Shown: in pieces, positions 1 to 64,000 of the stretch
How positions within the stretch are numbered: position 1 is the stretch's first letter
Layout of the letters: the number at the start of each line of letters is the position of its first letter
NCBI RefSeq assembly: GCF_021026095.1
Contig: NZ_JAJNCU010000001.1
Span: 186,001-250,000 of the forward strand
Direction: 5' to 3'
DNA length: 64,000 bases
Source: Salinicoccus halitifaciens
GTDB taxonomy: Bacteria; Bacillota; Bacilli; Staphylococcales; Salinicoccaceae
The notes under the pieces: model-generated
Seen by the model: the letters and a program-made list of their open reading frames with translations, nothing else
Databases searched by the model: none
Told to the model about the DNA's origin: nothing
Program-made: the position numbers and the translations under genes

Positions 1-641
1 ATCAGCTTGATGACTATGAGGTGGCCGGCAAATCCGGTACAGCCCAGGTCATCGACCCTGATGGCGGAGGATACATGGACGGACCGTATGAATTCCTGAC
101 GTCCTTCATCGGGTATGCACCGAAGGAAGACCCTGAGGTGATCATCTATTACGGCATCAAACTTGCCACGAAGAATAAGGCGGACACATGGGATTACGGC
201 GTCATGCACGGGTTCAACCCGCTGATGGAACGCACGCTCAAGTATCTTGAAGTGGGCGGGGAAGGCGGAGAATCCAAAGCAGAAGTCATCCCTGTCGATG
301 ATTACAGGAACATGGCTTTGGATGATGAATCACTGCCGCAGCAGAAGACCATCCGCCGGTTGGTGATCGGTGAAGGTACTGAAGTGGAGGACCATTATCC
401 TATGAACGGTACACTGCTGCCGTTCGACACTTTCTTCATAAAAACAGACGGGCAAGCGACAATGCCCGATCTGAGAGGTTTATCAAAACGCGAAGCGATT
501 ATATTTGGAGATTTTACAGGGGTCACTGTAAATATCGAGGGTGAGGGCTATGTCGAAGACCAGTCCGTCGAAGCAGGCGTCCCGCTGGAAGAGGGCAGTG
601 AGATCGGCATCACCCTGGAACCGAAGGATCCAAATGATTAG
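1..641 (+). CDS. pbp1: Penicillin-binding protein 1, C-terminal part (5' truncated by window edge)
   Basis: This is the C-terminal third of the division-specific transpeptidase that crosslinks septal peptidoglycan on the outer face of the membrane. The reading frame is already open at the window edge. It begins just before a KSGTAQ sequence, the KTG-type third active-site motif of penicillin-binding transpeptidases. After the catalytic domain there are PASTA-like segments, the clearest being the stretch with MPDLRGLSKREA near the end. The gene stops with TAG at 639-641, and that stop is embedded in the Shine-Dalgarno of mraY, so the two are co-transcribed. The position just ahead of mraY-murD-divIB matches pbp1 of staphylococci. 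The catalytic serine and the N-terminal membrane anchor lie outside the window. Confidence 0.9.
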   Translation, partial: QLDDYEVAGKSGTAQVIDPDGGGYMDGPYEFLTSFIGYAPKEDPEVIIYYGIKLATKNKADTWDYGVMHGFNPLMERTLKYLEVGGEGGESKAEVIPVDDYRNMALDDESLPQQKTIRRLVIGEGTEVEDHYPMNGTLLPFDTFFIKTDGQATMPDLRGLSKREAIIFGDFTGVTVNIEGEGYVEDQSVEAGVPLEEGSEIGITLEPKDPND

Positions 642-650
642 GAGGACATG

Positions 651-1613
651 ATGAATTTAATATTTTTACTGCTGGCATTTGCATTTACTGCAATTTTAGT
701 GCCGGTGACGATACCATTATTGAAACGATTGAAGTTTGGACAATCCATACGGGAGGAGGGGCCGGAATCCCATCAGGCGAAGACCGGGACGCCGACGATG
801 GGCGGCCTGACTTTCCTGATACCGGCGATACTGCTGGCACTCGTGGCGTTGTTCTTTGTGGATGACATCTACAAGATGCTCGTGCTCATCATCGTCACCC
901 TCGGGTTCGGCCTGATCGGCTTCATCGACGACTATATCATCGTCGTGAAGAAGGATAATACGGGGCTGACGACAAAGCAGAAATTCATGGCACAGATACT
1001 GGTTTCCATCATCGTCTATCTGATAATGATCAACTGGATCCCGGACATCACGAACAGCATCCATATACCGGGCACGGACTGGGCGATACCGCTCGGTTAT
1101 GCCTTCGTCCTGTGGATTATATTCTGGCTGGTCGGTTTCAGCAACGCAGTCAACCTGACCGATGGACTGGATGGCCTTGCGACAGGCTTGTCCATCATTG
1201 CATTCGGCGCTTTCCTGACGATCGCATCGATGTACCACGAGTATGAAATATCAACTTTCCTGAGCATCATCATCGGTGCGCTGATTGGCTTCCTCATCTA
1301 CAACAAGTACCCTGCAAAACTCTTCATGGGCGACACCGGTTCACTTGCGCTCGGCGGCCTGATCGGCATCGTATCGATCATGATCAACAACAGCCTGCTC
1401 CTTTTGATCATCGGCCTCGTGTTCGTCATAGAAACGGCGTCGGTCATCCTTCAGGTCGCGTCATTCAAGCTTACCGGCAGAAGGATATTCAAGATGACCC
1501 CGATCCACCACCATTTCGAGCTCATCGGCTGGAGTGAGTGGAAGATCGTGGGCGTCTTCTGGACTGCAGGCGCCGTTGCCGGGATGATCGGCATCCTGCT
1601 TGGAGGCATGTAG
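651..1613 (+). CDS. mraY: Phospho-N-acetylmuramoyl-pentapeptide-transferase
   Basis: MraY transfers phospho-MurNAc-pentapeptide from UDP to undecaprenyl phosphate to form lipid I, the first membrane step of peptidoglycan synthesis. The protein is about 320 residues, the usual length, and is almost entirely hydrophobic with roughly ten membrane segments. The cytoplasmic signature loops are visible: FIDDYIIVVKKDN, the NLTDGLDGLA loop, and the HHHFE loop near the C-terminus. Two ATG codons are adjacent at 648 and 651. The AGGAGG at 640-645 lies only 2 bases from the first but 5 from the second, so 651 is preferred. The stop codon directly abuts murD. Confidence 0.95.
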   Translation: MNLIFLLLAFAFTAILVPVTIPLLKRLKFGQSIREEGPESHQAKTGTPTMGGLTFLIPAILLALVALFFVDDIYKMLVLIIVTLGFGLIGFIDDYIIVVKKDNTGLTTKQKFMAQILVSIIVYLIMINWIPDITNSIHIPGTDWAIPLGYAFVLWIIFWLVGFSNAVNLTDGLDGLATGLSIIAFGAFLTIASMYHEYEISTFLSIIIGALIGFLIYNKYPAKLFMGDTGSLALGGLIGIVSIMINNSLLLLIIGLVFVIETASVILQVASFKLTGRRIFKMTPIHHHFELIGWSEWKIVGVFWTAGAVAGMIGILLGGM

Positions 1614-2945
1614 ATGAATACTGATAAATATGCAGGCAAAAAAGTCATCGTGCTCGGATACGGCAGGAGCGGGAGAAGCGCCGTGGATGCGATGCTGCGA
1701 TCCGGTGCGGACGTCACTCTTACGACGAACGAGATATTTGCAGATGAAAAGACAAGGCAGATGCTGAAGGGCCAGGGCGTCGAAATCGTCGACGGGCATC
1801 ACCCCGTGAGCCTTTTGAACGATGCAGATCTGATCATCAAGAATCCGGGCATCCCCTATACGATAGAATTCATAAAAGAAGCGCAAAAAAGGGGGATTCC
1901 GATCAATACGGAAGTCGAACTCACAAGGGATATCACAGATGCCCCCGTGATCGGCATCACCGGCACGAACGGCAAGACGACCGTCACACACCTGATTGGT
2001 GAAATACTGAAAAATGACGGGCAGAAACCGATTTTGTGCGGCAATATCGGTTATCCGGCGAGCGAAGCGGCCCATGAGGCAGACGATGACAGCATCCTCG
2101 TGATGGAGCTCTCATCCTTCCAGCTGATGGGGATTGATACGTTCAAGCCGGATGTCGCTTTATTCACGAACATCTATGAAGCGCACCTGGATTATCATTC
2201 GAGCCGGCAGGAGTACGTGGAAGCCAAACTGTCGCTTCTGAAGAATCTGGATCCGAATGATACGGTCATATTCAACGGCGGCCAGAAAGAGATGCTCGAC
2301 GGCCGGGTGGTGAATGCAGAACTTAAATTCTTCAATGACGATTCATCCGATGCATTCATCAGGGACGGCAGCATATATTGGAAAGGCCGCCGGCTGATCG
2401 GCCTTGAGGAAGTCCTTTTGAAGGGCAGCCATAACCATGAAAACATACTGGCATCGATCATGGCGGCGGACCGGTTCGGGGCCGGTGAGGATGCGGTCAT
2501 ACGGACTTTGAAGGAGTTCGGCGGCATACCGCACCGCATGGAATACCTCGGCAGCATCAATGATGTGAAATATTACAACGATTCAAAAGCGACGAACAAT
2601 CTGGCGACTTCATTCGCGCTGCGAAGCTTTGATGTGCCCACGGTGTGGATCGCGGGCGGCCTTGACCGCGGACAGTCATTCGATGAACTGACGCAATATG
2701 CCGCTCATGTGAAGCACCTGATCGCATACGGGGAGACGAAAGAGAAACTCACCGGATGGGCAGCCGGGCGGGGTATCGATGTGACCCCCGCAGCCGATCC
2801 GCATGAAGCGGCGCTGATCGCATCTGAAATAGCCGTACCGGGCGAAGTCGTTTTATTTTCCCCGGCATGTGCAAGCTGGGATCAGTATAAGGATTACGAA
2901 GCGAGAGGCGACCATTTCAAAGAGGGCTTCCATAAAATTCAATGA
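1614..2945 (+). CDS. murD: UDP-N-acetylmuramoylalanine--D-glutamate ligase
   Basis: MurD is the cytoplasmic ATP-dependent ligase that adds D-glutamate to UDP-MurNAc-L-Ala. The protein has 443 residues, typical of the family. It starts with a Rossmann-like nucleotide domain (VIVLGYGRSG at 11-20). The Mur-ligase ATP loop GTNGKTT lies at about 117-123, and the family motif ending YNDSKATN follows in the C-terminal half. It begins at the base after the mraY stop and its TGA overlaps a possible upstream ATG of divIB. The absence of spoVE and murG between murD and divIB is the staphylococcal arrangement. Confidence 0.96.
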   Translation: MNTDKYAGKKVIVLGYGRSGRSAVDAMLRSGADVTLTTNEIFADEKTRQMLKGQGVEIVDGHHPVSLLNDADLIIKNPGIPYTIEFIKEAQKRGIPINTEVELTRDITDAPVIGITGTNGKTTVTHLIGEILKNDGQKPILCGNIGYPASEAAHEADDDSILVMELSSFQLMGIDTFKPDVALFTNIYEAHLDYHSSRQEYVEAKLSLLKNLDPNDTVIFNGGQKEMLDGRVVNAELKFFNDDSSDAFIRDGSIYWKGRRLIGLEEVLLKGSHNHENILASIMAADRFGAGEDAVIRTLKEFGGIPHRMEYLGSINDVKYYNDSKATNNLATSFALRSFDVPTVWIAGGLDRGQSFDELTQYAAHVKHLIAYGETKEKLTGWAAGRGIDVTPAADPHEAALIASEIAVPGEVVLFSPACASWDQYKDYEARGDHFKEGFHKIQ

Positions 2946-2965
2946 CAGGCGGTGAGCCATGGGAC

Positions 2966-4336
2966 ATGAAGGATAACGAAAAAATTTCAAATTTGAGGAA
3001 GAAGTTGGAGTCAAGCCGGGAGAGCGGCCGGCAGTCGTCGATTGAATCGCGTCTCTATGGCTCCCCGGACGATGATTTGAAAAAAGAAAAGGCTGAACCG
3101 GAGAGACCGAAAGTGCAGGACTTCTCGACCTTAAAAAAAGAAGATGAAAATAAAGAAGAAAAAAAGGAAGGGCCGCGCCTCCTTGCCGATTATACGAAAG
3201 AAAGCGGGGAAGTGATCCTGCCTGCAGGACCGGCAGATGAGCCTGAGGCAAAAGCGGAAGATGCGGAAGAGGTCAAACCGGAAGTGCAGGATCTCCCGCT
3301 TTCAGAGGCCGCGCCTGAAAATGAGGATGAGCGGAAAGACGGCCCGCGCCTCCTTGCCGATTATACGAAAGATCCCGGCGGGGAAGCTCCGGATGAAGAA
3401 CCGGAGGAGACAGAGGCAGAACAGCATACGGCTTCTGAAGACACGGGGGCTGCATCGGAGGATGCTGCCAGACCGAAGAAGAAGCCGAAGCGCTATACCC
3501 GGCTTACGGCATTGAAGGAAAATTTCGCGTCGATACCGAAGCTCATACTCATCCCGTCCCTCCTGTTCCTCATTCTGTTCGGCACATTGCTCTGGTACGT
3601 CTTCACCGACGCGAGCGACCTAAAGGAAATCAACATCAGCGGCAATGAAATCATCTCAACTGAAGAAATCGAGAGCCGCCTGGATTTTGAAACAGGCGAC
3701 AAGATGTTCAGCATCAGCACCGATATGGCAGAAGATAACATCGCACTCCTCCCGATCATAGTCGATGTCACTGTCGAGCGGGACTGGTGGAACAGTGTGG
3801 ATGTCAGCATCGATGAATACCGGGCGGTGGGTTATGTCGAGAACGAGGGCGGCTACAATCCGCTGCTTGAAAACGCACGTATATTGCGGGGCTACCAGGT
3901 CACACCATCTTCAGGACCGCTTGTCCACCATTTCGAAGGTGAAGAGATGGACCAGCTCGTCGACAACCTGAATGACATCGAGCCCGAAATACTGGCAGGC
4001 ATTTCGGAAATCTACTACAGGCCTTCCGAAAATTCCATGACGAGGATACATATCTTCATGAATGACGGTCAGGAACTCGTCGCGGATTACAGGGACTTCG
4101 GTGAGAAGATGAATCACTACATCGGCATGAAAGAGGAAATCGGCGGAGAAAGTGAAGGCATAATCGACATTGAAATCGGCAGCAGCTTCCTGCCGTATGA
4201 CTCGGCGGAGGCCAGACAGATCAAAGAAGGCATATACAATTCACCGGAGACGAGCGGTTATGTCAATGAGGTGAATGCGTCGATGAACAGCATCAAAGAA
4301 GCGTTGAACGAATTTGAAAATTTTGAAGATGAATGA
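2966..4336 (+). CDS. divIB: Cell division protein DivIB/FtsQ with a repeated acidic cytoplasmic tail
   Basis: DivIB (FtsQ) is a bitopic divisome protein that stabilises the FtsL-DivIC complex at the septum. The start chosen is ATG 2966, 9 bases after the Shine-Dalgarno-like AGGCGGTGAG; an ATG at 2942 overlapping the murD stop is a weaker alternative. The N-terminal 180 or so residues are very charged and cytoplasmic. A single membrane segment follows (LILIPSLLFLILFG), then a POTRA domain beginning LKEINISGNEIIS and the extracellular beta domain. The tail contains two copies of a segment of about 40 residues ending GPRLLADYTK, at roughly 3109-3226 and 3283-3385. A 107-bp gap separates it from ftsA. 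Confidence 0.9.
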   Translation: MKDNEKISNLRKKLESSRESGRQSSIESRLYGSPDDDLKKEKAEPERPKVQDFSTLKKEDENKEEKKEGPRLLADYTKESGEVILPAGPADEPEAKAEDAEEVKPEVQDLPLSEAAPENEDERKDGPRLLADYTKDPGGEAPDEEPEETEAEQHTASEDTGAASEDAARPKKKPKRYTRLTALKENFASIPKLILIPSLLFLILFGTLLWYVFTDASDLKEINISGNEIISTEEIESRLDFETGDKMFSISTDMAEDNIALLPIIVDVTVERDWWNSVDVSIDEYRAVGYVENEGGYNPLLENARILRGYQVTPSSGPLVHHFEGEEMDQLVDNLNDIEPEILAGISEIYYRPSENSMTRIHIFMNDGQELVADYRDFGEKMNHYIGMKEEIGGESEGIIDIEIGSSFLPYDSAEARQIKEGIYNSPETSGYVNEVNASMNSIKEALNEFENFEDE

Positions 4337-4357
4337 ATCTTCCGTATTAATACTTTG

Positions 4358-4397
4358 TATAATACCCGCAAATAGTTCACAATTAACTTGTGATAAT
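4358..4397 (+). promoter_or_regulatory. Possible promoter region and inverted repeat upstream of ftsA
   Basis: The divIB-ftsA gap holds a perfect TATAAT at 4358-4363 without a convincing -35 hexamer. Downstream is an inverted repeat, TCACAA (4377-4382), five bases, TTGTGA (4388-4393). The repeat has the half-site composition of redox or CRP-type operators but in the opposite order to the usual TGTGA-N-TCACA. This could be an internal promoter of the division cluster with a bound regulator; that is only an inference. Confidence 0.35.
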
Positions 4398-4443
4398 GTA
4401 AACTGATATTAGTAAATTGATAGCTCGCTAGGAGGCAGATGAC

Positions 4444-5889
4444 TTGAAGGAACATTACTATGTAGCCCTTGATATCGGCTCATCCAGTATTAAAACGGTC
4501 GTCGGTGAGAAGTTTCACGATGGGGTCAACATCATCGGAACAGGACAGACTTTCACCGATGGTATATCCAAAGGGATGATCACGGATTTTGACTTGGCTA
4601 AAAGTGCAATTAAAGATACAGTTAAAAAAGCAAGCATTTCATCAGGGGTGGAAATAGACGAAGTATTTTTGAAGATGCCGATCACTGATTCACAAATCAA
4701 GTTCGGTGAGGAAGCGATCCGTTTCGGCGGGGAATCGACTGAAATCAATGGTGAACATATTGAAAGCCTGCTTGAATCATTGAGGGAAAAGGAACTTGGG
4801 AACGACCTCGAAGTGGTGACGGTGTTCCCGGTTCATTTTATCGTGGACGACCTGCACGAAGTGAAGGACCCGAAAGAGATGGTGGCGACCCAGTCGCTTG
4901 CGGTCGAGGCGGGCATCGTCCTGATCAACCGCACTCTCTTGATCAATACGGTCAAATGTGTGGAGGAATCCGGACTGACCGTCCTTGATGTCTATTCGGA
5001 CGCAGTGAACTATGAGCACGTCCTGACGGACGCGGAGGCCGAGCTCGGCAGCGTCGTGATCGACATCGGTGCAGACCTCACCCAGTATGCCTATTTCGAG
5101 CGCGGTGCGCTGAAGTATGCCTCAAGCATACCTGTCGGCGGCAACCTGATCAGCAATGATCTCTCACAGGCGTTCGACACACCTTACGATATTGCCGACA
5201 AGATGAAAAATCAATACGGACATGCCTTTTTCGATATGGCAAACGATGAGGACATCATCCGCCTGCCCCAGATCAACAGTGATGATGCAATCGAAGTGAC
5301 GCCTAAGGACCTTGCGGACATCATAGAGCTCCGCCTTGAGGAGACGCTGCTCGGCGTTTTCGAGGACCTGCAGCGCCAATCCATCAACAAGGTCAGCGGC
5401 GGCTTCATAGTGACGGGCGGCACGGCGAACCTGCTCGGCATCAAGGAATTGATGCAGGACATGGTCTCTGAAAAGGTGCGCATACACATCCCGAACCAGA
5501 TGGGTGCAAGGAAACCGGAATTTTCAAGTGCCATTTCCACGGTCAGCAGTGGAATTTCATTTGATGAGCTGCTGGAATATGTTACAATTGATAATTATGA
5601 CACGGCAACAGAAACTGTCTCTGCTGAAACTCCGGAAGACACCGATTCAAACTTCTTCAGTGGTTTATTCAAAACTAGAAAAGATAAGAATGATGCAGTG
5701 GAAAGACCGGTTGAAGCCGAGCCGGTCCAGCATGAGAAAGTCCAGGAAGATGCGGAGTATGAAGAGTACACCGATTATTCCTATGAAGACGATAAAAAAG
5801 TGAATGACAGCTCCGGAGAGAAACGGCCGAAAGAATCAAAAGACGTCAGTGGCTATATGAAAAAGTTATTTAAGAATCTTTTTGAATAA
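4444..5889 (+). CDS. ftsA: Cell division protein FtsA
   Basis: FtsA is the actin-like ATPase that tethers FtsZ to the membrane and recruits the divisome. The only start that fits is TTG at 4444, eight bases after AGGAGG; an ATG at 4439 in another frame runs into a stop at once. The phosphate-1 region of the actin fold is at the N-terminus (ALDIGSSSIK), and IDIGADLTQYA and VTGGTANLLG match later nucleotide-binding segments. At 481 residues it is slightly long. The extra length is an acidic low-complexity linker between about residue 395 and 465. The C-terminus, SGYMKKLFKNLFE, is the membrane-targeting amphipathic helix. Confidence 0.95.
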   Translation: MKEHYYVALDIGSSSIKTVVGEKFHDGVNIIGTGQTFTDGISKGMITDFDLAKSAIKDTVKKASISSGVEIDEVFLKMPITDSQIKFGEEAIRFGGESTEINGEHIESLLESLREKELGNDLEVVTVFPVHFIVDDLHEVKDPKEMVATQSLAVEAGIVLINRTLLINTVKCVEESGLTVLDVYSDAVNYEHVLTDAEAELGSVVIDIGADLTQYAYFERGALKYASSIPVGGNLISNDLSQAFDTPYDIADKMKNQYGHAFFDMANDEDIIRLPQINSDDAIEVTPKDLADIIELRLEETLLGVFEDLQRQSINKVSGGFIVTGGTANLLGIKELMQDMVSEKVRIHIPNQMGARKPEFSSAISTVSSGISFDELLEYVTIDNYDTATETVSAETPEDTDSNFFSGLFKTRKDKNDAVERPVEAEPVQHEKVQEDAEYEEYTDYSYEDDKKVNDSSGEKRPKESKDVSGYMKKLFKNLFE

Positions 5890-5915
5890 GATGAATCATT
5901 GGGAGGAAAAACAAG

Positions 5916-7061
5916 ATGTTAGAATTTGAGCAAGGCTTCAACCATTTGGCAACACTTAAAGTTGTTGGTGTAGGTGGCGGCGGAAACAACGCCGTGAACC
6001 GGATGATCGACGACGGCATGCAGAATGTCGAATTCATAGCAATCAATACGGATGGCCAGGCTTTGAACTTATCGAAGGCGGAATCCAAAATACAGATCGG
6101 CGAGAAATTGACGAGAGGTCTCGGGGCAGGCGCTAACCCGGACATCGGCAAGAAAGCGGCCGAAGAATCCCGTGAACAGATTGAAGATGCGATCCAGGGT
6201 GCGGACATGGTGTTCGTCACTGCCGGCATGGGCGGCGGTACGGGTACAGGTGCTGCACCTGTCGTTGCCAAGATCGCAAAAGAGATGGGGATACTTACAG
6301 TGGGTGTCGTGACACGCCCGTTCTCCTTTGAAGGCAGGAAGCGTCAGACACAGGCAGCAGCCGGTGTCGATGCAATGAAGGCGGCAGTGGATACGCTGAT
6401 CGTCATCCCGAATGACCGCCTCCTTGATATCGTGGATAAATCCACACCGATGATGGAAGCGTTCAAGGAAGCCGATAACGTGCTCCGCCAGGGTGTTCAG
6501 GGTATCTCAGACCTCATCGCGGTGAGCGGTGAAGTGAACCTCGACTTCGCGGACGTCAAGACGATCATGCAGAACCAGGGCTCAGCACTTATGGGCATCG
6601 GTATTTCAGCCGGCGAAAACCGCGCGGTGGAAGCGGCGAAAAAGGCGATTTCAAGCCCGCTGCTTGAAACTTCCATCGTCGGCGCGCAGGGTGTGCTGAT
6701 GAACATCACGGGCGGTGAGTCACTGTCACTGTTCGAAGCACAGGAAGCGGCGGACATCGTCCAGGACGCGGCTGACGAGGACGTCAACATGATCTTCGGT
6801 ACAGTCATCAACCCGGAACTCGAAGACGAACTTGTCGTCACCGTAATCGCCACAGGCTTCAATGAAAAAGGCGTGAACCGTACACCGGACAGGGCACCTG
6901 CAGAGGAGAAGAAGGAGTCCTTCAACTTCACGAATGTGGAGGAAGAACCGAGAAGATCCCGCAGCCTGCAGAGGGAAGAAGAGCCGACCATCAACAATTC
7001 ACAGGACGATGATTACGAAGTGCCGACTTTCTTGAGAAACCGTAATCGCCGCAGACGATAA
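5916..7061 (+). CDS. ftsZ: Cell division GTPase FtsZ
   Basis: FtsZ is the tubulin-like GTPase that polymerises into the cytokinetic ring. A strong GGGAGG precedes the [11 protein letters not shown] lies at 20-27 and the tubulin signature [10 protein letters not shown] at 106-115. The globular core ends near residue 320. A short linker follows, then the conserved C-terminal peptide ([10 protein letters not shown]) that binds FtsA and SepF, and a basic tail NRNRRRR. The length of 381 residues is normal. An intrinsic terminator follows within 12 bases, so ftsZ ends the pbp1-ftsZ transcript, at least partly. Confidence 0.97.
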
Positions 7062-7072
7062 TATTTTTTGGG

Positions 7073-7109
7073 GAAGTCAGGAGGGCGCGCCTTTCTGACT
7101 TCTTTTTTT
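7073..7109 (+). terminator. Intrinsic terminator after ftsZ
   Basis: GAAGTCAG (7073-7080) pairs with CTGACTTC (7095-7102). An inner AGG/CCT extension closes the loop, and seven T residues follow at 7103-7109. The Shine-Dalgarno of the next gene lies directly beyond it. Confidence 0.85.
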
Positions 7110-7120
7110 GGGGTGAAGCT

Positions 7121-7906
7121 ATGAACCAGTTTTCTTTTCAACCGCACGGGCATTATTATGGCAGCAGAGCAGGCGGGCGCCTGTTTGGATATACGAAACG
7201 GGCCGGGGGCGTGAGCCGTTATCCGGAAGAGAGCTTCAATATGGCACTCTACATCGGTGATGACAAAGAGAACGTGAACCATCACCAGGATATGCTTGCT
7301 TCAGAAATCGGCATCGCACCGGCCAACTGGGTGCTGCCGATCCAGAAGCACGGCGGCAATGTCGCTGAAGTGACGGCCGATGACCGGGGTGTGAACGTCA
7401 GGGAACTGACGGATGCACTGGATGATGTGGATGCGCTGTATACTTATGACCCGGACGTGCTGCTCACCATGAACTATGCGGACTGCGTGCCGGTCTACGC
7501 ATTCAGCATGGTCAACGGTTTCACAGCCCTCATCCACGCGGGCTGGAAAGGCACCTCAAAAGAGATACTGATCAACACTCTGAATGAATATGACGGCCAT
7601 CCGTCGGACCTTGTCGTGATCATCGGCATCAGCATCAACCAGTCCTGTTATGAAGTGGACGACCGGGTGATCGATGCGCTTCAGGAGGACCATCTGGAAG
7701 ATGCCGTCACCGAAACGGCACACGGCTTTCAGCTGGACCTGAAGACGGTCAATAAAAACCAGGCGGAATCGTTCGGCGTGCATCCGGAGAATATTCACAT
7801 CACGCCGATCGGGACGGAAGATACGGATGAGTTTTTCTCTTTCCGCCTGGAGCACGGGAAAACCGGCCGTGCATTAGCATTTATAGGGAGAGTATCAAAT
7901 GATTAA
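7121..7906 (+). CDS. ylmD: YlmD/YfiH (PgeF) family purine nucleoside phosphorylase-like protein
   Basis: This is a member of the cytoplasmic YfiH/laccase-domain family. Such proteins act on purine nucleosides or correct misincorporated residues in cell-wall precursors. The family metal/active-site residues are visible as His77 (QKHGG), Cys122 (YADCVPV) and His139 (HAGWKGT). The length of 261 residues is typical. It opens the ylmD-ylmE-sepF-ylmG-ylmH-divIVA group behind the ftsZ terminator and uses a GGGGTGA ribosome site. Its end overlaps ylmE by 8 bases. The cellular role in division-cluster bacteria is not settled, so the substrate is left open. Confidence 0.88.
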   Translation: MNQFSFQPHGHYYGSRAGGRLFGYTKRAGGVSRYPEESFNMALYIGDDKENVNHHQDMLASEIGIAPANWVLPIQKHGGNVAEVTADDRGVNVRELTDALDDVDALYTYDPDVLLTMNYADCVPVYAFSMVNGFTALIHAGWKGTSKEILINTLNEYDGHPSDLVVIIGISINQSCYEVDDRVIDALQEDHLEDAVTETAHGFQLDLKTVNKNQAESFGVHPENIHITPIGTEDTDEFFSFRLEHGKTGRALAFIGRVSND

Positions 7907-8531
7907 AGAAAATTTTAATGCGATAAAAGAAGGATTGCCCGATGATGTGAAGATCATCGTCGTGACAAAATATCATACAGTCGAAGAGGCGCTCGAAGCA
8001 TATGAAGCGGGCGTCAGGGATTTTGGCGAGAATCGTGTTGAAGGATTTTTGGAAAAACGAAAAGCACTTCCTGAGGATGCAAATGTCCACTTCATAGGGA
8101 CGCTGCAGTCGAGGAAAGTGAAGGATGTGGCGGAACATCTCACACACCTGCATTCGCTTGACAGGGAAAGTGTCGCGAAAAGGATTGAACAACACGCACC
8201 AAGTGCGGTAAAATGTTTCATACAGGTCAACGTCTCGGGAGAATCATCCAAACACGGGCTCGATCCAGAAGAAGTGCAGCCCTTTTTGGAAGAGATCGCC
8301 GGGTACGGCAAGGTGGAAGTGGTCGGCCTGATGACCATGGCGCCTCTGACTGATGATGAAGAAGTGTTGAACGCCACATTCGGCCGATTGAAATCTTTGA
8401 GGGACGAGCTGCAGGAATTCCATCCCGGGATCACCGAGCTCAGCATGGGCATGAGCAACGATTATGAAATTGCAGTGGCGCATGGTGCATCCTACATAAG
8501 GATCGGTTCGAAAATAATGGGAAGCAGGTGA
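7899..8531 (+). CDS. ylmE: YlmE/YggS family PLP-homeostasis protein
   Basis: YggS-type proteins bind pyridoxal phosphate in a single TIM barrel and help to maintain PLP and amino-acid balance; no enzymatic reaction is firmly known. The PLP lysine is Lys24 in IIVVTKYHT. The family segments [18 protein letters not shown], and [13 protein letters not shown] followed by [16 protein letters not shown] are present. The ATG at 7899 overlaps the end of ylmD. At 210 residues it is close to, or slightly shorter than, its relatives. It is translationally coupled on both sides. Confidence 0.92.
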
Positions 8532-9130
8532 TTGTCATCGCTATAAAAAACTTTTTTAAAGAATTTTTTGTTGTCGAAGTTGAAGAGGAAGTGCCGTCCG
8601 GAGCCGAACAGCAATCAAAAAAGCCGGAGGCTGCAGCGGGGAGTAATTTAAAGCCGGGAGACGCAGGCAGCAAGGTCACGAGGCTCGATTTATCCAAAAA
8701 CGGCAGCACACAGCCGGTCAGCAAAATTAAAAAGGAAGATGACGAGAAGCAGTCCCGCCCATTCTTTAAAAAAGAACGCCAGAAACCGAGGCAGACACCG
8801 AAAAAGAAATACGCACCAGATAAGAGTAAGGAGACCACTGTGATGAACACTGAGAACAGAAACGCAAAAGTGCATTTATTTGAGCCGAGGGTTTTTTCCG
8901 AAACACAGGATATTGCGGATGAATTGAAGAATGAACGTGCAACTCTTGTGAATTTATCCAAAGTGGATGCGGCTCCTAAAAAGAGGATCGTGGATTTTCT
9001 GAGCGGCACCGTCTATGCTTTGAACGGTGATATACAGAAAGTCGGCAGCGACATCTTCCTCTGCACACCTAAAAGTGTCATCGTCGAAGGTGAAATCTCT
9101 GCAGATAAAGAAAACCCAGATGAAATGTAA
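8528..9130 (+). CDS. sepF: Cell division protein SepF
   Basis: SepF forms rings at the septum, binds the FtsZ tail and anchors it to the membrane. The start is GTG 8528, overlapping the ylmE stop by 4 bases (GTGA). The N-terminal segment [12 protein letters not shown] fits the membrane-binding amphipathic helix of the family. A charged, Lys/Pro-rich linker (about 20-105) leads to the conserved SepF core, which runs from [12 protein letters not shown] to the [13 protein letters not shown] end. The length of 200 residues is normal for Staphylococcaceae. It sits in the standard position between ylmE and ylmG. Confidence 0.92.
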
Positions 9131-9141
9131 GGAGTATTATT

Positions 9142-9453
9142 TTGGATAAATCATTAGTACTTGATATCATATATTTAATTTCCAACATCACTTTGATCTT
9201 TCTCCAGCTGTTCAGGTGGGGGCTGATCATCTATATACTGAGTTCATGGCTGCCGGCACTCAGGGAGTCGTCATTCGGCCAGTTTTTGGGCAAGATCTAT
9301 GAACCGATCATGGAGCCGTTCAGGAAGATCATACCGCCGCTCGGCGGCATGCTGGACCTGTCACCGATACTTTTGTTCGTGGTGCTGTGGCTGTTCCAGA
9401 TCGGTCTGGTTGAAGTATTCAACGCATTAATTTCATTTGTCGTCGCATTTTAA
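9142..9453 (+). CDS. ylmG: YggT family membrane protein YlmG
   Basis: This is a small integral membrane protein of 103 residues with two hydrophobic segments, around 8-32 and 75-100, flanking a conserved middle (EPIMEPFRKIIPPLGGMLDLSPI). YggT proteins are linked to the division cluster and to osmotic or envelope functions, but the mechanism is unknown. The start is TTG 9142, seven bases after AAGGAG. A hairpin of seven base pairs lies between this gene and ylmH. Confidence 0.88.
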   Translation: MDKSLVLDIIYLISNITLIFLQLFRWGLIIYILSSWLPALRESSFGQFLGKIYEPIMEPFRKIIPPLGGMLDLSPILLFVVLWLFQIGLVEVFNALISFVVAF

Positions 9454-9459
9454 TGTACA

Positions 9460-9492
9460 ATCACGGTGATATCCATTATCCCCGTGATTTTC
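9460..9492 (+). other. Hairpin between ylmG and ylmH, possible weak terminator
   Basis: ATCACGG (9460-9466) pairs with CCGTGAT (9482-9488), and TT continues the short T stretch. The T-tract is too short for an efficient terminator, so an RNA processing or attenuation signal is equally possible. Confidence 0.4.
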
Positions 9493-9511
9493 AAGTTAAG
9501 GAGCATTCATT

Positions 9512-10297
9512 GTGAAAGAGATATTTCAGCATTTCAGGCCGGAAGAAAAAGAGAAGATCATAAAGTTCAACAGCCGATTTGAAACGGCTGAACAGGATTA
9601 TTATCCGGTGCTGCTCGATTTCCTGGATCCGCGCGAGCAAAGCATAGTGGAGAGCATCTCGGGGCATTATCCCGGCGTCAGGATTGAATTTTACGGCGGC
9701 GGTGCGGCCTCAGGCCGTGAACGCATGCGTGCGATGCTCGTGCCGGAGATGATTGAAGTGGCACCTGACGATTTTGAAGTGATGGTCCTGGAGCTTGAAT
9801 ATCCGGAGAAATTCGTGGATCTCAGCCACCGGAACATACTCGGCGCGATCATGAATGTCGGTCTTGACCGCAACCTGATCGGTGACATCGTCATCGGGGA
9901 ACGGATCCAATTCGCGATTGCACGCCCGTATTTCCAGATATTCGAAACGGAGCTCACCACGATCAAGAATGCACCGGTCACCCTGCGTGAAGTGCCGCAT
10001 GAATCGTTCATGGACATCATCGATGACGGTGCGGCCGAGACCATACTGATCTCAAGCTTCAGGCTCGACACCGTGACCGCCGAGATACTGAAAGAGGGCA
10101 GGGCCAAGGCGAAGAACCGGATTGAAAAGATGAAAGTCAAGGTCAACCATACGGTGGTGACGAACCCCGCGATGGTGCTGGAGGCGGGCGATGTCGTATC
10201 AGTGCGGCATTTCGGCCGATTCAAAGTGACGGAATTGCTGCATGAGACGAAGAAGGGCAAGTTCAGGGTCAAGGCGAAAGTATACAAAAGTGATTAA
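9512..10297 (+). CDS. ylmH: S4-domain RNA-binding protein YlmH
   Basis: YlmH is an RNA-binding protein of the division cluster. Family members bind stalled 50S subunits with peptidyl-tRNA and assist ribosome rescue. The S4 domain occupies the C-terminal part (about 185-250, from RAKAKNRIEKMKVKVN to VVSVRHFGRFKV). The N-terminal half is the conserved YlmH region (EQSIVESISG, FYGGGAASGRERMRAM). The start is GTG 9512 behind AAGGAG at 9498-9503. The length of 261 residues is typical. RqcH, another ribosome-rescue factor, lies further along this window. Confidence 0.9.
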   Translation: MKEIFQHFRPEEKEKIIKFNSRFETAEQDYYPVLLDFLDPREQSIVESISGHYPGVRIEFYGGGAASGRERMRAMLVPEMIEVAPDDFEVMVLELEYPEKFVDLSHRNILGAIMNVGLDRNLIGDIVIGERIQFAIARPYFQIFETELTTIKNAPVTLREVPHESFMDIIDDGAAETILISSFRLDTVTAEILKEGRAKAKNRIEKMKVKVNHTVVTNPAMVLEAGDVVSVRHFGRFKVTELLHETKKGKFRVKAKVYKSD

Positions 10298-10310
10298 GAG
10301 GTGAAGGACT

Positions 10311-10829
10311 ATGGAAGCGAGCGAAAGAACGGGTAAAAAGTTTTCCACGGTATACCGCGGACTGGATGAAAAAGAAGTGAGGGACCACCTCAGGAAGATC
10401 CAGGCCGAGATCGACGAGCGGGATAAGCGGATCGCACAGCTTGAGGAGATGCTGGATGAGCGTGAAGAGAACATCTCAAGCTTCAGATCTGTCGAGACGA
10501 GCATCAATGAAGCGATACTGACGGCCCAGAGGGCGGGCGATGACATGAAGGAGGCCGCAAGGGAGCGCGCCAACGAAATCATCGCGGCAGCAGAGTCCGA
10601 AAGGGAGCGGATCATGGATGAGGCGATGAGCCGTGCGCGGCATATCGGCAGCCAGACGGAGGATATGAAACGCCAGTCGAAAGTGTTCAGGGCACGCTTC
10701 AAGATGCTTGTCCAGGCGCAGCTCGACCTGCTTGAGTCGGATGACTGGGACTATCTCCTGGATTACGACCTCGACAATGAGGACCGTGCGCGCGACATAG
10801 TCGGGGACGAGGAAAATAATGACGGGTAA
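10311..10829 (+). CDS. divIVA: DivIVA-domain cell division protein
   Basis: DivIVA is a coiled-coil protein that recognises negative membrane curvature at poles and septa. The N-terminal lipid-binding domain is recognisable by its position and by FSTVYRGLDEKEVRDHL. Long heptad-rich helices follow (about 25-130) and the C-terminus is acidic. At 172 residues it is shorter than the staphylococcal protein (about 205 residues, from memory) but near the size of the Bacillus protein. It lies 13 bases after ylmH and immediately before the ileS promoter, as in relatives. Confidence 0.88.
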   Translation: MEASERTGKKFSTVYRGLDEKEVRDHLRKIQAEIDERDKRIAQLEEMLDEREENISSFRSVETSINEAILTAQRAGDDMKEAARERANEIIAAAESERERIMDEAMSRARHIGSQTEDMKRQSKVFRARFKMLVQAQLDLLESDDWDYLLDYDLDNEDRARDIVGDEENNDG

Positions 10830-10832
10830 ATA

Positions 10833-10861
10833 TTGACGAATCGCCATTATTTTAGCATAAT
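10833..10861 (+). promoter_or_regulatory. SigA-type promoter of ileS
   Basis: TTGACG (10833-10838) is followed by a 17-base spacer and CATAAT (10856-10861). Transcription would start near 10868, at the beginning of the T-box leader. Confidence 0.75.
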
Positions 10862-10867
10862 GTATAT

Positions 10868-11057
10868 ATTGTTAGACACGCAGGATGCGGGAGGCTTCTA
10901 AAGCGACCGGGGGATGGTGAGAGCCCCGGATGCACGGCATTTTGACATCACTAATGATTCACTTTGAATATTATCGATCGAGATGACTCTGACTACGGGT
11001 CAATAAGGGTGGTACCGCGGAAAAATTCGCCCCTGTTGATTCAGTTGGAGTTTTTTT
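10868..11057 (+). promoter_or_regulatory. Isoleucine T-box leader of ileS
   Basis: The leader carries the conserved T-box AAGGGTGGTACCGCGG at 11005-11020. The distal stem I region lies around 10903-10929, where CCGGGG pairs with CCCCGG. A candidate specifier codon ATC (Ile) sits at 10947-10949. A competing terminator is formed by sequences around 10985-11010 and the CCCCTGTTGATTCAGT segment at 11030, and ends in seven T residues at 11051-11057. Uncharged tRNA-Ile would stabilise the antiterminator and allow ileS transcription. The specifier is assigned by context and by the downstream gene. Confidence 0.9.
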
Positions 11058-11093
11058 ATTTAGGAAAGACATTTGAATATGGGAGAGTGGAAA

Positions 11094-13832
11094 ATGGATT
11101 ACAAAGATACATTGCTGATGCCGAAGACCAAGTTTAAGATGCGCGGCGGCCTGATCAATAAAGAACCCAAGATGCAGGAAGACTGGCGCGAAATGAATCT
11201 GTATGAAAAGAAACTGAAAATGAACGAGGGCAACACACCTTACATACTTCATGACGGCCCGCCTTATGCCAACGGCGCGCTCCATATGGGGCATGCGCTC
11301 AATAAGATCATCAAGGACATCATCATCCGCAACAAGCAGATGCAGGGCTATTATTCTCCTTACGTACCGGGCTGGGATACGCACGGCCTGCCGATCGAAC
11401 AGGCGCTTGCCAACAAGGGCGTCGACCGTAAGAGCATGACGATCGAGGAGTTCAGGAACAAGTGCATCGAGTTCGCGAACAGCCAGATCGACGCGCAGCG
11501 TGAAGGATTCAAGCGCATGGGCATCGACGGTGAGTGGGACAATCCGTACCTCACCTACAAGCCTGAATTCGAAGCATCCCAGATCAGGGTGCTTAAAGAC
11601 ATGGTGGAAAAGGGCCTCATCTACAAGGGCAAGAAGCCGATCCACTGGTCGCCTGCAAGTGAGTCCTCACTTGCGGAAGCGGAGCTTGAATATATGGACA
11701 AGCGTTCACCTTCGATCTATGTCTCCTTCAAAGTCACAGACGGGAAAGATGTACTTGATGCAGGCGTGAACCTCGTCATCTGGACGACGACACCATGGAC
11801 GATTCCTTCAAATATGGCGATCGCGGTCCATCCGGAGCTGAACTATGTGCAGTTCGGCTATGAAGGTGCCGAGTATGTCGTGGTCGAGGATCTGCTGGAT
11901 CATCTGTGCGAGGAGGCCGGCTTCGATAAGGAGAAGGTCACACGCACGAAGGAATTCAAAGGTGCAGAACTTGAATATGCCGAAGCAAAGCACCCGCTGT
12001 ACGACCGTACGAGCCTTGTCGTGCTCGGCGATTACGTCACGACGGATGCCGGTACGGGGCTTGTGCATACCGCACCGGGCCATGGTGATGACGACTTCAT
12101 CGTCGGCCAGAAATACGGCCTGCAGGTGATGAGCCCGCTGGATGACAAGGGCGTCTTCACCGATGAAGCGGGCAAATATTCAGGGCTCTTCTATGATGAT
12201 GCGAATAAAGTCATCACCGAAGACCTGGACGAAGCCGGCGCATTATTGAAGCTGAACTTCTATACGCATTCGTTCCCGCATGACTGGCGCACGAAGACAC
12301 CCGTGATATTCCGTGCGACACCGCAGTGGTTCGCATCGATCAACGGTGTGCGCGACGATATACTCCAGGCGGTCGAAGATACGAAATTCCAGGTCGAATG
12401 GAACAAGAAGCGCATGTACAACATGATCAAAAACCGCGGTGACTGGGTCATCTCCCGTCAGCGTGTATGGGGCGTGCCGCTGCCGTTCTTCTATGCTGAA
12501 AATGGCGAGGAGATCGTTGATGTCGATGTGATCGAACATGTGGCGCAGCTGTTTGAAGAGCACGGCTCCAATGTATGGTTCGAGCGCGAAGCGGAAGATC
12601 TGCTGCCTGAAGGCTATACGCATCCGGGATCGCCGAACGGCAAATTCACTAAAGAGACCGACATCATGGATGTATGGTTCGACTCCGGCTCGACGCACAG
12701 GGGTGTGCTCGACTACCGCGACTATCTGACATACCCGGCGGACCTCTACTTTGAAGGTTCCGACCAGTACCGCGGATGGTTCAACTCATCCATCATCACG
12801 AGTGTCGCAACGAAGGGCCACTCGCCTTACAAGGAACTGCTGAGCCACGGCTTTGTCATGGATGGTGAGGGCAAGAAGATGTCGAAATCACTCGGCAACG
12901 TCATCCTGCCCGAGAAGGTCATGAAACAGATGGGCGCGGACATCATCCGCCTGTGGGTCATGTCTTCCGACTTTGAGGAGGATGTAAGGATTTCAGACGA
13001 TATCCTGAAGCAGGTTTCCGAAGTCTACCGCAAGATCCGCAACACGTTCCGCTTCATGCTCGGCAACGTGGATGACTTCAATCCGGAGACGGATGCGGTG
13101 GATTATGATGATTTATTTGAAATCGACCAGTTCATGTACCAGCGGTTCAACGAGATGATCAACCTGATCCGCGACGCATACGAGCGCTACGATTACGTGA
13201 CGGTATATCAGTCACTGCAGAACTTCATCAACGTCGACCTGTCGAACTTCTACCTGGACTACGGCAAGGACATCCTCTACATCGAGAAGATGGATGCGCC
13301 GATCCGCCGCAGCATGCAGACGGTGCTCTACAAGATCCTGACCGATCTCAATAAACTGCTCGCACCGATACTTGTCCATACGGCGGAGGAGATCTATCAG
13401 CATACGCCGCATACGGAAAAAGAGAGCGTGCATCTTGAGTATCTGCCTGAGAAGGCGGAAGTGGACACCGCCCTCGTCGAGAAATGGCAGTACTTCCTGA
13501 AAGTGCGCGACGATGTGTACCGTGCACTTGAAGTGGCACGGAACGAAAAAGTGATCGGCAAATCCCTGGAGGCGAAAGTTTATGTGACTGAGCCGAAGGA
13601 GATGAAATTCGAGGACCTGCACGGCAACCTGGAGCAGCTCTTCATCGTCTCCCAGGTAGAGATCGTGGACAGCCTTGAGGACGGCACCGAATATGAGACG
13701 GTCACCGTCAAAGTGGCGCATGCGGAAGGCGAACGCTGTGAACGCTGCTGGAACTATTCCACTGCGGAAAGCATCACAAGCGGCGAAGATGACATCTGTC
13801 CAAGATGCCGCAGCGTCGTCGATGCACAGTAG
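11094..13832 (+). CDS. ileS: Isoleucyl-tRNA synthetase
   Basis: This is a class I synthetase that charges tRNA-Ile and edits valine. The HIGH-type motif is HMGH at 64-67, the KMSKS motif is present in the second half ([11 protein letters not shown]), and the CP1 editing domain lies between. The C-terminus has the zinc cysteines CERCWNY and CPRC. At 912 residues the length is normal. The first in-frame start, TTG 11073, would add seven residues unlike relatives, and ATG 11094 gives the conserved [13 protein letters not shown]-terminus. It is the bacterial IleS1-like form, judged from the C-terminal zinc site. Confidence 0.97.
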
Positions 13833-13838
13833 GGGGAT

Positions 13839-14342
13839 ATGATGAAAAAATACAGACTCATGCCGATGGGGCTGCTCGCCGGCGCCATGATCGGCCTGGA
13901 CCAGCTGACCAAAAGCCTTGTGGTGAGGAACATGGAAATAGGGGAATCGATCTCAATCATCGATGGATTCCTGCGCCTGACATCGCACCGCAACTCCGGT
14001 GCGGCCTGGGGCATGTTCCAGGGCCAGATGCTGTTCTTCTATGTCGTCACCATCGCCGTCGTGGCGATGCTGATCTACATCTATAAAAAAGAGGCAAAGA
14101 ACAACCTGCTCATGCAGCTCGCACTGACGATGCTGCTTGCAGGTGCGATAGGGAACTTCATCGACAGGGTGCTGTTCCAGGAAGTCGTGGACTTCATCGA
14201 TGTCCTGATCTTCGGATACGACTTCCCGATCTTCAACGTGGCCGACAGTGCACTGACGGTCGGCGTCATACTGATGCTGATCGAGTTTTTCTTCATGGGA
14301 CGGAGTGATGACAATGAACAGAATAACAGCCGGGCAAAATGA
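13839..14342 (+). CDS. lspA: Lipoprotein signal peptidase (SPase II)
   Basis: LspA cleaves the signal peptide of diacylglyceryl-modified prolipoproteins in the membrane. Four hydrophobic segments are visible. The catalytic aspartates are Asp109 in GNFIDRV and Asp136 in NVADSALTVG, and the HRNSGAAWG motif is also present. The length of 167 residues is normal. ATG codons lie at 13839 and 13842 after AGGGGG. The 3' end overlaps rluD by 29 bases, in a different frame. Confidence 0.95.
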   Translation: MMKKYRLMPMGLLAGAMIGLDQLTKSLVVRNMEIGESISIIDGFLRLTSHRNSGAAWGMFQGQMLFFYVVTIAVVAMLIYIYKKEAKNNLLMQLALTMLLAGAIGNFIDRVLFQEVVDFIDVLIFGYDFPIFNVADSALTVGVILMLIEFFFMGRSDDNEQNNSRAK

Positions 14343-15222
14343 TGCAGGCGAACGCCTCGACCGTTTCTTAAGCACGGTGGTGCCCGATTCTTCAAGGAGC
14401 GATATGCAGGGCCGCATCAAGGCGGGCATCGTCAAAGTGAACGGTGAAACCGTAAAGCCCAACTATAAAGTGAAAGACGGCGATGAGATCATCGTCGAGG
14501 AACGTGAACTCGTCGATTCCGACATCGTGCCGGAGGACCTTGATCTGGATATCATCTATGAAGATTCGGATGTTGCCGTCGTCTACAAGCCGAAAGGCAT
14601 GGTGGTCCATCCATCAGCCGGGCACACCGGCGGCACGCTCGTGAACGGACTGATGCACCAGCTGGATGAGTTATCCGGCATCAACGGTGAACTGCGCCCG
14701 GGCATCGTGCACCGGATCGACAAGGATACGAGCGGGCTTCTGATGGTGGCGAAGAATGATGTCGTCCACCGCGATCTCGTCGAGCAGCTCGTCGACAAAA
14801 GCGTCACAAGGAAATATACGGCACTCGTCCACGGCGTGATCCCGCATGACAAGGGCACCGTGGAGGCGCCGATCGGCAGGAATCCGCGCGAGCGCCAGGA
14901 GATGGCCGTCGTCGATGACGGGAAAGAAGCGGTGACGCACTTCAATGTGCTGGAACGCTTCAAGGATTATACACTCGTCGAGTGCATACTTGAAACCGGA
15001 CGGACGCACCAGATCCGTGTGCATATGCAGTACATCGGCTATCCGATCGCAGGCGACCCGAAGTACGGCCCGAGGAAGACGATGGACGTCGGCGGCCAGC
15101 TGCTCCATGCCGGAGTTGTCGGCTTCACGCACCCCGTGAGCGGTGAGCGGCTGGAATTCTCAGCCGGCCTGCCGGACGACTTCGAAGCCGTGCTGGAAGA
15201 ACTGAGACGTGTGGAGAAATAG
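14314..15222 (+). CDS. rluD: 23S rRNA/RNA pseudouridine synthase, RluD family
   Basis: This RluA/RluD-family enzyme isomerises specific uridines in 23S rRNA to pseudouridine. The N-terminal S4 domain (about 10-80) precedes the catalytic domain with the signature HRIDKDTSGLLM, where the Asp after IDK is the nucleophile. TGRTHQIRVHM is the second conserved block. Possible starts are GTG 14305, ATG 14308 and ATG 14314; CGGAG at 14301-14305 fits best with 14314. An excellent terminator follows five bases after the stop. Confidence 0.92.
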   Translation: MNRITAGQNDAGERLDRFLSTVVPDSSRSDMQGRIKAGIVKVNGETVKPNYKVKDGDEIIVEERELVDSDIVPEDLDLDIIYEDSDVAVVYKPKGMVVHPSAGHTGGTLVNGLMHQLDELSGINGELRPGIVHRIDKDTSGLLMVAKNDVVHRDLVEQLVDKSVTRKYTALVHGVIPHDKGTVEAPIGRNPRERQEMAVVDDGKEAVTHFNVLERFKDYTLVECILETGRTHQIRVHMQYIGYPIAGDPKYGPRKTMDVGGQLLHAGVVGFTHPVSGERLEFSAGLPDDFEAVLEELRRVEK

Positions 15223-15226
15223 AAAG

Positions 15227-15257
15227 CGCAGAATCCTTTTTGGATTCTGCGTTTTTT
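15227..15257 (+). terminator. Intrinsic terminator after rluD
   Basis: A perfect 10-bp stem, CGCAGAATCC (15227-15236) with GGATTCTGCG (15242-15251), has a five-T loop and is followed by six T residues. Confidence 0.93.
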
Positions 15258-15285
15258 ATTTGTGATGGAGCGGAGCTGATCACAC

Positions 15286-15520
15286 CTGCTCACTTGCGGA
15301 GAAAAATGGGCTTGAGTGAGCAGCCTGGAGAAGATTCTGCTCATTCACGGAAAAAATCAGAACTGAGTGAGCAGGTGCGGGAGAAATCTGCTTATTCACA
15401 AGAAAAATCATGCCTGAATGAGCAGGAACAGGAATAAACTGCTTACTCATAATAAAAATCGCAACTGACTGAGCAGGCAGGGGAGGCGGTTCTTTATTCT
15501 CAGTAAAAATCACAACTGAC
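15286..15520. repeat. Tandem array of 51-bp palindromic repeats (about 4.5 units)
   Basis: Units start at 15286, 15337, 15388 and 15439 (the last is 53 bp), with a partial fifth at 15492-15520. Units 1-4 open with CTGCTYAYTY, continue through an A-rich centre and close with TGAxTGAGCAG, so each can fold as a hairpin with arms of about 11 bases, a loop of 16 and a spacer of about 13. Sequence divergence between units is concentrated in the spacer. Because 51 is divisible by three, both strands stay open for translation over most of the array, but no ribosome site or conserved protein is apparent. The array lies between the rluD terminator and the pyrR promoter. Confidence 0.85.
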
Positions 15521-15569
15521 AAATCAATAAAAATTCACCCCTCCGAATAAAAATCCGTATTATTAATCC

Positions 15570-15598
15570 TTGACAATGCTTTTCAACAGGGCTATGCT
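15570..15598 (+). promoter_or_regulatory. Promoter of the pyr operon
   Basis: TTGACA (15570-15575), a 17-base spacer and TATGCT (15593-15598) form a good SigA promoter. The transcript would begin near 15605 and include the PyrR-binding leader. Confidence 0.8.
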
Positions 15599-15646
15599 TA
15601 TAAACAATACGAACGACAACTAAATATTATGACAATGTCTTTAAAA

Positions 15647-15787
15647 CCGGTCCCGTGAGGCCGGCAAGGCATGATATAAACGAGGACAAGTCTGTCTGCC
15701 GACGAGCACCTGCGGGTGCTTTGTCTGCGGCCGGTCTGTTTCAAGGGATACGTATATACTCATGCCGCCCGGCATGGGTATTTTTTT
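15647..15787 (+). promoter_or_regulatory. PyrR-binding attenuator and leader terminator
   Basis: A hairpin with CCGG arms (15647-15650 and 15661-15664) presents the loop TCCCGTGAGG, matching the PyrR-binding consensus of anti-antiterminators. The leader ends in a 12-bp hairpin (15756-15767 with 15770-15781, one T-G wobble) followed by seven T residues to 15787, a clear terminator. UMP-bound PyrR should stabilise the first hairpin and so favour termination when pyrimidines are plentiful. A further stem around 15703-15720 probably belongs to the antiterminator. Only this one attenuator is seen; pyrR, pyrP and pyrB follow without leaders. Confidence 0.88.
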
Positions 15788-15811
15788 ATGAAATTTATGG
15801 AGGTTGAAGCA

Positions 15812-16342
15812 ATGAAAGAGCGTACGATTCTCGATGAGGCACAGATCAGCCGGTCATTGACGCGCATGGCGCATGAAGTGCTGGAGAGGAACAAGGGGAC
15901 GGAGAACATCATCCTCCTTGGAATAAAGACCCGCGGCGAGTTCCTTGCGGACAGGCTGCAGGAAAAGATCCGGCAGATCGAGGAAGTCGATGTCCCGACG
16001 GGCACGATCGACATCAGCAACTACCGGGATGATAAGCCGGGGCAGAAGGTGAACGATGAGGATATCGTCATCGACACCGACCTGAACGACAAGCATGTCG
16101 TGCTCGTCGATGACGTCCTCTTCACCGGCCGCACCATCCGGGCGGCGATGGACGCCATATTGAACACGGTGCGGCCTGCCAAAATATCCCTCGCCGTACT
16201 GATCGACCGCGGGCACAGGGAGCTGCCGATCCGGGCGGATTACGTGGGCAAGAACATACCGACGGCAAAAGATGAAAGCATCAACGTCGCACTGGAAGAA
16301 GTCGACGGGAACAATGCAGTGACTTTGACGGAACAGGAGTAA
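15812..16342 (+). CDS. pyrR: Bifunctional pyr operon attenuator / uracil phosphoribosyltransferase PyrR
   Basis: PyrR binds UMP/UTP and the pyr leader RNA to cause attenuation, and has weak uracil phosphoribosyltransferase activity. The PRPP loop is [16 protein letters not shown]. The frame is open from 15716, but ATG 15812 follows GGAGG (15799-15803) and gives the expected N-terminus [11 protein letters not shown] and 176 residues. The leader terminator ends 25 bases upstream. pyrP starts 4 bases after the stop. Confidence 0.96.
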
Positions 16343-16346
16343 AGAG

Positions 16347-17666
16347 ATGAGAGAACAACAACCGACGGACCACCTTTATGAAAGAAGTTTTGAACCGAAG
16401 CTCGATGTGCATGAAAAACCGAAGCTGTCACAGTGGGCGCTCTTAAGTTCGCAGCATCTGTTTGCGATGTTCGGGGCGACGGTGCTCGTGCCGTTCCTGA
16501 CCGGGCTCCCAGTGAGTGCGGCACTGATTGCAAGCGGCATCGGGACACTCCTCTACATATGGATCACAAAGGGGCAGATACCGGCATACCTCGGATCAAG
16601 CTTCGCCTTCATCCTGCCGATCACGATCGCGCTCGGTGCGAACACCCTCGGCGAAGTGCTGACGGCGCTGTTCTTCAGCGGTGTGCTCTACGTGGTCATC
16701 GGGACAATCATCAAATTCTCAGGCACGGACTGGCTGATACGCATGCTGCCGCCGATCGTCGTCGGACCGGTCATCATGGTGATCGGCCTCGGGCTCGCAC
16801 CGGTCGCGGTGGATATGGCGATGTACACGGATTCGGGCAATCAGGAAGGCTACAGCCTGACCTATATCGCGATCGCCGTCATCACACTCCTCATCACAGT
16901 GGCGGCTTCTGTATTCCTAAAAGGTGTGCTCGGCCTGATCCCGATTCTGATCGGCATCATCGGCGGATACATAACGGCCATGCTGTTCGGGGTGGTGGAC
17001 TTCACGCAGATCAGGGAGACGGGCTGGTTCATCCTGCCGGATGTCCACATTCCGCTCCTCTCATACGAACCGTCGATCAACATCGGCCTCTTCATCGTCA
17101 TGCTGCCGATCGTCTTCGTCACGGTATCCGAGCATATCGGACACCAGGTGGTCATCAACAAGATCGTCGGACGGGATTTCTTCAAGAAACCGGGCCTGCA
17201 CCGGTCACTGATCGGTGACGGGGCGGCGACGATGTTCGCAAGCGCCATCGGCGGACCGCCGACGACGACTTACGGGGAGAACATCGGCGTCCTTGCGATC
17301 ACCCGGGTGTTCAGCATATGGGTCATCGGCGGGGCGGCCGTGTTTGCAGTGATGCTCGGCTTCGTCGGCAAGTTCACCGCACTGGTGCAGTCGATACCCA
17401 CACCGGTGATGGGCGGGGTTTCAATACTGCTCTTCGGCATCATCGCAGCAAGCGGCCTCAGGCTTTTGATCGATGCACAGGTCGACCTCGACAATAAAAG
17501 GAACCTCGTCATCGCATCGGTCATACTGGTCGTCGGCATCGGCAAGGCGCATCTTGACTTCACGATCGGGAACATCCCATTCAATCTTGAGGGCATGGCC
17601 CTCGCAGCACTTGCAGGCATCATACTAAACGCGGTATTACCGAAGGAGGAGGCACTCAATGAATAA
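16347..17666 (+). CDS. pyrP: Uracil permease (NCS2 family)
   Basis: This is a proton-coupled uracil importer of the UraA/PyrP group. The protein has 439 residues and about 12-14 membrane segments. The NCS2 hallmarks are visible: [15 protein letters not shown] near the N-terminus, the GEN-type stretch TYGENIGV, and a segment before [13 protein letters not shown]. It is the second gene of the pyr operon and overlaps pyrB by 8 bases, so uptake is controlled together with synthesis by PyrR. Confidence 0.95.
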
Positions 17667-18540
17667 TCTGTTGACCGTGGAGTCATTGGATGAAAATGAA
17701 ATTCTTTCACTGATCGAACGAGCTCTTGCTTTCAAACAGGGGGAGGCACCCCGGAAGTTCCAGGATAAGACCGTCGTGAACCTTTTCTTTGAAAACTCGA
17801 CACGGACGAGGATGAGTTTTGAAATGGCGGAGTTCCGCCTTGGCATACATGCGATTCCCTTCGATGCGGATACAAGTTCCGTACAGAAGGGGGAGAGCTT
17901 ATACGATACATGCAAGACGCTGGAAGCGATCGGGGCGGACGTGCTCGTGATCCGGCACGGCGACACACGGTATTTTGATACTCTCGGAGATGTCAATGTG
18001 CCGATAGTGAACGGCGGGGACGGCAGCGGGTCGCACCCGACGCAGTGCCTCCTCGACCTGATGACGATATATGAAAACTTCGGGCGCTTCAAAGGCTTGA
18101 GGGTCGCGATTTCAGGCGACATCTCCCACTCGAGGGTCGCCCACAGCAACTACCAGGCGCTGACCAAGCTGGGTGCGGAAGTTTATTTCTCGGGGCCCAG
18201 GGAGTGGCAGGATCCGGGCTTTGAGGAAGCCTACATCGACTTCGATGAAGCTGTTGAGACGTGTGACGTGCTGATGCTTTTGCGCGTGCAGCATGAACGG
18301 CATTTCGTGCAGATGACATTCTCGAAGGAAGGCTACAATGCGGAATACGGCCTGAACCCTGCGCGGTATGAGAAGATGAAGGATGAGGCAATCATCATGC
18401 ATCCGGCGCCGGTGAACCGGGATGTGGAAATCTCATCGGAACTCGTCGAAGCGGAGAAGAGCCGGATATTCAGCCAGATGCAGAACGGTGTATACATGCG
18501 CATGAGCATATTGGAAAACATTTTAAAGGAGAAAAATTGA
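17659..18540 (+). CDS. pyrB: Aspartate carbamoyltransferase catalytic chain
   Basis: PyrB condenses carbamoyl phosphate with aspartate in the first committed step of pyrimidine synthesis. The carbamoyl-phosphate motif STRT is at 47-50. HPTQCLLDL and a segment with [11 protein letters not shown] are also family features. At 293 residues it matches the unregulated catalytic chains of Firmicutes, and there is no pyrI. A very strong GGAGGAGG precedes the ATG inside the end of pyrP. The TGA overlaps the ATG of pyrC. Confidence 0.96.
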
Positions 18541-19808
18541 TGCTGTTAAAAAATGGTGTGGTACTTCATGACAATAAACTTATTGAACAGGATGTCCTGA
18601 TTGAGGACGGAAAGATCAAGGCGGTCGGCACGGATTTGAATTCGGACGGGGAGACGCTCGACCTTGCGGGCAGACTGATTACGCCGGGGCTCATCGATGT
18701 GCATGTGCACTTAAGGGAGCCGGGCTTCGAACATAAGGAGACGATAGAGTCGGGCACGAAGGCGGCGGCACGGGGCGGATTCACTTCGATCTCGCCGATG
18801 CCGAACACGAATCCGATCACGGATACGGTCGAGCGGCTCGAGCATGTCAATGACATCATCGAAAGGGATGCCCATACGAAAGTACTGCCGTATGCCTCCA
18901 TCACCGAAGGTCTGAAAGGTGAGAAACTCGCAGACTTCAAAGGGCTGAAAGAAGCAGGGGCGTTCGCCTTCACCGATGACGGCGTCGGTGTGCAGAGTGC
19001 GGACATGATGTTCCGGGCCATGACGGCAGCGGCGGAGATTGATATGCCGATCGTCGCCCACACGGAGGAGAATACTTTGATCCGCGGCGGTGCCATCCAT
19101 GACGGCATCACGAGCGAAAAACTAGGCATCCCGGGCATCCCGTCGGCCACCGAGTCGGTGCAGATTGCGCGCGACATACTGCTTGCCGAGGCGGCAGGCT
19201 GCCACTACCATGTGTGCCACGTCTCGACCAAGGAGAGCGTGCGCATCATCAGGGATGCAAAGCGCGCGGGCATCAACGTCACCGCAGAAGTGACGCCGCA
19301 CCATCTTGTACTGGATGAAACGGACATCACTTCAAAAGATCCGAACTTCAAGATGAACCCGCCGCTCCGCGGTGCAGCCGACAAAGAGGCGCTGATCGAA
19401 GGGCTCCTCGACGGGACGATCGACTTCATCGCAACGGACCATGCACCGCATCATGAAGATGAGAAGGCGGTCGGCATAGAGACGGCACCGTTCGGCATCG
19501 TCGGCATCGAAAATGCCTTCCAGCTGTGCTATACGAAGCTCGTCAAACCCGGGATCATCACGCTCCAGCAGCTGGTGGACTGGCTGACGATTGCACCGGC
19601 TGGGGTGTTCAACCTGGAGATGGGCGTTTTACTGCCGGGCAGGGATGCGGACATCACGGTAATCGACCTGGAGGAACAGTATACGCTGGATAAAGAGAAA
19701 TTCTTATCGAAATCAAAGAACACACCGTTCGACGGGACGGAGCTCACGTCGGATATATACATGACCATCGTGGATGGTGAAATCAAATATCAAATGGAGG
19801 GAAAATAA
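18540..19808 (+). CDS. pyrC: Dihydroorotase
   Basis: PyrC cyclises N-carbamoyl-aspartate to dihydroorotate. It is a class I metal-dependent amidohydrolase of about 422 residues. The metal-binding [10 protein letters not shown] motif is near residue 60 and ATDHAPHH is near residue 300. AAGGAG at 18526-18531 points to ATG 18540, overlapping the pyrB stop by one base; TTG 18537 is less likely. The TAA overlaps the carA ATG by one base. Confidence 0.96.
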
Positions 19809-20899
19809 TGTTGAATGATATAAGATACCTGGTGCTTGAGGACGGCACCGTCCATGAAGGCTACAAACTCGGAGCGGATGCTGAATCTTCGGGCGAGATC
19901 GTCTTCAACACATCAATGACGGGCGTGCAGGAGATCATCACCGACAATTCATACACCGATCAGATCATCACGTTCAGCTACCCGCTCATCGGCAGCGCGG
20001 GCTTCAACTTCGAGGACAGCGAATCGCTCCTGCCCACTGCAGGCGGCGTGGTCGTGCGTGAAGCGGCCGAGCATCCCTCCAATTTCAGATGCGATGAAAA
20101 CCTGGATCAATTTTTGAAAAGGCACGGCATTCCGGGCATCAGCGGCGTGGATACGCGCAGCATCACGAAGAAGATCCGCACAGGCGGCGTGATGAAGGCG
20201 ATGATCACGGATTCATCCGACCATGACAGCACGGTTTTGAAAATAAAGGACTCGAGAGATGCAACGGATCAGGTGGCACGCGTTTCGACAGGGACGCCGT
20301 ATATTTCAACAGGCGTGGGCCCGAGGGTCGCGCTCCTCGATTTCGGCAAGAAGGAGAACATCGTCCGCTCGCTGAACCAGCGCGGATGCGACGTCACGGT
20401 GCTGCCGCATGATACGCCGGCTGAACAGATTCTCGACATGAAGCCCGAGGGCGTGATGCTCTCAAACGGCCCCGGCAACCCGGAAGACGTTAAGGTGGCG
20501 ATAGAGACGGTGAAAGGCCTGATCGGAAAAGTGCCGCTTTTCGGCATCTGCCTCGGCCATCAGCTCATCGCACTCGCCGGAGGTGCGGCTTCGTATAAGA
20601 TGAAGTTCGGCCACCGCGGTGCGAACCACCCGGTGAAGAACCTGCTCACGGGCAAGGTGGAGATCACGACGCAGAACCACGGCTATGCGATTGACGGCGG
20701 CAGCCTTGAAAACACGGATTTTGAAGTGACGCACACCGCCTTGAACGACGGTTCCGTTGAAGGCATCAGACATAAGAGCGCACCGGTCTTCAGCGTGCAG
20801 TACCATCCTGAAGCTGCAGCGGGTCCGCATGAAACATCATATTTGTACGATCAATTCATTGGAATGATGACGACTGAAGGAGGACAAACGAATGCCTAA
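19808..20899 (+). CDS. carA: Carbamoyl-phosphate synthase small subunit
   Basis: This is the glutamine amidotransferase subunit that supplies ammonia to CarB for carbamoyl phosphate. The class I GATase triad is Cys248 in GICLGHQ with His333 and Glu335 in QYHPEAA. The N-terminal domain has the CarA signature ([11 protein letters not shown]). It has 363 residues. Its position inside the pyr operon marks it as the pyrimidine-regulated copy (pyrAA). Confidence 0.96.
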
Positions 20900-23800
20900 A
20901 CGTAACGATATCAATACAATCCTTGTCATAGGGAGCGGGCCGATCATCATCGGCCAGGCGGCGGAATTCGACTACGCGGGGACGCAGGCCTGCCTTGCGC
21001 TGAAAGAGGAAGGGTACCGCGTCATACTGGTGAACTCGAACCCGGCGACGATCATGACGGATAAGGAAATTGCGGACGTCGTCTACATCGAACCGCTCAC
21101 ACCGGACTTCATCAGCCGCATCATCAGAAAAGAACAGCCGGATGCACTGCTGCCGACACTCGGCGGCCAGGTCGGGCTGAACATGGCGGTTGAACTCGAC
21201 CGTCTCGGCGTGCTCGAGGAGAATGACGTCGAGCTGCTCGGAACGAAGCTTGATTCGATCAAACAGGCGGAAGACCGTGACTTGTTCAGAAACCTGATGA
21301 ACGAGATGGGCGTCCCGGTCCCTGAATCCGACATCATCACCTCGATCGACGAAGCCTACGCCTTCGTCGACAAAGTCGGCTACCCGTTCATCGTGCGCCC
21401 GGCGTATACAATGGGCGGCACCGGCGGCGGCATCTGTGAAAATGAGGATGACCTGAAGGAAATCGTTGCGAACGGTTTGAAGTATTCACCGGTGAACCAG
21501 TGCCTGCTTGAAAAATCGATCGCCGGCTTCAAGGAGATCGAATATGAAGTGATGCGCGACTCCAATGATAATGCGATCGTCGTCTGCAACATGGAAAACA
21601 TCGATCCGGTCGGCATCCATACGGGCGACTCCATCGTCGTCGCGCCAAGCCAGTCGATGACGGACAAGGAACATCAGATGCTCCGCACCGTCTCCCTCGA
21701 CATCATCAGGAAGCTTGAGATCGAAGGCGGATGCAACGTCCAGCTGGCGCTCGATCCGCACTCATTCGACTACTACATCATCGAAGTGAACCCGAGGGTG
21801 TCACGCTCCAGTGCACTGGCCTCGAAGGCGACGGGTTATCCGATCGCGAAGCTCGCTGCGAAGATCGCAGTCGGCATGACGCTCGATGAGATGCAGAACC
21901 CGGTGACGAATACGAGCTATGCGGCATTCGAACCGGCACTCGATTACGTCGTCTCCAAAATCCCGCGCTTCCCGTTCGACAAGTTCGAAAAGGGCGAGCG
22001 CAAGCTCGGCACGCAGATGAAGGCGACGGGGGAAGTCATGGCCATCGGACGCACATATGAGGAATCGCTCCTGAAGGCGATCCGCTCCCTTGAATACGGC
22101 GTCCATCATCTCGGACTGCCGAACGGTGATGACTATAATCTCGAGTACATCATCCGCTCGATCAAGGCACAGAGCGATGAGCGCCTGTTCTTCATCGGCG
22201 AGGCGATCCGCCGTGATGTGACCCTTGAGGAGATCCATGAATGGACGAGGATCGACATGTATTTCCTGAACAAGTTCAAGCACATCATCGACATCGAAAG
22301 ACAGCTGAAAGACAATAAAAACAGTATCCCGCATCTGAAATGGGCTAAGAAATTCGGATTCAGCGACCGTGTCATCGGCCACCGCTGGGAAATGTCCGGA
22401 AGCGACGTCTTCAAGATCAGGAAAGAAGAAGGCATCATGCCCGTCTATAAAATCATCGATACGTGCGCAGGCGAATTCGAATCCAATACGCCGTACTTCT
22501 ACGGCACATATGAAACCGAGAACGAATCGATTCCGAGCGACAAGGAGAAGATCCTCGTACTCGGCAGCGGACCGATCCGCATCGGGCAGGGCATCGAGTT
22601 CGACTACGCGACGGTGCATGCGGTATGGGCGATCCAAGAAGCGGGATACGAAGCAATCGTCGTGAACAACAACCCGGAAACCGTCTCGACCGATTTCTCC
22701 ATCTCGGATAAACTTTATTTCGAACCGCTCACCTATGAAGATGTGATGAACATCGTCCACAATGAAAACCCGAAAGGCGTGGTCGTGCAGTTCGGCGGCC
22801 AGACGGCGATCAACCTGGCGGACCGCCTCGCTGAGGAAGGCGTGACCATCCTCGGCACAAGTCTTGACGATATCGACCGTGCAGAAGACAGGAAGCGTTT
22901 CGAGGCGCTGCTGCAGGACATCAAAGTCCCGCAGCCGCACGGCAAGACCGCGACGAACGAAGCGGAAGCACTGGAGAACGCGCGCCATATCGGATTCCCG
23001 GTCCTTGTGCGCCCGAGCTATGTCCTCGGCGGCCGTGCGATGGAGATCGTCTTCAACGAGAGCGAACTCGAGAACTATATGAGGAATGCCGTGAAAGCAT
23101 CACCTGAACATCCCGTGCTCATCGACAGCTATCTGACGGGCAAGGAGATTGAGGTGGATGCGATATGCGACGGCGAGAATGTCATCATCCCGGGCATCAT
23201 GGAACACATCGAAAGGGCGGGCGTGCACTCCGGTGACTCCATGGCGGTCTATCCGCCGGTCAACCTGTCGCAGGAGGAGATCGATACGCTTGTCGACTAC
23301 ACCGAGCGACTGGCCAAAGGTCTGAACATCATCGGCATCATCAATATCCAGTTCGTGCTCTCAAAAGACGGCATCTTCGTCCTCGAGGTCAACCCGAGAT
23401 CGAGCCGTACGGTACCATTCATGAGCAAGATCACGGAAATCCCGATGGCGGGGCTCGCGATGCATGCGATACTCGGTAAAAAGCTCAGCGAAAGCGGCTA
23501 TCCGCTCGGCCTGCAGCCGATCCAGCCGGGCTACTACGTCAAAGCACCTGTATTCAGCTTCTCCAAACTGAAAAATGTCGATGTCACGCTCGGACCTGAG
23601 ATGAAATCGACCGGGGAAGTCATGGGCAAGGACGATACGCTCAATAAAGCCCTCTACAAGAGCCTTGTTGCGAGCGGCCTCGATGTGAAGGACCACGGCA
23701 CGGCCCTCTTCACCATCGCGGACAAGGACAAATCGGAAGCCGTTGCACTCGCGAAAAGATTTTCACACTGCGGCTACCGCATCCTTGCAACGAAGGGCAC

Positions 23801-24068
23801 GGCAGCTGCACTTGAAGAAGCGGACATCCCGGTGGTCACCGTTGAGAAGATCGGTGAAGGCGAACAGACACTGCTGCGCGCAATCCAGAACGGCAATGTA
23901 CAGATCGTCGTCAATACGATGACTAAGGGCAAGGAAGTCGAAAGGGACGGCTTCAGGATACGCCGCGAATCCGTCGAGAACGGTGTGCCGTGCCTGACAT
24001 CCCTCGACACTGCAAGAACGCTGATCGAAGTCATCGAAAGCATGACTTTCAATATGGATAAAATGTAG
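20892..24068 (+). CDS. carB: Carbamoyl-phosphate synthase large subunit
   Basis: CarB makes carbamoyl phosphate from bicarbonate, ammonia and two ATP. Both ATP-grasp halves are visible: the first starts at [19 protein letters not shown], and the second near residue 555 with [28 protein letters not shown] and [10 protein letters not shown] are the paired metal-site segments. The C-terminal MGS-like allosteric domain covers about residues 930-1058. The length of 1058 residues is standard. It overlaps carA by 8 bases. Confidence 0.97.
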
Positions 24069-24076
24069 GTGAGAAA

Positions 24077-25737
<1,661 letters not shown>

Positions 25738-25755
25738 AACTAGGGGGAAATTATT

Positions 25756-26457
25756 ATGAACACACCAATTATTGCACTCGATTTTCGGGAGTATGAAACG
25801 GTCAAAGAATTTTTGGGTCGGTTTGATGAGAAGCTGTTCGTCAAAGTTGGATTGGAACTTTATTTGTCCAACGGCCCAAAAATCATCGAAGAAATCCGTC
25901 AGATGGGTCATGATATTTTCCTGGATTTGAAACTTTATGATATTCCGAATACCGTCGGCAAGGCGATGGAGGGCATCGGCAGGCTGGATATCCAGATGAC
26001 GAACGTCCATGCACAAGGCGGTACGGCAATGATGAAACGTGCTTTGGAATCATTCAAGGACGGCAATCCGGACGGCAAGCTGATCGCGGTGACGCAGCTG
26101 ACGTCAATGACTGATGAAATGGTTGCCCGTGAGCAGCAGTCCGTGCTGTCATTGACGGAAAGCGTCGTGCATTACTCGAAGCTCGCGCAGCAGGCGGGGC
26201 TCGACGGCGTGGTGGCTTCACCGCTTGAGTCGGAAATCATCCATGAAAAAGTGGGGCCGGAATTCCTCACCGTCACACCGGGCATCCGTCTGGAAGAGGA
26301 TTCCAATGATGACCAGGCGAGGGTCGTGACCCCCGCTGATGCAAGAAACAGGAAATCGGATTATATCGTTGTCGGGCGTTCGATTACGCAGGACAAAGAT
26401 CCGGTGGATAAATACAACAGGATCAAGGCAATTTGGGAGGGCGTCACGGTTGAGTAG
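25756..26457 (+). CDS. pyrF: Orotidine-5'-phosphate decarboxylase
   Basis: PyrF converts OMP to UMP. The catalytic Asp-Lys-Asp set is in LDLKLYDIPNT, with Asp57, Lys59 and Asp62. The phosphate-binding YIVVGRSI segment is near the C-terminus. It has 233 residues. It lies 18 bases after pyrD with its own ribosome site, and its 3' end overlaps pyrE by 8 bases. Confidence 0.96.
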   Translation: MNTPIIALDFREYETVKEFLGRFDEKLFVKVGLELYLSNGPKIIEEIRQMGHDIFLDLKLYDIPNTVGKAMEGIGRLDIQMTNVHAQGGTAMMKRALESFKDGNPDGKLIAVTQLTSMTDEMVAREQQSVLSLTESVVHYSKLAQQAGLDGVVASPLESEIIHEKVGPEFLTVTPGIRLEEDSNDDQARVVTPADARNRKSDYIVVGRSITQDKDPVDKYNRIKAIWEGVTVE

Positions 26458-27061
26458 GGAAAGTGTAGCAAAAGCTTTACTTGATATAGGTGCAGTACAG
26501 GTCAGGCCGGATGACCCGTTCACATGGGCAAGCGGCATCATTTCACCGATATACTGCGATAACAGGCAGATCATCGGGCATGTGGAGACAAGGAAGGGCA
26601 TCGTCAACGACTTTGCCGAGACGATCAGGGAGATCGCACCGGATGCGGAAGTGATTGCGGGCACGTCGACTGCAGGCATTCCGCATGCGGCTTTCATCAG
26701 TGAAGCGCTGGATCTGCCGATGAGCTATGTCCGGGGCAGCAAAAAGAAGCACGGCACCGGTAGGCTTATTGAAGGTGCGGCTGTCAAAGGGCGGAAAGTC
26801 GTTCTGATAGAGGACTTGATATCAACGGGCGGCTCAAGCATTGAAGCGGCTGAAATCCTGAGGGATGAAGGCGCGGAAGTCGAAGCCGTCGTTGCGATAT
26901 TCTCGTATCAGCTTGAGAAGGCTGAGCAGAACTTCGAAGCTTCCGGATTCAAATGCGTCACACTGTCGGACCTAGACACACTGCTTGATGTAAGTGTGGA
27001 GGCGGACATGCTGACGGAGGATGAGAGGGCCGAAGTCGTGAAATTCAGAGACGAACTGTAA
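26450..27061 (+). CDS. pyrE: Orotate phosphoribosyltransferase
   Basis: PyrE attaches orotate to PRPP to make OMP. The PRPP-binding loop is VVLIEDLISTGGSS. The frame is open far upstream inside pyrF, but TTG 26450 lies nine bases after GGGAGG (26435-26440) and yields MSRESVAKALL and 203 residues, the family length. It is the last gene of the operon and is followed by a strong terminator 8 bases later. Confidence 0.95.
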   Translation: MSRESVAKALLDIGAVQVRPDDPFTWASGIISPIYCDNRQIIGHVETRKGIVNDFAETIREIAPDAEVIAGTSTAGIPHAAFISEALDLPMSYVRGSKKKHGTGRLIEGAAVKGRKVVLIEDLISTGGSSIEAAEILRDEGAEVEAVVAIFSYQLEKAEQNFEASGFKCVTLSDLDTLLDVSVEADMLTEDERAEVVKFRDEL

Positions 27062-27068
27062 AATAGGA

Positions 27069-27098
27069 AAAGGATGCCGGTTGCCGGCATCCTTTTTT
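27069..27098 (+). terminator. Bidirectional terminator at the end of the pyr operon
   Basis: AAAGGATGCCGG (27069-27080) and CCGGCATCCTTT (27084-27095) form a perfect 12-bp stem with a TTG loop and a run of six T residues. The A-rich left side (27061-27070) can serve the convergent minus-strand gene as well. Confidence 0.93.
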
Positions 27099-27104
27099 GT
27101 GGAG

Positions 27105-27656
27105 TCAGTCGAGTTTCGGATAAACGACCGTCTGATCCTCCTCGATGATCGGCATCGCGCCCCATTTGCCGAGCTCGTGGGGCGTGAGTTCTATTTCATC
27201 TTCAGAACGCCGGATGATATGGATGACTTCATGGCCGTGCGCCTTCAGCCAGTTACTGATGAGCAGGCGGTGGCAGCGGGCCGGATGATTTTCAGAACAC
27301 ATATAAGCGACGGTGTGATTCTGCGCAGTTTCGAGCAGGGTGTTTATTCCGTCGGCGAATTCCTCCGACAGAGTATAATCGGCATAATGATGGAATGATT
27401 GGTTCCGCCAGCCCTCATTGAGGGTCGGGCCGACGATCGAGGAGCTGCCGCGCCTTCCGCCGAGTGCCGGCATATGTTCATAATTTATATTCTCCTGTCT
27501 GAGCCATGTGCGCATGTCCTCCCCGTTGAAGTGTGGATGCTTTTTACTGTAGGGGAACGCCCGAACATCCGCGACGAAGTTTATTTCCGCGTGCGTGAGC
27601 ATTTCAATGAATGCCTCTTTCGAGTAATCCGAGTGCCCGATCGTGTATATTTTCAT
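27105..27656 (-). CDS. DUF488 family protein
   Basis: This is a 183-residue soluble protein of the DUF488 family, recognised from the start MKIYTIGHSDYSKEAFIEML, the FVADVRAFPYSKKHPHFN block and the C-terminal CSENHPARCHRLLI segment. The two cysteines and the His/Arg in that segment are conserved in the family, whose biochemical role is unknown; some members are fused to or located near DNA-repair or regulatory genes. A ribosome site AAAGGTGA precedes the ATG. It converges on pyrE and is separated from the next minus-strand gene by the 50-bp repeat array. Confidence 0.85.
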   Translation of the reverse strand: MKIYTIGHSDYSKEAFIEMLTHAEINFVADVRAFPYSKKHPHFNGEDMRTWLRQENINYEHMPALGGRRGSSSIVGPTLNEGWRNQSFHHYADYTLSEEFADGINTLLETAQNHTVAYMCSENHPARCHRLLISNWLKAHGHEVIHIIRRSEDEIELTPHELGKWGAMPIIEEDQTVVYPKLD

Positions 27657-27729
27657 GGAATCACCTTTTTAGTGGTCCATACCACCTTTGGGGGAATAAA
27701 AACCCGTGGCTTAAGAAGTGGGTTGAATT

Positions 27730-27876
27730 GCGGAATCGATTATCTTCAAGATTTCAGACGACTTAATCGAATATCGTTTGCGAAATCGATTATCTTCAGC
27801 ATTCCAGGCGACTTAATCGAATAACACCCGCAAAATCGATTATCTTCAAGATTCCCGGTGACTTAATCGAATTTCC
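27730..27876. repeat. Tandem array of three 50-bp palindromic repeats
   Basis: Units begin at 27730, 27780 and 27830. Each starts GCRRAATCGATTATCTTCA and contains GACTTAATCGAAT, so TCGATTA and TAATCGA form inverted arms around a loop of about 20 bases, followed by a short variable spacer. Unit 3 ends at about 27876, where the spacer is cut short. No open frame of interest crosses it. It lies downstream of the NERD gene and upstream of the DUF488 gene, both on the minus strand. The rest of 27657-27890 shows only a small GTGGT/ACCAC hairpin near 27672. Confidence 0.85.
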
Positions 27877-27890
27877 GCATCACTACTCCC

Positions 27891-28790
27891 TCAAAGCCCC
27901 AATCTGCCTCTCTTTACATTACTCCTGACGTAAAATTCACTGATCTCCCCATCCGAAAACGCCTGCACAAGACTCGGCGTGACCTTCCATGAGCGGTTGA
28001 GGACTTTCAACTCATGAATCAGCCGGCGGGCAGCATCCAGAATTGGAATATCAACTCCGCAAGGCGCACACCTGAACCAGTCCCTGTTCCTCCGCATCAA
28101 TTTCCTCCCGCATCCTTTACAGAACACACCCTTAGCAAGCTCCCGGAACTCAACGGTCGTGTCGCGCTGATACTTGACGACATCGATTTTCCTCTCTTCC
28201 AATCTGGAAACGAGCCGGCTGTGGTCATAATGGTTGCCGGCCATCGCCTTGGACAGCTTCTTATGCAGATTGCTCCTTACGATGATCTCACCCGCCGCCG
28301 GCAAGTTGAAGATCGTCTGATTGGCATTGATGAACACCACCACATTGAACATGCGGATATCCGAACCGAAGCCGTAAAGCATTTTCCCGAGCATATCCCG
28401 CTGCCTCGCCACCTGCAGCAGCGGGCTCGCAAACTCACTGCCGTTTTCGAAATACCACTTGCCATCCTTATAAATGAGATCAAAACTGTAATTCTTGATC
28501 TCAAACGTGTATAAAAAATCTTTCGCCACCACCACATTATCCAGCTGGACGTGCGAAGCATCCTCCCTGGATTTCGTGGAGCGCCCCAAGACATCTTCGG
28601 GGTGGAAGCTGTAGTCCTTAATATGTATGATATTGCTCCCTTTAATAAACGGCTCGATGATGCCGTCAAATTCCAGTTCCCCGATAAAACCCGCTTCCAG
28701 TTTATGCAGTTCATCTTTTTCGTAAGCCGGCAGCATGTACCTCGCATGCAGTATCTCCAGCTGCTGATGCCGCCTCGTCTTCTCCCTCAT
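27891..28790 (-). CDS. NERD domain protein with C-terminal zinc ribbon
   Basis: The N-terminal two thirds match the nuclease-related NERD domain: a GE pair at 37-38, LDN ending at residue 85, and EIKN at 97-100, which resemble the Glu/Asp/Glu-x-Lys set of restriction-like nucleases. A C4 zinc ribbon follows (Cys224, Cys227, Cys241, Cys244), and the last 30 residues (SDGEISEFYVRSNVKRGRLGL region) form a conserved tail I associate with this family in Bacillales. There is no signal peptide or membrane segment. The ATG is preceded by GGAGGC on the minus strand. Nuclease activity and biological role are inferred only from the fold. Confidence 0.8.
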   Translation of the reverse strand: MREKTRRHQQLEILHARYMLPAYEKDELHKLEAGFIGELEFDGIIEPFIKGSNIIHIKDYSFHPEDVLGRSTKSREDASHVQLDNVVVAKDFLYTFEIKNYSFDLIYKDGKWYFENGSEFASPLLQVARQRDMLGKMLYGFGSDIRMFNVVVFINANQTIFNLPAAGEIIVRSNLHKKLSKAMAGNHYDHSRLVSRLEERKIDVVKYQRDTTVEFRELAKGVFCKGCGRKLMRRNRDWFRCAPCGVDIPILDAARRLIHELKVLNRSWKVTPSLVQAFSDGEISEFYVRSNVKRGRLGL

Positions 28791-28949
28791 TCAAGCGCCT
28801 CCGGTTTTTATTCCCATCATAAACCTCATCTAAATTGTTGTCATATCGCAACAATTCGATTTCTGCACCACAAATCAGGCACTTTTCCGGAAATCGCATC
28901 ACAAAACATCCAGTTTTCGGGTTTCTGTCCCCCGAAATTCAAAATCTGT

Positions 28950-28981
28950 AAAATAAAGACCCGCAGGCAGAAGCTTGCGGG
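28950..28981 (-). terminator. Intrinsic terminator of the rqcH-pgcA unit
   Basis: On the plus strand CCCGCA (28960-28965) and TGCGGG (28976-28981) pair, extended inward by a G-T wobble and GC pairs around an AGAA loop. On the minus strand the hairpin is followed by TCTTTATTTT, the expected T-rich tail. The remaining sequence up to 28791 has no clear gene. A 63-codon minus-strand frame starting near 28902 is discussed separately. Confidence 0.75.
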
Positions 28982-28996
28982 CCGGTACAACAATTT

Positions 28997-30661
28997 CTAA
29001 ACGCCAAAAATCATATCGTTGATGATTTTGGCTTCTTCGTCGATATGGCGGGTGGTGAGTGAGACGTAAAGCTTGATCTTCGGCTCGGTGCCGGATGGCC
29101 TGAGGGCGATCCAGCCGTCTTCAAAATGAACCTTGATCACATTCGCGCGCGGCAGGTCGATCGCTTCGCTCCGGCCGTCATCAAAGCGGCGTTCGCCCGA
29201 CAGATAATCCTCGAAGCACACGACTTTCCGCCCCTCGATCTCGCCGGGCGTATTCCTTCTGAACTGGTCCATGATCTCAGCGATTTTCTCGCGGCCGGCC
29301 AGGCCTTCGAAAGTATGGCTGATCATCTTCTCACTTTGATGCCCGAATTCTGCGTAAATCTCTTCAAGCCGGTCGACGAGCGTCAGTCCTGCGTTTTTCA
29401 GCTCCGATGCAAGCTTGACGATGGCGGGCACGATCTGGATCGCATCCTTATCACGGACGAAATCGCTGATCAGATAGCCGTAGCTCTCCTCGTAACCGAA
29501 GGCGAATTCGCGCGTAGTGTCTTCTTCAAGCGACTTTGCGACGGCGCCGATGTATTTGAAGCCGGTCAGCACTTCAACGGATTCCGCACCGAATTTATCT
29601 GCGACCTTACGGCTCAGATCACTCGTCACCACACTTTTCACCACGACGGGCGTGCGTTCAAACTCCGTCGTATTGAGGCGGTTGTGGAGTAAAATGATGC
29701 CGAGCTGGTTGCCGTTCAGATGCACATATTCACCTTCATGCATCACTTCAATGCCGATCCTGTCGGCATCCGGGTCCGTTGCGATGAGGAGATCCGCGCC
29801 GGCTTCCCCGCCGAGCGCCCGTGCGCCGGTGAACGCCGCGGGCTCTTCCGGATTCGGATTCTTCACGTGGGAAAAGTCGCTGTCGACTTCGCATTCCGCC
29901 TCGACAAGGTGGAGGCCGTCAAACCCGAGGTCGCGGAGGATGTATTCCGCAACCGGCAGTGCGGTGCCGTGAAGGCTTGAGAATACAACCGAAAGATCGG
30001 AGGCTGGGATGTCGCCGGTGAGCGACTTCACTTTCTCCTGGTAATCCTCATAATTCCGGTAGTCGATATGGCGGATCTGTCCACGCTCGAGCGCTTCATC
30101 AAAGTCAGCGGATGCAATACCGAAGACATCCTCGATGCCGTTGATCTCGTCACTTAAGGCTGCAGCCGGCGCGTCCGTCAGCTGGGCACCGTCCGCGCCG
30201 TACACTTTGATGCCGTTGTATTCCGGCGGGTTGTGGCTCGCCGTGATCATGATGCCGTAATCAGCCCCGTGGCGCCTTGTGAAGAAGGAGAGTTCGGGTG
30301 TGGTGATATAGCCTTCGGACAAATACACTTCAATGCCGTTTTCCGCAAGGACGGAAGCGATCGCCTCCGAAAATTCACGCGACAGGCGGCGGATATCGTA
30401 GCCGATCACGACACGGCCGCCGCCTTCCTTCCTGATCTGCCGGCTGAGGCCGTAGGCTACTTTCTCGACGGTATACCGGTTCAGCCTGTTCGGGCCGAGG
30501 CCGATTTTCCCACGTATGCCGGCCGTGCCGAACTTGAGCTCTTCGGCATGCGCATCTTCATGATCCGCTTCGCTTAAAGATCCATACATTTCTTCTGTAA
30601 TCAGACTGCCGTTCAAATGTTTTTCCCATTCTTCCCTTGCCAATCCATTCACCTCATTCAT
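28997..30661 (-). CDS. pgcA: Alpha-phosphoglucomutase / phosphomannomutase family enzyme
   Basis: This enzyme interconverts glucose-6-phosphate and glucose-1-phosphate, feeding UDP-glucose and glycolipid or teichoic-acid anchor synthesis. The phosphoserine motif is TASHNPPEYNG, the metal loop is DPDADRIG, and the sugar-binding loop is GYEESYGYL. The C-terminal phosphate-binding segment contains RPSGTEPKIK. At 554 residues it matches the PgcA/YhxB form. Its ATG overlaps the rqcH stop by 4 bases, so both are on one minus-strand transcript ending at the hairpin at 28960. In Staphylococcus aureus, as I recall, this gene is not located here. Confidence 0.93.
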   Translation of the reverse strand: MNEVNGLAREEWEKHLNGSLITEEMYGSLSEADHEDAHAEELKFGTAGIRGKIGLGPNRLNRYTVEKVAYGLSRQIRKEGGGRVVIGYDIRRLSREFSEAIASVLAENGIEVYLSEGYITTPELSFFTRRHGADYGIMITASHNPPEYNGIKVYGADGAQLTDAPAAALSDEINGIEDVFGIASADFDEALERGQIRHIDYRNYEDYQEKVKSLTGDIPASDLSVVFSSLHGTALPVAEYILRDLGFDGLHLVEAECEVDSDFSHVKNPNPEEPAAFTGARALGGEAGADLLIATDPDADRIGIEVMHEGEYVHLNGNQLGIILLHNRLNTTEFERTPVVVKSVVTSDLSRKVADKFGAESVEVLTGFKYIGAVAKSLEEDTTREFAFGYEESYGYLISDFVRDKDAIQIVPAIVKLASELKNAGLTLVDRLEEIYAEFGHQSEKMISHTFEGLAGREKIAEIMDQFRRNTPGEIEGRKVVCFEDYLSGERRFDDGRSEAIDLPRANVIKVHFEDGWIALRPSGTEPKIKLYVSLTTRHIDEEAKIINDMIFGV

Positions 30662-32352
30662 GTCGTTACTTTCATTTTATCAATTTCCTGCCTGAGCGGT
30701 GTAACAAAAACCGTTTTCTGGTCGGTGTATGTCACAAATCCGGGTTTTGCGCCGGATATTTTATGCACATGCTTGATTTCCGTATAATCCACCGGCACGG
30801 ATTCCGAACTGCCAGCCTTTGAATGGAAGGCTGCGATCTTCGCCGCATCCAGAATATCCGCCTCTTCGATTTCATGCGGCGGATGGGCGATGACCACGTG
30901 CGAGCCGGGGATGTCCTTCGTATGGAACCACAGATGGTTGTTGCGTGATTTCTTTGAAGTCAGATAGTCATTCTGCTTGTTGTTCTTGCCGACGAACACC
31001 GTGAGGCCGTTCGTGGTCCTGAACTCATGCAGCTGGATCTTCTGATTCTTCTTCTTTTTATTCGTCTTTTTGAATTTCAGTATGCCTTCTTCGACGAGCT
31101 CTTCCCTGATCTCCTCGACTTCTGCGGAAGTGGTGATCGTATCCATCTGGTGCAGCAGGCTCTCGAAATACTTCTTATCCGCGTGTGCTTTTTCCAGCTG
31201 TTCATAAGCCGTCGTCTCACGGTTTTTCAGCTTGTTGTACATGCGGTAGTATCTCTGTGCGTTCTCGCTCGGCGGGAGCTCCGGGTCGAGCGGTATGGTC
31301 ACTTCCTCGCCGGTGTAGTAATCCTGGACGGTCACTTCCTTGTCATAGCGCTTTACTTCATGCATGAAGGCGGTGATCAGCTCGCCGTACTTCTGGTACT
31401 CATCCTTCTTCTCCGCTTCCGCAAGATCCTCATGCAGCTTCTCTATCTTGCGCTCCACCCGGTCGTACTCCCTCTCAATGACATGCAGATAATCCTGTGC
31501 CTTCTGGCGGATCATATTGTTCTGGAAGCGGCTGTGGTAGTAGTCATCGAGCAGGGCACTGAGTGTCGGGTACACTTCAGGTTCCGCATCCAGGTGATGC
31601 AGCTTCGTGAAATAAAAGACGTCCTTGTCGAGATGATACAGCACCGGTGTGACTTCTTCGGCGCGCCTGAGGCCCTCTTTTACCGCAGGGACGACGTTCT
31701 CTATCGTGAAGTGTTTTGCATGGTGCTCGATCTCCCTGATGAACAGCGGGCTGAAACCTTCCACCGCCTTCAATATCTGGCGGCCCAGTTTGCCGCTGTT
31801 GAAATCGATCCGGGCGGGGAGGCTGTTTATTTCATCGGTGCGCGGGTTCAGCTTCTCATCCGTCGGCGGCGCTTCATATTTGAAGCCGGGCATGACGGTA
31901 CGGATATTGTTGTTCGGGGTCAGGTGCTTGATGCCTGTAATGATCTTGTAGTCTTCATCGGTCATGATGATGTTCGAATGTTTGCCCATGATCTCAAGTA
32001 TCAGGATCCTTGTGATATCGTCGCCGATCTCATTTTTTGAATTGACCGTGATATGGACCCGCCGGTCGTTGCCGATCTGTTCGATGGACTTTATGATGCC
32101 GCCTTCCATATGCTTCCTCAGCACGCGGGAGAACATCGGCGGATCGAACGGGAATTCATATTTCTCCCGGGTCAGGTGGAATCTTGCATACATCGGATGG
32201 GCACTGATCAGCAGCTGGTGGTTTGCACCCTGGCTGCGCACTTTGAATATCAGTGTCGTTTCATCCATCTGCTGGATTTTATTGATTTTGCCCGATTGGA
32301 TGATTTTCAGTTCATCACACAACGCATGGACAAAATTGCCGTCAAATGCCAT
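30658..32352 (-). CDS. rqcH: Ribosome quality control factor RqcH (NFACT family)
   Basis: RqcH (formerly FbpA/YloA) binds stalled 50S-peptidyl-tRNA complexes and adds C-terminal alanine tails that target nascent chains for degradation. The NFACT-N domain starts MAFDGNFVHALCDEL. A long coiled-coil middle (about 280-430) follows, and the NFACT-R domain carries SRNNHLWFHTKDIPGSHVV-type sequence near 470. The length of 564 residues is typical. AAGGAG precedes the ATG on the minus strand. It is divergent from gmk, the usual neighbour in Firmicutes. Confidence 0.93.
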   Translation of the reverse strand: MAFDGNFVHALCDELKIIQSGKINKIQQMDETTLIFKVRSQGANHQLLISAHPMYARFHLTREKYEFPFDPPMFSRVLRKHMEGGIIKSIEQIGNDRRVHITVNSKNEIGDDITRILILEIMGKHSNIIMTDEDYKIITGIKHLTPNNNIRTVMPGFKYEAPPTDEKLNPRTDEINSLPARIDFNSGKLGRQILKAVEGFSPLFIREIEHHAKHFTIENVVPAVKEGLRRAEEVTPVLYHLDKDVFYFTKLHHLDAEPEVYPTLSALLDDYYHSRFQNNMIRQKAQDYLHVIEREYDRVERKIEKLHEDLAEAEKKDEYQKYGELITAFMHEVKRYDKEVTVQDYYTGEEVTIPLDPELPPSENAQRYYRMYNKLKNRETTAYEQLEKAHADKKYFESLLHQMDTITTSAEVEEIREELVEEGILKFKKTNKKKKNQKIQLHEFRTTNGLTVFVGKNNKQNDYLTSKKSRNNHLWFHTKDIPGSHVVIAHPPHEIEEADILDAAKIAAFHSKAGSSESVPVDYTEIKHVHKISGAKPGFVTYTDQKTVFVTPLRQEIDKMKVTT

Positions 32353-32428
32353 TTACATCTCTCCTTAAATACATTACCTGAATATTTTACCATGAACATC
32401 AGTATATCAATAATTTTTCAGATGAATT

Positions 32429-32460
32429 TTGACAACATGTATGATACATTAAGAGATAAT
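32429..32460 (+). promoter_or_regulatory. rqcH-gmk divergent region with TTGACA and a 13-bp palindrome
   Basis: The 132-bp gap contains TTGACA (32429-32434) pointing toward gmk and a palindrome ATGTATGATACAT (32437-32449) immediately downstream. GATAAT at 32455-32460 is a possible -10, but the spacing of 20 bases is long. The palindrome could be an operator. Confidence 0.35.
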
Positions 32461-32478
32461 CACAAAAAAGAAAGGTAA

Positions 32479-33107
<629 letters not shown>

Positions 33108-33108
<1 letters not shown>

Positions 33109-33302
33109 TGTTATACCCACCGGTTCATGAGTTGAAGAAAAATGTGGATTCGAAATATCTTGTGGTGACCCTCGCTGCCAAACGGGCAAGGGAACTGCAG
33201 GACCATCCGGACAGGAGTATCCTTGACCGTTATGAATCTGCAAAGACAGTAGGCATGGCGCTTGAAGAGATTGCCGAAAATAGAGTAAGGCCACTAAACT
33301 AG
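33108..33302 (+). CDS. rpoZ: DNA-directed RNA polymerase omega subunit
   Basis: Omega is the small RNA polymerase subunit that helps to fold and hold beta-prime. The 64-residue protein contains the conserved VVTLAAKRARELQ helix and the AKTVGMALEEIAENRV segment. It overlaps the gmk stop by one base, and its own stop codon lies within the first bases of a terminator. Confidence 0.95.
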
Positions 33303-33328
33303 CTGACAATACTTTGTCAGCTTTTTTT
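33301..33328 (+). terminator. Intrinsic terminator after rpoZ
   Basis: AGCTGACAA (33301-33309) pairs with TTGTCAGCT (33314-33322) around a 4-base loop, followed by T residues to 33328. The stem starts within the rpoZ stop codon. Confidence 0.9.
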
Positions 33329-33348
33329 AAAATTGAGGTGAAGTGAAG

Positions 33349-34551
33349 ATGGCGAATATTGTCATAGGTGTGACGGGAAGCATAGCGGCCTATAAGGCTG
33401 TCGACCTGACGAGCAAATTGATACAGAACGGACATGAAGTGAAGGTGGTGCTCACGGAAAATGCGCTGGAGTTCATCACCCCGCTCGCATTCCAGGCGAT
33501 TGGACGCAATCATGTATATACGGATACATTCAAAGAAGAGGACCCTTCCGTGATTTCACACATCAACATCGGTGAATGGGCGGATCTGATCATCGTCGCC
33601 CCGGTCTCGGCCAATACGATCAGCAAGCTTGCGAACGGGATATACGACAACATGCTTTTGAATGTCCTCGCTGCAAATACGAAACCTGTACTTCTTGCGC
33701 CTGCAATGAATGTGCATATGTATGAACAGCCCGCGGTCCAGAGGAACATGCAGGTGCTGCTTGATGAGGGCTATCAGATGCTCGATGCGGAATCGGGCTT
33801 TCTTGCGTGCGGTTATAATGCCAAGGGCCGGATGGCAAATGTGCCGGACATATTGGGTTATATCGAAGACTTTTTAAGCGCGAGGGAAGATGCGCCGCTC
33901 GAGGGCAAAAAAGTGGTGATCACTGCAGGCCCGACACGGGAAGCGCTCGACCCGATCCGCTACCTGACGAACCACTCCAGCGGCAAGATGGGCTACAGCC
34001 TCGCCGAAGGCTTCAGATCACTCGGTGCAGAAGTCGTGCTGGTCAGCGGGCCGGTGAAACTCGCTCCGCCTGCCGGGGTGGAGGTGGTCGACGTCGTTTC
34101 AACCGAGGAGATGTTTGAAGCGGTGAAGCAGCATATGGATGCCGATATCGGCGTATTCGCCGCAGCGGTCAGCGACTACACCCCGGTGAGCTTTTCGGAG
34201 GGCAAGATGAAGAAGACCGATGACACCGACAACCTGGTGATCGAGCTGAAAAAGACGCAGGATATACTGAAGTATGCCGGCCACAACAATGAAGGGATGT
34301 ACGTCGTCGGGTTCGCCGCCGAAACGGATGACGTCAAAAATTATGCGCTGAAGAAACTGAAGGACAAAAAAGCCGACTGCATCATCATGAATGATGTATC
34401 CAATCCTGCGATCGGCATGAACAGTGACGACAACGAAGTGACGCTGCTGTTCCGTGACGGCTCCGAAAAACACCTGGAGAAAGCGTCGAAAACTGAACTG
34501 TCCCAAAAGATCATCCGGGAACTCCTTGAACACACCGGACGTGAGCGATGA
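33349..34551 (+). CDS. coaBC: Bifunctional CoaBC (phosphopantothenoylcysteine synthase/decarboxylase)
   Basis: CoaBC couples cysteine to 4'-phosphopantothenate and decarboxylates the product in coenzyme A synthesis. The N-terminal flavoprotein decarboxylase domain starts IVIGVTGSIAAYKA and holds LLAPAMNVHMY and the catalytic-loop cysteine in FLACGYNAKGRM. The C-terminal synthase domain begins with VVITAGPTREALDPIR. GAGGTG at 33335-33340 supports ATG 33349 rather than GTG 33343. It has 400 residues. The TGA overlaps the priA start. Confidence 0.94.
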   Translation: MANIVIGVTGSIAAYKAVDLTSKLIQNGHEVKVVLTENALEFITPLAFQAIGRNHVYTDTFKEEDPSVISHINIGEWADLIIVAPVSANTISKLANGIYDNMLLNVLAANTKPVLLAPAMNVHMYEQPAVQRNMQVLLDEGYQMLDAESGFLACGYNAKGRMANVPDILGYIEDFLSAREDAPLEGKKVVITAGPTREALDPIRYLTNHSSGKMGYSLAEGFRSLGAEVVLVSGPVKLAPPAGVEVVDVVSTEEMFEAVKQHMDADIGVFAAAVSDYTPVSFSEGKMKKTDDTDNLVIELKKTQDILKYAGHNNEGMYVVGFAAETDDVKNYALKKLKDKKADCIIMNDVSNPAIGMNSDDNEVTLLFRDGSEKHLEKASKTELSQKIIRELLEHTGRER

Positions 34552-36929
34552 TGTTTGCATCAGTGATCGTGAGCATCACGGCCAGTGATGTCAATAAAAT
34601 ATTCGAATACAAAATACCCGAGGGACTTACGGATATGATTAAAGTGGGCCACAGGGTGGTCGTCCCTTTCGGCCCCCGCCAGATCCAGGGCTATGTCGTC
34701 GACATCAAGGATGAGGTCGATTACGATCCGGCGAGGATCAAGCCGATCATACGCGCACTCGATGTGGAGCCGGTCCTCACACCGGAGCTGATCCGGCTGG
34801 CCGGGCACCTTGCGGACCACTACATCGCCTCCTATATATCGGTCATCGAGACGATACTGCCGGCGGCGCTGAAAAGCAGATCGAAGAAGATGCTGTCGCT
34901 CGACAACCCTGGCGGTGAGGCATCACTCACATGGCAGGGGATGAACCTGCCCCCCGAAGTGGAAGTGAAAAAATTATCCACGTCACAGCTTGCTGCATTG
35001 AAGCCTTTCATCGCCTCGGGCGAAGTTACGGAAAAAACGGTGCTCACCCAGCATACGAAGCAGAAATATGCACGGGCCTTAAAGCCCACCTTCGCACCGC
35101 GCGGTGATTTCGGCCGTGCCCATAAGCAGCTCGAGCTGCTCGATTTCATCGAACAGCATGATGAGCATGTGCTGCTTTCGGTCGTGCTCGAAAACGGCTA
35201 CACCGCCGGGACTGTGAATGAGCTGGTCAAAAAAGGATATGTTGAACGGATCGATGTGGTGGTCGACCGGGATCCTTACAAATCGAGGGTCTTCGAAGAG
35301 GATCTGCCGAAGGCACTGAACAGGGAGCAGCAGCATGCCTATGAGAAAATAAAACATGCCGTCGATGAAGACATCCCGGAGACGTTCCTGCTTCACGGGG
35401 TGACCGGAAGCGGCAAGACGGAAATCTACCTCCAGACCATCGCACATGTGCTGGATAAAGGCCGCACCGCACTGATGCTTGTGCCGGAGATTGCCCTCAC
35501 CCCCCAGATGGTCAACCGCTTCAAGGCGCGGTTCGGCGATGAGGTGGCGGTGCTGCACTCAGGGCTCTCGCACGGTGAAAAATATGACGAGTGGCTGAAG
35601 GTGCGGAACGGCGGTGCGAAAGTGGTCGTCGGCGCGCGGAGCAGCGTGTTCGCGCCTGTCGAAAAGCTCGGCGTCATCATCATTGATGAAGAGCATGAAA
35701 CGACATATAAACAGCAGGACCGGCCGATGTACCATGCAGCGGAAGTTGCGAAATACCGCAGCCGGTATTATAATTGCCCGGTGATTCTCGGCTCGGCAAC
35801 ACCATCACTTGAAAGCTATGCACGCAGCGAGCGGGGCGTCTATACAAGGCTTGAACTGAACCACAGGGCGGTCACGGAGGCGCTCACCGAGACGAAGATC
35901 GTCGATATGTCCATCGAGCACAGGAACGGCAACATCTCGATCGTGTCGGAAGCGCTGAAGGAAGCGATAGAAGAGCGCATCCGGCACGGCGAACAGACCG
36001 TGCTTTTGCTCAACAGGCGGGGTTATGCGAATTTCCAGATCTGCCAGAGCTGCGGCCACGTGCCGAACTGCCCGAACTGCGATATTTCACTGACTTACCA
36101 CAAAGCGCAGTTTTCACTCATGTGCCATTACTGCGGCTATGAGGACGCCGTAAAGCGCGAATGTGACAGCTGCGGCAGCGACGAAGTCACTTTCAGGGGC
36201 ACAGGCACCGAAAAGGTGGAGGAAGTGCTCAAGGATATGTTCAACACCGATATCGTCAGGATGGATAACGACACGACCCGCAGGAAAGGCATGCATGAAA
36301 AACTTTTGAACACATTCGAACAGAATGAAATCCCGATCCTCCTCGGCACCCAGATGATCGCAAAAGGGCTGGATTACCCGAATGTCACTCTTGTCGGGGT
36401 GCTGAATGCGGATACGATGCTGAACATCCCCGACTTCAGGGCCAACGAGAAGACCTATCAGCTGCTCACCCAGGTGGCGGGCCGGGCCGGCAGGCATGAA
36501 TTGTCCGGGGAAGTGATCTTCCAGACATACAACCCTGACCACTATGCGATAGAGCTCGCGAGATCGAACGATTACAGGGCGTTCTACGACAAGGAGATGG
36601 CCTTCAGAAGACTTGCGAGATATTCCCCGTACTACTTCCATGTACTGTTCACGGTGTCGCATGAAACGGTGCAGAAATGCCTGGAGGCGACGACGCACAT
36701 CCATAAGATGATTGTGGACAATGTGACGGACAGGGCGATCATCGTCGGCCCGTCCCCGAGCCCCATCGAGCGGATCAACAATCAGTTCCGTTTTCAAATA
36801 TTGCTTAAATATAAAAATGAACCGAATCTCTTGGAAGTTCTGCATGAAATCAATCTGCACTACAACGAGCTCTACAAAAAAGAGAAGCTCTCACTGAAGA
36901 TTGATGTGGACCCAAAATATATTATGTAG
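34551..36929 (+). CDS. priA: Primosomal replication restart helicase PriA
   Basis: PriA recognises stalled forks and D-loops and reloads the replisome. The N-terminal DNA-binding domain covers about the first 200 residues. Walker A is GVTGSGKTEIY and Walker B is IIDEEHETTYKQQD. The zinc-binding insertion has the paired cysteines CQSCG, CPNC, CHYC and CDSCG. GRAGRHE marks helicase motif VI. It has about 792 residues. ATG codons are at 34548 and 34551 over the coaBC stop. Unlike the staphylococcal order I recall, no peptide deformylase gene lies between priA and fmt. Confidence 0.95.
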   Translation: MFASVIVSITASDVNKIFEYKIPEGLTDMIKVGHRVVVPFGPRQIQGYVVDIKDEVDYDPARIKPIIRALDVEPVLTPELIRLAGHLADHYIASYISVIETILPAALKSRSKKMLSLDNPGGEASLTWQGMNLPPEVEVKKLSTSQLAALKPFIASGEVTEKTVLTQHTKQKYARALKPTFAPRGDFGRAHKQLELLDFIEQHDEHVLLSVVLENGYTAGTVNELVKKGYVERIDVVVDRDPYKSRVFEEDLPKALNREQQHAYEKIKHAVDEDIPETFLLHGVTGSGKTEIYLQTIAHVLDKGRTALMLVPEIALTPQMVNRFKARFGDEVAVLHSGLSHGEKYDEWLKVRNGGAKVVVGARSSVFAPVEKLGVIIIDEEHETTYKQQDRPMYHAAEVAKYRSRYYNCPVILGSATPSLESYARSERGVYTRLELNHRAVTEALTETKIVDMSIEHRNGNISIVSEALKEAIEERIRHGEQTVLLLNRRGYANFQICQSCGHVPNCPNCDISLTYHKAQFSLMCHYCGYEDAVKRECDSCGSDEVTFRGTGTEKVEEVLKDMFNTDIVRMDNDTTRRKGMHEKLLNTFEQNEIPILLGTQMIAKGLDYPNVTLVGVLNADTMLNIPDFRANEKTYQLLTQVAGRAGRHELSGEVIFQTYNPDHYAIELARSNDYRAFYDKEMAFRRLARYSPYYFHVLFTVSHETVQKCLEATTHIHKMIVDNVTDRAIIVGPSPSPIERINNQFRFQILLKYKNEPNLLEVLHEINLHYNELYKKEKLSLKIDVDPKYIM

Positions 36930-36938
36930 GAGGAAACG

Positions 36939-37868
36939 ATGCCCAATATCATATTCATGGGGACGCCTGATTTTTCGGTGCCCATATTAAAAGATCTCAA
37001 CGCGGCATACGGGGTGGATCTTGTAGTGAGCCAGCCCGACAAGCCGGTCGGAAGGAAACGCATCATGACCCCGCCGAAAGTTGCGGCGGCGGCCAATGAA
37101 CTGGACATAGAGGTGTACCAGCCTGAAAACATCAAGGACGAGGAAGCGATGCGGAAACTCGAAAGCATCGATCCCGACATCATCGTCACCGCGGCATACG
37201 GGCAGATACTGCCAAAAGCGCTGCTCGAGCTGCCGAAGCACGGTGCGGTCAATGTGCATGCCTCCCTGCTGCCGAAGTTCAGGGGCGGTGCACCGATACA
37301 CCATGCGGTGATGGCAGGCGCGGAAAAGACCGGGATCACCATCATGTATATGGCTGAAGGACTCGATTCCGGCGACATCATCTCACAGCGGGAGATACCG
37401 ATACTCGAAGAGGACGACACGGGTGCGCTCCATGACAAGCTGAGCCGGCTCGGCAGCGAACTGCTGCTCCAGACGCTGCCGTCGATCTTGGAAGGCTCCA
37501 ATGAAAGCATCCCGCAGGACCACGCATCCGCAACCTACAGTCCGAACATCTCAAAAGAGGATGAGCGGCTCGACCTCGACAGGCCGGCACAGGAAGTCTT
37601 CAATCATATACGCGGCCTTTCACCTTTTCCGGGCGCATACACGAAACTCGGCGACAAACGTCTTAAGATCTACGGCGCAAAACTCACAGGCGAGAAGACG
37701 GCGAAGCCTGCCGGTGAGATATTGGGCGTCCATGATGAAGGATTCCTGGTTGCGGCAGGCGATGAGAAACTGCTGATCACGGAAGTCCAGCTTGCAGGGA
37801 AGAAAAGGACGTCTGCGAAGGAATTTATTCAAAACCGACGGGATCTCGTCGGTCAATCGTTAGGATGA
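36939..37868 (+). CDS. fmt: Methionyl-tRNA formyltransferase
   Basis: Fmt formylates initiator Met-tRNA with 10-formyl-tetrahydrofolate. The signature HASLLPKFRGGAPI lies at about 105-118, and the N-terminus MPNIIFMGTPDFSVPIL is diagnostic. The C-terminal OB domain follows from about residue 205. It has 309 residues. It follows priA after 9 bases with an AGGAGG site, and its stop overlaps the start region of rsmB. Confidence 0.96.
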   Translation: MPNIIFMGTPDFSVPILKDLNAAYGVDLVVSQPDKPVGRKRIMTPPKVAAAANELDIEVYQPENIKDEEAMRKLESIDPDIIVTAAYGQILPKALLELPKHGAVNVHASLLPKFRGGAPIHHAVMAGAEKTGITIMYMAEGLDSGDIISQREIPILEEDDTGALHDKLSRLGSELLLQTLPSILEGSNESIPQDHASATYSPNISKEDERLDLDRPAQEVFNHIRGLSPFPGAYTKLGDKRLKIYGAKLTGEKTAKPAGEILGVHDEGFLVAAGDEKLLITEVQLAGKKRTSAKEFIQNRRDLVGQSLG

Positions 37869-37873
37869 TGAAG

Positions 37874-39175
37874 ATGAGTGTAAGGGAGACGGCATTTGCC
37901 GCTTATATGAAGATAATGGACGAGAAGGCCTACAGCAACATCGTCATAGATGAAGTGCTGAAGTCCGGCGAACTTTCCGGGAAAGATGCAGGGCTCTTCA
38001 CCGAGCTGATCTACGGCACGCTGTCACGGAGGCTCACGCTGGAGTTTTATCTGCAGCCGTTCCTCAGGACGAAAGTGAAGAAATGGCACAGGCACCTGCT
38101 CGAGATGGCCGCCTATCAGATGATCTACCTGGACCGGGTGCCGGCGTATGCCGTCATCAATGAAACCGTCGAGATCGCCAAGGAATACGGCGGCAGGCAG
38201 GCGGGGAACACGACGAACGCCATCCTGAGGAACCTGATGCGCGAACCGCTCCGGGATACATCGGAAATAAAAGACCCGCAGAAGAAGCTGTCGGTGGAGA
38301 CGAGCATCCCCAAGTGGATGATCAGCCACTGGGTCACGCATTACAAGGCGGAGGGGCCTGAAAGGATTGCGCAGAGCCTCACTGAAAACCCCGAGATGTA
38401 CATCAGGGTGAACTCCAGGCAGACGGATCCCGAGACACTGAAGGAAAGGCTCGCCCTTGAAGGCCATCCGGTGGAAACGACTGAGCTGCATCCGGATGCA
38501 CTCACCGTCACGAGCGGTGCGAGCATTATGAACACCGATGCCTACAGGGACGGCGATTTCAGCATCCAGGACGTGAGTTCGATGTTCGTAAACACCGCCC
38601 TCGATCCGCAGGACGGGGAAGTGATACTCGATGCGTGCAGCGCACCGGGCGGAAAGGGCCTGCATGCGCTTGAGAAGAATCCGTCCGGGCATGTCGATCT
38701 GAGCGACATCTACGATCATAAGGTGCGGACTATCGAGCGTAATGCCAAAAGGCTCAAACTCGACAACTTCGATGCCTTCAAAGGGGATGCGACAGAGCAT
38801 GAATACCCTAAGATGTACGATAAGATCATCGTCGATGCGCCGTGTTCCGGCCTCGGGGTCATCAAAAGGAAACCTGAAATCAGATACGAGCGGAACAGTA
38901 AGGACATCGACAGCCTAGTCGACCTGCAGCTCAGGATACTCGACCATGTGAAACAGTTCCTGAAACCCGGCGGCATCCTGATCTATGCGACATGCACGAT
39001 CCATCAGATGGAAAATGAAAATGTGGCATATACATTTATCAAAAGTAATGATAACTTTAAGTTTGACGAGTTTCACATTCCGGCACTGGATTTCACAGGG
39101 CCGCACCGGCAGATACTGCCACATGAATTAAATACCGACGGCTTTTTCATCGCCCGGTTCAAAAAGGATGTTTAA
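37874..39175 (+). CDS. rsmB: 16S rRNA (cytosine-967-C5)-methyltransferase
   Basis: RsmB (Sun) methylates C967 of 16S rRNA with S-adenosylmethionine. The N-terminal NusB-like domain covers about the first 130 residues. The SAM-binding [10 protein letters not shown] follows, then the two catalytic cysteines in DAPCSGLGV and [12 protein letters not shown]. In-frame ATG codons are at 37865, 37868 and 37874. The AGGA at 37862-37865 has a workable spacing only to 37874, so the 433-residue form is preferred. It is translationally coupled to fmt. Confidence 0.93.
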
Positions 39176-39176
39176 A

Positions 39177-40280
39177 ATGATTGTAAGACCCGATATAAAA
39201 CCAGTAAAAGATTTATTCCAGCCGGATTTCGATACACCGTCCGTCTATAATCTGTCGAAGGATGACCTGACTGACATCATGACGGAGTGGGGGGAGGATG
39301 CGTACCGCGGCAGCCAGGTATTCGAATGGCTGTACAGCCACCGTGTGGATGATTTCGATGAAATGAAGAACCTGCCGAAGTCCCTCCGCGAGAAACTGAA
39401 GTCGCATTACAGCATCGAACCGCTGGAGACCCTCGTCAAACAGGAGAGTGTCGACGGCACGATGAAGTTCCTCTTCAAGCTGAGGGACGGCTATACGATA
39501 GAGACGGTGCTGATGCGCCATGATTACGGGAATTCGGTATGTGTGACGACACAGGTCGGCTGCCGGATCGGCTGCTCGTTCTGTGCCTCGACGCTCGGCG
39601 GGCTGAAACGGAACCTTGAAGCAGGCGAAATCGTCTCCCAGGTCGTGCAGATCCAAAAAGCCCTCGATGAAACGGATGAGCGTGTATCAAGCATCGTCAT
39701 CATGGGCATCGGCGAGCCGTTTGAAAACTACAATCCGATGATGCAGTTCATCAGGATCGTTAACCACGATGACGGGCTGAACATCGGTGCCCGCCACATC
39801 ACGGTCTCGACAAGCGGCATCGTCCCGAGAATATATGACTTCGCAGACGAGGATATCCAGATCAATTTCGCGGTGAGCCTCCATGCACCGACGGATGAGC
39901 AGCGTTCCCGCCTGATGCCGGTCAACCGTGCGTATGACATCGAGAAGCTCATGCATTCACTGAGGTATTACCAGCAGCAGACCGGCCGCAGGATTTCATT
40001 CGAATACGGGTTGTTCGGCGGCGTCAATGACAGGAAGGAAGACGCACTGAAACTTGCGGAACTGATCGAAGATCTGAAGTGCCATGTCAACCTCATCCCG
40101 GTGAACCATGTGCCTGAGCGGAACTATGTGAGGACGAAGCGTGACGATATATTCGATTTTCTTGAAACACTCAATCATCAGGGCATCAACGCCACGGTGA
40201 GGCGTGAACAGGGGACGGACATAGATGCCGCATGCGGACAGCTGAGAGCAAAAGAATCAAAAGAAGAAACGGGGAGTTAA
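39177..40280 (+). CDS. rlmN: Dual-specificity RNA methyltransferase RlmN
   Basis: This radical SAM enzyme methylates C2 of A2503 in 23S rRNA and A37 in some tRNAs. The radical SAM cysteines are Cys129, Cys133 and Cys136 in [11 protein letters not shown]. The additional catalytic cysteine near the C-terminus is in [14 protein letters not shown] at 39164-39168 points to ATG 39177 rather than 39168. It has 367 residues. It sits between rsmB and stp, as in staphylococci. Confidence 0.95.
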
Positions 40281-40281
40281 C

Positions 40282-41028
40282 TTGGAAATCATTGACAAGA
40301 GCATTCGTGGTAAATTTCGTGAACTGAATGAAGACAGGACCGGCGTTTTTTACAATGGCACAAATCAGGTGCTGTTCCTGGTCGCGGACGGCATGGGCGG
40401 TCATGCGCACGGAGATGTGGCATCGAAATTTGTCAATGATGAGATCCAGGCGGCCTGGGAACAGGAGAACCTCATCAAAAGCGGCCAGGCGGAGGATTTC
40501 CTGCGTGAACTGGTCATCCGGACCAACCGCAGGCTGTACGACCTGCAGCATGGTCACCCGGATTACAGGGGCATGGGCACGACACTCGTGCTTGCCGCCA
40601 TCATCGAAGATGTCATATTCATACTGAATGTCGGGGATTCAAGGGCATATGTGATGCGGCGCCGTTCGATCGAGCAGGTGACGCGGGACCATTCTTTCGT
40701 CAACCTCCTTGTGGAGTCCGGCGAAATCACTGAAGAAGAGGCCCAGAACCACCCCAAAAGGAACATCATCACAAAAGCGATGGGCACCGACAGGCTGATC
40801 CAGCCGGATATATTCCGGCTCAGGAACAAGCAGTACGACTACATCCTCCTTGCATCCGACGGTCTGACGGATGTCCTCCGGGAGGATGACATCCACCGTA
40901 CGCTGTATCAGCAGAACTTAAGTCTGATGGAAAGGCTCGACTCATTGATCAGGCAGGCTGAAGATAATGCATCCAGGGATAACATAAGCGTCTGTCTTGC
41001 CGGCCTGAAAGTGGGTGCGGCAATGTGA
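40282..41028 (+). CDS. stp: PP2C-type serine/threonine phosphatase Stp/PrpC
   Basis: Stp reverses phosphorylation by PrkC. The metal-binding aspartates of the PP2C fold are visible in NEDRTG (Asp18), ADGMGGHAHGD (Asp36), SDGLTD and the C-terminal DNISVCL. It has 248 residues. The start is TTG 40282 after GGGGAG. It overlaps prkC by 4 bases (GTGA), so kinase and phosphatase are made together. Confidence 0.94.
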   Translation: MEIIDKSIRGKFRELNEDRTGVFYNGTNQVLFLVADGMGGHAHGDVASKFVNDEIQAAWEQENLIKSGQAEDFLRELVIRTNRRLYDLQHGHPDYRGMGTTLVLAAIIEDVIFILNVGDSRAYVMRRRSIEQVTRDHSFVNLLVESGEITEEEAQNHPKRNIITKAMGTDRLIQPDIFRLRNKQYDYILLASDGLTDVLREDDIHRTLYQQNLSLMERLDSLIRQAEDNASRDNISVCLAGLKVGAAM

Positions 41029-42947
41029 TAGGCAGATTACTGTCGGAACGGTACAAAATACTGAAGTACCTCGGCGGGGGGATGAGCTCCGTCTACCTTG
41101 CGGAAGATATCATATTGAACCGCAACGTGGTGGTCAAAATGATCAAGGTGGATGCTCATGATGAGGAGCGGTCGCGGCTCAGGTTCCAGCGTGAAGTCCA
41201 GAGCACGATCCAGCTCTCCCACCCGAATATCGTGAATGTCCTCGATGTGGATGAGACGGATGAGTACCAGCTGCTCGTCACCGAAGTTGTGGACGGACCG
41301 ACATTAAAGCAATATATCAAGGAGAATCATCCGATTTCAATCGAGGAGTCGGTGAATCTCGCCGTCCAGATACTGGACGGCATTGAACATGCGCACAACA
41401 GGGGCATCATCCACCGTGACATCAAGCCGCAAAACATCCTGCTGGATGGTGAGAACCGGGTGAGGATCACCGATTTCGGCATCGCCAAGGCACTCAGTGA
41501 GACAAGGATGACAGAGACCAACCAGGTCATGGGTTCCGTACAGTACATCTCGCCTGAGCAGGCAAAAGGTCAGAACACCGATGAGCGGACGGACATTTAT
41601 TCCTTCGGGATCGTTTTATTCGAACTGCTGACAGGCGAAGTGCCGTTCAGCGGGGAGACACCGGTGTCGGTCGCTCTGAAGCAGATATCGGAAAAGCTGC
41701 CGGAAATCGACGATTACAGGACGATCCCACAGGGGCTTAAGAACATCATTCTGAAATGCACCGAAAAGAAACCGGCGGACCGTTACCGTCATGTCGATAT
41801 GATCCTGGAAGACTTGAGGAAATACGACACCATCGATACACCATATATGCATACCGGTGCAGAGGACGGCTCCACGATACAGACCGGGAAAATAAAACCC
41901 GCGCCGAAGGCGGCAGCATCTTCTGCCATCGCCGCGGGGCCGCCCGAAAAGAAAAAAAGCGGATGGCTATGGCTCATCCCTCTATTGTTCATGCTCGCCG
42001 CCGCGGGACTCGGTGCTTATATGATGTTCGGCCAGGAAGAAGAAGTGACGGCCCTCACCATGCCCGACTTCCAGGGGATGTCCCTTGAGGCTGCGGAAGC
42101 GAGCCTTGCGGAACATCAGCTTGAGATGGGCGAGGTCACCGAGGAGTATAACGAGACATTCGAAGCCGGGGAAGTCGTGGAGACCAGCCCGAAGAGCGGT
42201 GCCACCGTCGAATTCGGGACTGCCGTCGACTTCATCGTAAGCGCCGGGGAAGCGCCATTCGTGATGACGGACTTCACCGGTGAGAACTTCTCCGACATCC
42301 AGCAGCAGCTGAATGAAATCAACTTCAACCGCATAGATCTGACGGAAGTGTATGCCGATGCAGAGCCCGGCACGATCCTCAGCCAGTCGATCGGGCCTGG
42401 TGAGGAAATCCGGCCGGATGAACACAATCTCCAGCTCGAAGTCTCCCGGGGCGTCGAACCGGTGGAAATCGTGAATTATGCCGGGGAGCCGTTCGAAGAG
42501 GCAAGGGATGCACTCGAACAGAACGGCTTCAACGTCGTCATTTCCCAGGAGCTCTACAGTGAAGACGTCGAACAGGGCGCCGTCATCAGCCAGGATCCGA
42601 GCTACGGCAGCTTCCTGCCCGGATCGACCATAAACCTGGTCGTTTCAATCGGTCCGGAGCCGCCTCAGAACATGCTCTATTCCACAACCGTCAATATACC
42701 GTACGGGGAGGAGGACGAGGATGATGACGGGGAGGATTCTTCGGAAGAGGCCCCGCCCAAAACCGTCAACATTCATATAGAGGATGCAAACAATCCGGAC
42801 ATCGGGGAAGTTTATGAAACTTTCGAGATCACGGAAGATACGGCACATACTGTCCGCCTTGAGATCGAACCCGGTGAGACGGGTGCGTTTATGGTGGAAG
42901 TGGACGGGGAAGAAGTAATCGATGAGGAGATACCATACGAAGAATAG
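41025..42947 (+). CDS. prkC: PASTA-domain serine/threonine kinase PrkC (Stk1)
   Basis: This is a membrane Hanks-type kinase that senses muropeptides or lipid II and regulates cell-wall metabolism. The kinase domain spans about 10-270, with the glycine loop GGGMSS (17-22), Lys38, HRDIKPQN (130-137) and DFG (150-152). A membrane segment lies at about 313-335. Three PASTA domains follow (about 343-408, 409-475 and 476-545). The C-terminus has a very acidic stretch rich in Asp and Glu (EEDEDDDGEDSSEE) and a small beta-rich domain. The start codon is GTG 41025. No terminator is visible before the P450 promoter region. Confidence 0.95.
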   Translation: MIGRLLSERYKILKYLGGGMSSVYLAEDIILNRNVVVKMIKVDAHDEERSRLRFQREVQSTIQLSHPNIVNVLDVDETDEYQLLVTEVVDGPTLKQYIKENHPISIEESVNLAVQILDGIEHAHNRGIIHRDIKPQNILLDGENRVRITDFGIAKALSETRMTETNQVMGSVQYISPEQAKGQNTDERTDIYSFGIVLFELLTGEVPFSGETPVSVALKQISEKLPEIDDYRTIPQGLKNIILKCTEKKPADRYRHVDMILEDLRKYDTIDTPYMHTGAEDGSTIQTGKIKPAPKAAASSAIAAGPPEKKKSGWLWLIPLLFMLAAAGLGAYMMFGQEEEVTALTMPDFQGMSLEAAEASLAEHQLEMGEVTEEYNETFEAGEVVETSPKSGATVEFGTAVDFIVSAGEAPFVMTDFTGENFSDIQQQLNEINFNRIDLTEVYADAEPGTILSQSIGPGEEIRPDEHNLQLEVSRGVEPVEIVNYAGEPFEEARDALEQNGFNVVISQELYSEDVEQGAVISQDPSYGSFLPGSTINLVVSIGPEPPQNMLYSTTVNIPYGEEDEDDDGEDSSEEAPPKTVNIHIEDANNPDIGEVYETFEITEDTAHTVRLEIEPGETGAFMVEVDGEEVIDEEIPYEE

Positions 42948-42974
42948 GGATATTGCGTGAATCCCATGCAAATG

Positions 42975-43005
42975 TTGGTAATCGCTGATCGCTTTATAAT
43001 ATAAT
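42975..43005 (+). promoter_or_regulatory. Candidate promoter of the P450 gene
   Basis: TTGGTA (42975-42980) precedes two overlapping TATAAT copies at 42995-43000 and 43000-43005, giving spacers of 14 or 19 bases, neither ideal. The run TTTATAATATAATG is the strongest -10-like sequence in the 90-bp gap. A good GGAGG lies before the ATG. Confidence 0.5.
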
Positions 43006-43037
43006 GAATTAGAAAACAGTTAATTGGAGGATCTTTC

Positions 43038-44312
43038 ATGGCTACTATCAAAAAAGACAAAGGTATCGACAACACAGCTAAAATAATGAAACAGGGCTAT
43101 TTGTACACCACGAACCAGCGGGAGCGTCTCGGCGTCAAAGACGGCGTATTCGAAACCCGTGCACTCGGCGGTAAGAAAATCATCATCTTATCCGGAAAAG
43201 ACGGTGCCGAGCTGTTCTATGACAACGATAAAGTGGAACGTTCGGGTACATTGCCGAAACGTGTCGTCAATACATTATTCGGTAAAGGTGCGATCCATAC
43301 GACGACTGGTAAAGTCCATATCGACCGTAAGGCACTGTTCATGTCACTGATGACGGAAGGCAACCTGCAGTATCTGCGGGAGCTGACGCGCAACCACTGG
43401 CTTATGAACACGCAGAGGATGGAAAATATGGATCAGGTCAACGTATACCGTGAATCCATCATCCTCCTGACGAAAGTCGGCACACGCTGGGCGGGTGTCC
43501 AGGCACCTGAAAAAGAGATCGAGAACATCGCGACGGATATGGACATCATGATCGACTCGTTCAAGGCAATCGGCAGTGCCTTCAAGGGCTACAGGGCATC
43601 GAAGGCAGCACGCCGCCGCGTGGAGGACTGGCTTGAAGACCAGATCATCCAGACGCGTAAAGGCAAGATCCATCCGCCGAAAGGCACAGCGCTTTATGAA
43701 TTTGCACACTGGAAAGACTACAAGGGCGAGCCGATGGATTCAAGGTTGTGCGGCATCGACCTGATGAACACATTCCGTCCGTTGATCGCGATCAACAGAT
43801 TCATCGCTTTCGGCGCCCTGGCAATGTATGAAAACCCGGTGGCGAGAGAAAAGATCAAGCAGGATGACGATTATGCCTACATGTTCGCACAGGAAGTGAG
43901 ACGTTTCTATCCATTCGTCCCTTACCTGCCAGGAAAAGTGAAAGAAGATTTTCAGTATAAAGGCTATGATTTCGAAAAGGATACGATGCTTGCGATCGAT
44001 ATTTACGGAACGATGCATGACCCGAATGTATGGGAAAACCCGAATGAGTTCTACCCGGAAAGGTTCAAGGACTGGGACGGCAGCCCGTTCGACCTCATCC
44101 CGCAGGGCGGCGGCGATTACTACACGAACCACCGCTGTGCAGGCGAGTGGATGACGGTCATCATCATGCAGGAGACGATGAAATATTTCGCTTCACGCAT
44201 CACTTACGATGTGCCTGAGCAGGATCTGACTGTTGACCTCAACAGCCTGCCTGGTTATGTGAAGAGCGGATTCATCATTGAAAATGTCCGTGAAGTCGTA
44301 GACAGGGACTAA
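43038..44312 (+). CDS. oleT: CYP152-family P450, OleT-like fatty-acid decarboxylase/peroxygenase
   Basis: This is a P450 of the peroxygenase family CYP152, which uses hydrogen peroxide and needs no redox partner. Nearly every block I remember from OleT of Jeotgalicoccus (CYP152L1) is present, from MATIKKDKGIDNT at the start to the end VREVVDRD. Key residues coincide after a 2-residue insertion: His87 (His85 of OleT, in GKGAIHT), Phe81 (Phe79), Arg247 (Arg245, in NTFRPLIAINRF, binds the substrate carboxylate) and the heme ligand Cys367 (NHRCAGEW). Hydroxylating relatives such as the Bacillus subtilis enzyme have Gln at the His position, so the predicted main reaction is conversion of Cn fatty acids to Cn-1 terminal alkenes. 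Some alpha- or beta-hydroxylation is also possible. It has 424 residues. Confidence 0.93.
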   Translation: MATIKKDKGIDNTAKIMKQGYLYTTNQRERLGVKDGVFETRALGGKKIIILSGKDGAELFYDNDKVERSGTLPKRVVNTLFGKGAIHTTTGKVHIDRKALFMSLMTEGNLQYLRELTRNHWLMNTQRMENMDQVNVYRESIILLTKVGTRWAGVQAPEKEIENIATDMDIMIDSFKAIGSAFKGYRASKAARRRVEDWLEDQIIQTRKGKIHPPKGTALYEFAHWKDYKGEPMDSRLCGIDLMNTFRPLIAINRFIAFGALAMYENPVAREKIKQDDDYAYMFAQEVRRFYPFVPYLPGKVKEDFQYKGYDFEKDTMLAIDIYGTMHDPNVWENPNEFYPERFKDWDGSPFDLIPQGGGDYYTNHRCAGEWMTVIIMQETMKYFASRITYDVPEQDLTVDLNSLPGYVKSGFIIENVREVVDRD

Positions 44313-44331
44313 AATGACCGATTGAATGAAA

Positions 44332-44363
44332 AAAGCCTCTCCATCACCGGAGAGGCTTTCTTT
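44332..44363. terminator. Bidirectional terminator between the P450 and rhodanese genes
   Basis: AAAGCCTCTCC (44332-44342) pairs perfectly with GGAGAGGCTTT (44349-44359) around ATCACC. A run of A residues lies to the left and TTTCTTTT to the right, so it can stop transcription from both sides. Confidence 0.9.
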
Positions 44364-44674
44364 TATAATTCTTCCCGCTCACCCTCATACTCGAGGATGC
44401 CGCCTTCGACATTGACCGCGTCGTACCCCTGCTCAAGGAGTGCATGCTGGACGTTTTCGCTGCGTCTGCCGCTTCTGCACATGATATAGAGTGTGTCGTC
44501 TTTATGCTTCTTCAGGGTTTCATCTTCAATGCTGAGGGTGGACATGGGAAGGAGGATTGCACCGGGCACATAGCCGGTCTCCTTCAGTTCATCGGTTTCC
44601 CTGACGTCGATCAAAACCGCATCATCATTTTTGATGATGTCGTTTATTTCGCTTACGTGTACTGTTTTAGCCAT
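44363..44674 (-). CDS. Single-domain rhodanese-like protein
   Basis: This is a 103-residue protein consisting of one rhodanese domain. The active-site loop is CRSGRRS (Cys about residue 70), typical of sulfurtransferases that carry persulfide sulfur. ILIDVRETDE-type sequence is near the N-terminus (VLIDVRETDELKE) and a glycine-rich end follows (NVEGGILEYEG). There is no signal peptide. The ribosome site AGAAAGG lies before the ATG on the minus strand. It is convergent with the P450 gene and divergent from rsgA. The sulfur acceptor is unknown. Confidence 0.88.
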   Translation of the reverse strand: MAKTVHVSEINDIIKNDDAVLIDVRETDELKETGYVPGAILLPMSTLSIEDETLKKHKDDTLYIMCRSGRRSENVQHALLEQGYDAVNVEGGILEYEGEREEL

Positions 44675-44767
44675 AATTTCAAACCTTTCTAATATGTTTT
44701 GATGATTTTATTTTACCATAACCGGTGAACTGTTATAATTGATGTATTATAATATTTGGGGTGAGTT

Positions 44768-45631
44768 ATGAAGAAAGGTCAGATTGTAAAAGCGTTGAGC
44801 GGTTTTTATTACGTCAAATCGGAAGACCGGATCTACCAGGCGCGCGCACGCGGCCTGTTCAGGAAGACTTCCGAGTCGCCCCTTGTAGGCGACATCGTCC
44901 GGTTCCAGATAGAAAACGAGACGGAAGGCTACATCACCGCGATCGATGAACGGAGGAATTCGATGGTGCGGCCGCCGGTGGCGAACATCGATCAGGTGCT
45001 GCTCGCCATGAGCCTGGTCTCGCCTGATTTCAATTACTATCTGCTCGACCGGTTCATCGCCTATGCGGAGGCCCAGGACATGAAGCCGGTGGTCGTCATC
45101 ACCAAGACAGATCTCGCCGGGGACGAAGCGCTGATGGCGGAGATCCGGGAAGTGTATGACATGTATCCGGTGTTCTTCACCGATAATAATAAAGTCGATG
45201 ATGAGATGCTGTCCATCTTCAAAGATAAGCTGAGTGTCCTTGCAGGGCAGTCGGGTGTCGGGAAATCGACGCTGATCAACACGATACTGCCCGGGACGGC
45301 GCTCATCACGGATGAAATTTCAAACAAGCTGAACCGGGGCAAGCATACGACCCGGCATGTCGAGTTGATTGAAATCGCCGGCGGGTACATCGCCGATACA
45401 CCGGGCTTCAGCACAATTGATTTTTCAATGATCGACAAATATAACCTGAAATCATGTTTTATAGATTTCGACGGACCGGGTGAGGAATGCAAGTTCAGGG
45501 AATGCCTCCACATCAACGAACCGAAATGCGGTGTGAAGCTGGCCGTGGAAGAGGGGCGGCTTGCAGCCTCCAGATACGAGAGTTACAAACAGATATTCGA
45601 AGAGATAGAATCCAGAAAAGAGAGGTACTGA
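44768..45631 (+). CDS. rsgA: Ribosome small subunit GTPase RsgA
   Basis: RsgA is a circularly permuted GTPase for late 30S subunit maturation. The N-terminal OB domain covers about 1-70. The G4 motif TKTD (112-115) comes before the P-loop GQSGVGKS (160-167), the diagnostic permuted order. DTPGFS is the G3 motif. The C-terminal zinc site is formed by CKFRECLHINEPKC. It has 287 residues. A region with two TATAAT sequences (44734-44739 and 44748-44753) upstream probably contains its promoter. It is followed two bases later by rpe. Confidence 0.94.
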   Translation: MKKGQIVKALSGFYYVKSEDRIYQARARGLFRKTSESPLVGDIVRFQIENETEGYITAIDERRNSMVRPPVANIDQVLLAMSLVSPDFNYYLLDRFIAYAEAQDMKPVVVITKTDLAGDEALMAEIREVYDMYPVFFTDNNKVDDEMLSIFKDKLSVLAGQSGVGKSTLINTILPGTALITDEISNKLNRGKHTTRHVELIEIAGGYIADTPGFSTIDFSMIDKYNLKSCFIDFDGPGEECKFRECLHINEPKCGVKLAVEEGRLAASRYESYKQIFEEIESRKERY

Positions 45632-45632
45632 C

Positions 45633-46277
45633 ATGAATAAAGTGCTGCCATCACTCCTTGCGAGTGATTTTTCAAGACTAGGTGAAGAAATCAGGACGAT
45701 GGAGGAGGCGGGTGCCGATATTTTCCATCTGGACATCATGGACGGCCAGTTCGTGCCGAACATATCCTACGGGCTGCCGGTCGTCGAAGCGATCAGCAGG
45801 GCATCCGGCATACCGCTCGATGTGCATCTGATGACATTGAACCCGGATCAGTTCATCGATGAATTCAAAGATTTGGGCGTGGATATGCTGTCTTTCCATA
45901 TTGAAGCGTCCGACCATCCGCACCGGGTGGTGCAGCTGATCAAGAGCAAAGGGATGAAGGCGGGCATCGCCCTGAATCCGCATACGCCGGTCTCACACGT
46001 ACAGCATCTGCTCGGCGACGTCGATTTCGTCCTGATCATGACCGTGAACCCTGGGTTCGGCGGCCAGAGCTTCATAGAGGAGGGCCTCGTCAAGATTGCG
46101 GAATTGAACAGCATCAGGCGTGAGAAGAACCTCCAGTTTGAAATCGAAGTGGACGGCGGCATCAATGATGAAACCGCAGCATTGTGCAAGGCGGAGGGCG
46201 CGGAGCTTCTCGTGAGCGGGTCCTACCTGTTCAAGGCGGAAGATAAGAAAGCCACCATCGAAGCGCTGCGTAAGTAA
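45633..46277 (+). CDS. rpe: Ribulose-phosphate 3-epimerase
   Basis: Rpe interconverts ribulose-5-phosphate and xylulose-5-phosphate in the pentose phosphate pathway. The TIM-barrel signature segments are PSLLASDFSRLGEE, LDIMDGQFVPN with the catalytic Asp, and VNPGFGGQSF. The second catalytic Asp is in EVDGGIND. It has 214 residues. The rsgA-rpe-thiN order is the common Firmicutes arrangement. Confidence 0.95.
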   Translation: MNKVLPSLLASDFSRLGEEIRTMEEAGADIFHLDIMDGQFVPNISYGLPVVEAISRASGIPLDVHLMTLNPDQFIDEFKDLGVDMLSFHIEASDHPHRVVQLIKSKGMKAGIALNPHTPVSHVQHLLGDVDFVLIMTVNPGFGGQSFIEEGLVKIAELNSIRREKNLQFEIEVDGGINDETAALCKAEGAELLVSGSYLFKAEDKKATIEALRK

Positions 46278-46280
46278 CCG

Positions 46281-46898
46281 ATGCATATCAACATTTTAAT
46301 CAGGGAGACGGATGCTCCGATCCCGGACATGAAAAACGCGCGCTGGGCCGGGGTCGACCGCGGTGTGTATCTGCTGCTTGAAGCGGGGGTCACCCCGCTT
46401 TTCACATACGGGGATTTCGACTCGATCACCGAGGCTGAGCGGCGGTATATTGATGAGAGGCTCGATATCAACCCTGTCGAAAGCGAGAAGGATGATACGG
46501 ATCTTGAAATTGCGCTGCTCGACCTTGCAGGGAAGGGATATGCGTCAATCGATGTGTACGGTGCCACAGGCGGCAGGCTGGATCATTTATTCGGCAACGT
46601 GCAGCTGCTCTTAAATCCGGAACTTGCCGGTGTCAGGATCCGGATCATCGATCCGCAGAATGTCCTCGAACTTCTTGGCGAAGGTGAACACGAACCGGTG
46701 AGGAATCAGGCGATGAGATATGTTTCATTCATCCCCCTGTTCCAGAATACGGTGCTGACGCTCGACGGGTTCAAATATCCGCTGGAGCAGACACCGCTCA
46801 CATTGGGCTCGACACTCACCATCAGCAATGAATTCCTGCATGAAAAAGCTTATGTAAAGACATCACAGCCAATATTAATGATACAATCGAATGATTGA
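46281..46898 (+). CDS. thiN: Thiamine pyrophosphokinase
   Basis: ThiN makes thiamine diphosphate from thiamine and ATP. The TPK fold motifs are GVDRGVYLLLEAG, YGDFDSI and KDDTDLEIAL, which contain the metal-binding aspartates. GATGGRLDHLFGN is the second conserved block. It has 205 residues. It follows rpe by 3 bases and slightly precedes the DUF554 gene. Confidence 0.93.
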   Translation: MHINILIRETDAPIPDMKNARWAGVDRGVYLLLEAGVTPLFTYGDFDSITEAERRYIDERLDINPVESEKDDTDLEIALLDLAGKGYASIDVYGATGGRLDHLFGNVQLLLNPELAGVRIRIIDPQNVLELLGEGEHEPVRNQAMRYVSFIPLFQNTVLTLDGFKYPLEQTPLTLGSTLTISNEFLHEKAYVKTSQPILMIQSND

Positions 46899-46912
46899 AT
46901 GGAGGTGGCATC

Positions 46913-47614
46913 ATGATATTGATGGGGGCTATAGCGAATGCGCTTGCGATATTCATCGGGGGGTTGCTCGGTCTTGTCTTCACTTTCATCCCCGAGACCA
47001 TCAAAGACTCCATAATGAAAATACAGGCACTGGTCATCATGACGCTCGGTATACAGATGGTGGTCGGGGCTGAGGCGATCATCATCACGCTGCTCAGCCT
47101 GATCATCGGGACGATCATCGGCGAACTGATCCAGCTGGAGGCGCTGCTGAACCGTTTCGGCCACTGGATGGAGATCCGGCTCGGTGATAAGCACTCCGGT
47201 AACCTCTCCCAGGGGTTCGTCTCGGGGACACTTGTATTCATCGTGGGCGCCATGGCGATCGTCGGGGGCCTGGATGCGGGGCTCAGGGGTTCCAATGACG
47301 TCCTCTATACAAAAGCGATGATGGACTTCTTCATCGCCATCGTCATGACGACCACTTACGGACTCGGTGTGATCATATCCGGTGTGCCGGCGTTCATTTA
47401 CATCTCGATCATCATCCTGTCTGCACAGGGGATCGCCACAGTCATCCCGGAAGTGATACTTGAGCAGATCATCTTCCAGGTCAGTGCCACGGGCGGCGTC
47501 ATACTGCTTGCGATCGGGATGAACATGATGAACATCACGAAAATGCGCGTCGGGAACATGATCCCGGCCATCTTCGTCGGAATGATCATGGTTTACATCA
47601 TAAACATCATATAA
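46913..47614 (+). CDS. DUF554 family membrane protein
   Basis: This is a hydrophobic protein of about 233 residues with seven or so membrane segments. It is recognisable as DUF554 by ALAIFIGGLLG near the start and by the middle block ending GFVSGTLVFIVGAMAIVGG. The role is unknown; a transport function is plausible. The frame is open from TTG 46895, but GGAGGTGG (46901-46908) clearly serves ATG 46913. It is the last gene of the rsgA unit and is followed by a strong terminator. Confidence 0.88.
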   Translation: MILMGAIANALAIFIGGLLGLVFTFIPETIKDSIMKIQALVIMTLGIQMVVGAEAIIITLLSLIIGTIIGELIQLEALLNRFGHWMEIRLGDKHSGNLSQGFVSGTLVFIVGAMAIVGGLDAGLRGSNDVLYTKAMMDFFIAIVMTTTYGLGVIISGVPAFIYISIIILSAQGIATVIPEVILEQIIFQVSATGGVILLAIGMNMMNITKMRVGNMIPAIFVGMIMVYIINII

Positions 47615-47620
47615 GACGAA

Positions 47621-47649
47621 AAAAGCAGCCTTCAGGCTGCTTTTTATTT
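47621..47649 (+). terminator. Intrinsic terminator after the DUF554 gene
   Basis: AAAAGCAGCC (47621-47630) pairs with GGCTGCTTTT (47635-47644) around TTCA, followed by further T residues. Confidence 0.92.
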
Positions 47650-47689
47650 TGGGCCGGATGCATAAGTCCAAAAAAACACCATATAAACA

Positions 47690-47724
47690 CAAAAATCCCC
47701 ATCATCATCCGGATGATGGGGATT
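47690..47724 (-). terminator. Intrinsic terminator of rpmB
   Basis: AATCCCCATCATC (47694-47706) and GATGATGGGGATT (47712-47724) form a perfect 13-bp stem. On the minus strand it is followed by TTT and GTGTTT, making it a terminator for rpmB. Confidence 0.88.
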
Positions 47725-47736
47725 CAGCACGCAGGA

Positions 47737-47925
47737 TTAAACGCGTTCAACTTTACCTGATTTAAGAGCACGGGCTGAAACCCATACTTTTTGAGGTTTG
47801 CCGTCGATCATGACTCTGACTTTCTGCAAGTTGGCGCCGAAGCGTCTTTTGTTTGCATTCATAGCGTGTGAACGGTTGTTGCCTGTCGCACTTTTACGTC
47901 CAGTGTAATAACATTCTTTGCTCAT
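47737..47925 (-). CDS. rpmB: 50S ribosomal protein L28
   Basis: L28 is a small protein of the large ribosomal subunit. The 62-residue form starting [12 protein letters not shown] is the family length. An upstream ATG at 47949 would add eight residues, and it overlaps the AAGGAG ribosome site that serves ATG 47925. The first cysteine of the CxxC type is replaced, so this is the zinc-independent variant. Its reversed orientation between thiN/DUF554 and the asp23-like gene is standard for Firmicutes. Confidence 0.95.
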
Positions 47926-47949
47926 GCCGTACATCTCCTTTATTAACAA

Positions 47950-48276
47950 AATTCACTTTAATTTGATTGTATCATCTTTGACATACTATAACATAATACA
48001 TGAAATTCCGTCCGGTGTCCAGTGGAAATCGCAGTATGCCGATGAACACCACCGGCAGGCCGGCGGGACTCCATTTTAACATATCCGGACCCGGCTGCAA
48101 TGGCGGAGTTGAGCGGCTTATTCTTTCAACTTTTCCGGCAATAAATTATAATGTAGATAAGCGCATAAATACACCCGGCGTCCGGGCGGTGAAATTATCT
48201 GTAAAGAATCATGATTGTGCCTTGTAATTGACGAATGTTTTTGATTATAATTATATGATGTACTGGAGGCGAGGGA
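47950..48276. promoter_or_regulatory. rpmB / asp23-like divergent spacer with candidate promoters
   Basis: This 327-bp gap has no convincing gene. It contains a TTTCAA-17-TATAAT pair (48124-48129 and 48147-48152). Just upstream of the asp23-like gene it also contains either TTGTAA-18-TATAAT (48222-48227 and 48246-48251) or TTGACG-17-TTATAT (48228-48233 and 48251-48256). The segment 48005-48120 is more GC-rich than its AT-rich flanks, with GCCGGCAGGCCGGC-like repeats. The small CCCGG/CCGGG hairpin near 48175 has no T-tract. Confidence 0.5.
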
Positions 48277-48645
48277 ATGACACTCGAAATTAAAAATGAA
48301 CTTGGATCAATCGACATCGCAATCGATGTGATAGCAAACATTGCCGGTGAAGCTGTAGTGGAAAGCTACGGTGTGGTTGGCATGGCCTCGAGGCACCAGG
48401 TGAGGGACGGTTTTGCCGAACTGCTCGGCAAGGAGAACTATTCCCGCGGTGTCGTAGTGGAAAACAATGACGGCCTTCTTGATGTCGACCTGTACATTAT
48501 CGTCGGCTACGGTGTGAAGATATCCGAAGTTGCAAATAATGTGCAGACAAGCGTGAAATACAGACTGGAAAAAACTTTTGGATTGACCATAAATACAATT
48601 AACATTCATGTACAAGGTGTCAGAATGATTAATACGGATGAGTAA
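48277..48645 (+). CDS. Asp23/Gls24 family envelope stress protein (YloU-like)
   Basis: This is a 122-residue member of the Asp23/Gls24 (DUF322) family. The domain covers nearly the whole protein, with IANIAGEAVVESYGVVGMAS at the start and VDLYIIVGYGVKISEVANNVQ in the middle. Family members sit at the membrane through partners and are linked to envelope stress. In this genomic place, before fakA, the Bacillus counterpart is YloU. Its end overlaps the open frame of fakA. Confidence 0.9.
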   Translation: MTLEIKNELGSIDIAIDVIANIAGEAVVESYGVVGMASRHQVRDGFAELLGKENYSRGVVVENNDGLLDVDLYIIVGYGVKISEVANNVQTSVKYRLEKTFGLTINTINIHVQGVRMINTDE

Positions 48646-48667
48646 GCTGGGAGGACATGATGATATC

Positions 48668-50311
48668 ATGGATAAGATAGATGGTGTAATTTTCAGAGAT
48701 ATGATTTTGACGGGTGCTGACAATTTGAGGCAGCACGCAGATTATGTTGATTCACTGAATGTTTTCCCGGTGCCTGACGGTGACACCGGTACGAACATGA
48801 ATTTATCGATGACTTCGGGTGCCGATGAAGTCAGCGGCAGGGAAATCGAACATATGGGGGAGATGGGCAGGCATTTCTCCAAAGGGCTGCTGATGGGCGC
48901 CCGCGGCAATTCAGGTGTGATCCTCTCACAGCTGTTCCGCGGGTTTTCAAAAGCGATCGAGGATGAAGAGTCGGTGGATGCGAAATCTTTCGCGGCCGCC
49001 CTCGACCAGGGTGTGAAGACAGCCTATAAAGCTGTGATGAAGCCTGTTGAAGGCACGATACTCACGGTCGCCAAAGATTCAAGTGCGACGGCCGTCGAGA
49101 AGGCTGAAACCTCCGAATCGCTGATTGAAGTGATGGAGGCGGTGATCGAGGAGGCAAAGGCGTCTTTGAAGCGTACACCGGACCTCCTCCCTGTGCTTAA
49201 AGAAGTCGGCGTCGTCGATTCCGGCGGGCAGGGTCTCGTATATGTGTATGAAGGGTTCCTCGCCGCCATGAAAGGTGAAAAGGTCGAAGTAGCCGAAGAG
49301 GCGCTCGATACCGAGACGTTCGTCAATGATGAACATGACTTCAATGAATTCATGTCCGTCGAGGACATTGAATATGGCTTCTGTACGGAGTTCATGGTAC
49401 GATTCGAAGACGGCAAGCGTGAATTTAACGAAGAAGAGTTCCGGAACGAAATGGAAGGGTTCGGCGACTCGCTCCTCGTGATCTCCGATGATGAAATCGT
49501 CAAAGTGCACGTGCATACCGAAACGCCCGGCGAAGCGATGACATACGGCGCGAGCTACGGTGAGCTGATCAAGATGAAGATCGAGAACATGCGCGAACAG
49601 TTCAGGGAAGTTCACGGCAGCAAGGCGGATACGGCGGTGAAGGAGAAGCAGTCATATGACACCGCCGTCATCACCGTATCTTCAGGAGACGGCATCAAGG
49701 CGCTGTTTGAAAGTGTCGGCGTCACACATGTCATCAACGGCGGACAGACGATGAATCCATCCACCGAAGACATACTGAATACGATCAAAGACGACGAAGT
49801 GAAGCAGGTCATCATCCTGCCGAACAATAAAAACATCATCATGGCGGCAGAGCAGGCCCAGCAGATGCTGGACATCCCCGCAGTCGTCATCCCGACCACA
49901 TCAATCCCGGAAGGACTTTCCAGCATGCTGATGTTCTCCCCTGACGGGTCGCTCGAACAGAATGAAGAAGCGATGAAGGCCGCACTCGAGCATGTGAAGA
50001 CCGGACAGGTGACCTACGCCGTGCGCGACACCAAAATCGACGGCATAGAGATCAAAAAGGACCAGCATATGGGCATCAACAACGGCAAGATCGATGTCGC
50101 CTCCGACTCCCGGAGCGAGACGCTCGAGAACCTCATCGTCAGCATGCTTGATGAGGATGCGGAGATCGTCACGGTGATCATTGGTGATGAAGGCTCTGAG
50201 GACGAAGTCGATGCGATTGTGGAAAAGCTGGAAGACAGCTATAATGATATTGAATTTGAGATTCACGACGGTCAGCAGCCGGTCTACAGTTACCTTGTAT
50301 CTGTAGAGTAA
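48668..50311 (+). CDS. fakA: Fatty acid kinase subunit FakA
   Basis: FakA is the ATP-binding subunit that phosphorylates FakB-bound exogenous fatty acids for entry into phospholipids through PlsX/PlsY. The N-terminal DhaL-like domain has FPVPDGDTGTNMNLSM, the Mg/ATP aspartate motif, and LLMGARGNSGVILSQLFRG. The middle DegV-like and C-terminal domains follow. It has about 547 residues. The frame opens at ATG 48638, but ATG 48668 gives the N-terminus MDKIDGVIFRDMI seen in homologues; GGGAGG at 48649-48654 is 13 bases away, somewhat long. No fakB gene is in the window. Confidence 0.93.
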   Translation: MDKIDGVIFRDMILTGADNLRQHADYVDSLNVFPVPDGDTGTNMNLSMTSGADEVSGREIEHMGEMGRHFSKGLLMGARGNSGVILSQLFRGFSKAIEDEESVDAKSFAAALDQGVKTAYKAVMKPVEGTILTVAKDSSATAVEKAETSESLIEVMEAVIEEAKASLKRTPDLLPVLKEVGVVDSGGQGLVYVYEGFLAAMKGEKVEVAEEALDTETFVNDEHDFNEFMSVEDIEYGFCTEFMVRFEDGKREFNEEEFRNEMEGFGDSLLVISDDEIVKVHVHTETPGEAMTYGASYGELIKMKIENMREQFREVHGSKADTAVKEKQSYDTAVITVSSGDGIKALFESVGVTHVINGGQTMNPSTEDILNTIKDDEVKQVIILPNNKNIIMAAEQAQQMLDIPAVVIPTTSIPEGLSSMLMFSPDGSLEQNEEAMKAALEHVKTGQVTYAVRDTKIDGIEIKKDQHMGINNGKIDVASDSRSETLENLIVSMLDEDAEIVTVIIGDEGSEDEVDAIVEKLEDSYNDIEFEIHDGQQPVYSYLVSVE

Positions 50312-50330
50312 TTGCTCAAAAAAGACAGAA

Positions 50331-50365
50331 TGCCACATCAGTGCGATCACTGATGTGGTATTTTT
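50331..50365 (+). terminator. Intrinsic terminator or attenuator between fakA and sdaAB
   Basis: CCACATCAGTG (50333-50343) pairs with CACTGATGTGG (50348-50358) around CGAT, with a short run of five T residues at 50361-50365. The sdaAB ribosome site begins only 6 bases later and no promoter follows the hairpin, so read-through or regulated termination must supply sdaAB. Confidence 0.8.
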
Positions 50366-50383
50366 ACAATGGAGGTTCCAGAT

Positions 50384-51049
50384 ATGAAGTATAAAAGTGT
50401 ATTTGATATAATCGGCCCGGTGATGGTCGGACCGTCATCCTCGCATACCGCGGGGGCGGCGCGCATCGGCCTGCTGGCCAAAAGTCTTTTCGGCGGCACG
50501 CCGGATTACGTGGATATATATTTATACGGCTCCTTCAAGGACACGTACCGCGGACACGGCACCGACGTCGCCCTGATCGGCGGGCTGCTCGGTTTTGATA
50601 CAGACGACAACCGGATCATCAAAGCCAAGGAATATGCAGAAGAGGTCGGCATGCAGGTGAATTTCATCGAGATGGAAGAGGAACGGAGCCACCCGAATAC
50701 GGCGATGCTCCGGCTCGTCAAAGGTGAGGAACGCCTGATGATTGAAGGGATCTCCATCGGCGGGGGCAAGATAGAGCTGGTCAGCATCAATGATTATGCA
50801 ATCAACATCTCGGGCAACTATCACGCCCTGCTCGTCTTCCATCAGGACACTTTCGGGACGATCGCACGTGTCACGACCGTCCTCGGCAACAATGAAATCA
50901 ACGTCAGCCAGATGAATGTCTCCCGTAAGGAAAAGGGCGACATCGCGCTGATGACCATAGAGCTGGATGAAGAGATCAGCCCTAAAATCATAGAGGAAGT
51001 ACGGAACATAGACGGCGTCGACCGAGTGATCGAGATGGCCGAAAATTAA
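50384..51049 (+). CDS. sdaAB: L-serine dehydratase, beta subunit
   Basis: This is the beta chain of the iron-sulfur L-serine dehydratase that deaminates serine to pyruvate. It has IIGPVMVGPSSSHTAGAARIG at the N-terminus, the SSSHTAGA signature. An ACT domain covers the last 75 or so residues (HALLVFHQDTFGTIARVTTVL). GGAGG at 50371-50375 supports ATG 50384, giving 221 residues; the frame is open from 50369. The alpha chain follows 18 bases later, as in Bacillus subtilis between yloV and recG. Confidence 0.92.
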   Translation: MKYKSVFDIIGPVMVGPSSSHTAGAARIGLLAKSLFGGTPDYVDIYLYGSFKDTYRGHGTDVALIGGLLGFDTDDNRIIKAKEYAEEVGMQVNFIEMEEERSHPNTAMLRLVKGEERLMIEGISIGGGKIELVSINDYAINISGNYHALLVFHQDTFGTIARVTTVLGNNEINVSQMNVSRKEKGDIALMTIELDEEISPKIIEEVRNIDGVDRVIEMAEN

Positions 51050-51067
51050 TATACAGGAGGTAATGTC

Positions 51068-51940
51068 ATGTTCAACAGTATTGCACAATTAATCGAGATA
51101 GCCAATTCGGAGAATAAACCGATCAGTGAGATCATGATGGAACAGGAGATCAGGGTTTCCAAACGCTCCTACCTGGAAGTGTACCAGGACATGGAACGCA
51201 ACCTGGACGTCATGCAGGATGCTGTGGATCAGGGCATTGGCGGCGTGACGAGCCAGACGGGACTGACGGGCAATGATGCCGTCAAGATGAAGAAATACAT
51301 CGAGAGCGGCAAAGGGCTCGGTGGCGATCTGAACCTGCTCGCCATCGCATACGCGGTGAGCACGAACGAAGTCAACGCGGCCATGGGCAAGATCTGTGCG
51401 ACCCCGACAGCGGGCTCCGCCGGCGTGGTCCCGGGTGTTTTATTCGCGATGAATGAGCAGAGGGGCCTGACGAAGGAAGAGATGGTCAGATTCCTGTTCA
51501 CCTCCGGTGCATTCGGCTTCGTCGTGGCGAATAACGCGAGCATCTCGGGTGCTGCGGGCGGCTGCCAGGCGGAAGTCGGCAGTGCGAGTGCGATGGCTGC
51601 AGCAAGCCTTGTCGAAGCAGCGGGCGGCACGCCGGAACAGTCCGGCCATGCGTTTGCGATTGCGCTGAAAAACATGCTCGGCCTCGTCTGTGACCCTGTG
51701 GCGGGCCTGGTCGAAGTCCCATGTGTAAAAAGAAATGCAGCGGGTGCCTCCAACGCGCTGACGGCTGCTGATATGGCCCTTGCAGGCATCGAATCGAGGA
51801 TACCTGCAGATGAAGTGATCGAGGCGATGTACAAGATCGGACTCACCATGCCGTCGGCACTGCGTGAGACGGGGCGCGGCGGCCTTGCCGCGACACCGAC
51901 AGGCAACCGCCTGATGCAGGAAATATTCGGAGCGGAGTAA
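51068..51940 (+). CDS. sdaAA: L-serine dehydratase, alpha subunit
   Basis: This is the alpha chain of the [4Fe-4S] serine dehydratase, with 290 residues. The cluster cysteines are Cys118 in KICATPTAGSAG, one in SGAAGGCQAEVG, and Cys in LGLVCDPVAGLVEVPC. It ends MQEIFGAE. It is transcribed with sdaAB and stops two bases before recG. Serine degradation to pyruvate and ammonia is the expected role. Confidence 0.94.
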   Translation: MFNSIAQLIEIANSENKPISEIMMEQEIRVSKRSYLEVYQDMERNLDVMQDAVDQGIGGVTSQTGLTGNDAVKMKKYIESGKGLGGDLNLLAIAYAVSTNEVNAAMGKICATPTAGSAGVVPGVLFAMNEQRGLTKEEMVRFLFTSGAFGFVVANNASISGAAGGCQAEVGSASAMAAASLVEAAGGTPEQSGHAFAIALKNMLGLVCDPVAGLVEVPCVKRNAAGASNALTAADMALAGIESRIPADEVIEAMYKIGLTMPSALRETGRGGLAATPTGNRLMQEIFGAE

Positions 51941-51941
51941 T

Positions 51942-53915
51942 ATGTGCGCGATGTATGAAGTCATCACCCCCGGCACCCCTGTAAGCGGACTGAAGGGGGT
52001 CGGTGAGAAGACAGCGGAGAAACTTCATGAACTGGAAATACGTGATGTGAATGATGTCGTCTTCCATCTGCCGACGAGCTATGTCGACCAGTCCGTCGTG
52101 GATCTGCGGGAGGCGGAGCATGACAGTTCGATCACCGTCGAAGGGACGGTCAAGACCGAGCCGAAGCTCGCCTTTTTCAGACGCGGCATGAGCCGTCTCA
52201 CATGCTTCATGGATATCGACGGCATATATACGAAAGTGGTCTTCTTCAATCAGCCGTATTTGAAGGACAAGCTGATCATAGATGAATTTGCGAGGGTCTA
52301 CGGCAAATTCGACAGGAACAAGCTTGAAATCAACGGACAGCGGCTGATCTTCGATACCTCGCCCGGCTACAGCGTCAAGTACAGCCTGAACCGGGTGATG
52401 CATGCGAAGACCTTCAGCAAGCTCGTCGCAGAAGTATTCGACAGCCATCATTTCAACCATGACCTTCCCGAAGCGCTGAAAAGCAAATATCAGCTGTGGA
52501 CACTGCGGGATGCCCTGTACGAACTGCATTTCCCAAAGAGCCGGGACAGACTGCATGATGCAAGAAGGACCGTGAAGTTTTACGAGCTTTACCAGTTCCA
52601 GCTGAAACTGATGCATAAACGCAGCGAGGAGCGCGTCAGGAACGATCACTACATCATCAATTACGATGTTGAAAGGCTGAAGCGCTTCATCGGGACGCTT
52701 CCGTTCGAGCTCACCGGCGATCAGAAGGCGGGTGTCAATGACATCTGCCGGGACTTCAAGCAGAACATTTCCATGCACCGCCTCCTCCAGGGTGATGTCG
52801 GGAGCGGGAAGACGATCGTCGCCGGCATATGTGTGTATGCCGTCAAGACGATCGGGGAGCAGAGTGTGGTCATGGTGCCGACGGAAGTGCTCGCAAACCA
52901 GCATTATGAATCGTTCAAGGATACGTTCAAGGATGAACTGACGATTGAAAGGCTGACGGGCAGCACTTCAAGAAAAGAGAAGGACCGGATACTGGAGGGC
53001 CTCAGGCTCGGTGAAATCGACCTCCTGATCGCGACGCATGCGGTTCTGGAGGACGATGTCGCATTCAACAGGCTCTCGTTCATCATCATCGATGAACAGC
53101 ACAGGTTCGGGGTGAGGCAGAGGCAGAAACTGCAGGCCAAGTCATACAGGAAAAACATCCTTTACATGACGGCGACACCGATACCGAGGACGCTCTCCAT
53201 CACGACTTTCGGGGATATGGACGTATCGATCATCCGGGAGATGCCGAAAGGGCGAAAACCGGTCGAAACTTCATGGCACACTTTCGATGAAATGGATCAG
53301 GTGATGGCGGCTGTGCGTGCACAGCTCAATGAAGGGTACAGCACCTATGTCGTGGCGCCGCTGATCGAGGAATCCGAAACGCTCGATCTGAAGAATGTCA
53401 ATGAAATCTACCAGGCCTTCATAGACCACTTCGGTGACGAGACGGTGGAGCTCGTCCACGGCAGGATGAAGCCCGAGGAGAAGAACCACGGCATGCATTT
53501 ATTTGAAACGCTAGAGAAGAAGATACTGATCTCCACGACGGTCATTGAAGTCGGGATCAACGTGCCGAATGCGACGATGATGGTCATCTTCAACGCTGAA
53601 CGGTTCGGGCTCTCCACGCTGCATCAGCTGAGGGGGCGCGTCGGCAGAAGCAGCAGGCAGAGCTACTGCATGCTTGTCAGCCAGCCCCAGACGGATAATG
53701 CGAAGCTGCGCATGGAGATCATGACTTCCACATCGGACGGCTTCGAACTGAGCGAGAGGGATCTCGAGATGCGCGGCCCCGGCGATTATTTCGGCGTCAG
53801 GCAGAGCGGTCTGCCGCAGTTCAAGGTTGCAGACCTGATTGAGGATTACCGCATGCTGGAATATGCGAGAAAAGAAGCGATCAGCGTATTTGAACATATG
53901 GAGGATTCAAGATGA
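51942..53915 (+). CDS. recG: ATP-dependent DNA helicase RecG
   Basis: RecG remodels stalled replication forks and Holliday junctions. The N-terminal wedge domain has an OB fold (about 45-150). Walker A is QGDVGSGKT and Walker B is IIDEQHRFGVRQR. Motif VI lies in LRGRVGRSSRQSYC and is followed by the TRG region ending DYFGVRQSGLPQF. At 657 residues it is slightly shorter than the usual 680-690. ATG 51942 follows GCGGAG; a second ATG lies at 51951. It overlaps the sortase start by 4 bases. Confidence 0.95.
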   Translation: MCAMYEVITPGTPVSGLKGVGEKTAEKLHELEIRDVNDVVFHLPTSYVDQSVVDLREAEHDSSITVEGTVKTEPKLAFFRRGMSRLTCFMDIDGIYTKVVFFNQPYLKDKLIIDEFARVYGKFDRNKLEINGQRLIFDTSPGYSVKYSLNRVMHAKTFSKLVAEVFDSHHFNHDLPEALKSKYQLWTLRDALYELHFPKSRDRLHDARRTVKFYELYQFQLKLMHKRSEERVRNDHYIINYDVERLKRFIGTLPFELTGDQKAGVNDICRDFKQNISMHRLLQGDVGSGKTIVAGICVYAVKTIGEQSVVMVPTEVLANQHYESFKDTFKDELTIERLTGSTSRKEKDRILEGLRLGEIDLLIATHAVLEDDVAFNRLSFIIIDEQHRFGVRQRQKLQAKSYRKNILYMTATPIPRTLSITTFGDMDVSIIREMPKGRKPVETSWHTFDEMDQVMAAVRAQLNEGYSTYVVAPLIEESETLDLKNVNEIYQAFIDHFGDETVELVHGRMKPEEKNHGMHLFETLEKKILISTTVIEVGINVPNATMMVIFNAERFGLSTLHQLRGRVGRSSRQSYCMLVSQPQTDNAKLRMEIMTSTSDGFELSERDLEMRGPGDYFGVRQSGLPQFKVADLIEDYRMLEYARKEAISVFEHMEDSR

Positions 53916-54571
53916 GGATGATGATGAGGGCGGCCGGAGTGCTTTTGATCTTTTCCGCCGTCGTACTGTTTTTCTGGCAGGACATCCAGGAATATTACAC
54001 CGACCGCATCAATGAACGGGTGATCGAAGGGTTCCAAAACGGCGAGGAAAATGTCGGGGTGAACCAGTTCGAAACTTTCATCACCGGCATTGAACCGTAC
54101 AGTGAAGCTTCGGCAGAGACGGAGGCCGGTGGCGACACGGGCACGGACATCAATATCAGCGATGATATGGCGGGCGTTTTGAATATCGAGAGCGCCGATA
54201 TCAGCGAGCCGCTGTACTACGGACCGGTGACCGAGGCGAAGATGCGCAACGGCATATCATTCGTCCATGATGACGATCACATCGATATGCAGAACATACC
54301 GATCGCCGGGCACCGTGTGGAAGGTGCCGGCATCCGCTTCAACTACCTCGACCGTGCCGCCGTCGGCGACGAGATCGAACTCATCACCCGTGATGAAGTG
54401 CGTAAGTATGAAATCACCGAGATTTTTGAAGTGGACCCCTCCCAGGTCGAAGTCATGGATCAGACCGAGGGTGATCCGCAGCAGCTCACATTGATCACCT
54501 GTGATGATTACAACCCTGAAACACTGTTGTTTGAAAAACGCATGATCGTCAAAGCGGAAATCGTTGAATGA
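53912..54571 (+). CDS. srtA: Class A sortase
   Basis: This membrane-bound transpeptidase links LPXTG-type surface proteins to the cell wall. An N-terminal signal anchor (about 6-22) is followed by an acidic linker of about 70 residues and the sortase barrel. The catalytic triad is His134 (IAGHR), Cys197 (TLITCDDYN) and Arg210 (FEKRMIVKA). TLITC followed by DDYN is the class A pattern. It has 219 residues. The ATG overlaps the recG stop and uses GGAGG at 53900-53904. The position directly behind recG is not the one I know from staphylococci. Confidence 0.9.
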   Translation: MRMMMRAAGVLLIFSAVVLFFWQDIQEYYTDRINERVIEGFQNGEENVGVNQFETFITGIEPYSEASAETEAGGDTGTDINISDDMAGVLNIESADISEPLYYGPVTEAKMRNGISFVHDDDHIDMQNIPIAGHRVEGAGIRFNYLDRAAVGDEIELITRDEVRKYEITEIFEVDPSQVEVMDQTEGDPQQLTLITCDDYNPETLLFEKRMIVKAEIVE

Positions 54572-54587
54572 AATCCATAGACACATG

Positions 54588-54626
54588 AAAACGCACCTGC
54601 CCCGGAAAAGGGAGGTGCGTTTTTTC
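54588..54626. terminator. Bidirectional terminator after the sortase gene
   Basis: AAAACGCACCT (54588-54598) pairs with AGGTGCGTTTT (54613-54623), with an inner CCC/GGG pairing and T residues beyond. It lies between two convergent genes. Confidence 0.9.
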
Positions 54627-54642
54627 ATTTTTGAGACTGCCG

Positions 54643-55830
54643 TCATTTTTCCTCGGCGAGCCGCCTGAGTTCGTCCCTTGTATCCTTCGGCAGTCCTTCG
54701 CCGTAATCCATCATCCTCACGATATCCTTGAATGCGGCTTCCGGTATCTTCAGATCGTCGATTTCATCGACCGTGAACTGGAGGTCGATTTCATCTTCAC
54801 GGCCTGATGCGAGTTTTGAGACGAAGTCGGGTTCTGTGATGAACGGGGTCGAAGCGCCGACCATATCGGCATGTTCAAGCGCTTCAAGCGCCTTGTCGGG
54901 GTCGTTGATGCCGCCTGTCGCCATCATCGGGATCCTGCCCCTGACATGGTCGTAGACGACTTTATTGACCGGCTCGCCCTGGTTCGGCCCTTCGGCGCGG
55001 ACCGTCGTCTTATAGATGTTCCTGCCCCAGCTTGCGATGGCGAGGTAGTCGATGTCGGCAATCTCCTCCGCCATATCGATGAACTGCAGGAATTCATCGA
55101 CGGTGTATCCCACTTCCTGCCCGCGCGTCTCTTCCGGCGTGCCCCTGAAGCCGAAGATGAAGCCTTCCGGCGCTTCTTCTTTTATGACATCGGCGACCGC
55201 CTGTATCACTTCGAGCCCGAAGCGGGAGCGGTTTTCAAGTGTCGCGGCACCGTATTCATCCTCCCGTTCATTTGAAAACTTCGAGAAGAAGGTCTGGATG
55301 AGGAGGCGCTGTGCCGCCGAGACTTCGACACCGTCGAAGCCTGCCTTGATCGCGCGTCTTGCGGCATCGGCATAATCCTGGACGACCATATCAATCTTCC
55401 GTTTCGTCATCGGCAGCACCTGGTGCTTGACGGGCACGTTCAGTTCCATGAAGCTCGGGCCGTATACGGTGCCGAGGTCGAGTATCGCCTGGTTCGAGAA
55501 GCGCCCGGCATGAGTGAGCTGCAGCACCGCTTTTGCCCCGTCCTGCTTCATCGCATCCGCAAGCCGCTTCAGGCCCGGTATCGTCCGGTCATCGCTCACG
55601 CTGAACCCGTACTCGAAAAGCTGGCCGTAAGGTTCGATGTATGCAGCCCCCGTCACCTGGATCGGGGCAGAGCCTGCACGCCGGGCATGGTAGAGTACGT
55701 CCTCTTCGGTGACAAGCCCCTCCCTGGTCGATGAGTTGGTGATCACCGGCGAGAGGACGAAGCGGTTATCGAGCCGGATGCCGTTCTTCAGGACGAGTGG
55801 TTCGAATAAAGGTGCATATTTACTGTTCAT
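54643..55830 (-). CDS. Old Yellow Enzyme family NADH:flavin oxidoreductase
   Basis: This is a TIM-barrel FMN oxidoreductase of 395 residues without an iron-sulfur extension. It is recognised by the N-terminal LFEPLVLKNGIRLDNRFVLSP, VLQLTHAGRFSN, and GVEVSAAQRLLIQTFFSKFSN. The conserved EYGAATLENRSRF block and the C-terminal FMN-phosphate segment (MMATGGINDPDKALE) are present. Enoate or other electrophilic alkenes are likely substrates. An AAAGGAG ribosome site and a TTGACA-17-TAATTT promoter lie in the shared spacer with the divergent LLM operon. Similar oxidoreductases accompany SirTM operons, so functional coupling is likely. Confidence 0.88.
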   Translation of the reverse strand: MNSKYAPLFEPLVLKNGIRLDNRFVLSPVITNSSTREGLVTEEDVLYHARRAGSAPIQVTGAAYIEPYGQLFEYGFSVSDDRTIPGLKRLADAMKQDGAKAVLQLTHAGRFSNQAILDLGTVYGPSFMELNVPVKHQVLPMTKRKIDMVVQDYADAARRAIKAGFDGVEVSAAQRLLIQTFFSKFSNEREDEYGAATLENRSRFGLEVIQAVADVIKEEAPEGFIFGFRGTPEETRGQEVGYTVDEFLQFIDMAEEIADIDYLAIASWGRNIYKTTVRAEGPNQGEPVNKVVYDHVRGRIPMMATGGINDPDKALEALEHADMVGASTPFITEPDFVSKLASGREDEIDLQFTVDEIDDLKIPEAAFKDIVRMMDYGEGLPKDTRDELRRLAEEK

Positions 55831-55877
55831 CTCTTGACTCCTTTAATTTTTCATCTGTTCTTGAATCGTCAACTTCA

Positions 55878-55906
55878 AAATTAGCAATAGAACGGATTTA
55901 TGTCAA
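55878..55906 (-). promoter_or_regulatory. Promoter of the OYE gene
   Basis: On the minus strand TTGACA (55906 to 55901), a 17-base spacer and TAATTT (55883 to 55878) form a good promoter reading toward the OYE gene. Confidence 0.72.
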
Positions 55907-55922
55907 TGTGAAACGGTTCTAT
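55887..55922. promoter_or_regulatory. Inverted repeat, candidate operator shared by OYE and SirTM operon promoters
   Basis: ATAGAACGG (55887-55895) and CGGTTCTAT (55914-55922) are inverted with one mismatch around 18 bases. The left arm overlaps the OYE spacer and the right arm lies just before the -35 of the LLM promoter, so a single regulator could act on both. Confidence 0.55.
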
Positions 55923-55925
55923 GGA

Positions 55926-55954
55926 TTGACGGTTAAATTGTGCAAAGCTATAAT
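55926..55954 (+). promoter_or_regulatory. Promoter of the LLM-GcvH-L-macro-SirTM-LplA2 operon
   Basis: TTGACG (55926-55931), a 17-base spacer and a perfect TATAAT (55949-55954) form a strong promoter 43 bases before the LLM start codon. Confidence 0.82.
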
Positions 55955-55996
55955 GGTGTATAAATATGTGAAATAAATACCAAAGGATTTGTATGG

Positions 55997-57016
55997 ATGA
56001 TAAAACTGAATGTCTTGGATTATGCCGTCGTGGATGAAGGCCGGTCGCCGGCGGAGGCTCTCTACGAAACGGCCGCATTGTGCAAAAAGGCTGAAGCTTT
56101 GGGTTACCACAGATTCTGGATTGCGGAGCATCATGATGTGAGCGCTTTTGCGAGCAGCAGTCCCGAAATGCTGATGATGCACCTCCTGGGGCAGACGGAT
56201 TCGATCAGGCTAGGTTCCGGAGGGGTCATGATACCGCACTACAGCCCGCTCAAAGTCGCGGAAAACTTCAGGATGCTTGAAACCCTCCATCCCGGCCGGG
56301 TGGACCTCGGCTTCGGCAATACGATCGGCACGAAGATCGTCAACAAAGCGATGAACGAAACCCGTCCGAGGAAGCAGCGTTATGAGGAGAACATCAGCGA
56401 CATCGTGAAGTACGTGGCGAACACCGACGATCCGGAGCACCGCTTCAATGACCTGACGGCAAACCCCGCAGGCGGCACGAACCCGGAGATGTGGATGCTC
56501 AGCACGAGTGTGAAGTCGGCGATGACCGCTGCGCGCCTCGGGGTCGGTTATGTCTTCGGCCTGTTCCCATATGCATCAAAGGATAAGATGGCAGTCGGAC
56601 GGGAAGCCATCCGTGTCTACAGGGAGAATTTCCGGCCCTCCGCCGTCATGGAAAAACCCATGGTGATGGCAGCACCTTTCGTCGTCGCGGCGGACACCGC
56701 GGAAGAAGCGGACCGGCTCGCGGAGGCGCTGGGCCTCTGGCTGCTCGGCAAGGACAATTTCAGCGAATTCGACCGCATGCCATCGGTTGAAACTGCCGCG
56801 GATTATCCTTATACTGAAACAGACAGGAAAAGGATCGAGGATAACCGCACACGGATGATCGTCGGGGATAAAAAGGGTGCGGCCGCCGGACTTTCATCCA
56901 TTGCCGGGACCCTGGATGTGGATGAGCTGCTCATCATCCCGCTCATACCCGGGGCAGGAAACCGTGCGCACGCACTTGATCTGATCGCGTCGGAGTTAAA
57001 AATATCAAACAATTAG
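55997..57016 (+). CDS. LLM class (luciferase-like) flavin-dependent oxidoreductase
   Basis: This is a luciferase-like monooxygenase or reductase of 339 residues, a TIM-barrel FMN/F420 fold. Recognisable segments are RFWIAEHHD, the GSGGVMIPHYSP loop, ALKVAENFRMLETL-type sequence and the LHPGRVDLGFG block. It is the first gene of the SirTM operon and is followed after 15 bases by the GcvH-like gene. Luciferase-like enzymes are reported next to SirTM genes in pathogens and may generate or remove a lipoyl-sensitive oxidant; the substrate is unknown. AAAGGAT precedes ATG 55997. Confidence 0.85.
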   Translation: MIKLNVLDYAVVDEGRSPAEALYETAALCKKAEALGYHRFWIAEHHDVSAFASSSPEMLMMHLLGQTDSIRLGSGGVMIPHYSPLKVAENFRMLETLHPGRVDLGFGNTIGTKIVNKAMNETRPRKQRYEENISDIVKYVANTDDPEHRFNDLTANPAGGTNPEMWMLSTSVKSAMTAARLGVGYVFGLFPYASKDKMAVGREAIRVYRENFRPSAVMEKPMVMAAPFVVAADTAEEADRLAEALGLWLLGKDNFSEFDRMPSVETAADYPYTETDRKRIEDNRTRMIVGDKKGAAAGLSSIAGTLDVDELLIIPLIPGAGNRAHALDLIASELKISNN

Positions 57017-57031
57017 AAAGCAGGGTAATAA

Positions 57032-57364
57032 ATGAGGAAAGTTGCAAATTACTTATGGATTGAAAAAAACGGTGAAGAATATAAGCTGATCATGACGCCT
57101 GAGCTGCAGGACGATATCGGGACGGTCGGATTCGTCGAGTTCACGAAGGAAAAGAGCCTGAAAAAAGACGACTCCATACTCGAGCTTGAAGGTTCCAAAA
57201 CAGTATTGGATCTGACGACGCCGATCGCGGGCGAAGTCGTGGCAGTCAACGAAAAAGCGGCGGATACACCGGAGCTTTTGAATTCGGCCGATCCGGACGA
57301 GAGCTGGGTCGTAAAACTGACAGGCGTCGATGAAGCTGAATTCAATGCACTTGAAAATGCATAA
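57032..57364 (+). CDS. gcvH-L: GcvH-like lipoyl carrier protein (GcvH-L)
   Basis: This is a 110-residue lipoyl-domain protein related to the glycine cleavage H protein but specific for SirTM operons. The presumed lipoyl lysine is Lys56 in ELEGSKTVLDL, in the hairpin turn of the lipoyl domain. An aspartate in ELQDDIG (residue 27 or 28) corresponds to the position reported, as I recall, to be ADP-ribosylated by SirTM in homologues. It is followed by a hairpin with a T-run before the macrodomain gene. It would be lipoylated by the LplA2 encoded downstream. Confidence 0.9.
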   Translation: MRKVANYLWIEKNGEEYKLIMTPELQDDIGTVGFVEFTKEKSLKKDDSILELEGSKTVLDLTTPIAGEVVAVNEKAADTPELLNSADPDESWVVKLTGVDEAEFNALENA

Positions 57365-57385
57365 TCAATCTTAGCATTCGATTTT

Positions 57386-57432
57386 TAAGCTTGCATTCAA
57401 ATGTCACGGCATGGGATGCAGGCTTATTTTTT
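57386..57432 (+). terminator. Hairpin with T-run between GcvH-L and macrodomain genes
   Basis: TAAGC, T, TGCAT (57386-57396) pairs with ATGCA, G, GCTTA (57416-57426) through a T-G wobble, and six T residues follow (57427-57432). It resembles an intrinsic terminator inside the operon and would reduce expression of the three downstream genes relative to GcvH-L. Confidence 0.6.
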
Positions 57433-57450
57433 AAGGATCAGGTGATATAT

Positions 57451-58221
57451 ATGATGTCTCAACTACAAAGGCTGCATTTCCTGATTTCGCATATGCAGCA
57501 GGAAATGGACGAAAATGAGCCAGTACCGGAGAGTTTCGATGAACGCTTCCAGATGTTCAGGGGGCTTGCCAACCGCCGCCCGGCAAAACCACTATCCCGG
57601 GAGTTCCTCGATGTGCAGGATGCGTTCCTCGGCACTTATAACTCAGAGGGTGTCACGGCCGTAAGCGACCTCACACCGGTCCGGGACCGGCTCTATTTAT
57701 GGCAGGGCGACATTACGACACTCAAGGCCGGTGCAATCGTCAATGCGGCGAACCCGGACATGCTCGGCTGCTTCATCCCGAACCATGACTGCATCGATAA
57801 CATCATTCATACGAAGGCGGGTGCGGCGCTGCGCCTGGAGTGTGCGGAACTGATGGAGCGGCAGGGCAGGAAAGAGGCGGTCGGGCGTGCGAAGATCACT
57901 TCTGCGTACAATCTGCCGGCAGATCACGTCATCCACACCGTCGGGCCTTACGTCCAGGACGGCAGGGTCTCCAGGATGAAGGAGGACCTGCTCCGAAGGT
58001 GCTACATGAGCTGTCTTGCGCTCGCTGATGAAAAGGATGTCGGCAGCATCGCCTTCTGCAGCATCTCGACAGGGGTGTTCGGCTTTCCGAAGGAACGGGC
58101 GGCGGAAATCGCAGTCGATGCGGTCACGGATTATTTAAAGGACAGCGGTTCCCGCCTCGAAGTCATCTTCAACGTGTTTGACGATGAGGATCTGAAAATT
58201 TACGAATCACATTTAGCTTAG
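57451..58221 (+). CDS. Zinc-containing macrodomain ADP-ribosyl hydrolase (MacroD-like)
   Basis: This is the macrodomain protein of the SirTM operon, which removes ADP-ribose from modified protein. An N-terminal helical extension (about 1-75) precedes the macrodomain. Asp87 (WQGDIT), Asn98 and Asn101 (IVNAANP) contact ADP-ribose. Cys107, His112 and Cys114 ([10 protein letters not shown]) are the zinc ligands typical of this subclass. The GVFGFP loop is present. The frame is open from TTG 57391, but ATG 57451 follows AGGTG and gives 256 residues. It is followed by SirTM after 16 bases. Confidence 0.9.
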
Positions 58222-58237
58222 GAAGGGTCGTTTCTTT

Positions 58238-59119
58238 ATGGAAAATTGGCATACTTTAAAATCAGAGAAGGATGAAAGCCGTCTGCTCGCGGGGATGATC
58301 GACGAAGCGGATGCGATCGTGGTCGGCATCGGTGCCGGGATGTCTGCGGCTGACGGGTTTACATATACGGGTAAGCGCTTTACGGAGAACTTCCCGGATT
58401 TCATAGGCAAGTACAAATGGTTCGACATGCTCCAGGCGAGCCTCTTCGACTTTCCGACGCGGACGGAGTACTGGGCGTTCCAGAGCCGCTTCGTCGAGCT
58501 GAATTATCTGGATCAGCCGGCGGGTGAGGGATACATCGCCCTTAGGAAGATGATCGAAGACAAGGATTACCATGTCATCACGACGAATGCCGACAACGCA
58601 TTCTATGCGGCGGATTACGATATGGACAAGGTGTTTTATTACCAGGGCGAGTATGCACTTTGGCAGTGCTCCGCCTTCTGCCACCAGCAGACATACCGCC
58701 ACGATGATCAGATCCGTGAGATGGTCCGGGTCCAGAAGGATATGGAAATCCCGCCGGAACTCATTCCGCGCTGTCCGGAATGCGATGCGCCGATGGAAAT
58801 CAACAAGCGCACTGCGGAAAAAGGCATGGTGGAGGATGCGGCCTTCGAAGCGGACCGGCAGAAGTATGAGGCTTTCCTCGAAGCGCACAAATCGGGCAAG
58901 GTGTTGTACCTGGAGATCGGGGTCGGCTACACGACACCGCAGTACATCAAGCATCCATTCTGGAGGATGACGCGCCAGAACAAGGATGCGGTCTATGTCC
59001 CGATGAACCAGAAGACATACAGGATCCCGGAGGCGGTGAGGCCGCAGACCGTGGCGCTGACCGGGGACATACAGGAGAATATATTGAATGCATATAAGAC
59101 ATTAACATATAAAGGATGA
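58238..59119 (+). CDS. sirTM: SirTM: class M sirtuin, protein ADP-ribosyltransferase
   Basis: SirTM is an NAD-dependent sirtuin that mono-ADP-ribosylates lipoylated GcvH-L rather than deacetylating proteins. The Rossmann NAD segment is [14 protein letters not shown] (28-41). The TTNADN motif has Asn117. The catalytic His of ordinary sirtuins (HG) is replaced by Gln136 in [11 protein letters not shown], the hallmark of the M class. Zinc cysteines are Cys144, Cys148, Cys179 and Cys182. It has 293 residues. It sits between the macrodomain gene and the lipoate ligase gene with 16- and 5-base gaps. Confidence 0.92.
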
Positions 59120-59124
59120 TTTGA

Positions 59125-60147
59125 ATGTATCTGATAGAACCCTACAGGAACGGTGAATACATCACCGACGGCGCCTATGCACTGGCGATGCAGGTCTATG
59201 TCCAGCAGAATGTGTTCCTGGATGACGGCATCATATTCCCATATTACTGCGCGCCTAAAATCGAAATCGGACGTTTCCAGAATGCGGCCTCCGAAGTCAA
59301 CCAGGACTACCTGGATGAAAACGGCATCATTCTGGTGAGGCGGGACACAGGGGGCGGTGCGATCCTCGTCGATGACGGTGCGGTGAACGTCTGCTTCCTC
59401 GTCCCGGAAGACAGCGGCGTGTATGGGGACTACAAGAAGATGTACGAACCGGTCATACGGGCACTCAACAACCTCGGTGTCAAAAACGTCGAACAGAGCG
59501 GCAGGAACGACCTGGTCATCGATGGTAAGAAAGTATCCGGTGCAGCCATGACGCTCTCAAGCGGCCGGGTATACGGCGGTTTCTCACTGCTCCTCGACAT
59601 CAACCCGGAGGCGATGGTCAAGGCGCTGAACCCGAACCGCAAAAAGATCGATTCCAAAGGCATCAAATCCATCAGATCAAGGGTGACGACGCTGAGGGAG
59701 CACCTCGCGCCGGAGTACAGGGATGTCACGACAGCGGAGTTCAAGGACCTCATCATCAAGGAACTGCTGCAGATCGATGACGTGGACAAAGCAAAGCGTT
59801 ACGAACTGACAGATGAAGACTGGCAGGCGATCGACCGCCTGGTGGAGGAGAAGTACAAGAACTGGGACTGGAACTACGGGAAGTCACCGCGCTACTCCTA
59901 TAACCGGGACGGCAGGCTCCAGGCGGGCACCGTGGAGATCTCCCTCGATGTCGAATCCGGCAGGATCGAAAACTGTTCGATCCACGGGGATTTCTTCGGA
60001 CAGGGCGAAATCAAAGATGTGGAGGAGGCACTGAAGGGCGCTCGCGTCGAGCGCGGTGAGCTTGAAGAGACCCTCCGGCCGCTCGACCTCAACCACTATT
60101 TCGGGAAGCTCGAAGATCGGGAACTCGTCGACCTGATATTAAGCTGA
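59125..60147 (+). CDS. lplA2: Lipoate-protein ligase LplA2 of the SirTM operon
   Basis: LplA2 activates free lipoate and attaches it to GcvH-L, the precondition for ADP-ribosylation. The BPL/LplA fold motifs are VRRDTGGGAILVD (lipoyl-AMP loop), GRNDLVIDGKKVSGAAM with Lys136 as the catalytic lysine, and a C-terminal lipoate-ligase domain (about 250-340). It has 340 residues. It begins 5 bases after SirTM and is followed by a hairpin terminator. Confidence 0.92.
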   Translation: MYLIEPYRNGEYITDGAYALAMQVYVQQNVFLDDGIIFPYYCAPKIEIGRFQNAASEVNQDYLDENGIILVRRDTGGGAILVDDGAVNVCFLVPEDSGVYGDYKKMYEPVIRALNNLGVKNVEQSGRNDLVIDGKKVSGAAMTLSSGRVYGGFSLLLDINPEAMVKALNPNRKKIDSKGIKSIRSRVTTLREHLAPEYRDVTTAEFKDLIIKELLQIDDVDKAKRYELTDEDWQAIDRLVEEKYKNWDWNYGKSPRYSYNRDGRLQAGTVEISLDVESGRIENCSIHGDFFGQGEIKDVEEALKGARVERGELEETLRPLDLNHYFGKLEDRELVDLILS

Positions 60148-60153
60148 ATTTTC

Positions 60154-60188
60154 AAAAGCGCATTTCCAAGCGGAAAGTGCGCTTTTCC
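60154..60188 (+). terminator. Intrinsic terminator after lplA2
   Basis: AAAAGCGCATTTCC (60154-60167) pairs with GGAAAGTGCGCTTTT (60172-60186) with one bulged base and the loop AAGC. The T stretch is short but the stem is stable. Confidence 0.75.
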
Positions 60189-60239
60189 TTCGATTGGACC
60201 GGCGCGTGGAAATTTGCATGATGAATTGCATAATATCAA

Positions 60240-60290
60240 TTGAAATCTTAAATGCACTTATATATACTGATTTTAGTACCAACTACTAAA
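60240..60290 (+). promoter_or_regulatory. fapR: fapR promoter with FapR operator
   Basis: TTGAAA (60240-60245), a 17-base spacer and TATACT (60263-60268) form the promoter. Overlapping the expected start is a perfect inverted repeat, TTTAGTA (60272-60278), five bases, TACTAAA (60284-60290), which matches the FapR box. Malonyl-CoA releases FapR, so the fap operon should be autoregulated by fatty-acid demand. Confidence 0.93.
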
Positions 60291-60302
60291 TGAGGTATTA
60301 AA

Positions 60303-60875
60303 ATGACAAAATATAAGAAACATGAACGTCAGGAAATACTGCTCACAAAGATCAATGAGGATCCATTCCTCACCGATGAAAAGCTCGCCGAGCTTTTCAA
60401 CGTCAGCATCCAGACGATCCGGCTGGACCGGCTGGAGCTCGCCATACCCGAACTCAGGGAGCGCATCAAAAATGTGGCGACGGAGGAAGTGGACAAGATC
60501 AAAAGCCTCTCACTGCAGGAGGTCATCGGTGAGATCATAGATATAGATTTGAATGTCCAGGCGCTCAGCCTCTTCATCATCGAGGAAGGCCATGTATTCG
60601 AGCGCAATAAGATTGCGAGGGGGCATTTTTTATTTGCACAGGCGAACTCACTTTGCGTCGCCGTAATCAATAAACCCCTCGCACTGACCAAAAGTGCCGA
60701 GATTGAATTCATAAGGCAGGCAAAGCTGCATGATAAGGTGATATCAAAGGCCGTGGTCAACGAGATGGACAATAATAAGGCGACCATAACTGTGGAGTCG
60801 AAAGTGGACGGCAGGCTGATCTTCAAGGGACGGTTTGTGATGTACTATTCTAATGAGGGTGATGAAATTGGTTAA
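60303..60875 (+). CDS. fapR: Fatty acid biosynthesis transcriptional regulator FapR
   Basis: FapR represses fatty-acid and phospholipid genes and is released by malonyl-CoA. The N-terminal helix-turn-helix covers about residues 20-45 (LTDEKLAELFNVSIQTIRLDRLE). The C-terminal hotdog domain that binds malonyl-CoA includes RGHFLFAQANSLCVAV. It has 190 residues. It is the first gene of fapR-plsX-fabD-fabG, with its own operator directly upstream. Its stop overlaps plsX by 8 bases. Confidence 0.94.
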   Translation: MTKYKKHERQEILLTKINEDPFLTDEKLAELFNVSIQTIRLDRLELAIPELRERIKNVATEEVDKIKSLSLQEVIGEIIDIDLNVQALSLFIIEEGHVFERNKIARGHFLFAQANSLCVAVINKPLALTKSAEIEFIRQAKLHDKVISKAVVNEMDNNKATITVESKVDGRLIFKGRFVMYYSNEGDEIG

Positions 60876-61851
60876 AATTGCTGTGGATTTAATGGGTGGC
60901 GACAACGCGCCCGCATCGATCACGGAAGGCATCATGAGTGCCGTGAAAGAGAACGGTGAACTTGAAATAATCGCCTACGGACTGAAAGGGAGCTATACCG
61001 GAGATCACCCGCAGATCAAATTCATCGAAGTGACCGAGAAAGTGGAATCAGAAGACGACCCGGTCAGGGCCGTCCGGAAAAAGAAGGACAGCTCGCTTGT
61101 CAGGGCGGCGGAGGCTGTAAAAGACGGCACGGCGGATGCATGCGTGTCCGCAGGCAATACAGGGGCGATCATGAGCGCGGGGCTCTTCGTGGTGGGACGC
61201 CTGAAAGGTGTGGAACGCCCGGCCATCGCCTCCCTCATCCCGAACACTTCAGGGAAGGGCATCATGCTGCTTGATATGGGGGCAAACTCCGACAACAAGC
61301 CGAAACACCTCTATCAGTTCGCGGAAATGGCGAGCATCTACATGGAGGAGATCGAAGGCAGGAAGAACCCTGAAGTCGGCCTCATCAACATCGGCAGCGA
61401 GGAGAATAAGGGCAATGAAGTCACGCGTGCGGCTTTTGAGCTGCTGAAGGAGAGCGATTTGAACTTCACCGGAAACTTCGAGACACGCGACATCATCTCC
61501 GGTACGATTGATATTGCGGTGACCGACGGATTCACGGGCAACATCGTGCTGAAGACGATCGAAGGGACGGCAAAGTCCATGATGATGGAAATCAAGGACA
61601 TCTTCATGAAGAACACGAAGAATAAACTGGCAGCCTCTGTCTTAAGGAACGACTTCGGCAGGGTGAAGGATCTGCTCGACTACAGGGAAGTCGGCGGTGC
61701 GCCGCTCCTCGGTCTTGACGGGTATGTCCTGAAGGCCCATGGATCGAGTGATGCGCTCGCAATCCATAACGCCGTGAGGCAGGCTGTGCGCATGGCTGAA
61801 AGCGGCGCGCTTGAAAAGATCAAAGCTAAAGTGGGTGACAATCATGAGTGA
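60868..61851 (+). CDS. plsX: Acyl-ACP:phosphate acyltransferase PlsX
   Basis: PlsX makes acyl phosphate from acyl-ACP for glycerol-3-phosphate acylation. DLMGGDNAPASI lies near the start, SAGNTGAIMSAGLF is the catalytic region, and a segment before VKAHGSSDALAI closes the protein. The frame is open from ATG 60853, but TTG 60868 gives the conserved MVKIAVDLMGGD N-terminus and uses GAGGGTG at 60856-60861; ATG 60862 is an alternative. About 327 residues. It overlaps fapR and fabD by 8 bases each. Confidence 0.92.
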   Translation: MVKIAVDLMGGDNAPASITEGIMSAVKENGELEIIAYGLKGSYTGDHPQIKFIEVTEKVESEDDPVRAVRKKKDSSLVRAAEAVKDGTADACVSAGNTGAIMSAGLFVVGRLKGVERPAIASLIPNTSGKGIMLLDMGANSDNKPKHLYQFAEMASIYMEEIEGRKNPEVGLINIGSEENKGNEVTRAAFELLKESDLNFTGNFETRDIISGTIDIAVTDGFTGNIVLKTIEGTAKSMMMEIKDIFMKNTKNKLAASVLRNDFGRVKDLLDYREVGGAPLLGLDGYVLKAHGSSDALAIHNAVRQAVRMAESGALEKIKAKVGDNHE

Positions 61852-62749
61852 AATCATTCTTTTCCCCGGCCAGGGGGCGCAGTACAGCGGCATGGCCAAA
61901 GACTTGTATGAAAATGATGAAGCGGCAAGAAAAGTGCTGGATGAAATATTCGATGAACTGGATTTCGATTTGAAGTCGATCATGTTCAATGAGGATGACA
62001 GGCTGAACCAGACGGAATTCACACAGCCCGCCTTGTTTGCACATTCCCTTGCGGTCGCGGGATCCGCAAAGCTCACAGGCAGCCACGTGCTCGGACACAG
62101 CCTCGGTGAACTCCCGGCACTCGTCCATGCAGGTGTACTGTCACTCCGTGACGGTGCGAGGATCGTCCAGAAGCGCGGCGAGCTGATGAGTAACTCGAAA
62201 GGCGGCAAGATGGCGGCGGTCATCGGAATGGAGTATTCAGACCTCCTGGAATTATGCAGGGCGGTCTCCGATGATTCTGCGAAGGTTGCACCTGCCAACA
62301 TCAATGCACCGGACCAGGTCGTGGTCTCGGGTGATGCAGAAGCGGTGGATGCATTCAGTGAACAGGCGAAGGAAAAAGGCGCAAGGCGCGTCATGCCGCT
62401 GAACGTCTCCGGTGCGTTCCATTCGCATCTGATGAAGGAAGCGCAGGAGGAATTCAAGGTTTTTGTGGAAGAAATCGAATTCAGGGACGCAGATATCCCG
62501 GTCATCCAGAACGTCAGCGCCAAACCTGAGACGGACGGTGCCGTCATCAAACGCCAGCTCGTCGAACAGATCACGAGCCCGGTCAGGTTCGTCGAATGCA
62601 TCGAAAGTGCTGCAGCGGCGGGTGTCACTTCCGGCATCGAAGCGGGACCGAAGAAAGTGCTCAGCGGACTGGTGCGCAAAATCGATAAATCGATTAAGGT
62701 TAAAAATCTGGATACACTAGAACAGGTAAAGGAGCATTCAAATGACTAA
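61844..62749 (+). CDS. fabD: Malonyl-CoA:ACP transacylase
   Basis: FabD loads malonyl groups on ACP. The N-terminal [12 protein letters not shown] and the catalytic Ser86 in [10 protein letters not shown] are present. The His of the catalytic dyad is in [10 protein letters not shown]. The frame is open from 61811, but ATG 61844 gives the conserved [11 protein letters not shown] and 301 residues. It overlaps the plsX stop and the fabG start by 8 bases. Confidence 0.95.
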
Positions 62750-63479
62750 AACAGCATTGGTCACAGGTTCTTCAAGAGGGATCGGCAGAGGCATAGCGCT
62801 TGCCCTCGGCAGCGAAGGGTACCATGTGATCGTGAATTACTCAGGTTCTGAAGACAAGGCGAACAGCGTCGTGGAAGAAATTGAAAACGCAGGCGGGAGT
62901 GCAGAGAGCTATCAGTGCCATGTCGAAATTTATGATGACGTTAAGGCGATGATCAAACACATCACGAGCACGCACGGTTCTATCGACCTCGTCGTGAACA
63001 ACGCGGGCGTCACAAAGGACGGCCTGCTGATGAGGATGAAGGAAGCGGATTTCGACCGCGTCATCGATGTGAACCTGAAAGGCACGTATAACGTCATACA
63101 GAATGTCTCGCGTCCGATGCTGAAGCAGAAATCCGGCAAAATCATCAACATTTCAAGCATCGTCGCTTCCCTCGGCAACGCAGGCCAGGCGAACTATGTG
63201 GCATCGAAGGCAGGTATAGACGGGCTGACCCGCTCGGTGGCAAGGGAACTTGCCCCGAAAGGGATCACCGTCAATGCGATTGCGCCTGGCTTCATAGAGA
63301 GTGAAATGACGGATGTGCTTTCAGATGAAATCAAAGAGGGCATGCTCGGCCAGATACCGCTCAATCATTTCGGCGGTGTTGAGGATATCGCGAACACCGT
63401 GACGTTCCTTGCAAGTGATAAGGCAGACTACATCACCGGGCAGACAATCCACGTCAACGGCGGTATGTACATGGGATAA
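62742..63479 (+). CDS. fabG: 3-oxoacyl-ACP reductase
   Basis: FabG reduces beta-ketoacyl-ACP with NADPH. The cofactor motif is [10 protein letters not shown] (8-17). NNAGVT is at 86-91. The catalytic set is Ser139, Tyr152 and Lys156 (YVASK). It has 245 residues. It follows fabD with an 8-base overlap and ends 33 bases before acpP. Confidence 0.95.
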
Positions 63480-63512
63480 TCGCTGTGATATTATTAAAGG
63501 GAGGTGAGATAT

Positions 63513-63746
63513 ATGGCAAACTTTGACAAAGTTAAAGACATTATCGTCGACAAGCTTGGAATTGACGAAGATAAAGTGACTAAAGATGCATCTTTCAAAG
63601 ATGATCTTGGTGCAGATTCATTGGACATTGCAGAACTTGTAATGGAACTTGAAGATGAATTCGAAATGGAGATTCCAGACGAAGAGGCTGAGAAAATTCA
63701 AACAGTCGGCGATGCTCTTGACTATATTGATAAATTAGAAAATTAA
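63513..63746 (+). CDS. acpP: Acyl carrier protein
   Basis: ACP carries growing acyl chains on 4'-phosphopantetheine attached to Ser36 in [11 protein letters not shown]. It has 77 residues, very acidic. A GTG at 63504 is in frame, but GGGAGGTGA supports ATG 63513. It is separated from rnc by a strong terminator-like hairpin, so ACP may be expressed more strongly than rnc. Confidence 0.96.
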
Positions 63747-63756
63747 TTGATGATTG

Positions 63757-63790
63757 ATAAAATCCACTTTTTCAAGTGGATTTTATTTAT
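63757..63790 (+). terminator. Intrinsic terminator after acpP
   Basis: ATAAAATCCACTT (63757-63769) and AAGTGGATTTTAT (63774-63786) form a perfect 13-bp stem with a TTTC loop. The T tract is interrupted, so read-through into rnc is likely. Confidence 0.85.
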
Positions 63791-63851
63791 GAATTTCTTT
63801 TCCGGTCAGCCGCTTTCGGCTGCACTGATATGAACAGGGAGGTGGAAACTC

Positions 63852-64000
63852 ATGGAGATAGTTTCAAAGAAGATAAAAAATGATAAGCTGGCAGGCCGCA
63901 AGATCCAGGCTTTCGACAAATCGTTCAAAGCATTCCAGAAACGGATCGGCATGGAGCTCGGTGACCATGATATATACCGTCAGGCATTCATGCACAGCTC
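63852..64000 (+). CDS. rnc: Ribonuclease III, N-terminal fragment (cut by window edge)
   Basis: The first 49 codons of an open frame start at ATG 63852 behind GGGAGGTGG and run off the window. The end, DIYRQAFMHS, matches the beginning of the RNase III catalytic domain, which cleaves double-stranded RNA and matures rRNA. The first 27 residues are basic, longer than the short N-terminus I expect. The position after acpP agrees with rnc of Bacillus and staphylococci. Catalytic residues lie beyond the window. Confidence 0.85.
   Translation, partial: MEIVSKKIKNDKLAGRKIQAFDKSFKAFQKRIGMELGDHDIYRQAFMHS

Follow-up and report, generated by a model that had tools for sequence, protein, structure and literature searches.

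An OleT-type (CYP152L) fatty-acid decarboxylase gene kept behind prkC in Salinicoccus halitifaciens and its relatives

A gene for a fatty-acid cytochrome P450 stands between prkC and rsgA in a block of core genes of Salinicoccus halitifaciens, and we asked whether it arrived recently as an accessory gene or belongs there. In the stretch of 64,000 nucleotides analysed here (hereafter the window), Pfam matches give the order rlmN (39168–40280, plus strand; RlmN_N and Radical_SAM), stp (a PP2C phosphatase; 40282–41028, plus; PP2C), prkC (a PASTA-domain Ser/Thr kinase; 41025–42947, plus; Pkinase and PASTA), oleT (43038–44312, plus), a rhodanese gene on the minus strand, rsgA (44768–45631, plus; RsgA_GTPase), rpe (45633–46277, plus; Ribul_P_3_epim) and thiN. 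This is the order given in a preliminary description of the DNA, except that the latter had missed the small gene between oleT and rsgA, which encodes a single-domain rhodanese-like protein of 103 aa (44363–44674, minus; Pfam Rhodanese, 1.1e-14). The same description took the P450 for an OleT-type decarboxylase and its gene for an insertion into the block; our results bear out the former and contradict the latter. We consider it highly probable that the gene encodes an OleT decarboxylase that has anciently stood behind prkC, has been inherited vertically under constraint, and is highly expressed from its own promoter, rather than being a recent accessory. The enzyme itself is already known and is found here in the organism group where it would be expected; what is useful is the evolutionary frame, and the new observations are the top codon adaptation of its gene and an S41-peptidase-like gene upstream of oleT in sister groups.

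The enzyme and its relatives

The open reading frame fills exactly 43038–44312 on the plus strand, starts with ATG behind a good ribosome-binding site (GGAGG, 43026–43030) and encodes 424 aa. It resembles OleT far more closely than chance would allow: in phmmer searches the best solved structure was PDB 9JQM chain B (975 bits, full length), followed by OleT_JE (4L40, 763 bits), and Pfam p450 matched at 2e-18, while the NCBIfam CypC model scored 508, below its cut-off of 600. The first of these structures is OleT_LA of Lacicoccus alkaliphilus, which has been crystallised and assayed as a fatty-acid decarboxylase (PMC12284513). The window protein has 417 out of 424 residues in common with it, as with the protein encoded in the L. 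alkaliphilus genome, where the gene (locus L033) occupies the same chromosomal place; the seven substitutions relative to that genome copy (M17A, A42G, K47R, I95V, Y264H, N330D and V374I) leave all named catalytic residues the same, and both proteins carry I178 where OleT_JE has L176. OleT_JE (CYP152L1) of Jeotgalicoccus sp. ATCC 8456 also has the same named catalytic residues and is 75% identical, above the 60% identity to OleT_JE that served as the inclusion criterion for a published tree (PMC6452516); relative to it the window protein has two additional residues near 34–35. A third characterized relative is OleT_SQ (CYP152L8) of Salinicoccus (Lacicoccus) qingdaonensis, whose species' gene, aligned in place of the published accession, is 92% identical. 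Among other named relatives, Salinicoccus kekensis reaches 98%, as does L. alkaliphilus (genomes G005 and G002, both in the window's genus), six more Salinicoccus (five of them named species, one uncultured) reach 79–81%, Jeotgalicoccus and Phocicoccus 74–77%, and four Staphylococcus species 58–60%.

A tree of 89 CYP152 proteins (quick search, no bootstrap; 19 out of 21 paralogues used, two short fragments being omitted) united the 53 oleT rows, including that of the window, with OleT_JE at an SH-aLRT of 100. A long-branch warning for this tree touches the sister group of the OleT clade, not the content of the clade. The CYP152A and CYP152K references compared, BS-beta (CYP152A1, PDB 1IZO) and CYP152K6 (PDB 6FYJ), fall outside it. 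These two share the fold family and the equivalents of Arg, Pro, Cys and Phe79 with the window protein, but are only ~41% identical to it and have Gln for His87 and Ile for Met243. Near-identity to the assayed OleT_LA, together with the place inside the OleT clade, makes it close to certain that the window enzyme would decarboxylate free fatty acids to 1-alkenes in vitro, and the sequence identifies it as a CYP152L (OleT) P450.

Phe81, His87, Met243, Arg247, Pro248 and Cys367 are all present, and Phe81, His87, Arg247, Pro248 and Cys367 align with OleT_JE 79, 85, 245, 246 and 365, confirming the constant shift of two noted before; R247, P248 and C367 supply the active-site Arg-Pro pair and the Cys thiolate ligand of CYP152 peroxygenases. 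It had further been proposed that Phe81, His87, Arg247 and Cys367 separate decarboxylases from hydroxylases. We counted residues over 86 CYP152 rows (53 oleT, 19 paralogues and 14 other Bacilli copies), and know of no assays for the paralogues and the other Bacilli copies among them. Equivalents of Arg247 and Cys367 occur in 86 out of 86 rows, and that of Phe81 in 53/53 oleT rows, 15/19 paralogues and 12/14 other Bacilli copies, as well as in BS-beta and CYP152K6, so that these three are common to CYP152 hydroxylases too. His87 fares better, occurring in 53/53 oleT rows, but it is an imperfect separator, being present also in 3/19 paralogues, 1/14 other Bacilli copies and CYP152T1 of Kocuria (PMC5818669), which is listed among hydroxylases (PMC12284513). 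Met243 (OleT_JE 241), found in 53/53 oleT rows versus 0/33 others, is the cleaner OleT marker in the set compared.

By analogy to OleT_LA and to OleT_SQ, for which 91% 1-tridecene from C14 is reported (PMC6452516), the enzyme would use H2O2 to turn free saturated fatty acids into 1-alkenes, with minor alpha- and beta-hydroxylation, and by analogy to OleT_JE, Arg247 would bind the carboxylate, with His87 nearby and Cys367 as the thiolate; the role of the histidine as proton donor is disputed, and a review doubts it for His85 (PMC5818669). One might ask whether the protein acts in the cell mainly as a fatty-acid hydroxylase. With C10, C12 and C14 acids, hydroxylation accounts for more of the output of OleT_LA than of OleT_JE, and C18 yields one hydroxylated peak with OleT_LA (PMC12284513); three of the four residues cited earlier, moreover, do not discriminate. 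However, alkenes are the major products of OleT_LA with H2O2 from C14 and C16 acids (PMC12284513), and the window protein lies within the OleT clade, so a mainly hydroxylating role appears very unlikely. Less improbable, though still doubtful, is that the electrons come in vivo from a ferredoxin or flavodoxin system instead of H2O2, as CYP152s can be driven by a ferredoxin/ferredoxin reductase system both in vitro and in vivo (PMC12284513). Against it, the review deems the H2O2 route likely to be physiological (PMC5818669), and no gene for a redox partner was found among the ten oleT neighbours scanned. The absence of such a partner had been read as agreeing with peroxygenase chemistry; it does agree, but says little, since OleT enzymes work with redox partners too (PMC12284513).

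Position across the order and descent

We surveyed 157 genomes of the order, which we take to be Staphylococcales, comprising the window's family (f1) and three others (f2 to f4); g8, g10, g12, g13 and g14 are genera of f3, of which g8 is Staphylococcus by its named loci. A CYP152 match at an E value of 1e-40 or better was found in 73 out of 157 genomes, and since two of these matches were of the paralogue type (37–39% identity), we count 71 genomes with oleT. It is present in 33/33 genomes of f1, 1/1 of f2, 9/9 of g10, 6/6 of g12, 8/8 of g13 and 1/1 of g14, in 13/84 Staphylococcus genomes (a total obtained by difference), and in none of the 15 genomes of f4. One Staphylococcus-group copy, which partly reads N, enters the count of genomes with oleT but not the trees; its in-frame extra segment at first had the appearance of an intein-type insertion, a reading that we set aside as the segment reads as N.

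The prkC stop codon lies 63–90 bp before the oleT start in 33 out of 33 genomes of the family, with the window at 90 bp (42948–43037, plus). Among the 38 loci of f2 and f3, prkC lies upstream of oleT in 37, and in 36 rsgA follows at a distance of no more than 7 kb; the loci that deviate either run into a contig end or, in one genome, have rsgA elsewhere. In locus L064 (genome G079), oleT and prkC are together and rsgA is ~760 kb off on the other strand, that is, a rearrangement broke the locus downstream of oleT. The prkC-oleT interval has no extra genes in the loci of the window's family, unlike the oleT-rsgA interval, which carries them in several of these genomes (an additional ~1.6 kb in L039 and 3.6 kb in L043). 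The rhodanese gene also follows oleT in many loci of the family and in loci of g10, g12 and g14.

In Staphylococcus loci without oleT, prkC lies within ~1.4 kb of rsgA in 17 out of 18, and the remaining stretch has no prkC match. No oleT remnant was recognised in 20 loci lacking the gene, four weak tblastn matches having E values of 0.024 to 5. Loss is the simplest account of these empty sites, a gain of oleT elsewhere by exchange of its flanks being the less likely alternative.

Descent was examined with an oleT tree of 53 out of the 71 copies and a neighbour tree of stp, prkC, rsgA and rpe, both quick searches without bootstraps. All 19 oleT splits with an SH-aLRT of at least 95 were recovered in the neighbour tree with no conflicts; at a threshold of at least 80, 27 out of 30 were recovered, and no supported split of the neighbour tree spoke against any of them. 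The dS of oleT against L. alkaliphilus is 1.10 (0.81–2.54 for six neighbours). Since dS above 1 is near saturation, it excludes recent transfer only; a value like that of the neighbours indicates that oleT has been in place as long as they have, as far as near-saturated dS can tell.

Selection was tested on five pairs (rlmN against L. alkaliphilus, thiN against strain YB14-2, and prkC, rsgA and thiN against S. halodurans were uncomputable), and oleT is under strong purifying selection. Its dN/dS is 0.008 against L. alkaliphilus (six neighbours, 0.036–0.097), 0.031 against L. qingdaonensis (seven neighbours, 0.055–0.145) and 0.028 against YB14-2 (six neighbours, 0.031–0.110). In two pairs a neighbour equals or exceeds it in constraint: against S. 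kekensis, oleT has 0.034 but stp only 0.011, while against S. halodurans, rlmN (0.046) is level with oleT (0.049), the three other computed neighbours having 0.096–0.158.

The hypothesis of a recent horizontal transfer into the prkC-rsgA interval, which corresponds to the insertion proposed in the preliminary description, draws on the absence of oleT from most Staphylococcus genomes, on the closeness of prkC and rsgA in 17 out of 18 such loci, and on the promoter-like box and hairpin that the gene has of its own. It is nonetheless extremely unlikely. If the gene had come recently, close relatives might lack it at the site, its codon usage or dS might deviate, and its tree might conflict with that of its flanks; instead, no genome of the family lacks it there, prkC precedes it in members of three families, its codons are biased towards those of ribosomal genes, its dS is neighbour-like, and no supported tree conflict was found. 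In addition, the best match outside the order is 45% identical (among 398 genomes sampled from the class, part of which belong to the order), and in 14 loci from outside the order, with ~1.5 kb of flank each, neither prkC, rsgA nor another window neighbour stands beside a CYP152 gene. Synteny, dS and trees thus contradict a recent insertion. Homologous recombination in the flanking core genes might instead have carried oleT from family to family at an early stage, so that position and tree would agree without strictly vertical descent. This is harder to dismiss, because the flanks are conserved, which makes flank-mediated replacement possible, and because ancient events are beyond exclusion by single-gene trees. 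However, the oleT tree and the neighbour tree recover the genera in the same way, with no supported conflicts, and the genes directly beside oleT differ between families (16 loci), which makes an exchange of flanks between families unlikely; we consider this route very improbable as well. Under the vertical descent that we favour, oleT would already have stood behind prkC in the common ancestor of the window's family and two sister families, and would have been kept since then by strong purifying selection.

Promoter-like box, hairpin and codon usage

It had been suggested that oleT has its own promoter-like region and a terminator. In the window, TTGGTA at 42975–42980 precedes two overlapping TATAAT boxes at 42995–43000 and 43000–43005, and the spacing of 14 or 19 bases leaves the exact −10 uncertain. 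A TTGG box, then a TATAAT-type box and a GGAGG-like site are kept between prkC and oleT in the family; counted by eye, the TTGG(C/T)(A/G) form occurs in 32 out of 33 genomes, with one variant, and in Jeotgalicoccus the TTGG box lies directly behind the prkC stop codon. A generic consensus promoter scan of the window returned 2 sites versus 2.6 expected from shuffles, none of them on the plus strand at oleT, so the suggestion of a promoter draws on the conservation of the boxes and not on the scan. We propose that oleT is probably transcribed from this conserved promoter. The terminator is in a similar position: a terminator-like hairpin with a T-rich tail does lie at 44332–44359 (plus), between the convergent oleT and rhodanese genes, but such sites are no commoner in the window than in shuffles (3 found versus 2.9 expected). 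No RNA family was found in the 64-kb window at gathering scores.

Codon adaptation was computed against the ribosomal-protein genes of the same genome for the 54 window ORFs of at least 120 aa, picked mechanically so that a few may be spurious. With a value of 0.702, oleT ranks first (the next two have 0.661; the ribosomal mean is 0.722). When the same protein was re-encoded with codons sampled from 52 of the other ORFs in the window, the mean was 0.571 (sd 0.019), and 0 out of 2000 draws reached 0.702 (z 6.9). Across 21 genomes, oleT is first among 5–8 locus genes in 14: 9/10 in the window's family, 1/1 in f2, 2/2 in g13, 1/1 in g12, 1/4 in Staphylococcus, 0/2 in g10 and 0/1 in g14. The bias is strongest in the window's family, where oleT is always kept; g10 and g14 keep it in 10 out of 10 genomes without such bias. 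As codon bias is a proxy for expression, its nearness to the ribosomal level suggests that oleT is a core enzyme and would be highly expressed.

A second CYP152 gene of the window's genome (L002:649–1995; same contig, ~134 kb before oleT) is 41% identical to oleT, and its codon usage is at background (z −0.1). At the positions of OleT_JE 79, 85 and 241 it carries Leu, His and Asn. Its clade, which also takes in the copies of two members of the genus and one from a more distant Bacilli genome, is placed as sister group of the OleT clade, with long branches. Second CYP152 copies in three genomes of the family (L126, L131 and L133; 35–38% identical) have an in-frame stop in two (TAG and TGA) and are in pieces in the third, unlike the oleT matches of the family, none of which has a stop.

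Neighbouring genes and possible role

In the sister groups, oleT is immediately preceded, on its own strand, by a gene with a profile match in 25 out of 25 genomes of f2, g10, g12, g13 and g14. Fourteen of these genes, taken in full, have 288–401 codons (e.g., L063:5071–5937 and L058:4970–5863). The gene is absent from the oleT locus in the window's family, the window included; 13 out of 33 genomes of the family encode a distant homologue at some other place (that of the window has none), and the profile search gave no match in Staphylococcus genomes. Pfam found no family above its cut-off in seven of the oleT-adjacent proteins, and the assignment to S41 was made via homologues elsewhere, four of which matched Peptidase_S41 (6e-15 to 3e-18), and by alignment. 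Where the homologues have CASA, CGSA or CGSS, with the Ser that we take to be the catalytic one of S41 peptidases, the oleT-adjacent proteins read TKGS or similar, the expected serine being replaced by Gly in 6 out of 7 rows and by Gln in the g13 row. PDB profile matches were weak, the best being retinol binding protein 3 (0.0057), an S41-like lipid carrier. That the upstream protein is a lipid-binding partner of OleT would be a guess.

Another user of free fatty acids is encoded 4.3 kb downstream of oleT by fakA (48638–50311, plus), the fatty acid kinase catalytic subunit (Pfam FakA-like domains; NCBIfam FakA_VfrB at 6.5e-255 but below its curated cut-off, YloV above its own), and fapR, plsX, fabD and fabG follow at 60303–63479. 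Firmicutes that lack oleT commonly have this fatty-acid block as well, and oleT may therefore lie near it by coincidence. Somewhat less surely than its descent, we speculate that in vivo OleT may drain free fatty acids, from a pool also used by FakA, together with H2O2, and that it may release volatile or membrane-soluble alkenes.

Taken together, a fixed position, strong purifying selection, near-ribosomal codon usage and a promoter box kept across the family speak for alkene formation being of importance to these bacteria. It is tempting, though at present tentative, to see in OleT an ancestral, highly expressed housekeeping peroxygenase of the order with the exception of f4, ancestrally coupled to the serine-less S41-type protein and lost in most Staphylococcus. 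If this were true, core membrane or oxidative physiology would include either terminal alkenes or the joint removal of free fatty acid and peroxide. A literature search on gene order or the physiological role of OleT returned, among the matches listed, enzymology, reviews and unrelated papers, which does not amount to absence; in two OleT papers and one review, words beginning with "physiolog-" occur 0, 0 and 1 times. Staphylococcus species with and without oleT make the role of alkene formation directly testable.

Further downstream, the interval between recG and fapR (54643–60147) encodes an OYE-type oxidoreductase (minus strand), a luciferase-like monooxygenase, a macrodomain ADP-ribose hydrolase, a lipoate-protein ligase, a 110-aa protein that by eye resembles a GcvH-like lipoyl carrier, and a 293-aa protein without a family match, which from its position is presumably a SirTM-type sirtuin. 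This segment looks like a SirTM-macrodomain redox module set into a core block.
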